From Lunularia cruciata (taxonomy: Eukaryota > Streptophyta > Marchantiopsida > Lunulariales > Lunulariaceae): a DNA stretch of 64,000 nucleotides. Each line of letters opens with the position of its first letter. Within the stretch, counting starts at the first letter, position 1. Shown in pieces: positions 1 through 64,000 of the stretch. The stretch lies in assembly GCA_948567375.1 (NCBI GenBank), contig OX419757.1, positions 23,554,732 to 23,618,731 of the forward strand, read 5' to 3'. Position numbers and translations under genes: made by a program. Below the pieces are notes generated by a model. The model was given only the letters and a program-made list of their open reading frames with translations, had not been told where the DNA came from and made no database searches.

Positions 1-603
1 AGGAACCCCAACTCCATCATACTCCTCCAAGGCTAACACTCCAAGACTCAAGACATTGCTCACTAGAGAACTCAATGAAAGAGAGATAGTTGCAAATGAA
101 AGGATGATGAGTACCTCCTCACTCCTTGTTTATATACTTGTGAAATAGTTACGTACCAAAGTTACTAATTACCGTAGTAACTCAAGTTACTAGACTAAAA
201 GTCAAGTAAAGTCAAAAAGTAGAAAGGAATATCCATTCACATGGGCATATTCCCCTTATCTTGACCCAACCACTAAAGCAAGGATTCCTTCACATGGGCT
301 ATCCTTGGACTAAAGAAGAATCCAAAACAAAAAGGCTTGCGGGCCCAAGAGTTCTCAACTCTTTCCCCAAAGCCAAACACCTAGGAATAATACCAAGTCA
401 ACACACTAAAATCCAAAATAGTGGTGCTCATCTTTTCTACTTCCTCTAAAGTAAGGTCCCATCTATCTTAGCTATGACTAACTTTAGCTAACCATGACTA
501 ATATAGAACCATCCTTTATCTCTATATAAATAATATCTCTTAAGTACTTGTAATACCAAGCTAAATATCACAATACCACACACATGCACAAATGGGTGTT
601 ACA
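1..603 (+). mobile_element. LTR (family X), right part, cut by window edge
   Basis: This segment is nearly identical to 52941-53556, where the same sequence forms a complete 692-bp LTR with TG...CA ends. Here the first ~75 bases lie outside the window. It ends in GGTGTTACA, and a TATA-like box (TATATAAA, 523-530) lies ~75 bp before that end, which sets the plus orientation. No primer-binding site or polypurine tract follows at 604-643, so it may be a solo LTR or a 3' LTR. The superfamily is unknown. A 62-codon frame at 261-449 recurs in the second copy but shows no recognisable domain, and I do not call it a gene. Confidence 0.8.
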
Positions 604-643
604 GGGCAAGTGGAGATGTGAGGAATTTCACAATGGGTCTTCA

Positions 644-3600
644 TGTGACAACCCGGCAAATATCACTTTTGCAGTAATTGGGTAAGTAAAGTTTGTTCCC
701 GTAGAGATACGAGTCAGAAATTTCCAAATACAAAGTCAAACAGTAACATGTAGTTCTTCTTGAGTTCTTCTTTAGTCTCTCAGGTAGAAATCACACCCAG
801 AAGAGAGTAACAAGCACTGACTTGCAGTCTTGTCACAAATTCACACTTCATAATCACAACTCTATCAAATCTTTCCAAACAATCTTGATTGTGATGATTT
901 AGGCTCTCCTAAAAATGGCACTTCATTGCAAAACGACTTTACATCAAAATTGTGTTCCACCCCTCCACTAAAGGCACAACTTCCTTGATTGAAATTGCTT
1001 CACATCAACTTCGCACTGCACTCACAAATGCAAAATACTAACAACACTACAATTCCTTTCAGATCTGTCAAGGCATTGCTTTGATTGCACTTCACTCAGG
1101 ATCAAACACACAGAATGAAGATCAAGGCTGCGGAATCCAACATCCAACAAGCACAGTGACTTGCACTTCAAATTTCTCCAAACACTCACAAATGCAATTG
1201 CAAAGTTGATACTCGAAATCAAGCTCAAGCGACAAGCACTGCTTCACAACACTTTGCTTTATCTATTCTCAGAATCATGAGCATTGAACAACATCTGACT
1301 GCAAATGCCACTCTTAAGTAGTGAACAAATCAACAGTTCTAACAACTATACCGTTCTACAACAACTCTTCTAACCTGTAGATCCAAAATGACAATGCACC
1401 TCTTCATATCTGCCTCTTCATATCTCAAAACTGTTACTAATCCGATCCGATGTCTACTTTGTCATCGGCTTTCAAACGCAAACCCAAAGTAAATTTACTT
1501 CCTACTACTTTTTCCTCGGGTTTCATATCTTCTACTTCTTCTACCGGATCCAACAATTCTCTTTCTTGATCTGAAATTGCACTAGTGGGTAATCTATCTA
1601 ACTCCTTATCTTCCGACCTATTCTTCTCTAATGTCTCCACCGGTAATTCTGAAGACATTTGTATTCCTATGTTATCTACTTCGGGTTTTGCTCTAACATC
1701 TTTCCGAAGTTTTTCTATCTCTATTTTCACTAAGTCTAATCTAATTGAAATGTTATCTTCTACCTCTAAGATCTTCTTGTCTGCACGAGTTCTGAGACTA
1801 ATTAACAAGGCATTCATATTGGTATCCTTTGCTTGTCTTCGTCTTATCTCCTGCACCAACAACTTCAACTCGTGCAGCCTTGTCTCTTCAATCCAAATGT
1901 TGGCCTCTGTACTTAGCATTGCATTCATCCTGAGGACTATCTCCTTCAAAGGCTCCAATCTTGTCTTCCTTTCACGTTCCCGATCTGCAAGCCAATCCTC
2001 TCGGTACATTGCCAACTCCGCCTTGAACTCGGCTTTCACCGACTCCTTCTCTTTTTCCTTCTGTACAACTCTCTCCTCCTGATTACAAAGTAACTCTCGT
2101 AACCTTTCTTCTTCTCTTTATTGTGCTGCCAACTCTAATTGCCAGAGTTGCTTCTTCTCCTCGACACTCTCCATCACTCTATCGAGCTCCTAAACCCTTT
2201 CCAATTACTCTTGCCATAGCATGGATAACCTCTACTCTTGAATCAGCAAACTGCTGCTTCAAGATCTCGTACTCAGCTACTTGTTCTTCCTTGCTATGTC
2301 ACTCTTCTTCACAAGATCCTCTTGATAATTCACTTCTCTCTTCAAGTCTTCAATTGCCTGACTTCTCAATATTGCCTCCGCTCGTAGTACTTCTCTTTCC
2401 TCCTCACCTTGGGTTATACTCTTCTTCAACTCCGAGTATTCTTCTTCCAGTCTTGCTAATACTTGGAACACGGTCTTCACCTCTGGACAAGTCGATTGCA
2501 TCTCCCTCTTCCCATACTCTAGCTTTACTAACAATGGCCACACCACTTCTCGCAAGTACTCCACTCCATCACTGGCAACTACTTCAACCTGTGGAGTGAT
2601 CTCCTTCTTTACCTCTTCTTCTCCCAATACTCACCTTGCAGTTGTTGTAATAGACGCCTCGCTTCCTGAGCTTTCAGGTGCTTCTTCCTTCACCGTACTT
2701 GGACCTGCTTCCCACTTTGCCTTGCGTCTCAAGCAAACTCCTCTTTGTACTACGATCTTCTTCTCTTTGGGCACAGTTACTTTGTCTTCCAACTGTGTGT
2801 TGTCCTCGACATCAATTTCTGCTTGCACTTCTTCTTCTTCTTCTTCTGCAGCCACCGGCGCTGATGTCATTTCTCCTCCTTCATTGCTGTTGCTACTCAT
2901 ATCTCCACTCTGTAGCGTTAGCTCAAGCTCCTCCTCGTGTTCCGAGTCTTCAGTCTTAAGCTCGGCGTCACCTTCCGAGTCTTCATCCTCCAACTCGATC
3001 ACCACCATACCTAGCCTCGGGTTGCCTCTTTTGGTCTTCTGAGGTTTCTTCATGTCTTCGGCTTTGCCCTGCCGACTTCTCTTCTTCATATTCGGAGTAC
3101 TCACCTCAATCTCCATGTTCTTCCCTGTCTTTGTGTAGTAGTCGTCGGTGCTCCTGATTTGCAAGATGTATTGCTGCTCCTTGACTCAACCTCCTTTCTC
3201 AAATCAAGATGGAAGTGCGACACCATCCGAGTTTGCTCTGCCAAGTTTAGCAAATTTAGCCCAAGGTAGAAATGCGCTGCAAACGGGACAATGTAGTGTG
3301 GAGGCAATTTATCCCGCAGATTCCACACCATTTGCCCTGTCCTCCCATGGAAACACCTTGCCCAATTGATTGGTTCTCCTGCAAATAACTTGTGAAAGAA
3401 CACCGCTTGGTGTTTCATCACATACGTGGTTCTCTCCGGCTTCAGGATGGCCATCAGAGCACTCACAATTCCTCTCTTCACAGGGTCTTTGTAGCTCTCA
3501 ACTTTGTACCCATTCTTCATCCGCTTTGACGAGAATGCATCTCTCACCTCTTGAGTCTCTTGAGCTATCTCTCCCTTCCCCAAGAATGTGGCTTCCTGCT

Positions 3601-4419
3601 CTGAGCCTGCTTCCTTCCTGAGTTTGAGTCTCCAATCCGACTTTGTCCAGCAAGCCGGATTTCCTCTCTTCCGTTCCTCTTCGGGTCCATCAAGACACTT
3701 GCTCTCGATGATTTCTGTCATGAAACCTGGAAAGCTCACATTCCAGTTCCATGCCAAGAAAGTGATCCGAAGTTGGCTCAAGACTTCGATCCTAGCGATC
3801 ACATCTAACCTCCAAATCACATGATTTCTCACTATGAATTCAGAGTTCTTCTTTCCTCCTTCTATCTCTTCTGCCTTCTCACTATCTCTCGATTTCACTC
3901 TTGCGACTTCTCCATTACACACTAACGCGATTCCAACTCTATTTCCCTTCCCATGATCACTTGCAAGATGACTTCTCAACGGCAAAGAAAAATTACTCGA
4001 TATTTTGTCGTTGCGAGTTCAATTTTTATAGAGTTGCACTTTCTTTGTCTTTCTTCACTTCAAGTTTCTACCGAGAAATCACCACCTCTTGCATGCACCT
4101 GTCACTGTCAATCAACCTTTGCGCGTATGGGCTGCCGGTTTTTGAATGGTCCCTTCTTGAATTTCTCGCCCCAACAAAAGGTTGTTAGACTGTCTTCACC
4201 TTGGGTTGAGCTCCCCCCAATACAAAGACACTTTACTTTGGGTTGTATGCTGACAGGGCATTTCCGAGTACTTTGCCTTATGACCCAAAGTCTCTTTACT
4301 TTGGGTTTCATCCCGAAGACTCTTTTCTTTGCCTTCTTTGGCCATACAGGCGCAATCTGACTTCTCTATACACTTCTTCTTTGTTATTTTGAAAAAAAAC
4401 AAAAAATGTAGGCACCACA
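644..4419 (-). mobile_element. Giant LTR copy A (long form, ~3.78 kb)
   Basis: On the plus strand it starts TGTGACAACCCGGC at 644 and ends in GGCACCACA at 4419. It is therefore a full-length minus-strand member of the dominant LTR family, with the same length as copies B and K. It carries the LTR-embedded reading frame (1437-4003). The bases before 644 are not a primer-binding site and those after 4419 are not a polypurine tract. It is thus probably a solo LTR or a rearranged end. The flanking 5-mers (CTTCA and TCAAT) do not form a clean target duplication. It lies against the old LTR end S at 4420. Confidence 0.85.
1437..4003 (-). pseudogene. LTR-embedded coiled-coil ORF, copy A (decayed)
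   Basis: This is the copy-A version of the ~853-codon frame found in every long LTR. The expected start codon at 4003-4001 reads ATA instead of ATG. From there the frame encodes the N-terminal globular region, with the WNWNVSFPGFM and HYIVPFAAHFYLGLN motifs, to about 3150, where a frameshift falls. It then covers the acidic linker and the start of the coiled coil to 2277. The region 2276-2040 holds stops and shifts. The final 200 codons (2039-1437) are open and end in the conserved tail KVDIGSD. The function is unknown. It is distinct from the gag-like frames found after the LTR ends. Missing start, frameshift and stops mark it as dead. Confidence 0.75.
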
Positions 4420-4933
4420 TCAATGCTAGTGCTAAGCAAGTACTTGCACCCAATCAAAGTGTGCATTGAATTATTTAAAGAAGTGAACTTGTTCAACAAG
4501 TGGATTGGGAAGCTCACCACATATGCAATACCACAAAATCAAAAATTTTACACAAGAAGTAGCAAGAAGTGTAGTCCTACAAGTTGTGCCTTCCCAGAAT
4601 GGTTGAACACATTTGCAAGCATTGCATCTTTGGAATGGAGTGGCACTTGGAGTTGGACAAACCATCATCTTTAGGAGCATTCCCAATTAGATTTTAGATT
4701 GAAAGTGATTACTTTGTCATTTTCTTTCTGCTGTATTGTGCGATAAAGGGTGACACTACCCTCATATAGTATTGGCTTCTATCCAAGAGGTTAAATAGAA
4801 GACAATAAATGAACTGAGATTTGGTGACAAGTGTGTGTTTTGCTTCATTCTTAGGCATTTCCAATCAATATCCTTGTGGGAAAAAATGTTCTTATTTACT
4901 ATGCTATAAGTACATTGAAATTAAGCTATCACA
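4420..4933 (+). mobile_element. Divergent LTR 3' part (copy S)
   Basis: The sequence ends GCTATCACA at 4933 and is followed by a degenerate primer site, which is how the other plus-strand LTRs of this family end. Most of the LTR body is missing or too diverged to align by eye. The left side was replaced or cut where LTR A lies. With the gag remnant downstream it looks like the 5' LTR of an old element. Confidence 0.45.
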
Positions 4934-4965
4934 TGCTTTTTTGCACTAGTGCTAGGGATACACTC
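4934..4965 (+). promoter_or_regulatory. Degenerate primer-binding site after LTR S
   Basis: The bases after the LTR end align with the tRNA-Asp-like primer site seen intact at 38785-38802. The pattern TG, T-run, GCACxxxTGCxxGGGATAC is kept with several substitutions. It marks the start of the internal region of element S. Confidence 0.4.
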
Positions 4966-6719
4966 CTTGGAGTACCTAGAAATGAAGTTTAGGGTGTTAG
5001 GCAATAAATATAGTCCAAGGACCTAGGATCCATTTAGACACCTTGTGAGTTGAGAGCAATAAAGAGAAATCAAAGGTGTGCTACCAAGAGACATCTGATT
5101 AGTGAGAGGAAAGCTCAAGAAAAAGCTCATTCCCTTGAGGGAAGAATAATTTTCAAGGATGAGTTACCCCTACAAGTAATGAACTTCTAGGAGAGTGACA
5201 TGTTCCTCACAGACTTGAATAATCTGCCAACTTCAAGAGGAGTGCATTGTGCTTCCATAGATACCAAGAAGGGTCTTTACTCATGAACCATAGAGAGTGC
5301 CATTTGGTAGTAACAAAAGGAGAGTTCTCAGAGTACTTCAACCCAAAACTTCAGAAGGCTATTGGAGTGTGCAGCAAAAGAAGTACCATTACTTGTGCTT
5401 CTTTGAGCTCTCTTTGATACAAATTTGGACCATGAAGTTCTCCTAAAAGTCAGACTTACTATTGACCAAAATGATTGCCAAGACTACATCAATCAAGCAT
5501 GATATCTACCTTATCAGAAGATAGTGATAGGTTGTCACCAGTGCATTGGATTGGGACATATTTTATTACTCACCGGCAAGTTTGCATATTGATTTTGATC
5601 ATACCTTTGGTTTCACTTCCATGGCAAACCATACCTCCTTCATGAAGCAGAACTATCATAAGTTTAAAGGGCAAGATAAAAAGAGGATCTTGACACCATC
5701 ATGAAGGAGTTTGAGGCCATCTTTGTAGCCAACAAAGAAGATACAACAACTGACCAACTTTGGCTATTTCCAAGTCTTTTGAGGAAGAAGGCAAGGAATT
5801 GGTACACTCATGTGAGAGCCAAGATCCTACCAATATCAATGATTGGCCAATACTCAAGCATTGGTTTCTAGAGCATTTCAAGGAACAAGACTATGAAGCA
5901 AATGTATTCACTACTCTCAACAACCTAGAAAGGAGGAAGAATGAAAAGTTGCAAGATTACAAAGATAGGTTCTAGAGTTTGTTGAACTAAGTGCTAAGAA
6001 GAGGAGTTACTCTTTGGTTCTTTGATGTATAGGCGGTAGCTTGGTTCCTAGGCTGACTTCTAGCTAGCTTGCTGGTCTTTGCTAAGGAACAAGATCATGG
6101 TACATTACATAGTGTTAAAGTCAATAGAGCTATATGAATCCATTAGATGAACCCTTAGGTAATATAAGCTGAATGCAAGCTATAAAGAAGTCAACTAGGA
6201 AACTTGTTAGTTTTTCCTCAGAGTCATCTAGTGCATCTTTGTTTATAGAATCTTTTTTAGAGGAGGGAGAGAAGAAGAGGCACAAAGAGAAGATAAAAAA
6301 GGTATTCAACAAGGTATTCATAGACCCAAGGTGCAATACAACTCAAAGACACCTGCATAACTAGGTTTAAAATTGGAAGACCTCATCAAAGAGTTTGTTG
6401 ACTTCAAAGTCCAAATAGTTGGTCCAAGAGAACAATGGAAGGTTCCTTTGTATGCTTGATCAAATGTGTAGTGCATAACATGTAGGAAGTCCAACAACAT
6501 GCCAACACAAAGTGTTTTATGCTATGGCCTTCTATATCAATGAACCAAGTAGAATGGGCTCCTACATGAGGAGAAAATGAGTACTTTGTGGAGGAGGATG
6601 AATAAGGCTTTGCTATCCAAGAAGTAACTCCTACAATGAACCACCCTATTGCTACAATAGCCATCAATAGATATGTACCACCAAAGGGTGCTACTACCAA
6701 GCCACCAAGAAGGATTCCA
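4966..6719 (+). pseudogene. Gag-like remnant of element S, first part
   Basis: The internal region of the old element downstream of LTR S. At 5700-5985 the translated frames contain a retrotransposon gag (capsid) signature. It reads LWLFPSLLRKKARNWYTHV, then DWPILKHWFLEHFKEQDYEA and an LNNLERRKNEKLQDYKDRF block. The same pattern recurs at 22660-22930, 47080-47375 and 56700-57030. Frameshifts and stops split it. The remnant is cut at 6719 by the insertion of solo LTR B and resumes at 10503. No protease or reverse transcriptase is visible. The rest of the stretch is too decayed to place. Confidence 0.6.
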
Positions 6720-7100
6720 TGTGGTACCCACATTTTTTTTTCAAAATGGAGAAGAAGAAGTGTATAGAGAAGTCGGATTGCGCCTGTATGGCCAAAGAAG
6801 GCAAAGAAAAGAGTCTTTGGGATGAAACCCGAGGTAAAGTGGCTTTGGGTCATAAGGCAAAGTACTCGGATTTGCCCTTTCAGCATAAAACCCGAAGTAA
6901 GGAGTCTTTGTATTGGGGGGAGCTCAACCCGAGGTGAAGACAATGTAACAACCTTTCTTTGGGGCGAGAAATTCAAGAAGGGGCCATTCAAAACCGGTGG
7001 CCCATACATGTGAAGTACAATTGATAGTGATAGGCGCATGCAAGAGGTGTGATTTCTTGGTAGAAACTCAAATTGAAGAGAGACAAAGAAGGCATGACTC

Positions 7101-7108
7101 TATAAAAA
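7101..7108 (+). promoter_or_regulatory. TATA-like box upstream of LTR-embedded ORF (copy B)
   Basis: TATAAAAA lies 27 bp before the ATG at 7128. The same box and spacing occur in F (16981-16988, ATG 17008), J (39742-39749, ATG 39769) and K (44851-44844, ATG 44824). A start site ~30 bp downstream would fall at or just past the ATG. Either the 5' leader is extremely short or a later Met is used. Conservation in all long LTRs and loss from the short LTR variant suggest it serves the embedded frame (inference). Confidence 0.5.
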
Positions 7109-7127
7109 TTGGGCTAACGACAAAGCA

Positions 7128-9699
7128 ATGTTGAGCAATTTTTCTTTGCCGTTGAGAAGTCATCCTGCAGGTGATCGTGGAAAGGGAAGTAGAGTTGAAG
7201 ACGCGCTAGTGTGTAGAGGGGAATTTGAGAGAGTGAAACCGAGAGACAGTAAGAAAGCAGGAGAGATGGGAGGAGAAAGAAGAACTCCGAATTTGCAGTG
7301 AGAAATTATGCGATTCGGAGGTTAGATGTGATCATGAGAATCGAAGTCTTGAGCCGACTTTGGATCACATTCTTGGCGTGGAACTGGAATGTGAGTTTTC
7401 CAGGTTTCATGACCAAGATAATTGAGTGTAAGTGTCTTGATGGCCCCAAGGAAGTGGAGAAGAGAGGAAATCCGGCTTGCTGGACAAAGTCGGATTGGAG
7501 ATTAGTAATCGGGAGAGAGGAAGGCGTGGAGCAAGGTGCCACATTCTTGGGGAAGGGAGAAGTAGCAAAAGAAACCCAAGAAGTGAAGGATGCTTTCTCT
7601 TCAAAGAGAACAAAGAATGGGTATAAGGTTGAGAGTTACAAAGATCCAGTGAAGAGAGGGATCATGAGTGCTCTCATGGCAATCCTGAAGCAGGAGAGAA
7701 CAACTTATGTGATGAAACACCAAGCGGTTCTTCCATAAGATGTTTGCAGGAGAACCTATCAATTGGGCGAGGTGCTTCCATGGGAGGACAAGACAAATGG
7801 TGTGGAACTTGTGGGATAAGTTGCCTCCACACTACATCGTGCCATTTGCAGCACATTTCTACCTCGGGTTGAATTTGCTCAATTCGGCGGAGCGTAACAA
7901 AATGGTGTCTCACTTCCATCCCGACTTGAGGAGAGAGGTAGAAGCGGAGGAGCAATAGTACATTCTTCAAATTGGAAGTACAGATGAGTACTATGCAAAG
8001 ACGGGCAAGAGCGTGGAGATAAAGGTAATTACTCCAAAGTCAAAGAAGCGGAGTTGGCAAGGAGAAGCTGAAGATAAGACAAGACCCCGGAAGACCAGAA
8101 GAGGAAACCCAAGGAGAGGCATGGTGGTGATTGCGTCAGAAGACAAAGACTCAGAAGGCAAAGCTGAGTGCAAGTCCAAAGACTCAGAACACGAGGAGGA
8201 ACCGTAGCTCACGCTGCAAAGTGGAGATACGAGTTGCGAGAGTAATGAAGGTGGGGGAGATGATTTTGGTGCCTATTGCAGGAGAAGAAGAAGAAGTTTG
8301 GGTGGAGCTCAAAGAAGAACATAATGCAAAGTTGGAGGACGAGATACCCAAGCTAGAGAAGAAGAAGTTCACAATTCAGAGAGGATTTTGGTCAAGACGC
8401 AAGGCAAAGTGTGAAGTAGGTCCGAGTAAGGCAAAGGAAGAAGTGAATGCTAGCTCAGGAAGTGAAGCGTCTATTCCAATACAACGACTGCAGAGAAAAA
8501 GGTGAGTATCGGGAGAAGAAGAGGTAAGAGAGGAGATTTCTACACAGAAGGAAGTAGTTGCAAGTGATGGAGTGGAGTACCTGCAACAAATTGTGTGCCC
8601 GTTGTTGGTGAAGTTGGAGCACAAGAAGAAGGAGATGCAGTCAATGTATCCGGAGGTGAAGACTGTGTTGCAGGTTTTGGCAAGATTGGAAGAAGAGAAC
8701 TTGGAGTTGAAAAAGAGTATAACCCAAGGCAAGGAGGAAAGAGAAGTACTGCGAGGGGAGGCAGCAGTGCAAAATCAAGTTATTGAGGACTTGAAGAGAG
8801 AAGCAAGGTATCAAGAAGAACTTGTGCAGAAGAGTGACCTAGCAAGGGAGAGACAAGTAGCAAAGTTCAAAATCTTGAAGCAGCAATTTGCTGATTCAAG
8901 ACTAGAAATCATCCATGCTATGGCAAGGGTAGCAACAAAGGAACAAGAACTCGATAGAGTGATGGAGAGTGTAGAAGAAAAGAAGCAACTGTGGCAGCGG
9001 GAGTTGACAGTAAGATATAGGGAAGAAGAAAGATTACGAGAGTTACTTTGTAATCAAGAGGAGAAGATTGTGCAAAAGGAGAAGGAAAAAGAAACTATGA
9101 AAGCCAAGTTCAAAGCAGAGTTTGCAACGTACATAGAAGATTGGCTTGCAGATCTAGAGCATGAAAGGAAGATGAGATTGGAGCCATTGAAGGAGATCGT
9201 AATCAAGATGAATGCGATGCTAAGTACAGAGGCCAGTATTCGGATTGAAGAGATGGAGCTGCACGAGTTGAAGTTGTTGGTGCAGGAGACAAGGAGGAGA
9301 CAAGCAAAGGATACATATTTGAATGCGCTGCTGATTAGTCTTAGAACTCGTGTAGATAGGAAGATCTTAGAAGTCGAAGACAATATCGTGATTAGATTAG
9401 AGCTAGTGAAATTGAAGATAGATAAACTTTGGAAAGACGTTAGAGCCAAACCCAAAGTAGATGAGGTAGGAGTGCAGATGTCTTCAGAGTTACCATTAGA
9501 GACATTAGAGAAGAGTGGGTCGGCAGATAAAGAGTTAGATAGATTACCCACTAGTGAAATATCAGACCAGGAAAGAGAACTGTTAGATCTGGTAGAAGAT
9601 GTAGGAGTTGTGAAACCCGAGGACAAAGTATTAGGAAGTACAATTACTTCAGGTTTGGGTTTGAAAGCCGAGGAAGAAGTAGACAACGGATTGGATTAG
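7128..9699 (+). pseudogene. LTR-embedded coiled-coil ORF, copy B (decayed)
   Basis: The frame starts at ATG 7128 and ends at TAG 9697-9699, close to the 2562-bp length of copy K. A shift before 7298 and another near 7738 break the N-terminal part. Motifs include FLAWNWNVSFPGFM at ~7370-7410, NGYKVESYKDPVKRGI at ~7617 and HYIVPFAAHFYLGLN at ~7833. The acidic linker follows at ~8100-8400. From 8572 to 9699 the last 375 codons are fully open: a charged coiled coil, then the conserved tail EVGVQMSSELPLETLEKSGS and DERSA-like acidic segments. That makes it the longest uninterrupted coiled-coil part in the window. The function is unknown. The long coil suggests self-association (inference). Confidence 0.75.
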
Positions 9700-9817
9700 T
9701 AACCAATTTTAGATTTGAATAGGTAGATATGAAGAGGTGCATTGTCATTTTAGATCTACAGGTTTGTAGAGTCATTAGGAAGAGGTGCATTAGGAAGATA
9801 ATTGTTGATTGTTTCAC

Positions 9818-9890
9818 TATTTAAGAGTTGCATTTGCAATATCGTGTTGTTCAGTGCTCATAATTCTAAGAATAGATAAAGCAAAGTGCT
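9818..9890 (+). promoter_or_regulatory. Putative core promoter and poly(A) region of LTR B
   Basis: A TATA-like CTATTTAAG (9818-9826) is followed ~50 bp later by AATAGATAAAGCAAAGTGCT at 9871. Both elements recur at the same place after the embedded frame in C (13334), I (38091), J and K. They are also present in the short LTRs that lack the first TATA box. I infer this is where the genomic RNA starts and is polyadenylated, which would put the embedded frame in U3. This is not proven by sequence alone. Confidence 0.4.
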
Positions 9891-10502
9891 ATGAAGCAGT
9901 GCTCATCGCTTAAGCTTGATTCCAGGTATCAACTTTGTGTTTGTGTTTGTGTTTGTGGGTGTTGGGAGAATTTCAAAGTGCAAGTTAGTGTGCTTGTTGA
10001 ATGTTAGATTCCGCAGCCTTGATCTTTACTCTCTGTGTTTGATCCTGAGTGAAGTGCAATCGGAGCAATGCCTTGACAGATCTAAGAGGAATTGTAGTGT
10101 CGGTAGTATTCTGCATTTGTGAGTGCAGTGCAAAGTTGATGTGAAGCAATTTCAATCAAGGAAGTTGCTTCAGTGGAAGGGTGGAACACAGTTCTGAGGC
10201 AAAGTGGTTTTGCAATGAAGTGCCGTTTTTGGGAGAGCCTAAATCATCACAATCAAGATTGTTTGGAAAGAATTGATGGAGTTGTGATTAAGGAGTGCTA
10301 ATTTGTGACAAGACTGCGAATCAATGCTTGTCACTCTCTTTTGGGTGTGGTTTCTACTTGAGAGATTAAAGATGCAACCAAGAAGAACTACATGTTACTA
10401 TTTGACTTTGTATTTGACCAATTCTGACTCGTATCTCTGCGGGAACAAACTTTACTTACTCAATTACCGCAAAAGTGATATTTGCCGGGTTGTCACATTC
10501 CA

Positions 10503-10770
10503 CCTCCCAAGTAGAATCCACCCCTAGAGTGTGCTATTACTATAGAGGCATTGGTCATTGGGCATGTAGTTTCCTAAGACCCACAAGACCAGCACCCTAT
10601 AACTTGCTATGTGAGAACTATAGGGCTTCATGGCATCCAAGGTATGCATATCCTCATCTTCTTGTTCAAAGGTAGCCAATGAAGTATGTACCTTACCCAC
10701 TTCTACCTAAACGCTATCTTGTTCCCATTCAGAGTCAACCCAAAGGAATGCAAATTTTGAATATGCAAGA
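10503..10770 (+). pseudogene. Gag-like remnant of element S, continued: zinc-knuckle region
   Basis: This follows the TTCCA duplication after LTR B and continues the gag remnant from 6719. At about 10529-10570 it encodes CYYYRGIGHWAC, a nucleocapsid zinc-knuckle-like pattern. The second cysteine is replaced by tyrosine and the spacing to the last cysteine is altered. The region then runs directly into the body of LTR C at about 10770, without a pol region. This indicates a large deletion. Confidence 0.5.
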
Positions 10771-13700
10771 AGAGTGAGTAGAATCTTGGGTACAATCGTT
10801 CACAAGAAGAGAGTGAGGAAACACACACATAGCCCCAAAAGTGAGTAAGAAAAGTGCGGTGAGGGGTTTTGCAATGCATAGTTTGGATGTAGTGGTAAGG
10901 ATCGAGGTCTTATTGAGACTTCACATCTTTTTTTTGGCTTGGAACTAGAATTTTAGTTTTCCAAGTTTCATGGCAAAGATTGCCATGAGTGATTGCAAGG
11001 ATGGGCCAAAGCACAAAGAGAAGAGAGGAAATCCGGCATGATGGACTAAGGCGGATTGGATGTTAGTCCTGGGTAGAGAATCAAGAGAGGCAGGGAGTAC
11101 CATCTTTTATCAGAAGTGTGATGCATCAGAAGAAACTGCCAAGGTTAGGAATTCTTTTAATCAATCGTGCACCAAGAATAGGTATAAGGTGGATAGTTAT
11201 AAAGATCCAATGTGGATAGGATCATGAGCACAATGATAGAAATGTTCAAGCAAGAGTGAACCACCTACATCATGATGCAGCAAGCAGTCTTCTTTCATCA
11301 TATGTTTGCAAGAGAAGTAGTGGATTGGGTGAAGAGTTTGCACCAACAGGTGGGGCAAATGATTACGGGTTGGAGAATGGATATCCAACTACACTTCTTT
11401 GAACCCTTTGTAGCTTACTTCTACTTTGGGCTGAATTGGTTGACTTTGGAGGAGAGATATAGAATGTGGTCGCACTTTCATCTAGATTTGAGCAAGGAGG
11501 CGGATGCAGAGGTGGATGAACCATATTACATGGAGTAAGTATGAGAAGGAGATGAGTATTACAAGAAGAGTAGAAAGGAGAGGATTATAGCAGTCAATAT
11601 CTCTATGCCAAGAAAGAGAGATAAACCTAAAGGACAAATTGCATCAATATAGCCGCAAAAGATACAAAGGCCTAATCCAAAGTCAGTATTAGTAAAAGTA
11701 AAAGAATTGACTTTGGAGGAGGAGGAATTAGAAGGAGAAAACAAATTGAAGGGAAAAGCCTTTGGAGGAGAAGAAGAGTTCACACTATGAAGTGAGGAGT
11801 TGAGAAATCATAATGAAGGCAAGGCGGAAGTTCAGCAAACGAGAAGAAGAGTTGTGGGAGCAGAGAAGACAAGTCCAAAGGTGTTCACCATCAAGCAAGG
11901 ATGTGAGAAGGAGGAAGAAGGTGTCTTGGTGTGTCCAAGAGGTGCCAGGGGGAAGAGAAGTGCTCAAGTAGTTGACGTCGGACCTAGTAAGGTTACCACC
12001 AAGGAGGAGGAGAGCTTGGATGAATAAACATTGAAGATACAAAGGTTGCGTCTTTGGGGTAAGGCGCTAGTAGAGGAGTTACCTGGAGAGGGCAAAAAAG
12101 GGCAAAGCGATAGGCAATATGATGGAGTGGAGTATCTATCAAAGGTAGTATGTCTCTTGTTGGTGTTTCTACAGTAGAAGAAAGCAAAGATGGCAAGTGC
12201 TAATCTGGATGTGAAGGACGAGTTAGCAATCGTGACAAAGTGGAGTGCAAAGACCTTGCTATTGAGAAGTAATCTAACGTGAGTAGAAATGGAAGCCAAA
12301 GAACTTTGGGTGGAGGAAATTATTTGGGGTCAGCACTTAGAAGCGATGAGGGAGGATTTGGTGAAGTCTAGGGAGGAAGTAAAGGGGAAGACGGCTTTGG
12401 TCAAAGTGTTGAAGAGTGAAATTGCTAATGCACAAGTGGAGATAATATTTGAAGGCAAGCATAACAGTGATGGAGCAAGAGTTGGAGAGTCTAGGAAGAA
12501 GGCAGCTGATAAAGATCAAGCTTAGCAGCAAGAGGAAGAAAAATTACAGGGATTATTGAGAGCAGTGGGAGATCAACTTGTGTTGAATCAGCAAGAGAAG
12601 GTGGTGATGAAGGTTGTGTTCAAGGATGAATCGCAGATGTATCACAATGAGTTGGAAGAGGAAAGAAAGAAAGAAAAGGTAGACCCATTGGTACAATCGG
12701 ATGTAGTGGGAGCGGTGGTAAACAAGTTCAAGGTGCTGCTTAGCACTGAAGTTGAAGGGAAGTTGGAGGAAGACAGACTACATGAATTGAAGTTGTTGGT
12801 GCAAGAGACAAGGAAGAGGAAGGCAAAGGACACGGAGTTAAACAATCTATTGATTTGTCTGCAAGATTGTGTAGATAGGAAGGTGTTAGAGGTAGGAAAC
12901 AATGTATGTCTTAGATTAGATCTTGTTAGAACAGACTTGGATAGACTTTGTAGTGAGGTAAAATTAGCAAGGAAGTTTGAAATAGCAGAAGTAGAAGTAC
13001 AAGTTTCTTTAGGTGAGTTACATGAGACATTAGAGAAGAGTGAATCAAAAGATAAAGATGTAGATAGATTAGATATGAGTGCAATTGTAGTTTGTAGTGA
13101 AGAAATAATAAAAATAGAAGAGTTAGGAGTAGAATTAGGTAGACCCAAAGAAGGAGAATACTTGAAGGAACATTGGGTTTAGAAGCCAAAGTCAAGGTTT
13201 ACATTAGATTGGATTAGTAATAGAATTGAGATTTGAAGAGGCAGATACGAAGAGGTGCATTGTCATTTTGGATTTGTACGCTGGTAAAGTTGTTATAGAA
13301 CGGTATTCTTGTTAGTAATTGTTAAGTGCTCAGCCTATTTAAAGGAGTCATTTGTAGTGTGTTGTTGTACAATATTCATAATTCTTAAGAATAGATAAAG
13401 CAAAGTGCTGATTTTAGTGCTTGTTGGTTGAGCTTAATTTTGAGTATCAATTTTATGTGTGTGTTTATGAGTGTGAGGAGAATTTTGAAGTGCAAGTCAA
13501 TATGCTTGTTGGATGTTGGATTCCACAACCTCAATCTTCATCTTGTGTGTTTGATATTGAGAAGTGCAATCAAAGCAATGCGTTGATAGATCTAAGAGGA
13601 ATTGTAGTGTTGGTAGTATTATGCATTTGTGAGTGCAATGTTGAGTTGATGTGAAGCAATTTTGATCAAGAACTATGTGCCTCTAGTAGAGGGGTGGAAC

Positions 13701-14012
13701 ACAATTCTAAGGAAAAGGTGCATTGTAGTGAAGTAGCAATTTTTGGGAAGTACTAAATCATCACGATCGAGTTTGTTTGGACAACATTGAATGATTTGTG
13801 ATTATAGGTGACAATTTTTTGTGACGAGTCTGCAAGACAATGCTTGTTAATCTCTGTTGGGTGTAGTTTCTAGTTCAGAGATTAAAGATGAAACCAAGAA
13901 GAACTAATTTGGTTACTTTGCTTTGTATTTGAATATTTTTGAATCGTATTTCTACAAGAACAAACCTTACTTACCTGATTACTGCAAAAGTGATATTTGC
14001 CGGGTTGTCACA
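10770..14012 (+). mobile_element. LTR copy C (second subfamily), 5' end missing
   Basis: It ends in GGGTTGTCACA at 14012 and contains the family landmarks after the ORF: TATA-like CTATTTAAAGG at 13336, GATAAAGCAAAGTGCT at ~13395 and the AAAAGTGATATTTGCC end block. The first ~600 bp of the LTR are absent. The left limit (~10770) is set by similarity to the regions before the frame in N (54420) and P (59665). LTR D follows without any gap. Confidence 0.7.
10840..13217 (+). pseudogene. LTR-embedded ORF, copy C (subfamily 2, decayed)
   Basis: A diverged version of the LTR frame. It keeps the FLAWN-FSFPSFMAKIA block near 10945, SDCKDGPKHKEKRGNPA near 10990 and a PRKRDKPKG basic patch near 11605. 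The acidic linker (11700-12030) follows, then a charged coiled coil from 12289 on. The segment 12556-13182 (208 codons) is open and has LHELKLLVQETRKRKAKDTE and a VEVQVSLGELHETLEKSESK tail block. The stop of the ancestral frame lies at 13215-13217. Many stops interrupt the first half. The domain order matches K although the sequence differs, so two subfamilies kept the same architecture. Confidence 0.65.
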
Positions 14013-16003
14013 TTGCACAATGCCAAAGAAGGGTGAGAAGAAGAGTCCTTCACTTGCAGTATGAAATTTGGTGATTTAACATTTAGATATGATAGCCAGG
14101 ATCAAAGTTCTGAGTAGGCTTTGGACCACCTTTCTAGCTTGGAACTGGAACTTGAGTTTTCCAAGGTTCATGGCAGAAGTAAATTGGAGTGATTGTGAGG
14201 AGTGACCCAAGAATGAAGGGAAGCAAGGAAATCCGGCTTGATGGACAAAGTCGGATTGGAGATTGGTGTTGGGAAGAGAGGCCTGTGAGGAAGTTGGAGC
14301 TGCATTCTTTGGGAAGGGAGAGCCTACGGAGGAGATGGATGAAATTTAAAATTCCTTCACTACATTGTGCACAAAGAATTGGTACAAAGTTGATACCTAG
14401 TGGGACTCATTCAAGCAAAGTATTGTTGGGACAATGATGGCATTCTTCAAGCTAGATCACACTACGTATGTGATGAAGCACCAAACAATGTTCTTCCATC
14501 ACATGTTTGCAAAAGCGTTGATGAATTGGGTGAAGTGTTTTCACCAAAGAATGAGCTAGATGGTGTGGTGCTGGAGAGATTAAGATGCTCCCCACTACTT
14601 GGTGCCATTTGCTGCACATTTCTACTTTAGGTTGAACCTAATGAAGGAGATCAAGCAAAGGCAGATGGTGTCTCACTTTCATCTAGATCTATGAAAAGCT
14701 ATGGGTGAGGAGGAACAACAATATATCCAACACATCCAAAGTAGTGATGAGAACTTTGCAAGAATAGAGCAACACATGAGGATAGCCTTGAATATCCCAT
14801 AGACAAAGAAGAAGAAAGTGAAAGACATTGAGTTGAGTAAATTGTTGATTTGCTTCAAAGATTGAGTACATAGGAAGTTGTTAAAGGGATTAGACATGTG
14901 TGTCTCGGATTAGATTTAGATCTAGAGTTAGAGAGACTTTGGAATAGTGTGAAGGGAGAGAAGAAGTCCAAAGTTGCAGACATAGGAGTGCAAGTGTCTT
15001 TGGATCAGTTATTTGAGACATTAGAGATAGGTTGGTCAAAAGACATAGATAGATTACCCATGGGCTTGATTGCAGAGTGTAGTAAAGAAGTGATAGAATT
15101 GGTAGAGGATATAGTAAAATTAGGAAGAACAAAGGAGGTAAAATTTATGAAGTTACTTTGGGTTTGGAAGCCAAAGTAGAGGTTGATATTGGATTGGAGT
15201 AGTGACAGTTTTGAGATTTGAAGAAGCAAATATGAAGAGGTGCATTGTCATTTTGGATCTGCAAGTTGGTAAAGTTGTTAGGAAATGGTATAGTTGTTAA
15301 TTAATTGATGAAGTGCTCAGCCTATTAAAAGGAGGCATTCACAATTTCATGTTGTTCAAAATTCCAAATTCATGAAGATAGATAAAGCAAAGTGCTAAGT
15401 TCAGTACTCATCACTTGAGCTTAATTCCAAGTATCAAGTTTGTGCTTGTGTTTGTGAGTGTGTAGAGAATTTCAAAATGCAAGTCAGTGTGCTGGTTGGA
15501 TGTTGGATTCCATAGCCTTGATCTTCATTTTGTGTGTTTGATCTTGAGTGAAGTGCAATTGAAGCAATACACTGATAGATCTGAGAGGAATTGTAATGTT
15601 GGTAGTATTTTGTATTTGCGAGTGCATCATGAGTTTGGTGTGAAGCAATTTCAATCAAGGATGTAGTGCCTTTAGTGGAGGGGTTGAACACAATTCTAAG
15701 AAGAAGTCATTTTGTAGTGAAGTAGCAATCTTCAAGAGAATCTGAATCATCACAATCAAAGTTGGTTTGGAAAGATTAGATAGTATTGTGATTATGAGTG
15801 TGTAATTTTTGACAAGACTATGATCAATGGTTATTTGACCACTCTTTTTGGTGTGGTTTCTACCTAAGATACTAAAGAAAAACTCAATAAGAAATAAATC
15901 ATCAATGTTTGCATTGTGTTTGACTATTTTTGACTTGTAACTTTGTGGGAACAAACTTTTACTTACTGATTACCGCAAAAGTGATACTTGTTGGGTTGTC
16001 ACA
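14013..16003 (+). mobile_element. LTR copy D, 5' truncated, abutting LTR C
   Basis: It starts immediately after the CA end of LTR C, within the body of an LTR, near an ATGCCAAAG (subfamily 3, compare 35564). It ends in GTTGGGTTGTCACA at 16003. The ORF interior is deleted: after the N-terminal motifs it jumps at ~14700-14830 to the tail part. Landmarks such as CCTATTAAAAGG at ~15323 and AGATAAAGCAAAGTGCT at ~15380 are present. Confidence 0.65.
14020..15202 (+). pseudogene. LTR-embedded ORF, copy D (internally deleted)
   Basis: The region encodes a broken N-terminal part (LAWNWNLSFPRFMAEV near 14140, then frames resembling YVMKH-FFHHMF at 14465-14520). It then goes straight to the tail with VADIGVQVSLDQLFETLEIG at 14974. 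The open part 14898-15179 is 93 codons. The stop of the ancestral frame is at 15200-15202. The acidic linker and most of the coil are missing. Confidence 0.55.
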
Positions 16004-16711
16004 ACAAACCCATTAGATGTAATATTATTCATCCCCATCTGCATCTCTTTGCAAATTGGTGTGAAAATGGGACACCATCCATCTTCTCTCCTCTAAGCTC
16101 AACAAGTTCAACATGAAGTCGAAGTGGGCTACAAAGGGTACAAAGTAGTGGGTGGCTTATCCATTCTCAAATTGATGATCATTTGCCCCACTCATTGGTG
16201 CAAACACTTTGCTCAGTCTACCACTTCTCTTGCAAACATCTAATGGAAAAACCTTGCTTGCTACATTGTTACATACGTGGTTTTCTCTGGCTTGAACATA
16301 GCCATCATCACGCTCACAATCCCTCTTCACACTAAATCCTTGTAGCTATCCACCTTGTACATGTTCTTGGTGTGAGGTCTAATAAATGAGTTCTTCACCT
16401 CAACAATTTCTTCAAAAGCATCACAGTTCCAATAGAAGGTGACACCGCCTACCTCTCTTGCTTCTCTTCATAAGACTAACCTCCAATCCAAATTAGTCTA
16501 TTGAGCCAAATTTCCTCTCTTTCTCTTGTGATTAGGCCTATCTTACAATGACTGACAACAATCTCTGCCATGAGGCCCTAGAAAAATCAAATTCCAATTC
16601 TAGGCTAGAAACGTTATGTAAAGTTTGGACAAGACTATGATCCTTACCACTACATCTTATTGGCAAATTGCAAGACCCCTCACCACACTCTACTTATTTC
16701 CCTTTTGGACC
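16004..16711 (-). mobile_element. LTR fragment E, N-terminal ORF part on minus strand
   Basis: Read on the minus strand it matches the first part of the subfamily-2 LTR frame. The ATGGTCCAAAAGGGAAATAAG-like start lies near 16711, the NWNL-FSG block near 16580, and the segment equivalent to VPFVAHFDF-LNLL near 16130. It closely parallels 62930-63230. It abuts LTR D on the left and is cut by LTR F at 16716. Stops are frequent. Confidence 0.55.
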
Positions 16712-17401
16712 ATTGTGTGGTACCCACATTTATTTATTTTTTGAAATGGAGAAGAAGAAGTGTATAGAGAAGTCGGATTGCGCCTATACGGCCAAAGAAG
16801 GAAAAGAAAAGTGGCAAAGACAATGTAACAACTTTTCTTTGGGGTGAGAAATTCAAGAAGGGACCATTCAAAAACCGGCGGTCATACACATGAAGTACAC
16901 TTGACAATGATAGGCACATGCAAGAGGTGTAATTTCTTGGTAGAAACTTGAATTGAAGAGAGACAAAGAAGGCACGACTCTATAAAAATTGGGCTAACGA
17001 CAAAGCAATGTCAAGCAATTTTCCTTTGCCGTTGAGGAGTCATCTTGTAGGAGATTGTGGGAAGGGAAGTAGAGTTGAAGACGTGCTAGTGTGTAGAGGA
17101 GAATTTGAGAGAGTTAACCCAAGAGATAGCAAGGAAGCAAGAAAGATGGGAGGAAGAAAGAAGAACTCCAAATTCACAATGAGAAATCATGCAATTCGGA
17201 GGTTAGATATGATCACAAGAATCAAAGTCTTGAGCCGACTTTGGATCACATTCTTGGCGTGGAACTGGAACGTGAGTTTTCTAGGATTCATGACCAAGAT
17301 AATTGAGAGTAAATGTCTTGATGGCCCCGAGGAAGAGGAGAAGAGAGGAAATCTGTCTTGTTGGACATAGTCGGATTGGAGATTAGTACTTGGAAGAGAG
17401 G

Positions 17402-19269
17402 TGTGACAACCCGGCAAATATCACTTTTGCGGTAATTGGGTAAGTAAAGTTTGTTCCCGTAGTGATACGATTCAGAATTGGTCAAATACAAAGTCAAACA
17501 GTAACTTGTAGTTCTTCTTGATTGCTTCTTTAATCTCTCAGGTAGAAACTACACCCAGAAGAGAGTAACAAGCTCACAATCTTGACAACTTGTCACAACT
17601 ACACACACACACACATAATCATAACATAGCAAATTTTGTCCAAACAACTCTTGATTGTGATGATTCAAGTTCTCCCAAAGATTGCACTTCACTGCAAAGA
17701 ACAATTTTGCCTCAGAATTGTGTTCCACCCCTCCACTGAAGGCACAACTTCCTCGATCGAAATTGCTTCACATCAACTTTGTGCTGCACTCACAAACGCA
17801 GAATACTACCAACACTACAATTCTTCTCAGATCTGTCAAGGCATTGCTCCAATGCACTTCACTCAGGATCAAACACACAGAATGAAGATCAAGGCTACAG
17901 AATCTAACATCCATAAACACATTGACTTGCACTTCGGAATTCTCTACACACTCACAAACACAAACACGGAATTGACAATCTGAATTAAGCTCAAGCAACG
18001 AGCACTAAAAACAACACTTTGCTTTACCTATCTTAAGAAATATGAATACTGAACAACATAAGACTACAAATGCTCCCCTTAAATATTGAAGCAAACAACA
18101 ATTCTTCCTACCTATGCACCGCTTCCTAACATCTTTTCCGACCTGCAGATCCAAATTGACAATCCATCTCTTCATATCTACCTCTTCCTATCTCAAACTT
18201 GATACTTACACCAATCCAATGTCTACCTCATCATCGTCTTCCAAACCCGATGATCTTCCTACTACTTCTCCTTCTTTGGGTATATCTAATTCTACTAATT
18301 CATGTACTAATTCTACTATTTCTACACTAGGAACTACAATTGCACTAAGGAGTGACTTATCTAACTCTTTATCTTCTGACCCACTCGTCTCTAATGTCTC
18401 AAATAATAAGTCCAATGACACTTGAATTCCTACTTCTGCAACATCGGGTCTAATTACAATTAATTCCTTTGCTAATTCTACTATATCCTCATCACAAATT
18501 GTAATTGAAAGCATGGGTACACTATCTACACCTTCAATTTGTAACCCACTTTCCCCTAATCACTCATGCTACTGACCCGAAGACACTTATAGTCTGATCT
18601 TGCACTTTGGATTTATTCACTACTGCTACTTCTCCTTCAATTCTTGTTCCATCTTCAACCAAAACTGAAATTGAAGTCATGGGTATCTTAACTACCTATT
18701 CTTTCTCTATCCTAACTCTCTCTAATGCCTCTTGCAAGATTCCCGAAGTCATCTTCATTGCACTCCACGATCTGACTATCTCAGAAATAGTCATCTTTGT
18801 CTTGAGGCAAAGAAGCTTCTAACCCGAAGTTGTGTAAACCTAAAGTCCGAAGTCCGAAGTCCAAAGTCTCAAGTCCAAAGATGCCAACCCAAAGACACTA
18901 AACTACTTTGTACATTTACTCCTAGAACTTCAAATAATTGTAGTTTCTTCTAGAAACCTCCAAACTTTGCGATTTTGGTGACAAAAAAAAGCCTTGAACG
19001 AGACGCTTCTAATGAGATATAGCACACTTGATTTGGACTTGTGGACATTGAGATATGGCCCCCGCAAGAATCCTGACTTGCAACTTCTTTCCCTCCCTGA
19101 CCTCTTTCAATCTTGGCTGAGTCAGTCTTCATCTAACAAAAAGTAGACTTCCTCGGGCTTGATCCAAATATAAATTTCCTCTCATTTCTTCTCCATTTGG
19201 TTTCAATTTGCTTTCAGCAAGGCACTTCTTCTTCAAAACTCATCCAAAATGAAAAATGTGGGTACCAAA
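17402..19269 (-). mobile_element. Short-form LTR copy G (1868 bp), solo, target duplication AGAGG
   Basis: It starts TGTGACAACCCGGC at 17402 and ends GGGTACCAAA at 19269. AGAGG stands on both sides (17397-17401 and 19270-19274). Comparison with the unbroken equivalent at 40140-40175 confirms that the host sequence continues across it. The U5-like end is shared with the long LTRs, but the upstream 2.5 kb of the embedded frame are replaced by a different ~750-bp block (18520-19260). That block contains short GAAGTCC-type repeats near 18850 and a segment conserved in L and M. Confidence 0.9.
18206..18514 (-). pseudogene. Tail-only remnant of the LTR-embedded ORF in short LTR G
   Basis: These 102 open codons match the tail of the 853-codon frame: VGIQVSLDLLFETLETSGSE, then EIVELVHELVELD and an end DEVDIGLV. 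L (49428-49748) and M (51855-52169) have the same short frame. All three are open across ~100 codons, but each start Met lies in a different context. It may be a relic rather than a gene. The N-terminal globular region and the coil are absent. Confidence 0.5.
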
Positions 19270-22200
19270 AGAGGCAGGCGCGGAGCAGGGTGCCATGTTC
19301 TTGGGGAAGGGAGAGGTAGCCGAAGAAACCCAAGAAGTGAGGGATGCCTTCTCTTTGAAGAGGACAAAGAATGACTACAAAGTAAAGAGTTATAAAGATC
19401 TGGTCAAGAGAGGGATCATGAGTGCTCTCATGGCGATCCTGAAGCCGGAGAGAACGACTTATGTGATGAAATACCAAGTGGTGTTCTTCCATAAGATGTT
19501 TGCAAGAGAACCCATCAATTGGGCGAGGTGCTTCCATGAGAGAACAAGGCAGATGGTGTAGGATTTGCGGGATAAGTTGCCTCCACACTACATTGTGCCG
19601 TTTGCAGCACATTTCTACCTCGGGTTGAATTTGCTCAATGCGGCAGAGCGTAACAGAATGGTGTCTCAATTTCATCCCGACTTCAGAAAGGAAGTTGAAT
19701 GGGAAGAGCAACAGTATATTCTTTAGATCCAAAGTAGTGATGAGTACTACGCGTAGACGAGGAAGAGTGTGCAGGTAGAAGTAAGCACTCCAAAGTCAAA
19801 GAACCAGAGTCGACAAGGAGAAGGCAAAGACATAGAGAAGACAAGACCTTGGAAGATCAGGAGAAGAAACCCGAGGAAAGGTATGGTGGTGATTGAGTCG
19901 TTGGAAGAAGACTCGGAGGGCGAAGCTGAGTGCAAGTCCAAAGACTCAAAACAAAGGAAGAACCCGAGCTTACACTACAAAGTGGAGATACAAGTAGTGA
20001 TAGCGATGAAGATGGGGAGATGACGTTGGTGCCGGCAGAAGAAGAAGAAGTTTGGGTGGAGCTTGAGGAAGAGACTAATGCGAAGTTGGAGGACGAAGTG
20101 CCCGAGCCGAAGGAGAAGAAGATTATGATTTAGAGCGGAGTTTGGTTGAGGTGCAAGGCAAAGTGCAAAGCGGGTCCAAGCAAGGCAAGGGGAGAGGAGA
20201 ATGCTTGTTCGGGAAGTGAAGCGTCTATTCCGATACAACTACTGCAGAGAAGAAGGCGAGTATCGAGAGAAGAAGAGGTAAAGAAGGAGATCACTCCGCA
20301 GGTTGAAGTAGTTGCGAGTGATGGAGTGGAGTATTTGCGAGAAGTTGTGTGTCCTTTGTTTGCAAAGCTAGAGCACAAGAAGAGGGAGATGCAGTCAAAG
20401 TGTCTGGAGGTGAAGACTGTGTTGTAGGTATTAGCAAGACTGGAAGAAGAGAACTCAGAGTTGAAGAAGAGTATAATCCAAGGTGAGGAGGAAAGGGAAG
20501 TACTACGAGTGGATGTAGTAGTGCAGAGTCAAGTGATTGAGAATTTGAAGAGAGAAGCAAGGTATCAAGAGGAACTTGTGAAGCAGAGTGACATAGCAAG
20601 GGAAAGACAAGTAGCTGAGTACAAAATCTTGAAGCATCAATTTGTTGGTTCAAGACTAGAAATTATCCATGCTATGGCAAGGGTAGCAAAGAAGGACCAA
20701 GAGCTTGATAGAGTAATGGAGAGTGTAGAAGAGAAGAAGCAACTATGGCAACAGGAGTTGACAGTGAGATATAGGGAAGAATAGAGATTACAAGAGTTAC
20801 TTCGTAATCAGGAAGAGAAGGTTGTATAGAAGGAGAAGGAGAAGGAAACTATGAAAGTCGAGTTCAAAGTAGAATTGGTAATGTACCGGGAAGATTGGCT
20901 TGCAGATTGGGAGTGCGAAAGGAAGATGAGATTGGAGCCATTGAAGGAGATCATAATCAGGATGAATGCGATGCTAAGTACTGAGGCCAGTGTTCGTATT
21001 GAAGAGACGAGGCTGCACGAGTTGAAGTTGTTGGTGCAGGAGATAAGGAGGAGACATGTGAAGGATACAGATTTGAATGCATTATTGATTAGTCTCAGAA
21101 CTTGTGTAGATAGGAAGATATTAGAAGTGGAAGATAATATCACGATTAGATTAGATTTGGTAAAGTTGGAGATAGATAAACTTTGGATGTTAGAGCAAAA
21201 CCCAAAGTAGATAAAGTAGGAACGCAGATGTCTTTGGAGTTACCATTGGAGGCATTAGAGAAGAGTGGGTCAGAAGATAAGGAGTTAGAGAAGATTGGGT
21301 CAAAAGATAAGGAGTTAAAGATAAGATAGATTACCTGCAAGTGAAATGTCAGATCAGGAAAGAGAACTGTTAGATTTGGTAGAAGATGTAGGAATTATGA
21401 AACCCGAGGACAGAGCAATAGGAAGTAAAGTTACTTTGAGTTTGAGTTTGAAAGCCGAGGAAGAAGTAGACATTGGATCGGATTAATAACCAATTTGAGA
21501 TTTGAATAGGCCAATATGAAGAGGTGCATTGTCATTTCAGATCTGCAGGTTTGTAGAGTTGTTAGGAAGAGGTGCATTAGGAAGATAATTGTCAATTGCT
21601 TCACTACTTAAGAGTAGCATTCACAGTCTTATGTTGTTCAGTGCTCATAATTCTGAGAATAGATAAAGCAAAGTGCTGTGAAGTAGTGCTCGTCGCTTGA
21701 GCTTGATTCTGAGTATCAGCTTTGCAATTGTGTTTGTGAGTGTGTGGAGAAATTCAAAGTGCAAGTCAGAGTGCTTGTTGGATGTTGGATTCCGCAGCCT
21801 TGATCTTCATTCTGTGTGTTTGATCTTGAGTGAAGTGCAATCAAAGCAATGCCTTGACAGATCTGAGAGGAATTGTAGTGTTGATAGTATTGTGCATTTG
21901 TGAGTGCAATGAGAAGTTGATGTGAAGCAATTTTGATTGAGGAAGTTGTGCCTTCAGTGGAGGGGTGGAACACAATTCTGAGGTGAAGTTGTTTTGCAGT
22001 GAAGTGCCATTTTTGGGAGAGCCTGAATCATCACAATCAACATTGTTTGGAAAGAGTTGAAGGAGTTGTGATTAAGGAGTGTGAATTCATGACGAGCCTG
22101 AGAGTCAGTGCTTGTTACTCTCTTTTGGGTATGGTTTCTACCTGAGAGATTAAAGACACAACCAAGAAGAACTACAGTGTTATTGTTTGACTTTGTATTT

Positions 22201-22282
22201 GACCAATTTTGACTTGTATCTCTATGGGAACAAGCTTTACTTACCTGATTACCGCAAAAGTGATATTTGCCAAGTTGTCACA

Positions 22283-22941
22283 TGATTTTTGCCAAGTTGT
22301 CACATGAACTTTGTTTGGGAAAAGATAGCATTGACACTCACGGAAGAAGAGTGTCAGCATCTTCTACAAACGATTCTTGGTTGTCCCAAAGGAATTTTGA
22401 AGAACACATCGAAGGTGTTGATCTTGAATCTTCCAACCGGGTTGAAGTCGACACCCTCATAGAAGAAATTGTTGAAGAAGACCCTACCTTGAATTTGACA
22501 AATTGGAATCCCTGGGCTGACAACATGGCATCAATTCTAGCCAATTCCTTGGTTCCATCAAGTTCAAATATACCATTGCCAATCCTAGTGCATCTAACAA
22601 TGACTTTGTTGCCTATCACCCAACACGCCTATTAGAAGTATAAGGGGACATACACGACAAAGACCCTGATGAATTCATCAAAGAATTCAAAGTCATCTCC
22701 TTTGCTAACAAGGAGCATGACCAAGCGGATTGACTACAAATTTTCCCAAGTCTGCTCCGAAAGAAAGCTTGGAGCTGGTACACCCATGTGACCCAGAAGG
22801 AGTTTGTACCAATAGACTGGGCGGACTTGAGAAACAACTTCCTGGAATGATTCCGAGAGGTTGACTACAATACGAGTATCTTCGCATGACACTCAATGAT
22901 TTAGACCAAGGCAAGAAGGAGAAGTTGAGAGACTACTCTGA
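22283..22941 (+). pseudogene. Gag-like remnant of element F
   Basis: After the LTR end, frames resemble the gag of element N (56400-57000). They show EEECQHLLQTI near 22345, a DPDEFIKEFKVISFANKEHD block near 22665, and FPSLLRKKAWSWYTHVTQKE at ~22743-22800. WADLRNNFLE and an FREVDYN segment follow. Two frames and several stops are involved. At about 22941 it fuses directly to LTR tail sequence, so the rest of gag and all of pol are gone. Confidence 0.6.
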
Positions 22942-23485
22942 AGAAGTTGTAGTATTAGATAGACCTGAAGAAGGAGAAGTACTTGAAGGAACATTGGGTT
23001 TGGAAGCTGAAGTTGAGGTTGATGTCGGATCGGAGTAGAAACAAATTTAGGATATGAAGAGGTAGATATGAAGAAGTGGTTTGTCATTTTGGATCTGCAG
23101 GTTGGTAAAGTTGTTAGGAAATGGTATGTTGGTAGATAATTGTCAAGGAGGCATTTGTAGTGTATTGTTGTTCAGTATTTACATTTTTGAAGTTGAGTAA
23201 GGCAAAGTGTTGTAACTCAATGCTCATCATTTTAGCTTAATTCTTAGTATCAATCTTGTGTGTGTTTGTGTGTATTTGTGAGCGTTTGGAGAATCTTGAA
23301 CTGCAAGTGAATGAGCTTGTTGGATGTTGTATTCTGCAAATCTGATTTCATTCTATGTGTTTGATCATGAGTGGATAGCAATCAAAGCAATGCCTTGACA
23401 GATTTGTGAAGAACTATAGTGTTGGTAGTATTCTGCATTTGTGAGTGCAACATAATTTTAAAGTAAAGTCATTTTGTAATTTTTT
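22942..23485 (+). mobile_element. LTR fragment R (ORF tail through U5), truncated both ends
   Basis: The first bases encode the tail of the LTR frame (a VVLDRPEEGEVLEGTLG-like segment, then EVEVDVGSE and a stop near 23038). The post-ORF landmarks follow: AAGAAGTGGTTTGTCATTTTGG-like block, AGTAAGGCAAAGTGTTG and a GTGTTTGTGAGCGTTTGGAG block. It stops at about 23485 without the GTCACA end. It is joined to gag on the left by a deletion. Confidence 0.55.
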
Positions 23486-24285
23486 GTAAATTTGACCTCT
23501 TGTTATAGTACCTCCACTTGTAGTAGTACCATCTCCAAGAGATCCATTAATGCTACTAGAGCTAGAACTTGTGGGTACTACCAATCTATCTATCCGTAGA
23601 AGCTGAGCCTAAAGTGATGGAGACATAGTTTGGAGACCAATATTGTCTCCACAAATCAATCTACTCCAAGTGAGCTCTCCTAAACTCATGGTAGTCATCC
23701 ACAATATACCCTCAAAGTGCTGAAATAACCCTTTCCATGCCATGAAGAGTGTGAAAAAAGTCAGGTTCCACATCAGCTATAGATCACACCAACAGTAAAA
23801 ATTTTGGATGAAGTCATCCAACTCAATGGTACCCACTAAACCAGAGTAACATTTGGGGCTTTTGAAGGCCCCATAAATCTCATCCATGTCCCATAACAAT
23901 GGTGCGGACACCCCAAGTGCTCTCTCAATTGGATCAGCTTTTGTGTCAAACTCCAATTTAGAGTCCATCTCCTCCCTCACTAGATTTGAGATACAAGCTA
24001 ATATTGAGTGCCACTCCAAGTAAACCCATAGTGTAGTACACTATTATCTCCTCTACAATCCCCAAAGAACCCTATCATGACAAAGTAACTAAAAATTGCA
24101 ACCCATAACTGTAACTATTGCAAATACACCACCAAGTGCTAGTGTACCAATCAAACATCACCCACTAATGTAGCTCTAACTATGATAACTTCACTAGGGG
24201 AAGGGCCACCTATAACCTACCATCAAAACATGCATTCTCATGATCTACAAGTCATCACTTCTTGCCTCACCAGAGAGAAACATAG
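23486..24285. other. Unassigned stretch between LTR fragment R and chromovirus H
   Basis: No family landmark is visible. The minus strand has an open frame of 80 codons (24019-23777) that contains LVREEMDSKLEFDTKADPIE and a WDMDEIYGAF segment. It is followed beyond a stop by further readable protein-like text to ~23520 in the same direction, with a serine-rich and glycine-threonine-rich end. It could be a decayed exon or part of another transposon. I do not recognise it. Confidence 0.3.
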
Positions 24286-25021
24286 TGTAATACCACAAGC
24301 TAGCTATATGATCTAGATGTGAAATTCAGTTTGGGAACATCTAGAATGATGTTATACATGATGGTCAAAATAGATCAAATAGAACTGTCACCAAAAGAGT
24401 ACTTCTACAAATAGAGCAGAAACCAAAATAGACTTGAGTTTAACTTTAGAACCAATAGCTACATATGATTTAAAGATGAGAATTAGTTTGGTAACATCTG
24501 GAAGGATGTTAAACATGATGGACTAAACAGATCAGAAAGAGATATCACCAAAAGGGGACTTTTACTAATAGAGTAGGAACCAAAATATGCTTGAAATCTT
24601 TGAAGGCAATTTTGGAGGCCTAAACGGATAAATTAGGCCTCAAAAATGAACATATTTCCACTCAATGGAGGAAAGGTTGGCCTTCCCTCCCCTTGGTTTG
24701 TCTTGTCAAGAACTTTCCAATGGTCCCTTACTCATGTGATTCTGAGACTCCTAGAGGAAGATTCCCTAAAAGATTCCCTCTGGTCAAAGCTTGTTTGTAC
24801 AACCAGATAGGACCTAGACCGACATGTCACCCATCCAAGTACGTAATCCAAGGGTGGAGCTTGATGACATGTCACCTATTTGTGTGCCTAATCCTATGGT
24901 GGAGCTTCCTTGGAGGAGATCCTCTTTGTCTATATAATAAAGAGAAGGTGCTCCTTTGGGGCATCGAATGTTGAATGTGTAATCTGTGTTTTCTCTCTTC
25001 TCTTGTCCTTGGAGTTTTACA
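24286..25021 (+). repeat. 5' LTR of chromovirus H
   Basis: It starts TGTAATACCAC and ends TTTTACA. It aligns over its length with 30108-30842. A TATA-type stretch (TATATAATAA, 24931-24940) that overlaps an AATAAAG lies ~85 bp before the end and probably serves as both promoter and poly(A) signal. The two LTRs differ at many positions, which implies an old insertion. Confidence 0.9.
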
Positions 25022-25022
25022 A

Positions 25023-25034
25023 TGGTATCAAAGC
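25023..25034 (+). promoter_or_regulatory. Primer-binding site (initiator tRNA-Met type) of element H
   Basis: TGGTATCAAAGC follows the LTR end by one base. It differs by one base from the common plant TGGTATCAGAGC site, used to prime minus-strand DNA with initiator tRNA-Met. Confidence 0.85.
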
Positions 25035-25509
25035 GAGTGTCTCAGTCCAAGAGAGTGGATCACCCCTCTTGGAAGAGCACGAACTACTAAAACTGAGTAA
25101 ATTGAGGTGGAGAACATAGAGTAATTGTCAGACTGAGGAAGGACTTTAGAGAGCAGATGGGATGGATGCACCGGGAGGAAAATTTCCTGCACCTAGCTTT
25201 CCGTTCTCGAATCCCTTCCACATCAAGGTTATGTACATCCAGCGTGAGCAAATGAGTGTATTGCTAGTTTATCACTTTGGTGTTGAATTCATTGATAGGG
25301 TGATGAACTCACCAAACCCAATGATTCTACGTGTGGTGATATATGACATAGAGTGGGATTTGACAATCAACATTCTATTATGATAATATGGATGTGAATG
25401 TCCCAAATCCTCTCCCTTTCAACACTCAAGTAGAAAGCCATTATGTAGTGAGACAGAAAGTGATATTTAGAGATTTTATGGTTAGGAATTTTGGCCAGGA
25501 GTATTATCA

Positions 25510-26610
25510 ATGAGTGATAGCTTTAGAGGTCGCAATGGTAGTTCTGCTAGTTTGTACACTGTCCAGAGTGATCAAGAAGAAGGAGCCATGTATCCGCAAT
25601 TGCAAGAGCTGGTGCAAGGAATGCAAGGGATGTTGAATGAATTTCAAGGGATTAAGATGACCATGGAGACATTACAAAGTCAAGTGCAAATCCTCAAGAA
25701 CAATCAAGCCATGTAAGAGGAAGAGCCGTCTCAAAACCCAATACCTACGACGGAAGTACTTGGAGAGGCACTTGTGCCTACGAACCCTATCAACGGTGAA
25801 GCCACATTGCTACTCCGGATGAAGAAGACTTGCAACATTGAGCCTTACAAGGAGCAGCGTATGATGGGAGTAGTGGAAAATTGGATCTCAAGAATGAATC
25901 GATAGTTAAGATTGTTCTCAACATAGATCATGGAGCATGCTGAAGGCATGTTTGCATGTGAGTACTTGACCAATAAAGCACTCACATGATGCTTGGGAAT
26001 GATCCATGTTGGTGGAGAGAAGGGAGGTCATATGGATAGCAATGCAAGAAGGATTGCTGAAGAATTTCCAATTAGTGGATTTTGTGCAAATGGCTCAAAC
26101 CCGACTATAGGGATTGAGACAGAAGAATAGCGTGCAAGAGTATGTGGAGGCAATTTTGGATCTACAAGTTTCAATAACTGATATGAGTCCAATAGAGGCT
26201 CTCGACAATTTCAAACGAGGGTTAAAGGAGCAAATTTTCCAAGAAGTCATGGTGCAAAACCCTCACACGGTATTTGAAGCCATTGCTTGTACGTAGAGAA
26301 TAGCAGGAGCATTAGGTGGAGGTGGAGGAGTAGTTCCACCTCAACATTATTGGGCAAAAATGCCACACATGGGTGGACTAGTACCAATGGAGTTGGGCAA
26401 GCTTCGATTTCAAGATCAAGGAGCAAGACCGCTTCAAGAGGAGCGTGGATGGGTAGAAGAACCAAGCAATGGAGTCCCACAAGAAGAAGGAACTCAAGGA
26501 GAAAAACACCGTTGTTACAATTGTGGCCGTATTGGGCATATATTTACCAGCTATCGCACTTGTTTCTCTACGTACGGGTGATCTTTGAACAACATGGAGA
26601 GACGCATTGA
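25510..26610 (+). pseudogene. gag: gag of chromovirus H (frameshifted)
   Basis: The capsid/nucleocapsid precursor of the element. An N-terminal glutamine-rich, coiled segment follows ATG 25510 (PQLQELVQGMQGMLNEFQGI). Readable gag text continues in that frame, with stops, to ~26080. It then moves to another frame from 26114, which holds RQKNSVQEYVEAILDLQVS and LDNFKRGLKEQIFQEVM, typical of gypsy capsid C-terminal regions. A zinc knuckle follows near 26506-26560: CYNCGRIGH is intact, but the last cysteine position is shifted (SYRTC). Stops and one frameshift prevent a full product. The start at 25510 is the first Met that leads into the gag text. Confidence 0.75.
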
Positions 26611-26751
26611 AGAGAAGGAGGTAGAAATCACTTTGGAAAATGAAGATCACTAGTAAATGTACCTCGTAGCCTTACTGGCTCAATAAGGAAGAAGAGAAGC
26701 AAGGGAAAGAAAAAGACTAATGCGCAAAGATCTTGAAAAGCAACCTCACAA

Positions 26752-29409
26752 TTGATTGTTGTGAATGGAATCCTAGAAGAAAATCAAGTAAGAGTATTTA
26801 TCAATCCTGGAGCAATAGAGAATTTCTTATCTCACTCTGTTGCAATAAGATTGGGAATGGATCTAGAGAGGGATAGGAGTGAAGAAGTAGAGTTGCCTAA
26901 CGGGCAAACAGAGAGGATTGAATCACTACCTAGACGGGTAACACTTTCTATAGGAGAATATCAAGAAGCAATTGAGTGGCAAGTGATACAATTAGCTCGT
27001 TATGATGCAATTTTAGGCATGCCATGGATAGAGCATTACAACCCTATGGTAGATTGGAGGAAGAAAGTAGTGAGAACCCACCAATGGTCAATCATTGGGG
27101 TTAAAGAAAAATCACCCAAGTAGGATCTGCCTCTATATGTCATAAGGACAGCAACTGTCTATAAGAGAGATAGATGTTTCATGGGTCTAATAAGAGAAGT
27201 CCAGAGTGCACAACTTGATGGACAAGTTCCTAAGAAATTGAAGGCTGTGATGGATGAATTTCAAGATGTCTTTCTTGATGATCTACCCTCAAGATTACCA
27301 CTAAAAAGGAGAGTAGATCATAAAATTGAGACACTCTCGAGGAAGACATCTCCTTGTAAGGCCCCATATTGCCTATCACCTCATGAGTTGGAGGAGTGTA
27401 AGACTTGAATTGAGGAGATGCTGCAAAAGGGGTTCATCCAACCTAGCATATCACCATACATGGCTTCTATCTTGCTTGTGAAGAAGAAGGATGATACAAT
27501 GCGCATGTGCATTGACTATCAAGGTCTCAATCAACAAATGGTGAAGAACAAATACCCCTTACCTCGCATGGATGACCTGTTTGATCAACTCCATGGAGCA
27601 AGATACTTCACCAAATTGGACTTGTGGAGCGGTTACAATCAAATCCAAATTGCAGAGGAGGATGTGTACAAAACTGCCTTTCAAACCAAGTATGGCCACT
27701 TCAAGTATATTGTGATGCCTTTTGGCCTCACCAATGCACCTGCCACTTTCATGAGTCTAATGAATGACATATTTTGTCCATACTTGGATAAGTCTATTAT
27801 TGTCTTCTTGGACGATATCTTAGTATACAGTTGCACAATGACGGAACACAAACAACATCTACAAGAAGTCCTCCAAATTATAAGACATGATTGATTGTAC
27901 GCCAAAATCTCAAAGTGCGAGTTTGGCAAGTTTGAAGTAGACTACTTGAGGCATAGAGTAAGTGCAGAGAGAATTCAAGTATTGAAAAATAAAATAGAGG
28001 TCATCCAAAAATGGCATGCCCCAAAAGATCAGACTCAACTCAAGAGCTTCTTGGGGTTGACTGGATTCTATCATAGATTTGTCAAGGACTTCTCCAAGGT
28101 TGCATAGCCTTTAATGGCACTACTAGGCAAGGGGAAGAAGTGGACATGGGGAACCGCACAAGAGTTGGCCTTTCAAGAATTGAAAGCCGCCTTGCTACAT
28201 ACACCAATCTTGAAGTGGTATGACCCAAAACGACCAATCAAGTTGGCTACAGATGCATCAAGCGTAGCAATAGGAGTAGCCCTACAACAAGAGTGGCATG
28301 ACGTATGGCATCCAATTGCATATTTCTCTTGAAAGTTGTTACCAACAGAGCGCAACTACCACACCACCAAACCAGAAGAGCTGGTCGTTGTTCTAGCAAC
28401 CAAGCATTGGAAGCACTATTTGGGCGAGAAGGCATTTGTAGTAGAGATAGACCACAAACCTCTTGTCTACCTCAAGACGCAAAAAGATCTATCTCGTTGC
28501 CAGATTTGGTGGGCAGAGTGGCGACAATGCTTCAACATGTCAATCCCCTACGTGGAAGGTAAGAAGCAACTTGAAGATGCATTCACCCGCATGCCAATGG
28601 CAAACAACTTGGTGGCAAAGGTTAAGATTAACCCTAAATTTTGGCTAGAGATTTTGGCAACTACAAAAACTGATCCACAAATTGTAGAAGGGCAATCATC
28701 CAAAGGCATCACCAGTACCCAAGGACTCACCTTTCATGATGGCAGATTATGGATCCCAAATGTCCTAGAATTACGCACCACCATTCTAGCAGAATGTCAT
28801 GATTCGGCCATTGCATGTCATGTCGGAGTGGATAAGACCTTGGATGCAATCCAGTGCCATTACTATTGGCCCAAGATGAGCAATGACATCATGGACTACG
28901 TGCACAGCTGCCTACTTTGTCAACAAAACAAAGCGTCTAATCAAGCTTCTGCAAGGCTCCTTCAACCTCTCCCCATGCCTACCCAACATTGGGAACAAGT
29001 GAGTATGGATCTCGTCTGTGAATTACCTAAGACTACCTCAAGGTTTGACTCCATTGTGGTCTTTGTGGATTGGCTCAGCAAAATGATTCATGTACGCCCT
29101 ACCACCAAGGATGTGACCACTCCACAACTAGGTCAATTATACTTAGATGTAGTCTTCTCTCACCATGGCTTGTCTAGAGTTCTTATCACCGATAGGGGCA
29201 CTAAATTCACCAATTTGTTTTGGCAAACACTCTTTGGTTTCTTCAAAACCAAGTTGGCCATGTCCACAGCTTATCACCTACAAACAGATAGCCAAATAGA
29301 GCGGGCTAATTGGACGATTGAAGACATGTTACGCGGCTTCACCTTAGAAGAGCAAGAGAGGTGGGACACCCTACTCTTGTTGGTGGAATTGCTTACAACA
29401 ATTCAGTGA
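26752..29409 (+). pseudogene. pol: pol of chromovirus H: protease, reverse transcriptase, RNase H, integrase
   Basis: One frame holds the whole region, broken by stops at 27124, 27409, 27892, 28108 and 28330. Protease (26752-27120): the active-site motif expected as DSGA reads NPGA, so the catalytic Asp is lost; ILGMPWIEHYNP is kept. Reverse transcriptase (~27418-28000): [42 protein letters not shown] and catalytic FLDD. RNase H (~28230-28560): LATDASSVAIGVAL and an HKPLVYL block. Integrase (~28760-29409): an HHCC zinc site ending CLLCQQNK, then MDLVCELP, ITDRGTKFTN and DSQIERANWTIE, giving D, D and E. A frameshift near 29370-29400 separates the C-terminal part. Confidence 0.93.
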
Positions 29410-29980
29410 ATACATCCACCCAAGTCACTCCGTTCTTCCTCATGTATGATAAGCATCCTTTCACACCTTCTAGCTTGATAAAAATCCGTCCAGTGGCTAC
29501 CAAGGTCGATGCCGTCAACACATTTGTTTCTAGAATCCAACATGGTGTAGAGAGCGCCAAGCATAGATTACAGATTGCAAAAAATTGACAAAAGCAATTT
29601 TTTGATGTACACCGTAGGCACATGGAGTTCAATGTTGGGGATCAAGTGTGGCTATCGACAACCAAACTCACATTAGTTGGACCTCGTAAGCTCAAACCTT
29701 ATTTTATTGGGCCTTTCTCAATTCTTCGCCGCATCGGCGCTGTGGCCTATCACCTTGAGCTACCACCACACATGAAGATCCATCCAGTGTTCCATGTTTC
29801 CCTTCTACATAGATATGCTCCCTGATCAGGCCAGGGTCATTCCACACAAGACATTTGACCGTGTCCGACACTTATTGATGGCACAAAAGAATATGAAGTG
29901 GAGTGTATTCGCCAAAAATGCATAAGTGGTACTTGCCATCCACGGGTGGACTATCTCATATAGTGGAAAGTTACCCCCTC
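29410..29980 (+). pseudogene. Integrase C-terminal region and chromodomain remnant of H
   Basis: After the frameshift the text continues with PFFLMYDKHPFTPSSL and a block from 29622 with VGDQVWLSTTKLTLVGPRKL, FIGPFSILRRIGAVAYHLEL and IHPVFHVSLLHRY, the GPY/F module of gypsy integrases. About 60 bp on, near 29884-29970, KEYEVECI and RVDYLI-stop-WK match the pattern of a chromodomain (E-Y-E-V-E-x-I ... Y-L-x-K-W-K). This supports the chromovirus assignment. Chromodomains direct integration to marked chromatin in this group (established). Stops break it here. Confidence 0.7.
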
Positions 29981-30091
29981 TATGAAGCAACAGGGGAGCC
30001 CACATGCCAATTTGACACATGCACTGCCAATTTGACACACGTGTTGGTGAAAGCATTTGAGCAACAATTGCACAACAAGGACGTTGTGTCT

Positions 30092-30104
30092 TAAAAAAAG
30101 GGAT
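30092..30104 (+). promoter_or_regulatory. Polypurine tract of chromovirus H
   Basis: A seven-A run followed by GGGA (30093-30103) lies just before the 3' LTR at 30108. This is the expected position of the plus-strand primer. Confidence 0.75.
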
Positions 30105-30107
30105 GTC

Positions 30108-30842
30108 TATAATACCACAAGCTAACCATATGATCTAGATGTGAAATTCAGTTTGGTAACATCTAGAATGATGTTATACATGATGGTCAAAATAGATCAG
30201 ATAGAACTATCACCAAAAGAGTACTTCTACAAATAGAACAAAAACCAAAATAGACTTGAGAACCTTAGAACCAATAGCTAGACATATGATTTAAAGGTGA
30301 GAATTGGTTTGGTAACATCAGGAAGGATGTTAAACATGATGGACTAAATAGATCAGAAAGAGGTATCACCAAAAGGGGACTTCTACTAATAGAGTAGGAA
30401 CCAAAATATGCCTGAAATCTTTGAAGGCAATTTTGGAGGCCAAAACGGATGAATTAGGCCTTGAAAATGTGCAAATTTCCTCACAATGAATGGAAGGTTA
30501 GCCTTCCCTCCCCCAGGTTTTTCTTGTTGAGAGCTTTCCAATGGTACCTTACTCACGTGATTATGAGACTCCTGTAGGAAGATTCCCTAAAATATTCCCT
30601 TCGGTCAAAGCTTGTTTGACCAACCAGATAGGACCTAGACCAACATGTCACCCATCCAAGTAAGTAATGCAAGGGTGGAGCTTGATGAAATGTCACATAT
30701 CTATGTGCGTAATCCTATGGTGGAGCTTCCTTGGAGGAGATCCTCTTTGTCTATATAATAAAGAGAAGGTGCTCCTTTGGGGCACCCAATGTTGAGTGTA
30801 TAATCTGTGTTTTCTCTCTTCTCTTGTCCTTGGAGTATTACA
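30108..30842 (+). repeat. 3' LTR of chromovirus H
   Basis: It aligns with 24286-25021 from TATAATACCAC (first G mutated) to GAGTATTACA. The TATATAATAA box is at 30751-30760. Confidence 0.9.
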
Positions 30843-31243
30843 TCTGCCTACCACCCTTTATTGGTATCATATGTTCTCTAATTTGTGGTCTATGGAAAAT
30901 CAACCCCTTGCCCAATCTAGAGATCTGCACTCCTTTTGGACAACTAAAAGGAACAACCTAGAGTAATATTCTTGATATTTCAGAAGTCCCCCACCAAAGT
31001 CTTAACCTTATAGTGCTACAATGTTCAAGCATTCTTCAATCAAACTTCACTTGTTACTCATGCCTTCCACATGCATTCCTCCTATCACTCTTAAATTTAT
31101 CTTGCTCATAAATTAGCCATTTTCTTGATTGTCCTTTCTTGGCTAGTTGAGCCAAAAGAAAAATTGTTACTCTTTCTTTCCATCAAGTTGAGTACTCAAA
31201 GGCAAAGTATCCTTACTTTGGGTGTACAACACTTTAAGTTTGA
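30843..31243. other. Unassigned DNA between chromovirus H and LTR I
   Basis: It is AT-rich, with no long frame and no similarity that I can see to the LTR family. It does not visibly continue the sequence found left of chromovirus H. It contains short ACTTTGGG-type words near 31210 that also occur in the LTRs. Confidence 0.4.
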
Positions 31244-31851
31244 TGTGGTACCCACATTTTTTGTTTTTGTTCTATTTTAAAGAAGAAGTGTACACACAAA
31301 GTTGTTTTGAGCCCATATGACGTTAAAAGACATAGAATTGTGTCTTTGGATTGAAACCCAAAGTAAAGTGACTTTGTGTCAAGACAGAAGTACTTAGATC
31401 AGACTTGCCTAAAGAAACCCAAAGTAAGGAAAATTTGCCTTAGGGTGATCAACCCGATGCAAAGACGGCGTAACAACTTTCCTTCAGATTTTTCAATCAA
31501 GAAAGTTCAAGTAAGAAAATGGCTAAGGTGCAAATGACTGAACTTGACAGTACCAAGATGAAACTCAAAAGGTGTGATTTTTGAGTGAAGAGTGATGGAG
31601 GAATGACCACACAACAAATAACTATAAAATCAAGACTTCATCAAGGGGATTTCAAAATGTCACACAAGTATTCTAAGCCACTAAGTAGTCTACTTGAAGG
31701 AGGGATTGTACAAAAGCCATCCAATAATTTGATGTTTAACAATCTTGAAGGAATCAGGATCTCAAGTCCAAGAGAAAATCTTGAAAAAGGCGACCGCGTA
31801 GGAAAAATGAAGGATAGGAAGACCCCATCAAGCCGTACAAGGGAGAGACAA

Positions 31852-34800
31852 AAAAGGTAACATGGGGCTAAGCTCCAATAGAGTCTGTATGAGAAATCTG
31901 CCCTACCGCACCTAAGATATCTGAGCTATGCAAGTCGTATGGTCTACACACAACTGGAGCATCCAAAGAAACATCACCTAATGTGATTGCTTTCCTATGG
32001 ATTGCACCAGCCACTGCCTTCTGTAGAGCAATGGACACACGCTGTCTAAAGTAAGCTACAAAGTATGAGAGTGAGAGTGGTACCCCCTGACGCCTAACAT
32101 GATAAACGTTTGCACACTCCCTGACAAATGTGTCAAATGCCGTGTCCATTGCTCCATATAACTCCAAGGCTAGAGGAACAAAAAGGTGACCTCGCTGCAT
32201 GCACCTATACTTGGAGACCTTGCAACCTGCTGCTGCACTCGCTGCCCATCCAAGAGGATGGGTAATCACTCCCTCTGAAACTGTATCCCGCGTAGGGTCC
32301 GTGACCACGACATCCACTATTTTCACCTGATCATCTCGGACCAAGTATAAGTCTGCCTTGACACGTGTTGTCTGCAATGCATACGAACGCTCCCTCCAAG
32401 CTAAGTATCCACTCTCTCGTGCCATAGCAAACACTATGTCTCTAATGGCATCATGTGTAGCTATCCTCTGTCCTCCAAAAGGACACTGTGTCATGTGGAC
32501 CACCGCTGCATCTAGTGTAGAACCACACTCACAAGTGAGTAGTGAAGATGAAGATGGGTGGACCAAACCTAAGCAAAACCTCATCATTGTAGAGAAAGTA
32601 GCCGGTGCGAGTCGGAAAGCCTTAATGCATGGTCAAGCTAGGATCCACGAGCCTGCACCCTTGCCAGAGCAAGAGCGTAGACGTGCTCTAGTAGCCTGAG
32701 GAATGGACGAGTCAACTAAGAGAGAATGTAGCATATGCTCACATTGTTGCTCCATCAAGGAAGACTGTAGACCTCTAGTCCAATCTGACAATAGTGAAGC
32801 AAACGATGGAAAACCCTCTTGTGCTCGTGGGGATAGACTATCTCTTGTCTGCCGCAATAAGACCTGGAGAGAAAAGGATCCTCCCTCCACTTCTGTCACA
32901 AAAGTCTCTAAAACCGGCCTATCAGCAACCACAAAACGAGAGGCAAGTAGGAGTGTCAAGAGAGCCCAACTACCCAAACACGCTACAGGTGCCATCTCCT
33001 CCATAGAAAGCAAGCCAACCCCACCACATGAGATTGGTAGAGCCGCTGTCTACGTGCCAAATCCCCTGTCACACACTCAAAAGTCCCTGGTCCAATAATA
33101 TCACCAAAGATTCCCATAATCCTCCTATCAAATGCTCTCAGACGTGATAGGAAGGATGGTGAGGAGGGAACTGTACGGATGAGGTAGGATGGTTGACAAG
33201 CAATACTGGAAGAGAGTATACCAAATGCCACCTGCGGATCTCCTAGTAATGGAAGGTCATCTACATGGAGAACATCCTCTACAAGGGCAACGTCCAAGAA
33301 GCGTGTGATGAAATCCTCCGATCCTATTGGCACTCCAAGAACACGAACTCCATCTGTGGATGTGATACACCCCTCTGGAAGCTCAAGGTAGGGAGGGATA
33401 CCTAAAGGGGACCATGCCCTACACTTTGACACCTTGACTCTAAAGCCTACTAGATGTAGCTTGGTAGTCAAGTAGTCAAAGGCCTGCCTAATCTGATCTA
33501 CAGGGCCTACAATGTGTGTATCATCTGCCAAGGAGGGAAATACACAACCTGGCATGGCCAAAGTAGTAGATAGGAGAGCTCTAAAGTGAGCCATGGCAAA
33601 TAAGAGCCTCCCCAAAGGATCTCCCTGTCGTGTACCAACAGCTGACTCCAAGACGGTGACTCCCTCCTGTGAACCACCATGTTGGTAGTAAAGGGAAGCA
33701 AGAGAGCCATAAAAAGACCGCACAAAAGGAATGAGACTTGCCAAGGATCCACCAGCCTCCCTAAGCTCTCTAAAGATGGATGCACATGAGACTCTATTAA
33801 AAGCGTTCTCAACATCCACCTATAGGACGACCCACTCCGGATGGATATCTAGGAGTGCTCTAATGCCTAGAGATATAGCCTCACATCCTCCAGGTGTAGC
33901 TACTCCAAATTGATGTGGACTAAGGTGCTATCAAAAGTGAGAATGATGCTGAAGGACAATGGTACGACTGACCAAATGCAAAAAGATCTCTCCAATAGCA
34001 ATTGGTCTAATGCCTCCTGTGTCCTTCTCAATCAAGAGAAGTCGACTAGCACCTAAGACCTGACTAACAAACATAGGAATGTCTCCTCTCGCTACTGCTG
34101 CAGCCACCTGAAACAACTTGGTAAAACCACTAGAAGGATCATCTACCTAGAAGCAATCTCTAAGGTACTCATAAACCATCCCTGACAAGCCTCATGAGGA
34201 AAGGCGAGTGGCAGTGCACAATGCTTGTGCAAATAGTGACCTATCAAGACATAAAGGCTGCTCAGACTGATAATCTAAGACCTCTAGTGGTAGTCCCTCT
34301 ACTTCTATAGGATGCAATGAGCGTAGGGAAGAGAGGGTCTCATCAGTAGGACTTGCTATAGACAAAGGGTGTAGCACTCGTGCTGCTCTACTAAACTCTC
34401 CTGCCTGACCCAATGTCCTACATCATCGTAATCGAGTGGAATCTGTGGTATCTTGTGGCGATGCCTGTCTCCTAAATCGTGTAGCCCTAATAGACTCCTC
34501 CTGAAGTGCTGCCCAATCCCCCGCTTGGAATCAATGAAATCTAGCCACCACCTCTTTATGCCCCACGCGTCTCTCTCTAGCATAACAAAGACACCATCGA
34601 GGGAGTATGAGGAATAGGAACCATGCTAACTCATCCAAGGGATCCCATGCCAAACCATCCAATGGTAGGCAAAAAGCCTATCTAGCCTCATCATGGAGTG
34701 TGCGGGGTAGCCTATGGAATAGACGTGGACATGGAAAACTAGTCTCAAATAACCCTAAAATGCAACCCGCCTGAGAAGCTAACCACTCCTACGACTTGAT

Positions 34801-35515
34801 CGGTATTGCTGGAACAATCAACAAAGGTATAGAAGAAGTGTGCGTAATCTTGAGTGTCACTACTATCGCTGTAGTTGCTCATCTCACGTGGGCATCCCAA
34901 GTGGTCCAATCATAGTCCTTGTGCATCCTTCCTACATGGGTCTTTACCCCTTGCGAGGTCAAGCGTTGGTGACACACCGGGCATGGTGTATCCCGACCTG
35001 CTCTAGGCAACCCCACATGGGAAGGTGTAGCCATGGCTAGCACAAGAATAATGATAGTAACACATGATACTCCTCTCCATATCTCCCCATATCTGCAAAA
35101 CCACAACCCCTCACATCCCAACTCACATAAGAAAATAATCTCTCCAAACCCTAAAATCTATAAACTCTCATAACTTTCAATTTCCATCTCCAAAATTTTC
35201 AAATTAAATTCATATGGAACTTAATCATGAAAACCAAGAGATTAGATATGAAAATTCCCAACCCATCACTCTCAATGTATAATGATCACTCTCAACCCTA
35301 AAAAAGCTAAAAATCTTTGTAACTTTCTACTCCATTCTCCATAGTCTTCAATCTAGGTACCAATGGAACCAAAATTGAAAAACAAAGAGAATCAACTATT
35401 CACTCAAATGCTACATGCTAGAGAGCACTCAGAAATTATCAAAATTGTCTCACGTCTCTCCCTCTCCTCTCCCGTCTCCACACTCTCCCGCAGCTCTCCC
35501 GTGCCGAACCAATCA
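31852..35515 (-). mobile_element. R2-like non-LTR retrotransposon with restriction-like endonuclease
   Basis: A ~3.66-kb insert in LTR I, flanked by AGAGACAA at 31844-31851 and 35516-35523 (8-bp candidate target duplication). On the minus strand it has a GC-rich 5' leader (35515 to ~35122), an N-terminal C2H2 zinc finger, a reverse transcriptase domain and a C-terminal zinc motif plus PD-(D/E)XK-type endonuclease. This single-ORF order is that of the R2/NeSL/Hero group (established). Only ~16 bases separate the stop codon (31868) from the duplication. No long A tail is visible. No rDNA flanks it, so it is not in the classic R2 site. Such elements are not commonly reported from seed plants, to my knowledge. 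Confidence 0.8.
31868..35121 (-). pseudogene. R2-like polyprotein: C2H2 finger, reverse transcriptase, endonuclease (broken)
   Basis: The N-terminal part (35121-34879) has CPVC followed after 12 residues by HVGRMH, a C2H2 finger. The RT upstream region is readable at 34413-34192 (SRAARVLHPLSIASPTDETL) and 34116-33931 (LIEKDTGGIRPIAIGEI). Then come HQFGVATPGGCEAI, motif A (VDVENAFNRVS, ~33819) and GTRQGDPLGRLLFAMA. Motif C reads LADD (33530-33519) where YADD or FADD is usual. The thumb region runs to ~32990. After a shift the text continues 33013-32633, one TGA, then 32587-31868. There CEC-x9-H-x3-C (residues 19-35) precedes the nuclease: KAD-x11-D and KxxKY (residues 78-126), then LFVPLALELYG. 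Stops and shifts inactivate it. Confidence 0.8.
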
Positions 35516-38500
35516 AGAGACAATAGAATTATCTTTCACCTACCACAAGTTTGAGCTCACATAATGCTAAAGAAGTGTAAGGAGAAGAGTCCCTCACTTG
35601 TAGTGAGAAATCTGGTGATTTGAAGGTTCAACATAATAGCCAAGATTGAAGTTTTGAATAGACTTTGGATCACTTTTTTGGCCTTGAACTAGAACTTGAA
35701 TTTTCTAGGGTTCATGGCAAAAGTAGCTTCAAGTGACTGTGAGGAGGGACCTAAGAATGAAGGGAAGCAAGGCAATCCGGCTTGATAGATAGAGTCAGAT
35801 TGGAGGTTGGTGCTAGGAAGAGAGGCTAGTGAGGATATTGGGGCTACATTTCTTGGGAAAGGAGAGCATGTGTAGGAGATTGATAAAATCCATAATTCCT
35901 TCACTACGCCATGTACAAGAACGGGTACAAAGTTGATACCTATTGGGACCTGGTAAGACAAAGTATTATTATGGTGATGATGGCACTCTTCAAGCATGAT
36001 TGCACCATGTATGTGATGAAGCACCAAGTGATGTTTTTCCAACAGATGTTTGCAGGAGCGCTAGTAAATTGGGTGATGTGTTTTCACCAAAGAACGTGGT
36101 AGATGGTGTGGTTTTGGAGAAATCAAGGCACTCTCCACTACTTGGTGCCATTTGCTGCACATTTCCATTTTGGTTTGAACCAGATGAAGGAAACTTAGTG
36201 AAGGAAGATAGGGTCTCACTTTCATCCAGATTTACAAAAAGAAGCAAATAAGGAGGAGTAGCAATACATCTAACATATCCAAAGTAGTGATGAGCATTAT
36301 GCAAGAATGGGACAACACATGAGATATCAATTAATATCCAAAGATGCGGAAGAGAAGAGTATGTCGCCGGTCTAGCCCAAAAAGATGAGGAAGGTGAACC
36401 CAAAGCAAGACATCATATTGATTGACGAGTCATTGGGAGCAAAAGAATCAGAAGGCAAAGTTGAGTACAAGTCAAAAGACTTGGAAGAAGAAGAAGAAGT
36501 GGAGGAAAGGATTGGCAGTGGAAGTGATGATGAAATTGAAGTTCAGCAACAAGGTGAAGATGATGCTGCCATAGAAGAACAAGAGTTCCATGCAGCAATT
36601 GACCACATGGAAGGAGGAGACATTTTGTGTCTAAAATTGCCAAGGATAGAGATAGAAGAGACTCCAGAAGCTGAGGCAAAGTTGGAGTTTCAGAAGGGTA
36701 GGAGATTGAAGAGAACTATTCCTATTGCCGGTGTGGAAACAAGCAAAGAAAGCACAATAGAGGAAGAGGGAAGAAGCTTGGATGAAATGCCCTTGAGAGT
36801 GAGGAGATTGAGACTTTGGAGTAAAGCTCCAATAGACAAAGTGAGGAGCATAGTTCTTGAAGAACCAAAGACTGTACGAGCCTTTGATGGGGTAGAGTAA
36901 TTATCATAGATAGTCTATCCCTTGTTATTACAATTGAAGAAGAAGAGAGAAGAGTTGAGAGGAATCACTCAAAACTGAAAGATGAATTGGCTGTAGTGAA
37001 GTACATGAGTGAAGAAGTTTGGAGTTGACAAGGAAGTTAATTTATGGAGAGTGGGAATTAGAAGAACTTTGGACTGAAGTAGAGCTTAGGAGGAAGGAGA
37101 TTGATAGCCTCAGAAGGGAGGAAGGAGCAGATGGCAAAGACTGAAACCTTGAGGCAGAAGTGCATGACATGCAAGTGGAAGTTATTTATTTGAAGGCTAT
37201 GGCAGCAATAATGGGACAAAGTTGGAAAGCTTGAAGACACGTGCGGCGGAGAAGGATCAAACTTGGCAAAGAGAGTTAACTATGTGAAATAGTGAGGAGG
37301 AGCAATTGTGTGGGTTGATCAAAGGAATGGAAGAGCAACTCAGGTAGTGTGAAGGAGAAGAGAGCATTAAAAGCCAAGTTGGAAGATTAGGTGAAGATGT
37401 ATTGGGAGGAGTTGCTAGTAGAGAGAGACAAGTTGTAGACACCTAGGTAGGAGATGGTCGGGGAAATAGTGATGAGAGTAAAGGCTATGCTCAACACAAT
37501 ATCTAAAGTTCAGTTGGAAGAAGTGAGACTGTATGAATTGAAATTGCTATTGTAAGAGACAATGAAGAAGAAACAAACAAATGTATAGTTGAATAAATTA
37601 TTAATTAGTCTAAGAGATGAGGTAGATAGGAAGATGTTAGAGGCGGGAGAGAATGTTTGTCTTAGATTAGATATAGCAAGACATGAGTGAGATGAGATTC
37701 AGATTCCCGATAGGAAAATCTAATGCAAAGTGGTAGAAGTAGGAGTGCAAGTTTCTTTGGATCAATTACTTGAGACATTAGAGAAGAGTGAGTAAGAAAA
37801 TAGCAATGTAAATAGATTACCCATGATCTCAATTGCACTTCATAGTGAAGAAGTGATAGAATTAGAAGAGGATGTAATAGCATAGAATGTAGTAGACCCA
37901 AAGAAGGTGAAATTTGTGAAGGAATATCAAGTTTGGAAGCCAAAGTCAAGGTTGACATCGGATTAGAGTAGTAACAATTTTGAGATTTGAAGAGGCAGAT
38001 ATGAAGAGGAGAATTGTCATTTTGGATCTACATGTTGGTAAAGTTGTTATAGAACAGTATAGTTGTTAGTTAACTATTGAAGTGCTCTACCTGTTTAAAG
38101 GAGGCATGCGCAGCAAAATATTGTTCAGTATTTATACTTTTTGAAGATAGATAAAGCAAAGTGCTGAGATCAATGCTCATTGCTTGAGCTTAATTCTGAG
38201 TATCAATCTAGTGTGTGTGTGTTTGTGTTTGTGAGTGTGGGAGAGTTTTGAAGTGCAAGTCAAGGAGCTTGTTGGGTGTTGGATTCCATATCCTTGATCT
38301 TCATTTTGTGTGTTTGATCCTAAGTGAAGTGTAATTCAAAGCAATATCATGACATATCTAAGAGGAATTGTAGTGTTGGTAGTGTTTTACATTTGTGAGT
38401 CCAGCGGAAGTTTGATGTAAAGCAGTTTTGATTGAGGAAGTTGTGCCTCAGTGGAGGGGTGGAACACAATTTTAAAGTGAAGTTGTTTTACAATGATCTA

Positions 38501-38784
38501 GCCATCTTAAGGGGAATCTAAATCATCACAATCAAAGTTGGTTTGGAAAGATTGGATAGTATTGTGATCATGGAGTGTTAGTTTGTGACAAGACTAAAAA
38601 TTAGTGCTTGTTACTCTCTTTTGGGTGTGGTTTCTACCTGAGAGACTAAAGAATAACTCAAGAAGAACTACATTGTTATTTTTTACTTTGTATTTCACTA
38701 TTTTTGACTCATATCTCTATGGGAATGAACTTTATTTACCTGATTACTGCAAGAGTGATACTTGTTGGGTTGTCACATGATTTT

Positions 38785-38802
38785 TGGCACCGTTGCCGGG
38801 GA
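38785..38802 (+). promoter_or_regulatory. tRNA-Asp-type primer-binding site after LTR I
   Basis: TGGCACCGTTGCCGGGGA lies seven bases after the LTR end. It resembles the TGGCGCCGTTGCCGGGGA site used by Athila-type and other plant gypsy elements for tRNA-Asp priming (family knowledge). Copies of the site, more or less worn, follow LTRs S and N. On the minus strand they lie beside M (51042-51059) and O (57589-57606). It defines the LTR boundary and so puts the large ORF inside the LTR. Confidence 0.8.
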
Positions 38803-39354
38803 TACAAATCTCAAAAGTAGAAGAATACAAAGCCAAATCTCACCCTAATGTTGCAATCAATATGAATGTTTACATGGAGAGAAGAACAAGAGGAGAGAGC
38901 TTATAAATGAACGTTGCAATGTGAAGAAGATGAAAATCAGAAGTGCCCAACCACAAGTGAAGCATCTGAAAAGGAGATGTTGGATCTATAGCTTCTTTAC
39001 AATGTTCAAGAAGCCTTGTAGGAACTTGAACAAAAGAAACACAAAGTTGGGTGGTAAGGATACTTTGCATCCACTAATCTCAAGAAGGAGAAAAACTCTA
39101 GCGGACAAGCATATTTGTTGTGACCCAATGCACCGAATTCCTCTACAGTTGTTAAGAAAGTCAAATTTATAAAAGAATTTATTGTGAGAAGACAACATGA
39201 CTCTTAACGGAAGAAGAGTATCAACATCTCTTACATACAATTCCTCCGTTGGCTTAAGGGAATCTTGAAGAACACTTTGAGAGCGTTGAACCTCTTCTTC
39301 TGGCTCGGGTTGAAGTTGGCTTAACTAGAGAAGAAGAATCTGCTGACAAAGGCA
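38803..39354 (+). pseudogene. 5' internal region and gag start of element I
   Basis: This follows the primer site. It aligns with 55998-56540 after LTR N. Words such as AGAGAACAAxxAGAGAGAG, a segment encoding LQEALxxLKQKK and an EEEYQHLLxTIPP block are shared. Stops interrupt all frames. At 39354 it is cut by solo LTR J and resumes at 46912. Confidence 0.5.
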
Positions 39355-42262
39355 TGTGGTGCCCACATTTTTTGTTTCTTTTCGAAATGGAGAAGAAAAA
39401 GTGTATAGAGAAGTCGGATTGCGCTTGTATGGCCAAAGAAGGCAAAGGAAAGAGTCATTAGGATGAAACCCGAGGTAACATGGCTTCGGGTCATAAGGTG
39501 AAGTACTCGGACTTGCCCTATCAGGATACAACTCAAAGTAAGAAGTCTTTGTATTAGGAGGTGCTCAACCCAAGGTGAAGACAGTGTAACAACTTTTCTT
39601 TGGGGCGAGAAATTCAAGAAGGGACCGTTCAAAAACCGGCGGTCATATGCATGAAGTACACTTGACAATGATAGGCGCATGCAAGAGGTGTGATTTCTTG
39701 GTAAAAACTTGAATTGAAAAGAGACAAAGAAGGTGTGACTCTATAAAAATAGGGCTAACAACAAAGCAATGTCGAGCAATTTTCCTTTGCCGTTGAGGAG
39801 TCGTCATGTAGGAGATCGTGGGAAGGGAAGTAGAGTTGAAGACATGCTAGTGTGTAGAGGAGAATTCAAGAGACTTAACCCAAGAGACAGTGAGGAAGCA
39901 AGAAAGATGGGAGGAGGAATGAAGAACTCCAAATTTGCAGTGAGAAATCATGCAATTTGGAGGTTAGATGTGATCGCAAGAATCAAAGTCTTGAGCCAAC
40001 TTCGGCTCATATTCTTGGCGTGGAATTGGAATGTGAGCTTTCCAGGATTCATGACCAAGATAATCAAGAGTAAATGTCTTGATGGCCCCAAGGAAGAGGG
40101 GAAGAGAGGAAATCCGGCTTGCTAGATAGAGTCAGATTGGAGATTAGTACTCGGAAGAGAGGCAGGCACGGAGTAGGGTGCCACGTTCTTGGGGAAGGGA
40201 GAGGTAGCCAAAGAAACCCAAGAAGTGAGGGATGCCTTCTCTTCGAAGAGGACAAAGAATGGGTACAAAGTAGAGAGTTACAAAGATCCGGTCAAGAGAG
40301 GGATCGTGAGTGCTCTCATGGAAATCTTGAAGCTGGAGAGAACGACTTATGTGATGAAACACCAAGCGGTGTTCTTCCATAAGAAGTTTACAGGAGAACC
40401 CATCAAGTAGGTGAGGTGCTTCCATGGGAGAATGAGGCAGATGGTGTGGAATTTGCGGGATAAGTCACCTCCACACTACATTGTGCAGTTTGCAACACAT
40501 TTCTACCTCGGGTTGAATTTTCTCAATGTGGCGGAGCGTAACAGAATGGTGTCTCACTTTCATCCCGACTTGAGAAAGGAAGTCAACACGGAGAAGCAAC
40601 AATATATTCTTCAGATCCAAAGTAGTGATGAGTACTACGTGCAGATGGGGAAGAGTGCATAGGTAGAAGTAAGTACTCCAAAGTCAAAGAAGTGGAGTCG
40701 ACAAGGAGAAAGTGAAGACGTGGAGAAGACGAGACCTTGGAAGACCAAGAGAGGAAACCCAAGGAAAGGTACGGTGGTGCTCGCATCGTTAGAAGAAGAC
40801 TTGGAGGGCAAAGCCGAGTGCAAGTCCAAAGACTCAAAACACAAGGAAGAACCCGAGCTTACACTACAAAGTGGGGATACAAGTAGTGATAGCAATGAAG
40901 GTGGAGAGATGACGTCGATGCCTGCATAAGAAGAAGAAGTTTGGGTGGAGCTCAAGGAAGAGAGTAACGTGAAGTTGGAGGACGAAGTGCTCGAGCCGGA
41001 TGAGAAAAAGATAACCATTTAGAGAGGAGTTTGGTCAAGGTGCAAGGCAAAGTGTAATGTGGGTCCAAGCAAGGCAAGGGAAGAGGAGAATGCTAGTTTG
41101 GGACGTGAAGCGTCTATTCTGATACGACGACTGCAAAGAAGAAGGCAAGTATCAGGAGAAGAAGAGGTAAAGAAGGAGATCACTACGCAGGTTGAAGTAG
41201 TCACAAGTGATGGAGTGGAGTACCTACAAGAAGTTGTGTGTCCTCTATTGGCAAAGCTAGAGCACAAGAAGAGGGAGATGCAGTCAAAGTGTTTGGAGGT
41301 GAAGACTGTGTTACAAGTGTTAGCAAGAATGGAAGAAGAGAACTTGGAGTTGAAGAAGAGTATAATCCGAGGTGAGGAGGAAAGGGAAGTTTTGCGAGTG
41401 GATGCAGTAGTGCAAAGTCAAGTGATTGAGAACTTGAAGAGAGAAGCAAGGTATTGAGAGGAATGTGACAACCCGGCAAATATCACTTTTGCGGTAATCA
41501 GGTAAGTAAAGTTTGTTCCCGTAGAGATACAAGTCAGAAATGTCCAAATACAAAGTCAAATAGTAACATGTAGTTCTTCTTGGTTGCGTCTTTAATCTCT
41601 TAGGTAGAAACCACACCCAGAAGAGAGTAACAATCACTGACTCGCAGTCTTGTCACAAATTAACACTCCATAATCACAACTCCATCAATTCTTTCCAAAC
41701 AATCTTGATTGTGATGATTCAGGCTCTCCTAAAAATGGCACTTCACTGCAAAACAACTTTGCCTCAGAATTGTGTTCCACCCCTCCACTGAAGGCACAAC
41801 TTCCTCGATCAAAATTGGTTCACATCAACCTCACATTGCACCCACAAATGCAAAATACTACCAACACTACAATTCCTCTCAGATCTGTCAAGGCATTGCT
41901 TTGATTGCACTTCACTTAGGATCAAACACACAGAATGAAGATCAAGGCTGCGGAACCCAACATCCAACAAGCACACTGACTTGCACTTTGAATTTCTTCA
42001 AACACTCACAAACATAGACATGAAGTTGATACTCAGAATCAAGCTGTAGTGAAGCAACGAGCATTGCTTCACTACACTTTGCTTTATCTATTCTCAAAAA
42101 TTATGAGCATTGAACAACATGATACTGCGAATGCCACTCTTAAATAGTGAAGCAATTGACAGTTCTAACAACTATACCGTTCTACAACAACTCTTCTAGC
42201 CTGCAGATCCAAAATGACAATGCACCTCTTCATATCTGCCTCTTCATATCTCAAAATTGTTA

Positions 42263-44824
42263 CTAGTCCAATCCGATGTCTACTTTATCTTTGGCTTTCA
42301 AACCCAAACCCGAAGTAAATTTACTTCCTACTACTCTGTCCTCTGGTTTCATACCTTCTACTTCTTCTACTAGATCCAACAATTCTCTTTCCTGATCTGA
42401 AATTCCACTTGTGGGTACCCCTTCTAAACCTTCATCTCTCGACCCACTCTTCTCTAATGTCTCCGATGGTAACTCCAAAGACATCTGCACTCCTATGTTA
42501 TCTACTTCGGGTTTGGCTCTAACATCTTTCCAAGGTTTTTCTATCTCCAATTTTACTAAGTCTAATCTAATCAAAATATTGTCTTCTACCTCTAAGATTT
42601 TTCTATCTACACGAGTCCTGAGACTTATCAGCAGCGCGTTCAAATCAGTATCTTTCGCTTGTCTTCACCTCATCTCCTGCACCAACAATTTCAACTCGTG
42701 TAGCCGCGTTTCTTCAATTCAAACACTTGCCTCTGTACTCAGCATCACATTCATTCTGAGGACTATCTCCTTCAACGGCTCCAATTGCATCTTCCTTTCT
42801 CGCTCTCGATCTGCAAGCCAATCCTCCATGTACATCACCAACTCTGCTTCAAACTTGGCTTTCACTGTTTCCTTCTCCTTCTCCTTCTATACAACCTTCT
42901 CCTCTTGATTACGAAGTAAGTCTTGTAACCTCTCTTCTTCCCTATATCGTGCTGCTAACTCTCTTTGCCAGAGTTGCTTCTTCTCCTCTACACTCTCCAT
43001 CACCCTATCGAGCTCTTGATCCTTTGCTGCTACTCTTGCCATATCATGGATAAGTTCTACTCTTGAATCAGCAAATTGCTGCTTCAAGATCTCATACTTT
43101 GCTACTTGTCTTTCCCTTGCTATGTCACTCTTCTTAATGAGCTCTTCTTGATATCTCACTTCTTTCTTCAAGTCTTCAATTACCTGAGTTCTCACTACTG
43201 CCTCCGCTTGCAGTACTTCACTTTCCTCCTCTCCTCGGGTTATGATTTTCTTCAACTCCGAGTTCTCTTCTTCTAACCACGCTAAGACCTGCAACACAAT
43301 CTTCACCTCCAAACACTTTGATTGCATCTCCTTCTTCTTGTGCTCTAACTTCACCAACAGAGGGCATACCACCTCCCATAGATACTCAACTCCATTGCTT
43401 GCTACTACCTCCTCTTGTGTAGCAACTTCTCTTTGTACTTTGTGTTCATCCAATACTCGCCTTCTTCTTTGCAGTCTTTGTATCGGAACGGACGCCTCAC
43501 TTCCCGAGCTTTTGTTTATTTCTTCTTTCATGATACTTGGACCTGCATCACACTTCACTTTTTGTCTCGAGCATACTCCTCTCTGAACTGCGATCTTCTT
43601 CTCTTCGGCCTTGGGTACCTCATCTTCCAAGTTCGTGTTGTCCTCAGCCTCGGTCTTTGCCTGCACTTCTTCTTCCTCCTCTGCAATAGCTGGCCTTGAT
43701 GTCATTGCTCCTCCTTCATCTCTGTTGCTACTCGTATCTCCACTCTATAGTGTTAGCTCGGGCTCTTCCTTTTGTTCCGAGTCTTCGGTCTTGCGCTCGG
43801 CTTCACCTTCCAAGTCTTTATCTTCCGACTCAATCACCACCATGCCTCGCCTCGGGTTTCCTCTTCTTGTCTTTTGAGGTTTTGTCTTGTCTTCGACTTT
43901 GCCTTGCCGACTTTGCTTCTTTGATTTTGGAGTACTTACTTCTATGTCCACATTCTTCCCCGTCTTCTTGTAGTACTCGTCAGTGCTTCTAATTTGTAAG
44001 ATGTATTGCTGCTCCTCTACATCGACTTCCCTTCTCAAATCAAGATGGAAATGCAACACCATCCTACTGCGCTCCGCCGAGTTCAGCAAATTCAACCCGA
44101 GGTAGAAATGAGCTGCAAACGGCACAATGTAATGTGGAGGCGACTTATCCCGCAGATTCCACACCATTTGTTGCGTTCTCCCCTGGAAACACCTCGCCCA
44201 GTTGATTGGTTCTCCTACAAAAAGCTTATGGAAGAACACTGCTTGGTGTTTCATCACATAGGTTGTTCTCTCTGGCTTCAGGATTGCCATCAGAGCACTC
44301 ACAATTCCCCTCTTGACAAGATCTTTGTAACTCTCCACTTTGTACCCATTCTTTGTCCGCTTTGATGAGAATGCATCCCTCACTTCTTGGGTTTCCTCGG
44401 CTATCTCTCCCTTCCCCTGCTCCATGCTTGCTTCCTTCCCGAGTACTAATTTCCAATCCGACTCTATCCAGCGAGCCGGATTTCCTCTCTTCTCTTCTTC
44501 CTCGGGTCCATCAAGACACTTGCTCTCGATGATCTCAGTCATGAAACCTGGAAAACTAACATTCCAGTTCCATGCCAAGAATGTAATCCAAAGTCGGCTC
44601 AAGACTTTTATTCTTGCGATTACATCTAACCTCCAAATCGCATGATTCCTCACTACAAATTTGGAGTTCTTCTTTCCTCCTCCCATCTCTCTTGCTTTCT
44701 CACTATCTCTTGGTTTCACTCTTGCGACTTCTCCCTTATACACTAGCGCGTCTCCAACTCTATTTCCCTTCCCACAATCACCTACAGGATGACTTCTCAA
44801 CGGCAAAGGAAAATTGCTCGACAT
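42263..44824 (-). pseudogene. LTR-embedded coiled-coil protein, copy K (reference copy, four stops)
   Basis: 854 codons run from ATG 44824 to TAG 42263 in one frame with no frameshift. Residues ~50-275 form a globular part: LWITFLAWNWNVSFPGFM (79-95), HQAVFFHKLFVGEPINWARCF (193-213, middle), HYIVPFAAHFYLGLNLL (231-247). Residues 298-327 are basic, 330-420 acidic. From ~470 to ~780 there is a heptad-rich coiled coil, then a tail with DNIGVQMSLELPSETLEKSG. Stops lie at 43747, 42886, 42721 and 42667. Each fits one C-to-T change on the coding strand (CAG to TAG twice, CGA to TGA twice). No known domain is certain. The N-terminal part loosely recalls plant 'putative transposon protein' domains. 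There is no signal peptide, zinc knuckle or catalytic motif. Confidence 0.8.
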
Positions 44825-44843
44825 TGCTTTGTCGTGAGCTCGA

Positions 44844-44851
44844 TTTTTATA
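44844..44851 (-). promoter_or_regulatory. TATA-like box upstream of LTR-embedded ORF (copy K)
   Basis: TATAAAAA on the minus strand, 27 bp before ATG 44824, as in copies B, F and J. The sequence between box and ATG (GACAAAGCA next to the ATG) is conserved in all four. Confidence 0.55.
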
Positions 44852-46911
44852 GAGTTGCGCTTTCTTTGTCTCTCTTCACTTTGAGTTTCTACCAAGAAAT
44901 CACACCTCTTGCATGCACCTGTCACTGTCAATCATACTTTGCATGTATGGGCCGCCGGTTTTTGAATGGTTCCTTCTTGAATTTCTTGCCCTGACAAAAG
45001 GTTGTTAGACAAACTTTGCCTCGGGTTGAGCTCCACCCGATACGAAGACTCCTTACTTTGGGTTGTATGCTGACAAGGCATTTCCAAGTACTTTGCCTTA
45101 TGACCCAAAGTCACTTTACTTCGGGTTTCATCTTGAAGACTCTTTTCTTTGCCTTCTTTGGCCATACAGGCGCAATCCGACTTCTCTATACACTTCTTCT
45201 TCTTTATTTTGAAAAAACAAAAAATGTGGGCACCACAAGGAACTTGTGAAGCAGAGTGACATAGCAAGGGAAAGACAAGTAGTTGAGTACAAAATCTTGA
45301 AGCAGCAGTTTGCTGATTCAAGACTAGAAATTAGCCATGCTATGGCAAGGGTAGCAGAAAAGGAACAAGAGCTCGATAGAATAATCGAGAGTGTAGAAGA
45401 GAAGAAGCAACTGTGGAAACGGGAGTTGACAGTGAGATATAGGGAAGAAGAGAGATTAAGAGAGTTACTTTGTAACCAGGAAGAGAAGGTTGTACAGAAG
45501 GAGAAGGAGAAGGAAACTGTGAAAGCCGAGTTTGAAGCAGAATTGGCAATGTATTGAGAAGATTGGCTTGCAGATTGGGAGTGCAAAAGGAAGATGAGAT
45601 TGGAGCCATTGAAGGAGATCATAATCAGGATGAATGCAATGCTAAGTACAGAGGCTAGTGTTTGTATTGAAGAGATGAGGCTGCACGAGTTGAAGTTGTT
45701 GGTGCAAGAGACAAGGAGGAGACATGCAAAGGATACAGATTTGAATGCATTGTTGATTAGTCTCAAAACTCATGTGGATAGGAAGATATTAGAAGTGGAA
45801 GATAATATCACAATTAGATTAGATTTGGTTAAGTTGGAGATAGATAAACTTTGGAAAAATGTTAGAGCAAAACCTGAAGTAGATGAAGTAGGAGTGCAGA
45901 TGTCTTTGGAGTTACCACTGGAGGCATTAGAGAAGAGTGGGTTAGCATATAAGGAGTTAGATAGATTACCCACTAGTGGAATGTCATATCAAGAAAGAGA
46001 ACAGTTAGATCTGGTAGAAGATGTAGGAGTTATGAAACCCGAGGACATAGCAATAGGAAGTAAAGTTACTTCGGGATCGGGTCTGAAAGTTGAGGAAGAA
46101 GTAGACATCGGATCGGATTAGTAACCAATTTGAGATTTGAATAGGCAGACATGAAGAGGTGCATTGTCATTTCAGGTCTGCAGGTTTGTAGAGTCATAAG
46201 GAAGAGGTACATTAGGAAGATAAATGTCAATTGCTTCACTACTTAAGAGTGGCATTATAGTCTTATGTTGTTCAGTGCTCATTATTTGTGAGAATAGATA
46301 AAGCAAAGTGATGTGAAGCAATGCTCATCGCTAGAGCTTGATTCCGAGTATCAGCTTTGCAATTGTGTTTGTGATTGTGTGGGGAAATTTGAAGTGCAAG
46401 TCAATATGTTTGTTGGATGTTGGATTCCACAGCCTCGATCTTCATTTTGTGTGTTTGATCGTGAGTGAAGTGCAATCAAAGCAATGCCTTGACAGATCTG
46501 AGGAATTGTACTATTGGTAGTATTCTGCATTTGTGAGTGCAGTGCGAAGTTGATGTGAAGCAATTTGGATCGAGGAAGTTGTGCCTTTAGTGGAGGTGTA
46601 GAACACAATTTTGAGGCAAAGTTGTTTTGCAGTGACGTGCCATTGTTGGGAGAGCCTAAATCATCACAATCAAGATTGTTTGGAAAGAGTTTGAGTTGTG
46701 ATTAAGAAGTGTGAATTTGTGACAAGACTAAGAATCAGTTCTTGTTACTCTCTTCTGGGTGTGGTTTCTACCTGAGAGATTAAGACGCAATCAAGAAGAA
46801 CTACAGTGTTACTGTTTGACTTTGTATCTGACCAATTCTGAATCATATCTCTATGGGAACGAACTTTACTTACCCGATTACCACAAAAGTGATATTTGCC
46901 AAGTTGTCACA

Positions 46912-47375
46912 AGGCCCAACTTTGCACTTGTAAAGTTGGAACCCTTGGGTTGACAACACAGTGTCAACACCAACCAATTCCTTGGGGCCATCAAGTTCAA
47001 CCTTACCGCAATTTGTTCCATAGAGCCAAAGAATGACTTTGTTACCCATCACCCAACACGCCTATCAAAGTATAAGGGGGTGGAACAAGATGAAGATCCT
47101 TATGAATTCATTGAAGAATTCAAGGTCATTTCCTTTGTCAACAAGGAATATGACTTTGTGAATTGCCTATGCATTTTCCCAAATCTGCTCCAAAAGAAAG
47201 CTCAGAGTTGGTACATGCATGTAACCTAAAAGGGGTTCAGACTAGCTGATTTGGTGGACTTGCAAAATGGCTTCTTAGAACAATTTCAAGAAGTAGATTA
47301 TAACACAAGAGTCTTTACCACACTTAATGATTTGGATAGAGGGAAGAAGGAGAAGTTGAGAGACTACTTTGAGTG
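46912..47375 (+). pseudogene. Gag-like remnant of element I, continued
   Basis: It resumes after the AGGCC duplication. Text parallels element N gag: a DPYEFIEEFKVISFVNKEYD block near 47097, then FPNLLQKKAQSWYMHVT (47175-47225), DLQNGFLEQFQEVDYNT and TLNDLDRGKKEKLRDYF near 47330. The relation to 22660-22930 is close. It ends abruptly at about 47375 in the middle of gag. Confidence 0.6.
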
Positions 47376-48646
47376 GTGTCCTGTTGTGCTTTGTGTAGCC
47401 CATAAAAAACTTAAGTAACTTATCATAGTTTATCCTCACATTAGTGGAGTAGGTTGTATGATAGATCTGACAGATGAGACATTGCCATGTGAGCAGTCTA
47501 TGTACATATATGACCCCTTCTCTCTTCTTATCAGCCTTTCCTCTCAAAAGATCTCTCTGCAACTTCCCAAAATCTCTCTCTCAACCCTTCTTCTTGGTTC
47601 TCAACCTTCCTCTGTTTCCTTTCCTTTCACTCTTTGCTGAATTCTACCTTTGATTCCTCAATCTGCATTCTCTTGTTGCTTTGATTTTCCTTCTCTAGAT
47701 CTTTCCCTTCCCTTATTATGGCTACTGTCACACACTTATTCTCCTGTTCTTCCCTATCACCAAAACCCACTCTAGATTATTCTCCTCTCCTTTCCTTTCC
47801 TTCCTATCGATCCTTGAAACTCTCTCCTCTGCAATTTCTTCCTTCCTAAATCTTTGCATCCTCTTCTCCTTTCCTTCCCGGTCCTTCAATGTGTCTGCCC
47901 AAAGGGATCCTCCACTATCACCATCTTTTGACCATTCCTACCCATTCCTTTGTTGTTGCTTCCCTTCAATTTTTCCTATCATCTCCTTTGAGACTTCTAT
48001 GTCTAGCAAACCTCCTTTGAGATTTTTTGTCCTGCCAAACCCTTTTGAGACTTCTCTCCTTACCAAACCTTTGATAATCCTCTCTTCTTCCCAAGCCAAA
48101 AACCTTTTGATAACTTTCTCCCTTCTAAACCCCTATTGAGAGCTCTCTCTTGACCAAACCTTTGATAATTCTCTCTTCCTATTCACTTCTTTGTCCTTCC
48201 AAGCCAAAACCCTTTTGATAATTCTCTCTTCCTCTTCACTCCTTTGGCCTACAAAACCCTTTGATATTTCTCTGTCATGCCAAAACACTTTGAGACCTCT
48301 CTGTCCTGCAAAACCCCTTTGAGATTTTTCTGCCTGCCAAACCCTTTGAGACTTCTCTGTCCTGCAAACCCTTTTGAGATTTGTCTGCCTGCCAAAACCT
48401 TCAAGACTTCTCTATCTTGCAAACCCTTTGAGATTTTATGTCAACCCCACACTTCCAAACTTCTAAGTCCTACTCTTGTCTCAACAAAATTCTCCTCCTC
48501 TTGATTCACCACACTGCTTCCCTAAAACTTCCTGCCTAAAAAAACCCTTTTTCCCTCCTGTCCTCTCCTTTGATCCACACTACTACCCGCTTTCCATTAG
48601 AGGATTCTCCTCCTACTTTCTTGTCCACTTGTCACACCTCTATCAC
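47376..48646. other. Pyrimidine-rich unassigned DNA, possible unrelated LTR start
   Basis: It begins near a TGTTGTGC and has a TATA-like CATATATGAC at ~47507, then becomes CT-rich (TTCTCTC, CCTTTCC words). It contains the minisatellite at 47990-48445. No supported coding region; short frames at 47891-48504 only read through the repeat. The strand with CT-rich sequence resembles a U5 or leader of another element, but no end could be fixed. After the L-M element the same compositional type continues at 53666. Confidence 0.4.
47990..48445 (+). repeat. Degenerate minisatellite, unit ~25-32 bp
   Basis: Roughly 15 imperfect units with the core CCTTTGAGACTTCTCTG and the linker TCCTGCAAAAC. Some units carry CCTTTTGATAATTCTCTCTT instead. 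Frames across it give repeating PFETSLSCK or PLRFFCLPN text only because the unit is repeated. Unit length varies. Confidence 0.7.
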
Positions 48647-50537
48647 TATGACAACCCGGCAAATATCACTTTTGCGGTAATTAGGTAACTAAACTTCGTT
48701 CCCGCAGAGATACAAGTCAGAAATGTCCAAATACAAAGCAAAGTAACAATGTAGTTCTTCTTTAGTCTCTCAGGTAGAAACCACACCTAGAAGAGAGTAA
48801 CAATCACTGACTTGTAGTCTTGTCACAAATTAACACTCCATAATCACAACTCCATCAAATCTTTCCAAACAATCTTGATTGTGATGATTCAAGCTCTCCC
48901 GAAAATAGCACTTCACTGCAAAACAACTTCGCCTCAAAATTGTGTTCCACCCCTCCACTACAGGCACAACTTCCTCGATTGAAATTGCTTCACATCAACT
49001 TTGCACTGCACTCACAAATGCAGAATACTACCAACACTACAATTCCTCTCAGATTTGTCAAGGCATTGCTTCGATTGCACTTCACTCAAGATCAAACACA
49101 CAGAATGAAGATCAAGGCTGTGGAATCCAACATCCAACAAACACATTGACTTGCACTTCAAATTTCTCCAAACACTCACAAACACAAGTACAACATTGAA
49201 ACTCAGAACCAAGCTCAAGCGACAAGCACTACTTCACAGCACTTTGCTTTATCTATTCTCAGAAATAATGAGCATTGGACAACAATTCTTTGCGAATGCT
49301 ACTCTTAAGTAGTAAACAAATCGACAATTCTAACAACTATACCGTTCTAGAACAATTGTTCTAACCTACAGATCCAAAATGACAATGCAACCTTTCATAT
49401 CTGTCTATTCAAATCTCAAATCGGTAACTACTCCGATCCGATGTCTACTTCTTCCTCGGCTTTCAAACCCGAACCCGAAGTAACTTTACTTCTTACTACT
49501 CTGTCCTCGGGTTTCACAACTCCTAATTCCTCCACTAATTCTAACATTTCTCCTTCCTGATATGAAATTCCTATCATAGTTAAACCTTCTAAATCTCTAT
49601 CTCCCGACCCACTCTTCTCTAAAGTGTCAAATGTCAAATCCAAAGACACATGCACTCCTATCTCTCTTACTTTGGGTCTAACTACTATCAATTCTTTTGC
49701 TAATTCTACTGTGTCATCGTCAACAATTGTAATTGAAATCGTCAACAATCTATGCCTTCAATTTGTAACCCACTTTCCTCTAATCACTCATGTTACAAAC
49801 CCAAAGACACTTACTATCTGATCTTGCACTTCGGGTTTATTCACTACTGTTACTTCTCCTTCAATTTCTATTCCATCTTCAATCTGAACTGAAATTGAAG
49901 TCATGGGTATCCTAACTATCTTCTTTCCCTACTCTAACTTCCTCTGATGCTTCCCGCAAGATTCCCAAAGTCACCTTCACAGCACTCCGAGGTCTGGTTA
50001 CCTCGGATTAAGTCATCTTCATCTTGAGGCAAAGTCTTTAGACCCAAAGTCATGTTAACCCAAAGTCCGAAGTACGAAATCCGAAGTCACATTGACCGAA
50101 GACACTTTGACCCGAAGTACATCTACTACAAAAACTTCAAATGCTTGTTACTTCTTATAAAAACCTCCAAAATTTGCAATTTTGGAGTCAATGGAAAGCC
50201 GTGAACGGGACGCTTCCAATGAGATATAACACGCTTGATTTGGAGTTGTGGTCGCTGAGATATGGCCCCCGCAAGAATCCTGACCTGCAACTTCTATTTC
50301 TCCTTCGGGTTTGCACTCCTTAACGTCTGATCCGAGTTTTTCGCTCCTCTGACACAAAGTAAGCTTCTTTGGGTCTGATCCAAACCAAACCCTTCTTCCT
50401 CTTACATGAAGTTGACTTCCTTGGGTCTGATCAAATCACAAGTTTGCATTCATTTCTTCTCCATTTGCTTTCAATATGGTTTCAGCAGTGCATTTCTTCT
50501 TCTAAACTTGTCCAAAATGAAAAATGTGTGTACCACA
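48647..50537 (-). repeat. 3' LTR (L) of the non-autonomous element
   Basis: It starts TATGACAACCC (G to A in the terminal TG/CA pair) and ends GTGTACCACA at 50537 (1891 bp). It carries the tail-only frame (49748-49428) and the block conserved with G and M at ~50211-50290. Confidence 0.85.
49428..49748 (-). pseudogene. Tail-only remnant of LTR-embedded ORF in L
   Basis: 106 codons: an acidic start (VDDDTVELAKELIVVRP), then IGVHVSLDLTFDTLEKSGSG and an end KAEEEVDIGSE. It is nearly identical to 52169-51855 in M and related to 18514-18206 in G. It corresponds to about the last 105 codons of copy K. No ribosome-start context can be judged. It is probably a relic. Confidence 0.5.
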
Positions 50538-51041
50538 TACCCCCTCCCTCAAATGTGAGCGTCTCCGCGAACACAGAGCAAGGATTTTTGTCTTTCAATT
50601 CAAGTTTTGCTCAGAGATCTGTAGTCTTCCTTCCCTCTTGTAAACTAATTTTTTTCCTTTTCCTTTTCTTTTGAACGTGGAGAATTGCAAACCAAACAAG
50701 GAGACTACCACTCCAAATCACTCCAAGATTTAAATTCATTGTCTGTGGCCCAGAAACTAAAGATGACAATTAGAACTCAAGGAAAGGTGTCTTTGGATTC
50801 ACTTTCTCATGAGATGGGTGTTAAAAAATGTTAAACGCTGGTGACCAACACAGTCTCGTGACCATTGTATGCTCCAACTCACTCCAAAAACATGATTCCT
50901 TGTCTGACTCCTCAGAGGAAGTAGACTCCTTCAAATCTTGATTTAATTCTTGAACAGTCTTGAAAATTCTCCTCATTCTCCTCCCCTATTACAACATACA
51001 ACCAAAACTTCGTATCCTTTCACTCCTGAAGATTGTATCCC
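50538..51041 (-). other. Interior of the non-autonomous element, with polypurine tract
   Basis: Next to LTR L the minus strand reads GAGGGAGGGGGTA (50538-50550), a good polypurine tract. The rest is AT-rich leader-like sequence without a frame over ~50 codons of interest. No gag similarity could be found. Confidence 0.7.
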
Positions 51042-51059
51042 CGGCAGCGGCACCAAAAA
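51042..51059 (-). promoter_or_regulatory. Primer-binding site of the non-autonomous element
   Basis: Minus strand TGGTGCCGCTGCCGGGGA, next to the end of LTR M at 51064. It matches the tRNA-Asp-like site at 38785-38802 in 16 of 18 bases. Sharing primer site and LTR ends with the long-LTR elements places it in the same family. Confidence 0.8.
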
Positions 51060-51854
51060 TCATGTGACAACCCGGCAAATATCACTTTTGCGGTAATCGG
51101 GTAAGTAAAGTTCGTTCCCGCAGAGATACGAGTCAAAAATGTCCAAATAGAAAGCAAAGTAACAATATAGTTCTTCTTGAGTTCTTCTTTAGTCTCTTAG
51201 GTAGAAACCACACCCAGAAGAGAGTAACAAACACTGACTCGCAATCTTGTCACAAATTAACACTCCATAATCACAACTCCATCAATTCTTTCCAAACAAT
51301 CTTGATTGTGATGATTCAGGCTCTCTCGAAAATGGCACTTCACTGCAAAACGACTTTGCCTCAGAATTGTGTTCCACCCCTCCACTGAAGGCACAACTTC
51401 CTCGATTGAAATTGCTTCACATCAACTTTGCACTGCACTCACAAATGCAGAATACTATCAACACTACAATTCCTCTCAGATCTATCAAGGCATTGCTTAG
51501 ATTGCACTTCACTCAGGATCAAACACACATAATGAAGATCAAGGTTGTGGAATCCAACATCTAAGAAACACACTGACTTGCACTTCGAATTTCTCCAAAC
51601 ACTCACAAACACAAGTACAACGTTGATACTCGGAATCAAGCGCAAGCAATGAGCACTGCTTCACTGCACTTCGCTTTATCTGTTCTCAGAAATAATGAGC
51701 ACTGAACAACAATTCTCTATGAATGCTTCTCTTAAGTAGTAAACAAATCGACAATTCTAATAACTATACCGTTCTACAACAATTGTTCTAACCTACAGAT
51801 CCAAAATGACAATGCAACCTTTCATATCTGTCTATTCAAATCTCAAATTGGTTA

Positions 51855-52169
51855 CTACTCCGATCCAATGTCTACTTCTTCCTTGGCTTTCAAACCCAAA
51901 CCCAAAGTAACTTTACTTCTTACTACTCTGTCCTCGGGTTTCACAACTCCTAATTCCTCCACTAATTCTAACATTTCTCCTTCCTGATATGAAATTCCTA
52001 TCATAGTTAAACCTTCTAAATCTCTATCTCCCGACCCACTCTTCTCTAAAGCATCAAATGTCAAATCCGAAGACACCTGCACTCCTATCTCTCTTACTTT
52101 GGGTCTAACAACTATCAATTCTTTTGCTAATTCTATTGGGTCATCGTCAACAATTGTAATTGAAAGCAT
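51855..52169 (-). pseudogene. Tail-only remnant of LTR-embedded ORF in M
   Basis: 104 open codons nearly identical to those in LTR L, with the IGVQVSSDLTFDALEKSGSG block and the end KAKEEVDIGSE. The two LTRs differ by scattered substitutions but both remain open over this stretch. Confidence 0.5.
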
Positions 52170-52864
52170 GGGTACACTATCTACACCTTCAATTTGTAAC
52201 CCACTTTCCTCTAATCACTCATGTTAGCAACCCGAAGACACCTACTGTCTGATCCTGCACTTTGGGTTTATTCACTACTTTTACTTCTCCTTCAATTTCT
52301 ATTCCATCTTCAATCTGAATTGAAATTGAAGTCGTGGGTATCCTAAGTATCTTCTTTCCCTACTCTAACTTCCTCAGATGCTTCCCGCAAGATTCCCAAA
52401 GTCACCTTCACGACACTTTGAGGTCTGGTTACCTCGGATTTAGTCATCTTCATCTTGAGGCAAAGTCTTTAGACCTGAAGTCATGTAAACGTGAAGTCCA
52501 AAGTACAAAATCCAAAGTCACATTGACCCGAAGACACTTTGACCCAAAGTACATCTACTCCAGAAACTTCAAATGCTTGTTACTTCTTATAAAAACCTCT
52601 AAACTTTGCAATTTTAGAGTCAATGGAAAGCCGTGAATGGGATGCTTCCAACGAGATATAACACGCTTGATTTGGAGTTGTGGTCACTGAGATATGGCCC
52701 CCGCAAGAATCCTGACCTGCAACTTCTATTTCTCCTTTGGGTTTGTCCTCCTTAACGTCTGATCCGAGTTTTTCCCTCCTCTGACACGAAGTTAGCTTCT
52801 TCGGGTCTGATCCAAACCGAGCCCTTCTTCCTCTTACATAAAGTCGACTTCCTTGGGTCTGATC

Positions 52865-53556
52865 TGTGAGCCGGCCTGTCTCTCACTCAGGATGAACCTC
52901 TGATGGCTATTATGGTAGCGCACCATGGACTAAGAAGGCAAGGAACCCGAACTCCATCATACTCCTCCAAGGCTAACACTCCAAGACTCAAGACATTGCT
53001 CACTAGAGAACTCAATGAGAGAGAGATAGTTGCAAATGAAAGGATGATGAGTACCTCCTCACCCCTTGTTTATATACTTGTGAAATAGTTACGTACCAAA
53101 GTTACTAATTACCGTAGTAACTCAAGTTACTAGACTAAAAGTCAAGTAAAGTCAAAAAGTAGAAAGGAATATCCATTCACATGGGCATATTCCTCTAAGC
53201 ATGTGGTCTTATCTTGACCCAACCACTAAGTCAAGGATGCCTTCACATGGGCTATCCTTGGACTAAAGAAGAATCCAAAACAAAAAGGCTTGCGGGCCCA
53301 AGAGTTCTCAACTCTTTCCTCAAAGCCAAACACCTAGGAATAATACCAAGTCAACACACTAAAATCAAAAATAGTGGTGCTCATCTTTTCTACTTCCTCT
53401 AAAGTAAGGTTCCCTCTATCTTAGCTATGACTAACTTTAGCTAACCATGACTAATATAGAACCATCCTTTATCTCTATATAAATAATATCTCTTAAGTAC
53501 GTGTAATACCAAGCTAAATATCACAATACCACACACATGCACAAATGGGTGTTACA
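52865..53556 (+). mobile_element. Solo LTR of family X (692 bp), target duplication GATC
   Basis: It starts TGTGAGCCGGCC and ends GGTGTTACA. GATC flanks both sides (52861-52864, 53557-53560). The empty site is seen in LTR L at ~50425 (GGGTCTGATCAAATCAC), which proves the borders. A TATA-like box lies ~80 bp before the end (~53475). A 4-bp duplication is seen; 5 bp would need one substitution. The left copy in this window is 1-603. Confidence 0.92.
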
Positions 53557-53665
53557 GATCAAATCACAAGTTTGCATTCATTTCTTCTCCATTTGCTTTC
53601 AATATGGTTTCAGCATTGCATTTCTTCTTCTAAACTTGTCCAAAATGAAAAATGTGGGTACCACA

Positions 53666-54109
53666 AAATCACTTATCTCCTCTCCTATGGGGAAAAATTC
53701 CCCTTTTTCCATTGTTTGTCCTAGCTTTCTCAAAAGCCTCTTCAAGAATTCCCTTCATAGATCAAACACTCCCAACCAACATTTTTGGGAAATTCTCAAA
53801 AGGGTTCTTTTGCTCAAAGTGCCCCAAATAAACTCTTGAGATCCTTTTTCTCAACAAAAATAACTGAAATACTCACATAAGACTTATCTGCTCAAATGGC
53901 ACTAGATGAAATATTCTCTCAAGATTTACTTGCTTAAATGACACTGAATAGATATTCCCAAGATTTCAGTTCCATAAACATGTCATGTGTTGGTAGATCA
54001 CAAAGTTGAGCTTTGAGTGTCATGTAACACAAAGAAACTCTCAATATTAGGTATTACAAAGGGAAACTCTAGAGCTCCCCAAATGGCACCAACTCTTTGT
54101 GAACCAATT
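53666..54109. other. Unassigned AT-rich DNA between L-M element and LTR N
   Basis: No gene or LTR landmark. It resembles 47376-48646 in its CTTTTGAGA and CTCAAAAG words and may be the continuation of that sequence on the other side of the L-M element. The right limit is set by the first match to LTR P (59300 region). Confidence 0.4.
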
Positions 54110-55972
54110 TCTCTACGAAAACGGATGGCAGTATGAAGCTTAAGATAGAGGACTTTGTATTGAGATGCACAACCCAATCCAAAGAACCTATAACAACTTT
54201 TCCTTAGGTTTAGCCAATCAAGAAAGTATGTGTAAAGACAACAACTATGTCAAGATCAAGATGACATTGAGAGTGATAGAAAATAGACACACAAAATTGT
54301 CCTATCAATAAGATCAATTGAAGAATGACCAATCAGCAAAAGAGTATAAAATTGAGACTTCATCATGGGCATTCTAAAATATCATGACAATATTGTATAC
54401 CTCTCAATAGTAATCCCAAAGGAGTTAGAATCTTAGGTTTTGGGGAGGCTTTGATCTTTCAAAGACCAAGAGTGAAGAAGCATACAATGGCCCCAAAGGG
54501 AAATAAGTAGAGTGAAGTGAGAGGTCTAGCAATTTATTGATTAGTCATAGTGGCAAGGATCAAAGACTTGAACAAATTTTGCATCTCATTTTTGGCTTGG
54601 AATTGGAATTTGAGCTTTCTAAGTTTCATGGCTAAAATTGCTACTAGCAATTGCAAAGACGGGCCCAAGTATGAAGGCAAGAAAGGAATTTTGGCTCAAT
54701 GGACTGAGTTGGATTGGAGATTAGCCCTAGGGAGAGAAACATGAGAAGTAGAGGGAGTCACCTTCTATTAGAAGTGTGAGTCTTTGGAAGAAATTGCTGA
54801 GGTGAAGAATTCTTTTAGTAGACCTTGCACCAAGAATGGGTACAAGGTGGATAGTTATAAGGACCTCATACAAAGAGGGATTGTCAATGTGATGATGGCC
54901 ATGTTTAAGCCAGAGCAAACCACGTATGTAATGATGCAGTAGGTGGTGTTTTTCCACCAGATGTTTGCAAGAGAGGTGGTAGATTGGGCAAGGTGTTTGC
55001 AACAATGCGTAGGGCATATGATTACCAATTGGAGTATGAATATGCCACCCCATTACTTTGTACCCTTTGCAGACCACTTCTACTTTGAATAAAACCTACT
55101 TAGCTTGGAGGAGAGAGGATGGATGGTATCCCAATTTCACCTTGACTTACAAAAAGAAGCAATGGAGATGAGCAATATTACATTTAGGGGGTTCAAGAAG
55201 GCAACGACTACTACCTCAAGAGAAGAAAGGAGAGGATAGTGCTAGTGACATTCCCATGCCAAGAAAGAGAAGTAGACCTGAAGGAAGAATAATGTTGATA
55301 CAACCACAAAAGATAAGAAGTGTGTTGTTATTTAGTAATGTTATTCTAAAGTTGGATAAAGCAAAGTGTTGTAACTTGGTGCTCGTTGTTTCAGCTTAAT
55401 TCCAAGTATCAATCTTGTGTGTGTTTGTTAGTGTTTGGCGAAATTAAAAGTGCAAGTCAATGAGCTTGTTGGATGATGGATTCTGTAGTGCTGATTTCAT
55501 TCTATGTGTTTGATCTTGAGTGGATAGCAATCAAGCAATGCCTTGACAGATGTGTGAGGAACTATAGTGTTGATAGTATTCTACATCAATGAGCATAGTA
55601 TGGGTTGATGCAAAGCAATTTCAATTGAGGAATTTGTGCTTTCAATGGAGGTTTGGAATGCAATTTTGAGGGAAAGTCATTTTGTGGTGAAGTAGCCTTC
55701 TTTGAGAAGAATTGAATCATCATAATCAAGATTGTTTGGAAACATTTGAAGTATTGCAATTTATGGGTGATATTTTATTGTGACAAGACTATGAATTAGT
55801 GCTTTTTTCTCTCTTTTGGGTGTGGTTTCTACCTAAGAGATTAAAGATGCAACCAAGACAACTTGACTCGTTATTGTTTAACTTTTTATTTGACCATTTT
55901 TGACTCATATCTCTATAGGAACAAGCTTTACTTGCTGATTACCACCAAAGTGATACTTGTTGAGCTATCACA
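54110..55972 (+). mobile_element. LTR copy N (subfamily 2), 5' truncated, internally deleted, followed by primer site
   Basis: Its left part aligns with 59310-60400 of LTR P. It ends GAGCTATCACA at 55972 and a worn primer site follows (55980-55997). TATAAA stands at 54355. At about 55315 it jumps from the linker part of the embedded frame to the post-ORF block (GGATAAAGCAAAGTGTTG near 55355), so the coil and tail are deleted. Confidence 0.7.
54478..55315 (+). pseudogene. LTR-embedded ORF, copy N (N-terminal half only)
   Basis: Readable pieces: APKGNK, LAWNWNLSFLSFMAKIATSNCKDGPKYEGKKG at 54590-54690 (64 open codons from 54550), NGYKVDSYKDLIQRGIVNVMMAMF at ~54835-54910, then the HYFVPFADHFYFE block near 55050 and PRKRSRPEGRI near 55255. 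Stops at several points. It ends in a deletion, so no coil follows. Confidence 0.55.
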
Positions 55973-55997
55973 TGATTTTTGATGCCACTACCAGAGA

Positions 55998-57560
55998 TAC
56001 AAATCTTGGGAGTGGAAGAATATGAAGCAAAATCTTACACTAAGTGTCCAACAAATGTCAATGTCTACATCAAGAGAACAACATGAAGAGAGAGTTTGTA
56101 AACAAACTTTGCATCATGAAGAAGAAGATGTCAGAAGAGCCAATTCATCTTTGACAAAGCTGAGAAGGAAGCATTGGATTTGCAACTTCTTTATGAAGTT
56201 CAAGAAGCCTTGAAGGACCTCAAACAAAAGAAATGAGAGGTTGGATGGAGATGCTACTTTGCATCTTTGAATCCCAAGAAGAAGAAAGATGCTAGCAAAC
56301 AAACATATTTGTTGCAACCCAGTACACCGACTTCCTTTAGAGCTATCAAGGGAGCCAATTTCATCAAAAAATTCATTTGTGAGAAAACAATGTGAATTAT
56401 AACAAAAGAAGAGTGTCAATACCTTTTACATACAAATCTTCAACTAGTTCAAAGGCATCTTAAAAAGCCATCTGAAGATATTGAACCTCTATCTCCAACT
56501 TGGGCTAAAGTTGACAAACCAACAGAAGAACAACCTATCAATGAACACCCAACTTTGAACTTGGTGAACCCCTAGGCTGATTTTGATTCACAATCACCAG
56601 CCAATACCTTGGGTCCATCAAGTCCCACATTACCATAGCCTACCCCTCATAGTTACAAAATGACTTCATTACTTGTTACTCCACAAACTTATCAAAAGTA
56701 TAAGGTGACAGAACAAGACAAAGATCCTGATGAATTCATTAAAGATTTTAAAGTCATCTCCTTTGCCAACAAGGAGCATGACTCTATGGATTGGCTGTAC
56801 ATTTTCCCAAGTCTGCTCCAAAAGAAAGCTCAGAGCTGGTACACTCATGTAACCCAAAAGAACTTCAAACCAGCTGATTAGGCAGACTTTGCAAAACAAC
56901 TTCCTTTAATGATTTGGAGAAGTGGATTATGACACAAGTGTCTTTGTGGCACTCAATGATTTGGACCAGGGAAAGAAGGCAAAGTTGAGAGACTATCTGA
57001 GTGGTTCATGGCCTTATTGAACTTGAGTTCCAAAGCAATGGTGTGGTGGGTTACTCCGATGTCCATGCCATCACTTGGTCCCTTAGTGGATTGTCACCAA
57101 AGATCAGAATTTTTGCCAAGGAGAGGAATGCAACTTCCATGGAAAAAGTACTCAAACACATCACCCAACATGAGGCAGCCTACTCTCATTCTTTTGGTAA
57201 CCAAGGAAATTGGGAAAAGAAGCCAAGAAGCCCAAACAAAGAGCTTTGTGCAGTACCTCCACTTCTTCAAAAGAATCTTTTATATCATCTTGTTCTTCTT
57301 TGGGGTTCAAAGAAGAAGTAAAGCCAAGAAGAGCCCAAAGACATGGAGGAAGGAAAACACCACCCTCTCTACCAAAACCTATACATAAGATGGACAATAA
57401 GCTAGAGACTCTTATAAAAGGGTTTGTGGATTTTAAATTCCAAATGATTGGAGCAAAGGACCAAAGAAAGCCTCTTTCATTTGGAAGACCAAATTTATGG
57501 TGCACTATGTATAGAAAATCAGGCCATGCCAACACAAAGTGTTTGCCCAAAACTGCATTT
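55998..57560 (+). pseudogene. gag: gag of element N (most complete gag of the LTR family here)
   Basis: This follows the primer site. 56660-56881 is open: MTSLLVTPQTYQKYKVTEQD, DPDEFIKDFKVISFANKEHD and IFPSLLQKKAQSWYTHVTQK, a typical gag capsid text. After a stop and a shift it continues at 57001-57321 (VHAITWSLSGLSPKIRIFAKE, MEKVLKHITQHEAAY) and then to NKLETLIKGFVDFKFQMIG near 57390. A zinc-knuckle-like CTMYRKSGHANTKC ends it near 57503-57545; the second cysteine is tyrosine. No protease or RT follows. At ~57560 the sequence turns into the minus-strand leader of LTR O. Confidence 0.7.
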
Positions 57561-57588
57561 TCATATTCTTCCACTCTCAAGAATTTTA

Positions 57589-57606
57589 TTCTTGGCAATA
57601 GCACCA
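57589..57606 (-). promoter_or_regulatory. Worn primer-binding site beside LTR O
   Basis: Minus-strand TGGTGCTATTGCCAAGAA, seven bases from the LTR end at 57614. It is a degraded version of the tRNA-Asp-type site and shows that O is a 5' LTR on the minus strand. Confidence 0.6.
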
Positions 57607-59174
57607 AAAGTCATGTGAGAACTTGGCAAGTATCACATTTGCAATAATTGATAAGTAAATTTTGTTCCCATAGAGATACAATTTAGAAATAGTCAAATAC
57701 AAAGTAAACTGTAACAAACAATTCTTCTTGGTTGCATCTTAATCTCTTAAGTAGAAAACCACACCCAAAAGATAATAACAAGCATCAAATTACAGTCTTA
57801 TCACAATAAAATGTCACCCATAATCACAATACTTCAAATCTTTCCAAACAATCTTGATTGTGATGATTCAGTTCTTCTTGAAGAAGGCTACTTCACTACA
57901 AAAAAACTTTGCCACAAAATTGTGTTCCATCCCTCCATTGTAGGCACAACTTCCTTGATCAAAGTTGCTTTGCATCAATCCAATGTTGCACTCACAATTG
58001 CAAAATACTACCAACACTACAATTCCTCATGGACCTATCAAGGCATTGCATTGATTGCTATCCACTCAAGATCAAATAAACAAAATGAAATTAGAGATGT
58101 AGAATCTAACATCTAACACTCAGAAGTGCAGTTTGAACTTCTCCAACACTCACAAACACACACATTGGATTGATACTTTAAATTAAGCTAAAATGACAAG
58201 CACTAGGTTATTATAGCACTTTGCTTTAGTCAACTTTGGAATTACAAATACTAAACAACAAAACACTATGAATGCCTCCCTCAAATAGGCAGAGCACTTG
58301 TTAATTACTAACTAAAATACCGTTCTATCAACAGTTTTACCAACTTGTAGACCCAAAATGACAAACCACATCTTCATATCTCAAAACTTGTATTACTTTG
58401 ATTTGATGTCTACCTTGACTTTGGCTTCTAAACCTAATGTTCCTCTTGTCACTTCTCCTTCTTTGGGTCTATCTACTACTACTACTACTAATTCCTCTCA
58501 TATTTCTATTACTTCTCCACTCTGAATCACAATCAAAGTCATGGGTAATCTATCATCTTCTTTATCAGCTAACCCACTCTCTCCTAACATCTTAGTTAAC
58601 TCACCCAAAGACACTTGCACTCCTACCTCTATGACTTTGAACTTTGCTTTTACCTTCATCTCACTACAAAGTCTATCTAAATCTGATCAAACTAAATCAA
58701 GTCCAAGATAGACATTATCTCCTACCTCTAAAAAATTTCTGTCTACACAATCTCTCAAGCAAATCAGAAGATTGTTCAGGTTGATATCCTTTTCCTTCCT
58801 TCTTCTCATCTCTTGCACCAACAATTTTAATTTGTGCAACATTGCCTCTTCTATCTTACTCTCAGCATGAGTGCTTAGCATCACCTTCAACTCCTCAATG
58901 ACTACTTGTATTAAATCTGACTCCATACTCGGAACTATCTTCTCCTTGTTTTGCTCTACCTCCAACTTGTTCTCTTACATCATCAACTCATCCTCAAATT
59001 CTACCTTCAATGCTTCTTTATCCTCCACATACTGAACAAGTTTAGCCTCCATACTTTTGATTAACCCTTGCAATCTATCCTCCTCATGATGTCTAACAGT
59101 CAATTCACGTTGCTAGGCCTGATCCTTCTCCGCTGCACTCAACTTTAGACCTTCCAATTCTTGTTCCATCATAA

Positions 59175-61954
59175 TGAGGTACCCACATTTTTCATTTTAA
59201 CAAGTTTTAAAGAAGAAGTGCATCGGTAAAGCCAAAGGAGGGCTAAATGGAGAAGAAACATGAAGAATTGTGTGTATGGCATAAACCTAAAGTAGACCTT
59301 GGGTCAAAGTCAAAAGGACTAGAGTTAGGCAGATGAAAGTATGAAGCCAAAAATAGAGGACTTTATATGAGTATGTGCAACCCAATCCAAAGAACATATA
59401 ACAACTTTTCCTCTAGTTTAGCCAATCAAGAAAGTACATGGGAAGAAAGTGACTACCTCAAGATCAAGATGACCTTGAAAGTGATAAGAAACCAACCCAT
59501 AGAATTGGTCGGTAAATAGGGAATTGATTGAAGAATGAACAATCTACAAAGGACTATAAAATTATGATTTTGATGAGGAAGTGTTGCAATGTCTAGACAA
59601 TATTGCATTCCTATTCAAGGTCATTTCAAAGGAATGAAAATTATGAGTACATAAGAGGAGTGGGTTAGAGTCTCGGGTTTGATCTTTCATGAGCAAAGAG
59701 TGAAGAAGCACATGATTGCCCTAAAGGGAAATAAGCAGAGTGCAATGAAGGGTCTTTAAATTCATAGACTAGATGTTGTGGCAATGTTGAAAGTCTTGAC
59801 CAGACATTGCATCACATTTTTGGCCTAGAATTGGAATTTGAGCTTTCTAGGGTTCATGGCAGAAATCACTGCAAACAATAGCAAAGACGTGCCCAAGCAT
59901 GAAGGGAAGGGAGAAAATCTAGCTTGATAGACTGAGTTGGATTGGAGATTAGTCCTTGGGAGAGAAGTAGGAGAAATAGGAGAAGTAGGAGGTATCACCT
60001 TCTATTGGAAGTGTGAGTCTTCCAAAGAAACTACCGAGGTAAGGAATTCTTTCATTAGACCTCACACTGAGAATGGGTACAAGGTGGATAGCTAAAAGGA
60101 CCCAATATCAAGAAGGATTTTCAATTCCATGATGTCTTTGCTCAAGCTAGAGCAAACCACCTATGTAAAAATGCAACAAGGAGTCTTCTTTCACAAAATG
60201 TTTGCAAGAGAAGCGGTGGACTGGGCAAAGTTTTTGCACTAACGGGTTGGGCAGATGATTACTAGTTGGAGAATGGATATGCTGCCCACTACTTTGTATC
60301 CTTTCCAGCCCACTTCTACTTCAGGCTAAACTTACTTACCTTGGAGGAGCGAGGACCAACGGTGCCCATTTTCACCCTGATTTACAAAGAGAAGTAGATG
60401 GAGATGAACAATATTACATCGAGCGGGTTTGTGAAGGTGATGAATATTATTGAAAGAGTGGAAAGTAGAGGATAGTGTCAATGGAAATCCCCATGCCAAG
60501 GAAGAGAAGTAGACCCAACGGAAAAATAACATCAGTGCAGCCCCAAAAGATACAAAGACTAATCTGAAGCTCGCACCGGTAGAAGTGAAGGAATCTTTTT
60601 TGAAGGAAGCATCAAAAGGAGAAACTGAGTCAAAGGGAGAAGCCTCTAGAGCAAAAGAAGAATTTAAACTATGGAGTGAAGAGTCTAGTAGTGACAATGA
60701 AGGCAAGGCCAAAGTTCAGCAATTGAGGGAAAGGATTGTTGGAGAAGAAGAGCGGGAGTTTCATGAGGTGATTGACCGCATGGAAGGAGGAGACAAGCCA
60801 TGTCTGGGGTTGCCAGCAGATGAGTTAGAAGATAAACAAGTAGGAGAGGGTGCCTTGGTATTTCTAAGAGCAGCAAGATCAAGGAGAAGTGCTCAATTGG
60901 TAGTGGCAGGACCAAGCAAAGCTGAAGACAAAGAGGAGAGCTTGGAGGGTGAAAAATTGAAGATACAAAGATTGCATCTTTGGGATAAGGCACTAGCCAA
61001 GAAAGTGCCTACCAAAAGACAAAGACATCAGAGATGATGAAGGAATATATAGCGGAGTTGCGTATCTATTGAAGATCATTTGTCCTTTGTTGGTGCTTCT
61101 ATAGCAAAAGAAAGCAGAGCTGAAGAGAAATCATCCAAGAGTGAGGGATGAGTTGGAGGTAGTAAAGACATGGAGTGAGGAAACCTTGGAGTTAAGGAGT
61201 AATCTTACTTGAGGAGAGAAGAAAGTTGAAGAACTTCAAGTTGAAGTAGTTCTTTGGAGGAAAAGCTTGGATACCTTGCAAGAGAACTTTGTAAAGTGAA
61301 GTGAAGAAGTGAAGGAGCAAAAGGTGTTGGTCAAGAAAATGAAACATGAAGTTGTTGATGCTGGTAGAGGTCATACACTTGAAGTTGCAATTGAGACAGT
61401 AATGGAGCAAGAGTTGGAGAGTTTGAAGAAGAGCATAGCAGAAAAGGACCAAGCTTGGCAATGAGAATTGACAAAACATAATTGGAAAGAGGAACAATTG
61501 TGGGGGCTGCTCTGAGGAGTTGAATGCCTTGACAGATCTTAGAGGAATTCTAGTGTTAGTAGTATTCTACATGGTGAGTGAAGTACATGGTCAATGCAAA
61601 AAAATTTGATCAAGGAAGTTGTGCCTTTAGTAGAGAGGTGGAAACACAATTTTGAGGTGAAGTTGTTTCATAATGAAGTAGCCTTCTCAGAAAGAACTTG
61701 AATCACCACAATCAAGATTGATTAGAAAGATTTGATGGAGTTATGATTATGAGTGTTAATCTGTGATGAGACTATGAATTAGTGCTTTGATTCTCTTTTG
61801 GGTGTGGTTTCTACCTGAGAGATTAAAGACACAATCAAGAAGAACTACATTGTTATTATTTAACTTCATATTTGACCATTTTTGACTTGTATCCCCAAGG
61901 GAATGAACTTTACTTACTGATTACAGCAAAAATGATATTTGACAGGTTGTCACA
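59175..61954 (+). mobile_element. LTR copy P (subfamily 2), solo, internally deleted
   Basis: It starts TGAGGTACCCACA at 59175 and ends CAGGTTGTCACA at 61954. CATAA (59170-59174) and CACAA (61955-61959) flank it, a 5-bp duplication with one change. Near 61515 it jumps from the coil of the embedded frame to the U5-like block (TGCCTTGACAGATCTTAGAGG). The ORF tail and the second promoter are missing. CTATAAAA lies at 59554-59561. Confidence 0.82.
59589..61515 (+). pseudogene. LTR-embedded ORF, copy P (truncated in the coil)
   Basis: An ATG at 59589 (MSRQYCIPIQG), ~34 bp after CTATAAAA, opens the subfamily-2 frame. NWNLSFLGFMAEITANNSKD lies near 59830 and GYKVDS near 60075. A YFQAHFYFRLNLLTLEE block at ~60300 and PRKRSRPNGKI at ~60490 follow. 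The linker is open at 60585-61037 (150 codons: KGEASRAKEEFKLWSEESSS and PSKAEDKEESLEGEKLKIQ). The coil runs from ~61060 to 61515 (VEELQVEVVLWRKSLDTLQE) with stops. The rest is deleted. Confidence 0.65.
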
Positions 61955-63237
61955 CACAATGATCATCACCTTCAAGTGAATCACTTCCAACCTTGCCTCA
62001 AAAAATTCACCTTTCATCTTCTCAATTATTCTCTTCTACTCCTTTAGCTCTTCACAATGCTTCACAAAGTTCTCTTGCAAAGTATCAAAGTTTTTCTTCC
62101 AAAGAACTGCTCCAACCTGAAGTTCTTTGGCTTCCTTCTCTCCCTGAGTTAGCTTAATCCTCAACTCTAAGGTCTCTTTACTCTAGTGCCTTACAGCTTC
62201 TAACTCATCTTTCACTCCAATATGATCCCTCTTCAATTCTTCCCTCTTCTTTTGTAGCTATAACAACAAGGGACAGATGACCTTTGATAGGTATTTAGCT
62301 CCAACATATCTTCCTTCATTGTCTGCCACCTCTTTGTCTTGGGTAGGCACTTCTTTGGCTAGTGCTTTACCTCAAAGATGTGATCTTTATACCTTCAATG
62401 TCACCCCATCTAAGCTCTCTTATTCTTCTTTGCCTTTGCTTGGACCTACAACTACAACTTGAGCACTGCTTTTTGATCTCGCTGCCCTTGGAAATACCAA
62501 GGCAGCATCTCCTCCTTGTTCATCTTCTAACTCAAATGCAAGCAACTCCAAACAAGGCTTGTTTCCTCCCCCCATTAGTCAATAGCCTCATGGAACTCTT
62601 GCTCTTCTATTCCAAGAACCTTTTCTTCCAATAGCTAAAATTTGGGCTCTCCATCACTCTTGCTATTAGACTTTCCACTCTACAGAGTGAACTCTTCTTT
62701 TGCTCTTCAGTGTTCATACTTCCAACTCAATTTCTCCTTCTAATTCTTCTTCCAAAGATAGTTCCGTCACTTGGATTGGATTTGGATTCCGCCTTCTTAT
62801 CTTCTATGGTTGTATCAGCATTATTCCTCCTTTAGGTCTACTTCTCTTTCTTGGCATAGGAATCTCCATTGATACTATCCTTTCCTTCCCGCTCTTGAGG
62901 TAGTAATCATTGCCATCTCAAACCTAATTGATGTAATATTGCTCATTGCTCATCCACTTCTCTTTGTAAGTTGGGGTGAAAATGGGGCACTATCCTTCCT
63001 CTCTCCTCCAAGCTAAGTAAGTTCAATCCAAAGTAGAAATGGGCTGCAAAGGGTACAAAGTAATGGGGCAGCATATTCATTCTCCAACTAGTAATCATCT
63101 ACCTTATGCATTGGTGCAAACATATCATCCAATCTACCGCCTCTCTTGCAACCATTTGGTAAAAGAACACTGCTTGCAACATCATTACATAGTTGGTTTA
63201 CTTTGGCTTAAACATGACCATCATTGCACTCACTATC

Positions 63238-63677
63238 TATAATACTCAGAGGCCAAGAGAAGAGAGAGAAACACAAATTACACACTCAACATTTGGTGCC
63301 CCAAAGGAGCACCTTCTCTTTATGATAAAGACAAAGAGGATCTCCTCCAAGGAAGTTCCACCATAGGATTAGGCACATAGATAGGTGACCTATGAGCAAG
63401 CTCCACCCTTGGATTACTTACTTGGATGTGTGACATGTTTGTCTAACATGTGTAACATCCTTCTAAATTTTACCAAACCAATTCTCACCTTTAAATCATA
63501 TGTCAAGCTATTGGTTCTATGGTTCTCAAGTCAATTTCAGTTTCTGCTTTATTAGTAGAAGTACTCTTTTGGTGATACTTCTATCTGATCTATTTTGAAC
63601 ATCATGTATAACATCATTCTAGATGTTACCAAACCAAATTTCACATCTAGATCATATGGCTAGCTCTTGGTATTACA
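63238..63677 (-). mobile_element. Solo LTR related to chromovirus H, internally deleted
   Basis: Read on the minus strand it starts TGTAATACCAAGAGC at 63677 and ends GAGTATTATA at 63238. It matches the H LTRs at both ends but is only 440 bp, with ~300 bp missing in the middle. CTATC (63233-63237) and CTATA (63678-63682) flank it, a duplication with one change. The embedded frame of LTR O continues on both sides. Confidence 0.88.
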
Positions 63678-63806
63678 CTATACCTTGTCTCATTGGGTCC
63701 TTATAACTATCCACCTTGTACCTATTCTTGGTATGAGGTTGCTAAATGAATTCTTCACCTCGGAAATTTCTTCCAAAGACTCACACTTCCGGTAGAAGGT
63801 GCTCCT

Positions 63807-64000
63807 TGTGGTACCCACATTTTTTTGTTTTTCTATGTTTATTAGTGTTTAAGAGAAGAAGTAAGCATTGGAAGTTGGATTGCGGATGAAGAATGGATGA
63901 AAGTAACTTTGGAGGACATCCAAAGAAGATGACATCGGATTTGATGATGGTGGTACTTGGAAAAGAAGTATGACGGAAAAAGTCCAAAGAGCACCGTCTT
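63807..64000 (+). mobile_element. LTR copy Q, first 194 bp, cut by window edge
   Basis: It starts TGTGGTACCCACATTTTTTTG at 63807 and continues with the GAGAAGAAGTAAGCATTGGA-type start block of the long LTRs. It is inserted in LTR O. The rest lies outside the window. Confidence 0.8.

What the first reader, a model, noticed from the sequence alone, without database searches (positions are those of the whole stretch)
42263..44824. A large protein frame (~853 codons) carried inside the LTR itself
Seen: in solo LTRs with exact target duplications (B: TTCCA, K: AGGAA) the frame lies wholly between the LTR ends. The primer site at 38785 follows the LTR end, so the frame is not internal-region gag. 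Copy K is frameshift-free over 2562 bp. Known: coding frames in U3 are rare; the mouse mammary tumour virus sag gene is the classic case, and plant LTRs normally hold no gene. Inference: a plant retrotransposon lineage gained a coiled-coil protein gene in U3.
Basis: partly seen in the sequence, partly recalled or inferred. Interest (0 to 1): 0.88.

Follow-up and report, generated by a model that had tools for sequence, protein, structure and literature searches.

The report
Conserved gene inside retrotransposon LTR
A family of jumping genes in this genome carries a conserved protein gene inside its end repeats, where such elements normally hold only control signals, and natural selection preserved that protein while the elements were spreading.

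Summary
Confirmed and extended. Window 42263-44824 (minus strand) is an 853-codon frame (4 in-frame stops, no frameshift) wholly inside a 3,774-bp LTR (K, 41464-45237) with exact 5-bp target duplications. The window's genome is held. Of 20 frame-bearing loci fetched, 19 hold a full-length LTR with the frame; 16 of the 19 look like solo LTRs. One element (C1:8406573-8420107) has GGTGG duplications, primer site, gag, purine tract and the frame in both LTRs (95-98% identical; 0.19-kb deletion in the 3' copy); gag-PR-RT-RH was read behind a frame-bearing LTR in two others. So it is not an internal gene. It is protein-coding: 210 pairs of 21 copies give median dN/dS 0.21, against 0.74 and 0.98 in the other sense frames and 0.42 within one insertion's LTR pair; 42 of 67 indels inside are multiples of three, 5 of 133 outside; constraint is about that of gag. 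A conserved TATA box precedes the frame and a second TATA-like box follows it, also in frameless LTRs. I infer a U3 gene with its own promoter. No credible homologue in Pfam, PDB or a 5.8-billion-protein set. Function is inferred: a trans-acting accessory factor.

The parts
41464..45237 (-). LTR K, 3,774 bp, TGTGGTGCC...GTTGTCACA, solo LTR inserted in LTR J
   Evidence: Ends and flanks; no direct repeat between its own two ends
45238..45242 (.). Target-site duplication AGGAA (other copy 41459-41463)
42263..44824 (-). LTR gene, 853 codons plus stop; in K interrupted by stops at 43747, 42889, 42721 and 42667
   Evidence: ATG at codon 1 in 21 of 21 LTRs of the set (window copies A and N have ATA there)
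43955..44662 (-). Most constrained part of the protein (codons 55-290), predicted mostly helical at low confidence (mean pLDDT 53)
   Evidence: median dN/dS 0.14, dN-on-dS slope 0.023
44844..44852 (-). P1: TATA box CTATAAAAA, LTR 386-394; first T of TATAAA 27 bp before the frame's ATG
   Evidence: TATAAA 91-100% conserved per base in 23 LTRs; TATAAAA 34 bp before codon 1 in N and P, TATAAGA 34 bp before it in four subfamily-2 copies
42140..42146 (-). P2: TATA-like TATTTAA, LTR 3092-3098, beyond the frame; TTGTTCA starts 29 bp further on
   Evidence: alignment of 17 LTRs, long and short
6720..10497 (+). LTR B, solo, TSD TTCCA; frame from 7128 to 9699, in pieces in three reading frames
644..4419 (-). 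LTR A with frame 4003-1440; no target duplication seen
39355..46911 (+). LTR J, split by insertion of K (about 39355-41463 and 45238-46911), itself inserted in the internal region of element H
16817..22282 (+). LTR E+G (detected part), split by the short LTR F (about 17402-19252)
35585..38803 (+). Divergent element H: frame pieces 35585-37876 (34-49% aa identity to K), LTR end 38777, primer site from 38785
54379..57329 (+). Divergent element N: frame start 54379-55158, LTR end 55972, primer-site-like sequence, gag-like remnants 56453-57329
48649..53665 (-). Short-LTR non-autonomous element: 5' LTR M from 51063 up to about 53665 (upper end inferred; other repeats lie within), primer site at 51055, about 0.5 kb internal, purine tract at 50550, 3' LTR L 50537-48649; no frame beyond a remnant

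Best explanation
The LTR of a Ty3/gypsy-type retrotransposon family holds a complete protein gene of about 853 codons in sense orientation. SHOWN: the gene lies between the LTR ends; it is upstream of the primer site in 5' LTRs and downstream of the purine tract in 3' LTRs; the replicating lineage kept the protein under purifying selection about as strong as on gag; each insertion then decayed near neutrally. INFERRED: the gene sits in U3, driven by its own TATA promoter (P1) at LTR position 386, while the genomic RNA starts at a second TATA-like box (P2) at about 3092. The gene would then travel in the genomic RNA once, in the 3' LTR, be copied into both LTRs by reverse transcription, and leave gag as the first frame of the genomic RNA. 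Every LTR, solo LTRs included, would be a self-contained expression cassette. INFERRED, weaker: the product acts in trans as an accessory factor of replication, most likely nuclear (strongly conserved, probably helical N-terminal domain, acidic linker, basic stretch IQRLQRRRRV, long charged helix-prone tail), for instance in own-promoter activation, anti-silencing or nuclear entry. Rough confidence: gene in LTR 0.95; U3 with own promoter 0.6; trans-acting accessory role 0.35.
For: LTR placement: exact target duplications on K and B; 16 of 19 full-length LTRs in 20 fetched loci look like solo LTRs, 13 with exact and 3 with one-mismatch 5-bp duplications (8 of the 13 by script in register, 5 by eye past a CA-to-TA end or altered TG). 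Element at C1:8406573-8420107: TSD GGTGG/GGTGG, LTR pieces 95.4-97.7% identical, purine tract, frame in both LTRs, gag after the primer site. L008 and L034: 5' LTR with frame, primer site, gag, protease, RT-RNaseH. 7 of 8 primer-site loci have the frame's end upstream. Selection: median dN/dS 0.206 over 210 pairs, range 0.13-0.56; dN = 0.052 + 0.091 dS; the other two sense frames 0.74 and 0.98; codon-position identity 0.877/0.901/0.772; indels multiple of three 42/67 in the frame, 5/133 outside. Like gag: dN/dS lower in the frame's codons 617-853 than in gag in 12 of 15 pairs of six elements (computed). Within one insertion 0.42. Frame remnants in short LTRs F, L, M against A, B, G, J, K: 0.51-1.20 (15 pairs). 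Two promoters.
Against: No RNA data; both TATA calls are sequence inference. P2 is TATTTAA in 8 of 17 LTRs, TACTTAA in 5, other variants in 3, absent in N. P1 lies 27-34 bp before codon 1, so transcription would start at about the ATG; upstream of the guessed starts of H and C no P1-like box was seen. L032 has the primer site and gag behind a frameless LTR, and L-M has neither gene, so the gene is not needed in cis. None of the 21 LTR copies has the whole frame free of stops (3 to 16 each). NG86 gives only 0.47-0.68 for noncoding LTR flanks read as codons, so the neutral baseline is below 1, and the 0.42 within one insertion is slightly under it. Frame dS exceeds gag dS in 15 of 15 pairs (1.1-2.9 fold); for L008 against L034 frame dS is 0.42 but gag-pol dS 0.09-0.24 with dN/dS 0.42-0.92, so LTR and internal region may have partly separate histories. 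L034/L007, the first pair read as one element, lacks matching TSDs and its LTRs are only 87.7% identical.
Confidence: 0.72

Rival explanations
1. One promoter only: P1 starts the genomic RNA, so the frame is its first open frame, in R/U5, ahead of the primer site and gag; gag would need splicing, re-initiation or an internal entry site.
For: P1 is the only TATAAA box in the noncoding parts of LTR K and is strongly conserved. The short LTR L also has its only TATAA near position 379.
Against: The short-LTR TATAA is changed in F and L009. Frameless LTRs L and F share with K only about the first 40-47 and last 1,050 bp, and P2 lies in the shared part. The model puts an 853-codon frame before gag in the genomic RNA.
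Confidence: 0.27
2. The protein is a far-diverged member of the known extra frames of Tat/Athila-type elements (plant mobile domain, Transposase_28, Athila ORF-1) moved from the internal region into the LTR.
For: The element has the usual Ty3/gypsy genes and a primer site resembling tRNA-Asp (recalled); extra frames are common in that group (PMC6317226 passages). N-terminal domain plus linker plus charged tail is reminiscent (recalled).
Against: No match to those families among the hits listed up to E 10 for 18 family members or six further pieces (HMMER's filters drop most matches above about 0.1); published extra frames lie upstream or downstream of gag-pol in the internal region (PMC7264820).
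Confidence: 0.2
3. The LTR ends are misread: a normal internal gene flanked by undetected short repeats.
For: None found; the last 430 bp recur in all LTR classes of the window, which first suggested a short LTR.
Against: No direct repeat between the two ends of K; target duplications at both ends; the primer site follows the same 3' end and the purine tract precedes the same 5' start; a complete element has the unit twice.
Confidence: 0.01
4. The open frame is a by-product of constraint on DNA or RNA (cis signals), not of a protein.
For: Noncoding LTR flanks are also well conserved (about 0.85-0.93 pairwise identity per 100 bp).
Against: Three-base periodicity, indels in threes, median stops 6 per copy against 83 and 45 in the other sense frames, 33-56% protein identity kept in divergent window copies where synonymous sites are saturated or nearly so.
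Confidence: 0.02

Closest known systems
Mouse mammary tumour virus sag gene
   Same: A protein gene encoded by the LTR, so present in every LTR copy (PMC12548423 passage 'LTR-encoded sag gene'; U3 placement recalled).
   Different: Vertebrate retrovirus; unrelated protein as far as Pfam shows. The present gene is 853 codons in a Ty3/gypsy-type element with its own conserved TATA box.
Extra/additional frames (eORF, aORF) of plant LTR retrotransposons such as Grande, RIRE2, Retand, Ogre, Athila
   Same: Conserved accessory frame beside gag-pol in a Ty3/gypsy element, function unknown (PMC7264820 parts 1-2 of 3 read; PMC6317226 passages).
   Different: Those are described in the internal region up- or downstream of gag-pol; here the frame is inside both LTRs and matches none of their Pfam domains.
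Retrosat2/RIRE3/RIRE8 ORF0
   Same: Long LTRs (over 3 kb) and an extra frame upstream of gag-pol, fast-evolving (PMC3485330 passages).
   Different: ORF0 is described as upstream of ORF1 and only in grasses; not reported inside the LTR in the passages seen.
Retroviral nef (recalled)
   Same: Accessory frame overlapping the 3' LTR U3.
   Different: Only partly in the LTR, so the 5' LTR copy is incomplete; here the whole gene is in each LTR.

Membership tests
Ty3/gypsy LTR retrotransposon | gag, protease, RT, RNase H, integrase in that order | tested here: met
   L008 with adjoining L033, and L034 with adjoining L007: Retrotrans_gag 1.9e-11, RVT_1 4.4e-23, RT_RNaseH 9.5e-31, rve 6.5e-10; protease weak (0.0053, below its cut-off)
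Ty3/gypsy LTR retrotransposon | Two LTRs, TG..CA ends, 5-bp TSD, primer site, purine tract in one element | tested here: met
   C1:8406573-8420107; its middle part was not fetched
OTA (Ogre/Tat/Athila) lineage | RT/INT phylogeny, archaeal RNase H for Tat, primer-site type | not tested
   Primer site TGGCGCCGCTGCCGGGGAT looks like a tRNA-Asp type (recalled); no reference set of domains at hand
LTR-encoded accessory gene of the sag type | Complete frame inside the LTR | tested here: met
LTR-encoded accessory gene of the sag type | Frame in U3, before the genomic-RNA start | tested here: inconclusive
   Two TATA-like boxes; no transcript data
MMTV superantigen family | Sequence homology to Sag | tested here: not met
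   Pfam scans list only weak unrelated families; presence of the Sag model in that copy not checked
Tat/Athila extra-frame domains (PF10536, PF04195, PF03078) | Profile match | tested here: not met
   (whole Pfam-A; presence of these accessions not checked one by one)
Coiled-coil protein | Heptad periodicity of the C-terminal part | tested here: inconclusive
   Windows over codons 505-756 hold at most 1% Pro+Gly and 38-46% charged residues, but heptad power is not above shuffles

The most novel reading that the evidence does not exclude
An LTR retrotransposon has turned its terminal repeat into a self-contained gene: promoter, an 853-codon frame and downstream signals inside U3, so that solo-LTR formation, which removes gag-pol, leaves the accessory gene in place. 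The family could then keep a dispersed genomic reservoir of a trans-acting factor that serves its autonomous members.
Probability: 0.45. Interest if true: 0.85.

Novelty: new variant of a known kind. Interest (0 to 1): 0.74.

Why it matters
LTRs are usually treated as noncoding; surveys of extra genes look between them. A conserved gene inside the LTR is duplicated by reverse transcription, survives solo-LTR formation, and would be missed by pipelines that mask LTRs. It makes two questions testable: how such an element expresses a gene placed before its genomic-RNA start, and whether solo LTRs supply a trans-acting factor to living elements. Seven phrase searches of one open-access library (listings seen, and passages of a few papers) showed no such plant case; subscription papers and repeat libraries such as Repbase were not searchable, so priority is not claimed.

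Tried and rejected
Homology: Pfam, PDB sequences (two chance-level hits, E 0.22 and 0.27) and the 5.8-billion-protein set gave nothing credible; weak Pfam hits (T4BSS_DotI_IcmL 0.034, YwqJ-deaminase 0.0036, both below cut-off) are taken as chance. Gag duplication not supported. AlphaFold models were poor (mean pLDDT 38.5 and 52.8), and the Foldseek search had no match at E <= 0.001. Rfam and tRNA scans of the window were empty.

I first took the frame to lie in R/U5 because P1 precedes it; the alignment with frameless LTRs made the two-promoter reading likelier. I first took L034+L007 as one element; missing TSD and diverged LTRs argue for a recombinant. The antisense control tested one frame three times through a script slip; I use only the two sense frames. 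In one search the upstream stretches of H, C and D2 were cut at guessed starts (D2 in the wrong orientation) and are uninformative. Host identification was not achieved: a telomere-repeat search did not complete.

Full report
OBSERVATION. The region 42263-44824 is an 853-codon frame on the minus strand with four internal stops and no frameshift. The LTR that holds it, K (41464-45237, minus), begins TGTGGTGCCCAC, ends GTTGTCACA and is flanked by TTCCT on both sides in its own orientation; LTR B (6720-10497) has TTCCA on both sides. K has no direct repeat between its two ends. K sits inside LTR J, which in turn sits in the internal region of element H (read). Against dinucleotide shuffles the frame is not chance.

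LTR OR INTERNAL? The window lies in a held genome of 565.8 Mb in 74 contigs (C6:23554732-23618731). A search with the first 359 codons gave 24,879 first-look candidates; 113 were scored and the 113 matched at 82-100% identity; the true copy number is not established. I fetched 20 of these loci. Nineteen of the 20 contain a full-length LTR with the frame; in L010 the LTR is in two pieces. Of the 19 LTRs, 13 have exact 5-bp target duplications (8 found by script in register; 5, L014, L017, L019, L023 and L024, read by eye past a CA-to-TA end or an altered TG), 3 have one mismatch (L005, L013, L020), L008 is followed by the primer site, and L006 and L007 are preceded by the purine tract TTTGAGGGAGG[G/T]GGTA; L006 also has what looks like a primer-site remnant after its end. 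In L016 and L020 the counted LTR is a neighbour of the queried hit. A 32-base LTR-end/primer-site pattern has 392 exact matches (197 and 195 per strand; reversed control 0 and 0). Of the first eight such loci, seven have the frame's C-terminal part just upstream in the same orientation (43-80% amino-acid identity) and L032 has only a remnant.

COMPLETE ELEMENTS. L008 and L034 show a 5' LTR with the frame, primer site, gag, protease and RT-RNase H; integrase is in the adjoining L033 and L007. L034 and L007 abut, but their LTRs are 87.7% identical and the outer flanks do not match, so this pair is probably a recombinant. The element at C1:8406573-8420107 is clean: GGTGG at both ends, primer site and gag (L027), purine tract and 3' LTR (L043), LTR pieces 95.4% (2,339 bp), 96.1% (280 bp) and 97.7% (1,035 bp) identical, and the frame in both LTRs, with a deletion of about 0.19 kb in the 3' copy and stops in both. 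Its pol was not read.

SELECTION. Over 210 pairs of 21 LTR frames the median NG86 dN/dS is 0.206 (0.13-0.56), median dS 0.48; dN = 0.052 + 0.091 dS. The other two sense frames give 0.74 and 0.98; LTR flanks read as codons give 0.47-0.68, so the neutral baseline of this method is below 1. Codon positions 1, 2 and 3 are 0.877, 0.901 and 0.772 identical, and indels against K are multiples of three in 42 of 67 events inside the frame and 5 of 133 outside (23 copies; events share ancestry). Codons 55-290 are the most constrained (0.14; slope 0.023); the ATG is kept in 21 of 21 of this set, while window copies A and N have ATA. In the window, the ten pairs of A, B, G, J, K give 0.17-0.50, while the frame remnants of short LTRs F, L, M against those five give 0.51-1.20. 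The LTR pair of one insertion gives 0.42 with differences 28/22/33 by codon position, against 0.14-0.18 between that element and K, L015 and L021 (the close relative L016 gives 0.36-0.40). So the protein was maintained in the replicating lineage and each insertion decayed nearly freely.

FRAME AND GAG. In seven elements with both, gag dS and the dS of frame codons 617-853 rise together; over the 15 pairs without the divergent L031, the frame's dN/dS is below gag's in 12. Frame dS is above gag dS in all 15, 1.1 to 2.9 fold, while the 3' noncoding LTR flank differs by only 0.04-0.10. Between L008 and L034 the whole frame has dS 0.42 and dN 0.10, but gag, protease, RT-RNase H and integrase (the last L033 against L007) have dS 0.09-0.24 and dN/dS 0.42-0.92, near the neutral baseline, so LTR and internal region may have been exchanged between elements. 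The excess synonymous divergence is unexplained; escape from homology-dependent silencing is one speculative reading.

DEPTH. The frame is kept in strongly diverged window copies at 33-56% amino-acid identity per piece and in a second subfamily (102 scored matches to L005:4923-6149 of 22,544 first-look candidates) whose start MPSKFPIPLSS, in four of four copies that reach it, parallels MSSNFPLPLRS. Two subfamily-2 hits lie 2,772 and 2,773 bp upstream of listed primer-site matches (C1:64633165 and C1:76551823).

PROMOTERS. P1, CTATAAAAA at LTR 386-394, is 91-100% conserved per base of TATAAA in 23 copies; TATAAAA stands 34 bp before codon 1 in N and P and TATAAGA 34 bp before it in the four subfamily-2 copies that reach there. 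P2, TATTTAA at 3092, with TTGTTCA 29 bp on, lies beyond the frame: 8 of 17 LTRs have TATTTAA, 5 TACTTAA, three other variants, N none; it is present in frameless F and L032 and, as TACTTAA, in L and M. Frameless L and F share with K only about the first 40-47 bp and the last 1,050 bp. The simplest reading is that P2 is the genomic promoter and P1 the frame's own, which puts the frame in U3. This is inference.

PROTEIN. No credible match in Pfam, PDB or the large protein set; two AlphaFold models were of low confidence and the fold search had no significant match. Composition: N-terminal domain with 8 Trp, acidic linker, basic IQRLQRRRRV at codons 448-457 of K (varied in other copies), and a 250-residue stretch nearly free of Pro and Gly; coiled coil not demonstrated.

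KNOWN KINDS. Reviews place extra frames of plant LTR elements in the internal region (PMC7264820, parts 1 and 2 of 3 read; PMC6317226, passages). Athila internal frames show purifying selection in a comparable way (PMC2410132, passages). The nearest analogue in position is sag of mouse mammary tumour virus (PMC12548423 passage; PMC11998498 passages on sag). I found no printed case of a whole gene inside plant LTRs in seven phrase searches of one open library, which does not establish priority.

Noticed in passing
48649-53665 (-): Small element with short frameless LTRs (L, M; 92% identical), primer site, purine tract and about 0.5 kb internal, without gag-pol: a non-autonomous derivative of the same family.
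   Followed up: partly
L032; LTR F at about 17402-19252: Frameless LTRs exist (F about 1.85 kb, L 1.89 kb); one of this kind stands before a primer site and a gag stretch without stops (L032), so elements with gag but without the LTR gene have moved.
   Followed up: partly
L034 with L007: Contiguous 5' LTR-internal-3' LTR with 87.7% identical LTRs, frame dN/dS 0.25 between them and no matching TSD: looks like a recombinant of two elements.
   Followed up: partly
six elements L008, L034, L025, L026, L027, L029: Synonymous divergence of the LTR frame (codons 617-853) exceeds that of gag in 15 of 15 pairs although the 3' LTR flanks differ by only 0.04-0.10.
   Followed up: no
31868-33819 (-): Broken reverse transcriptase unlike the LTR element's, possibly of a non-LTR element (RVT_1 1.3e-07 for 32983-33819).
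   Followed up: no
27409-29409 (+): RT-RNase H-integrase of another Ty3/gypsy-like element with an H2C2 zinc-binding domain, 37% identical in RT-RNase H to L008's.
   Followed up: no
47700-48500: Stretch downstream of J, in H's presumed internal region, whose minus-strand reading frames repeat KGF/RSLKGFGRQ-like units.
   Followed up: no
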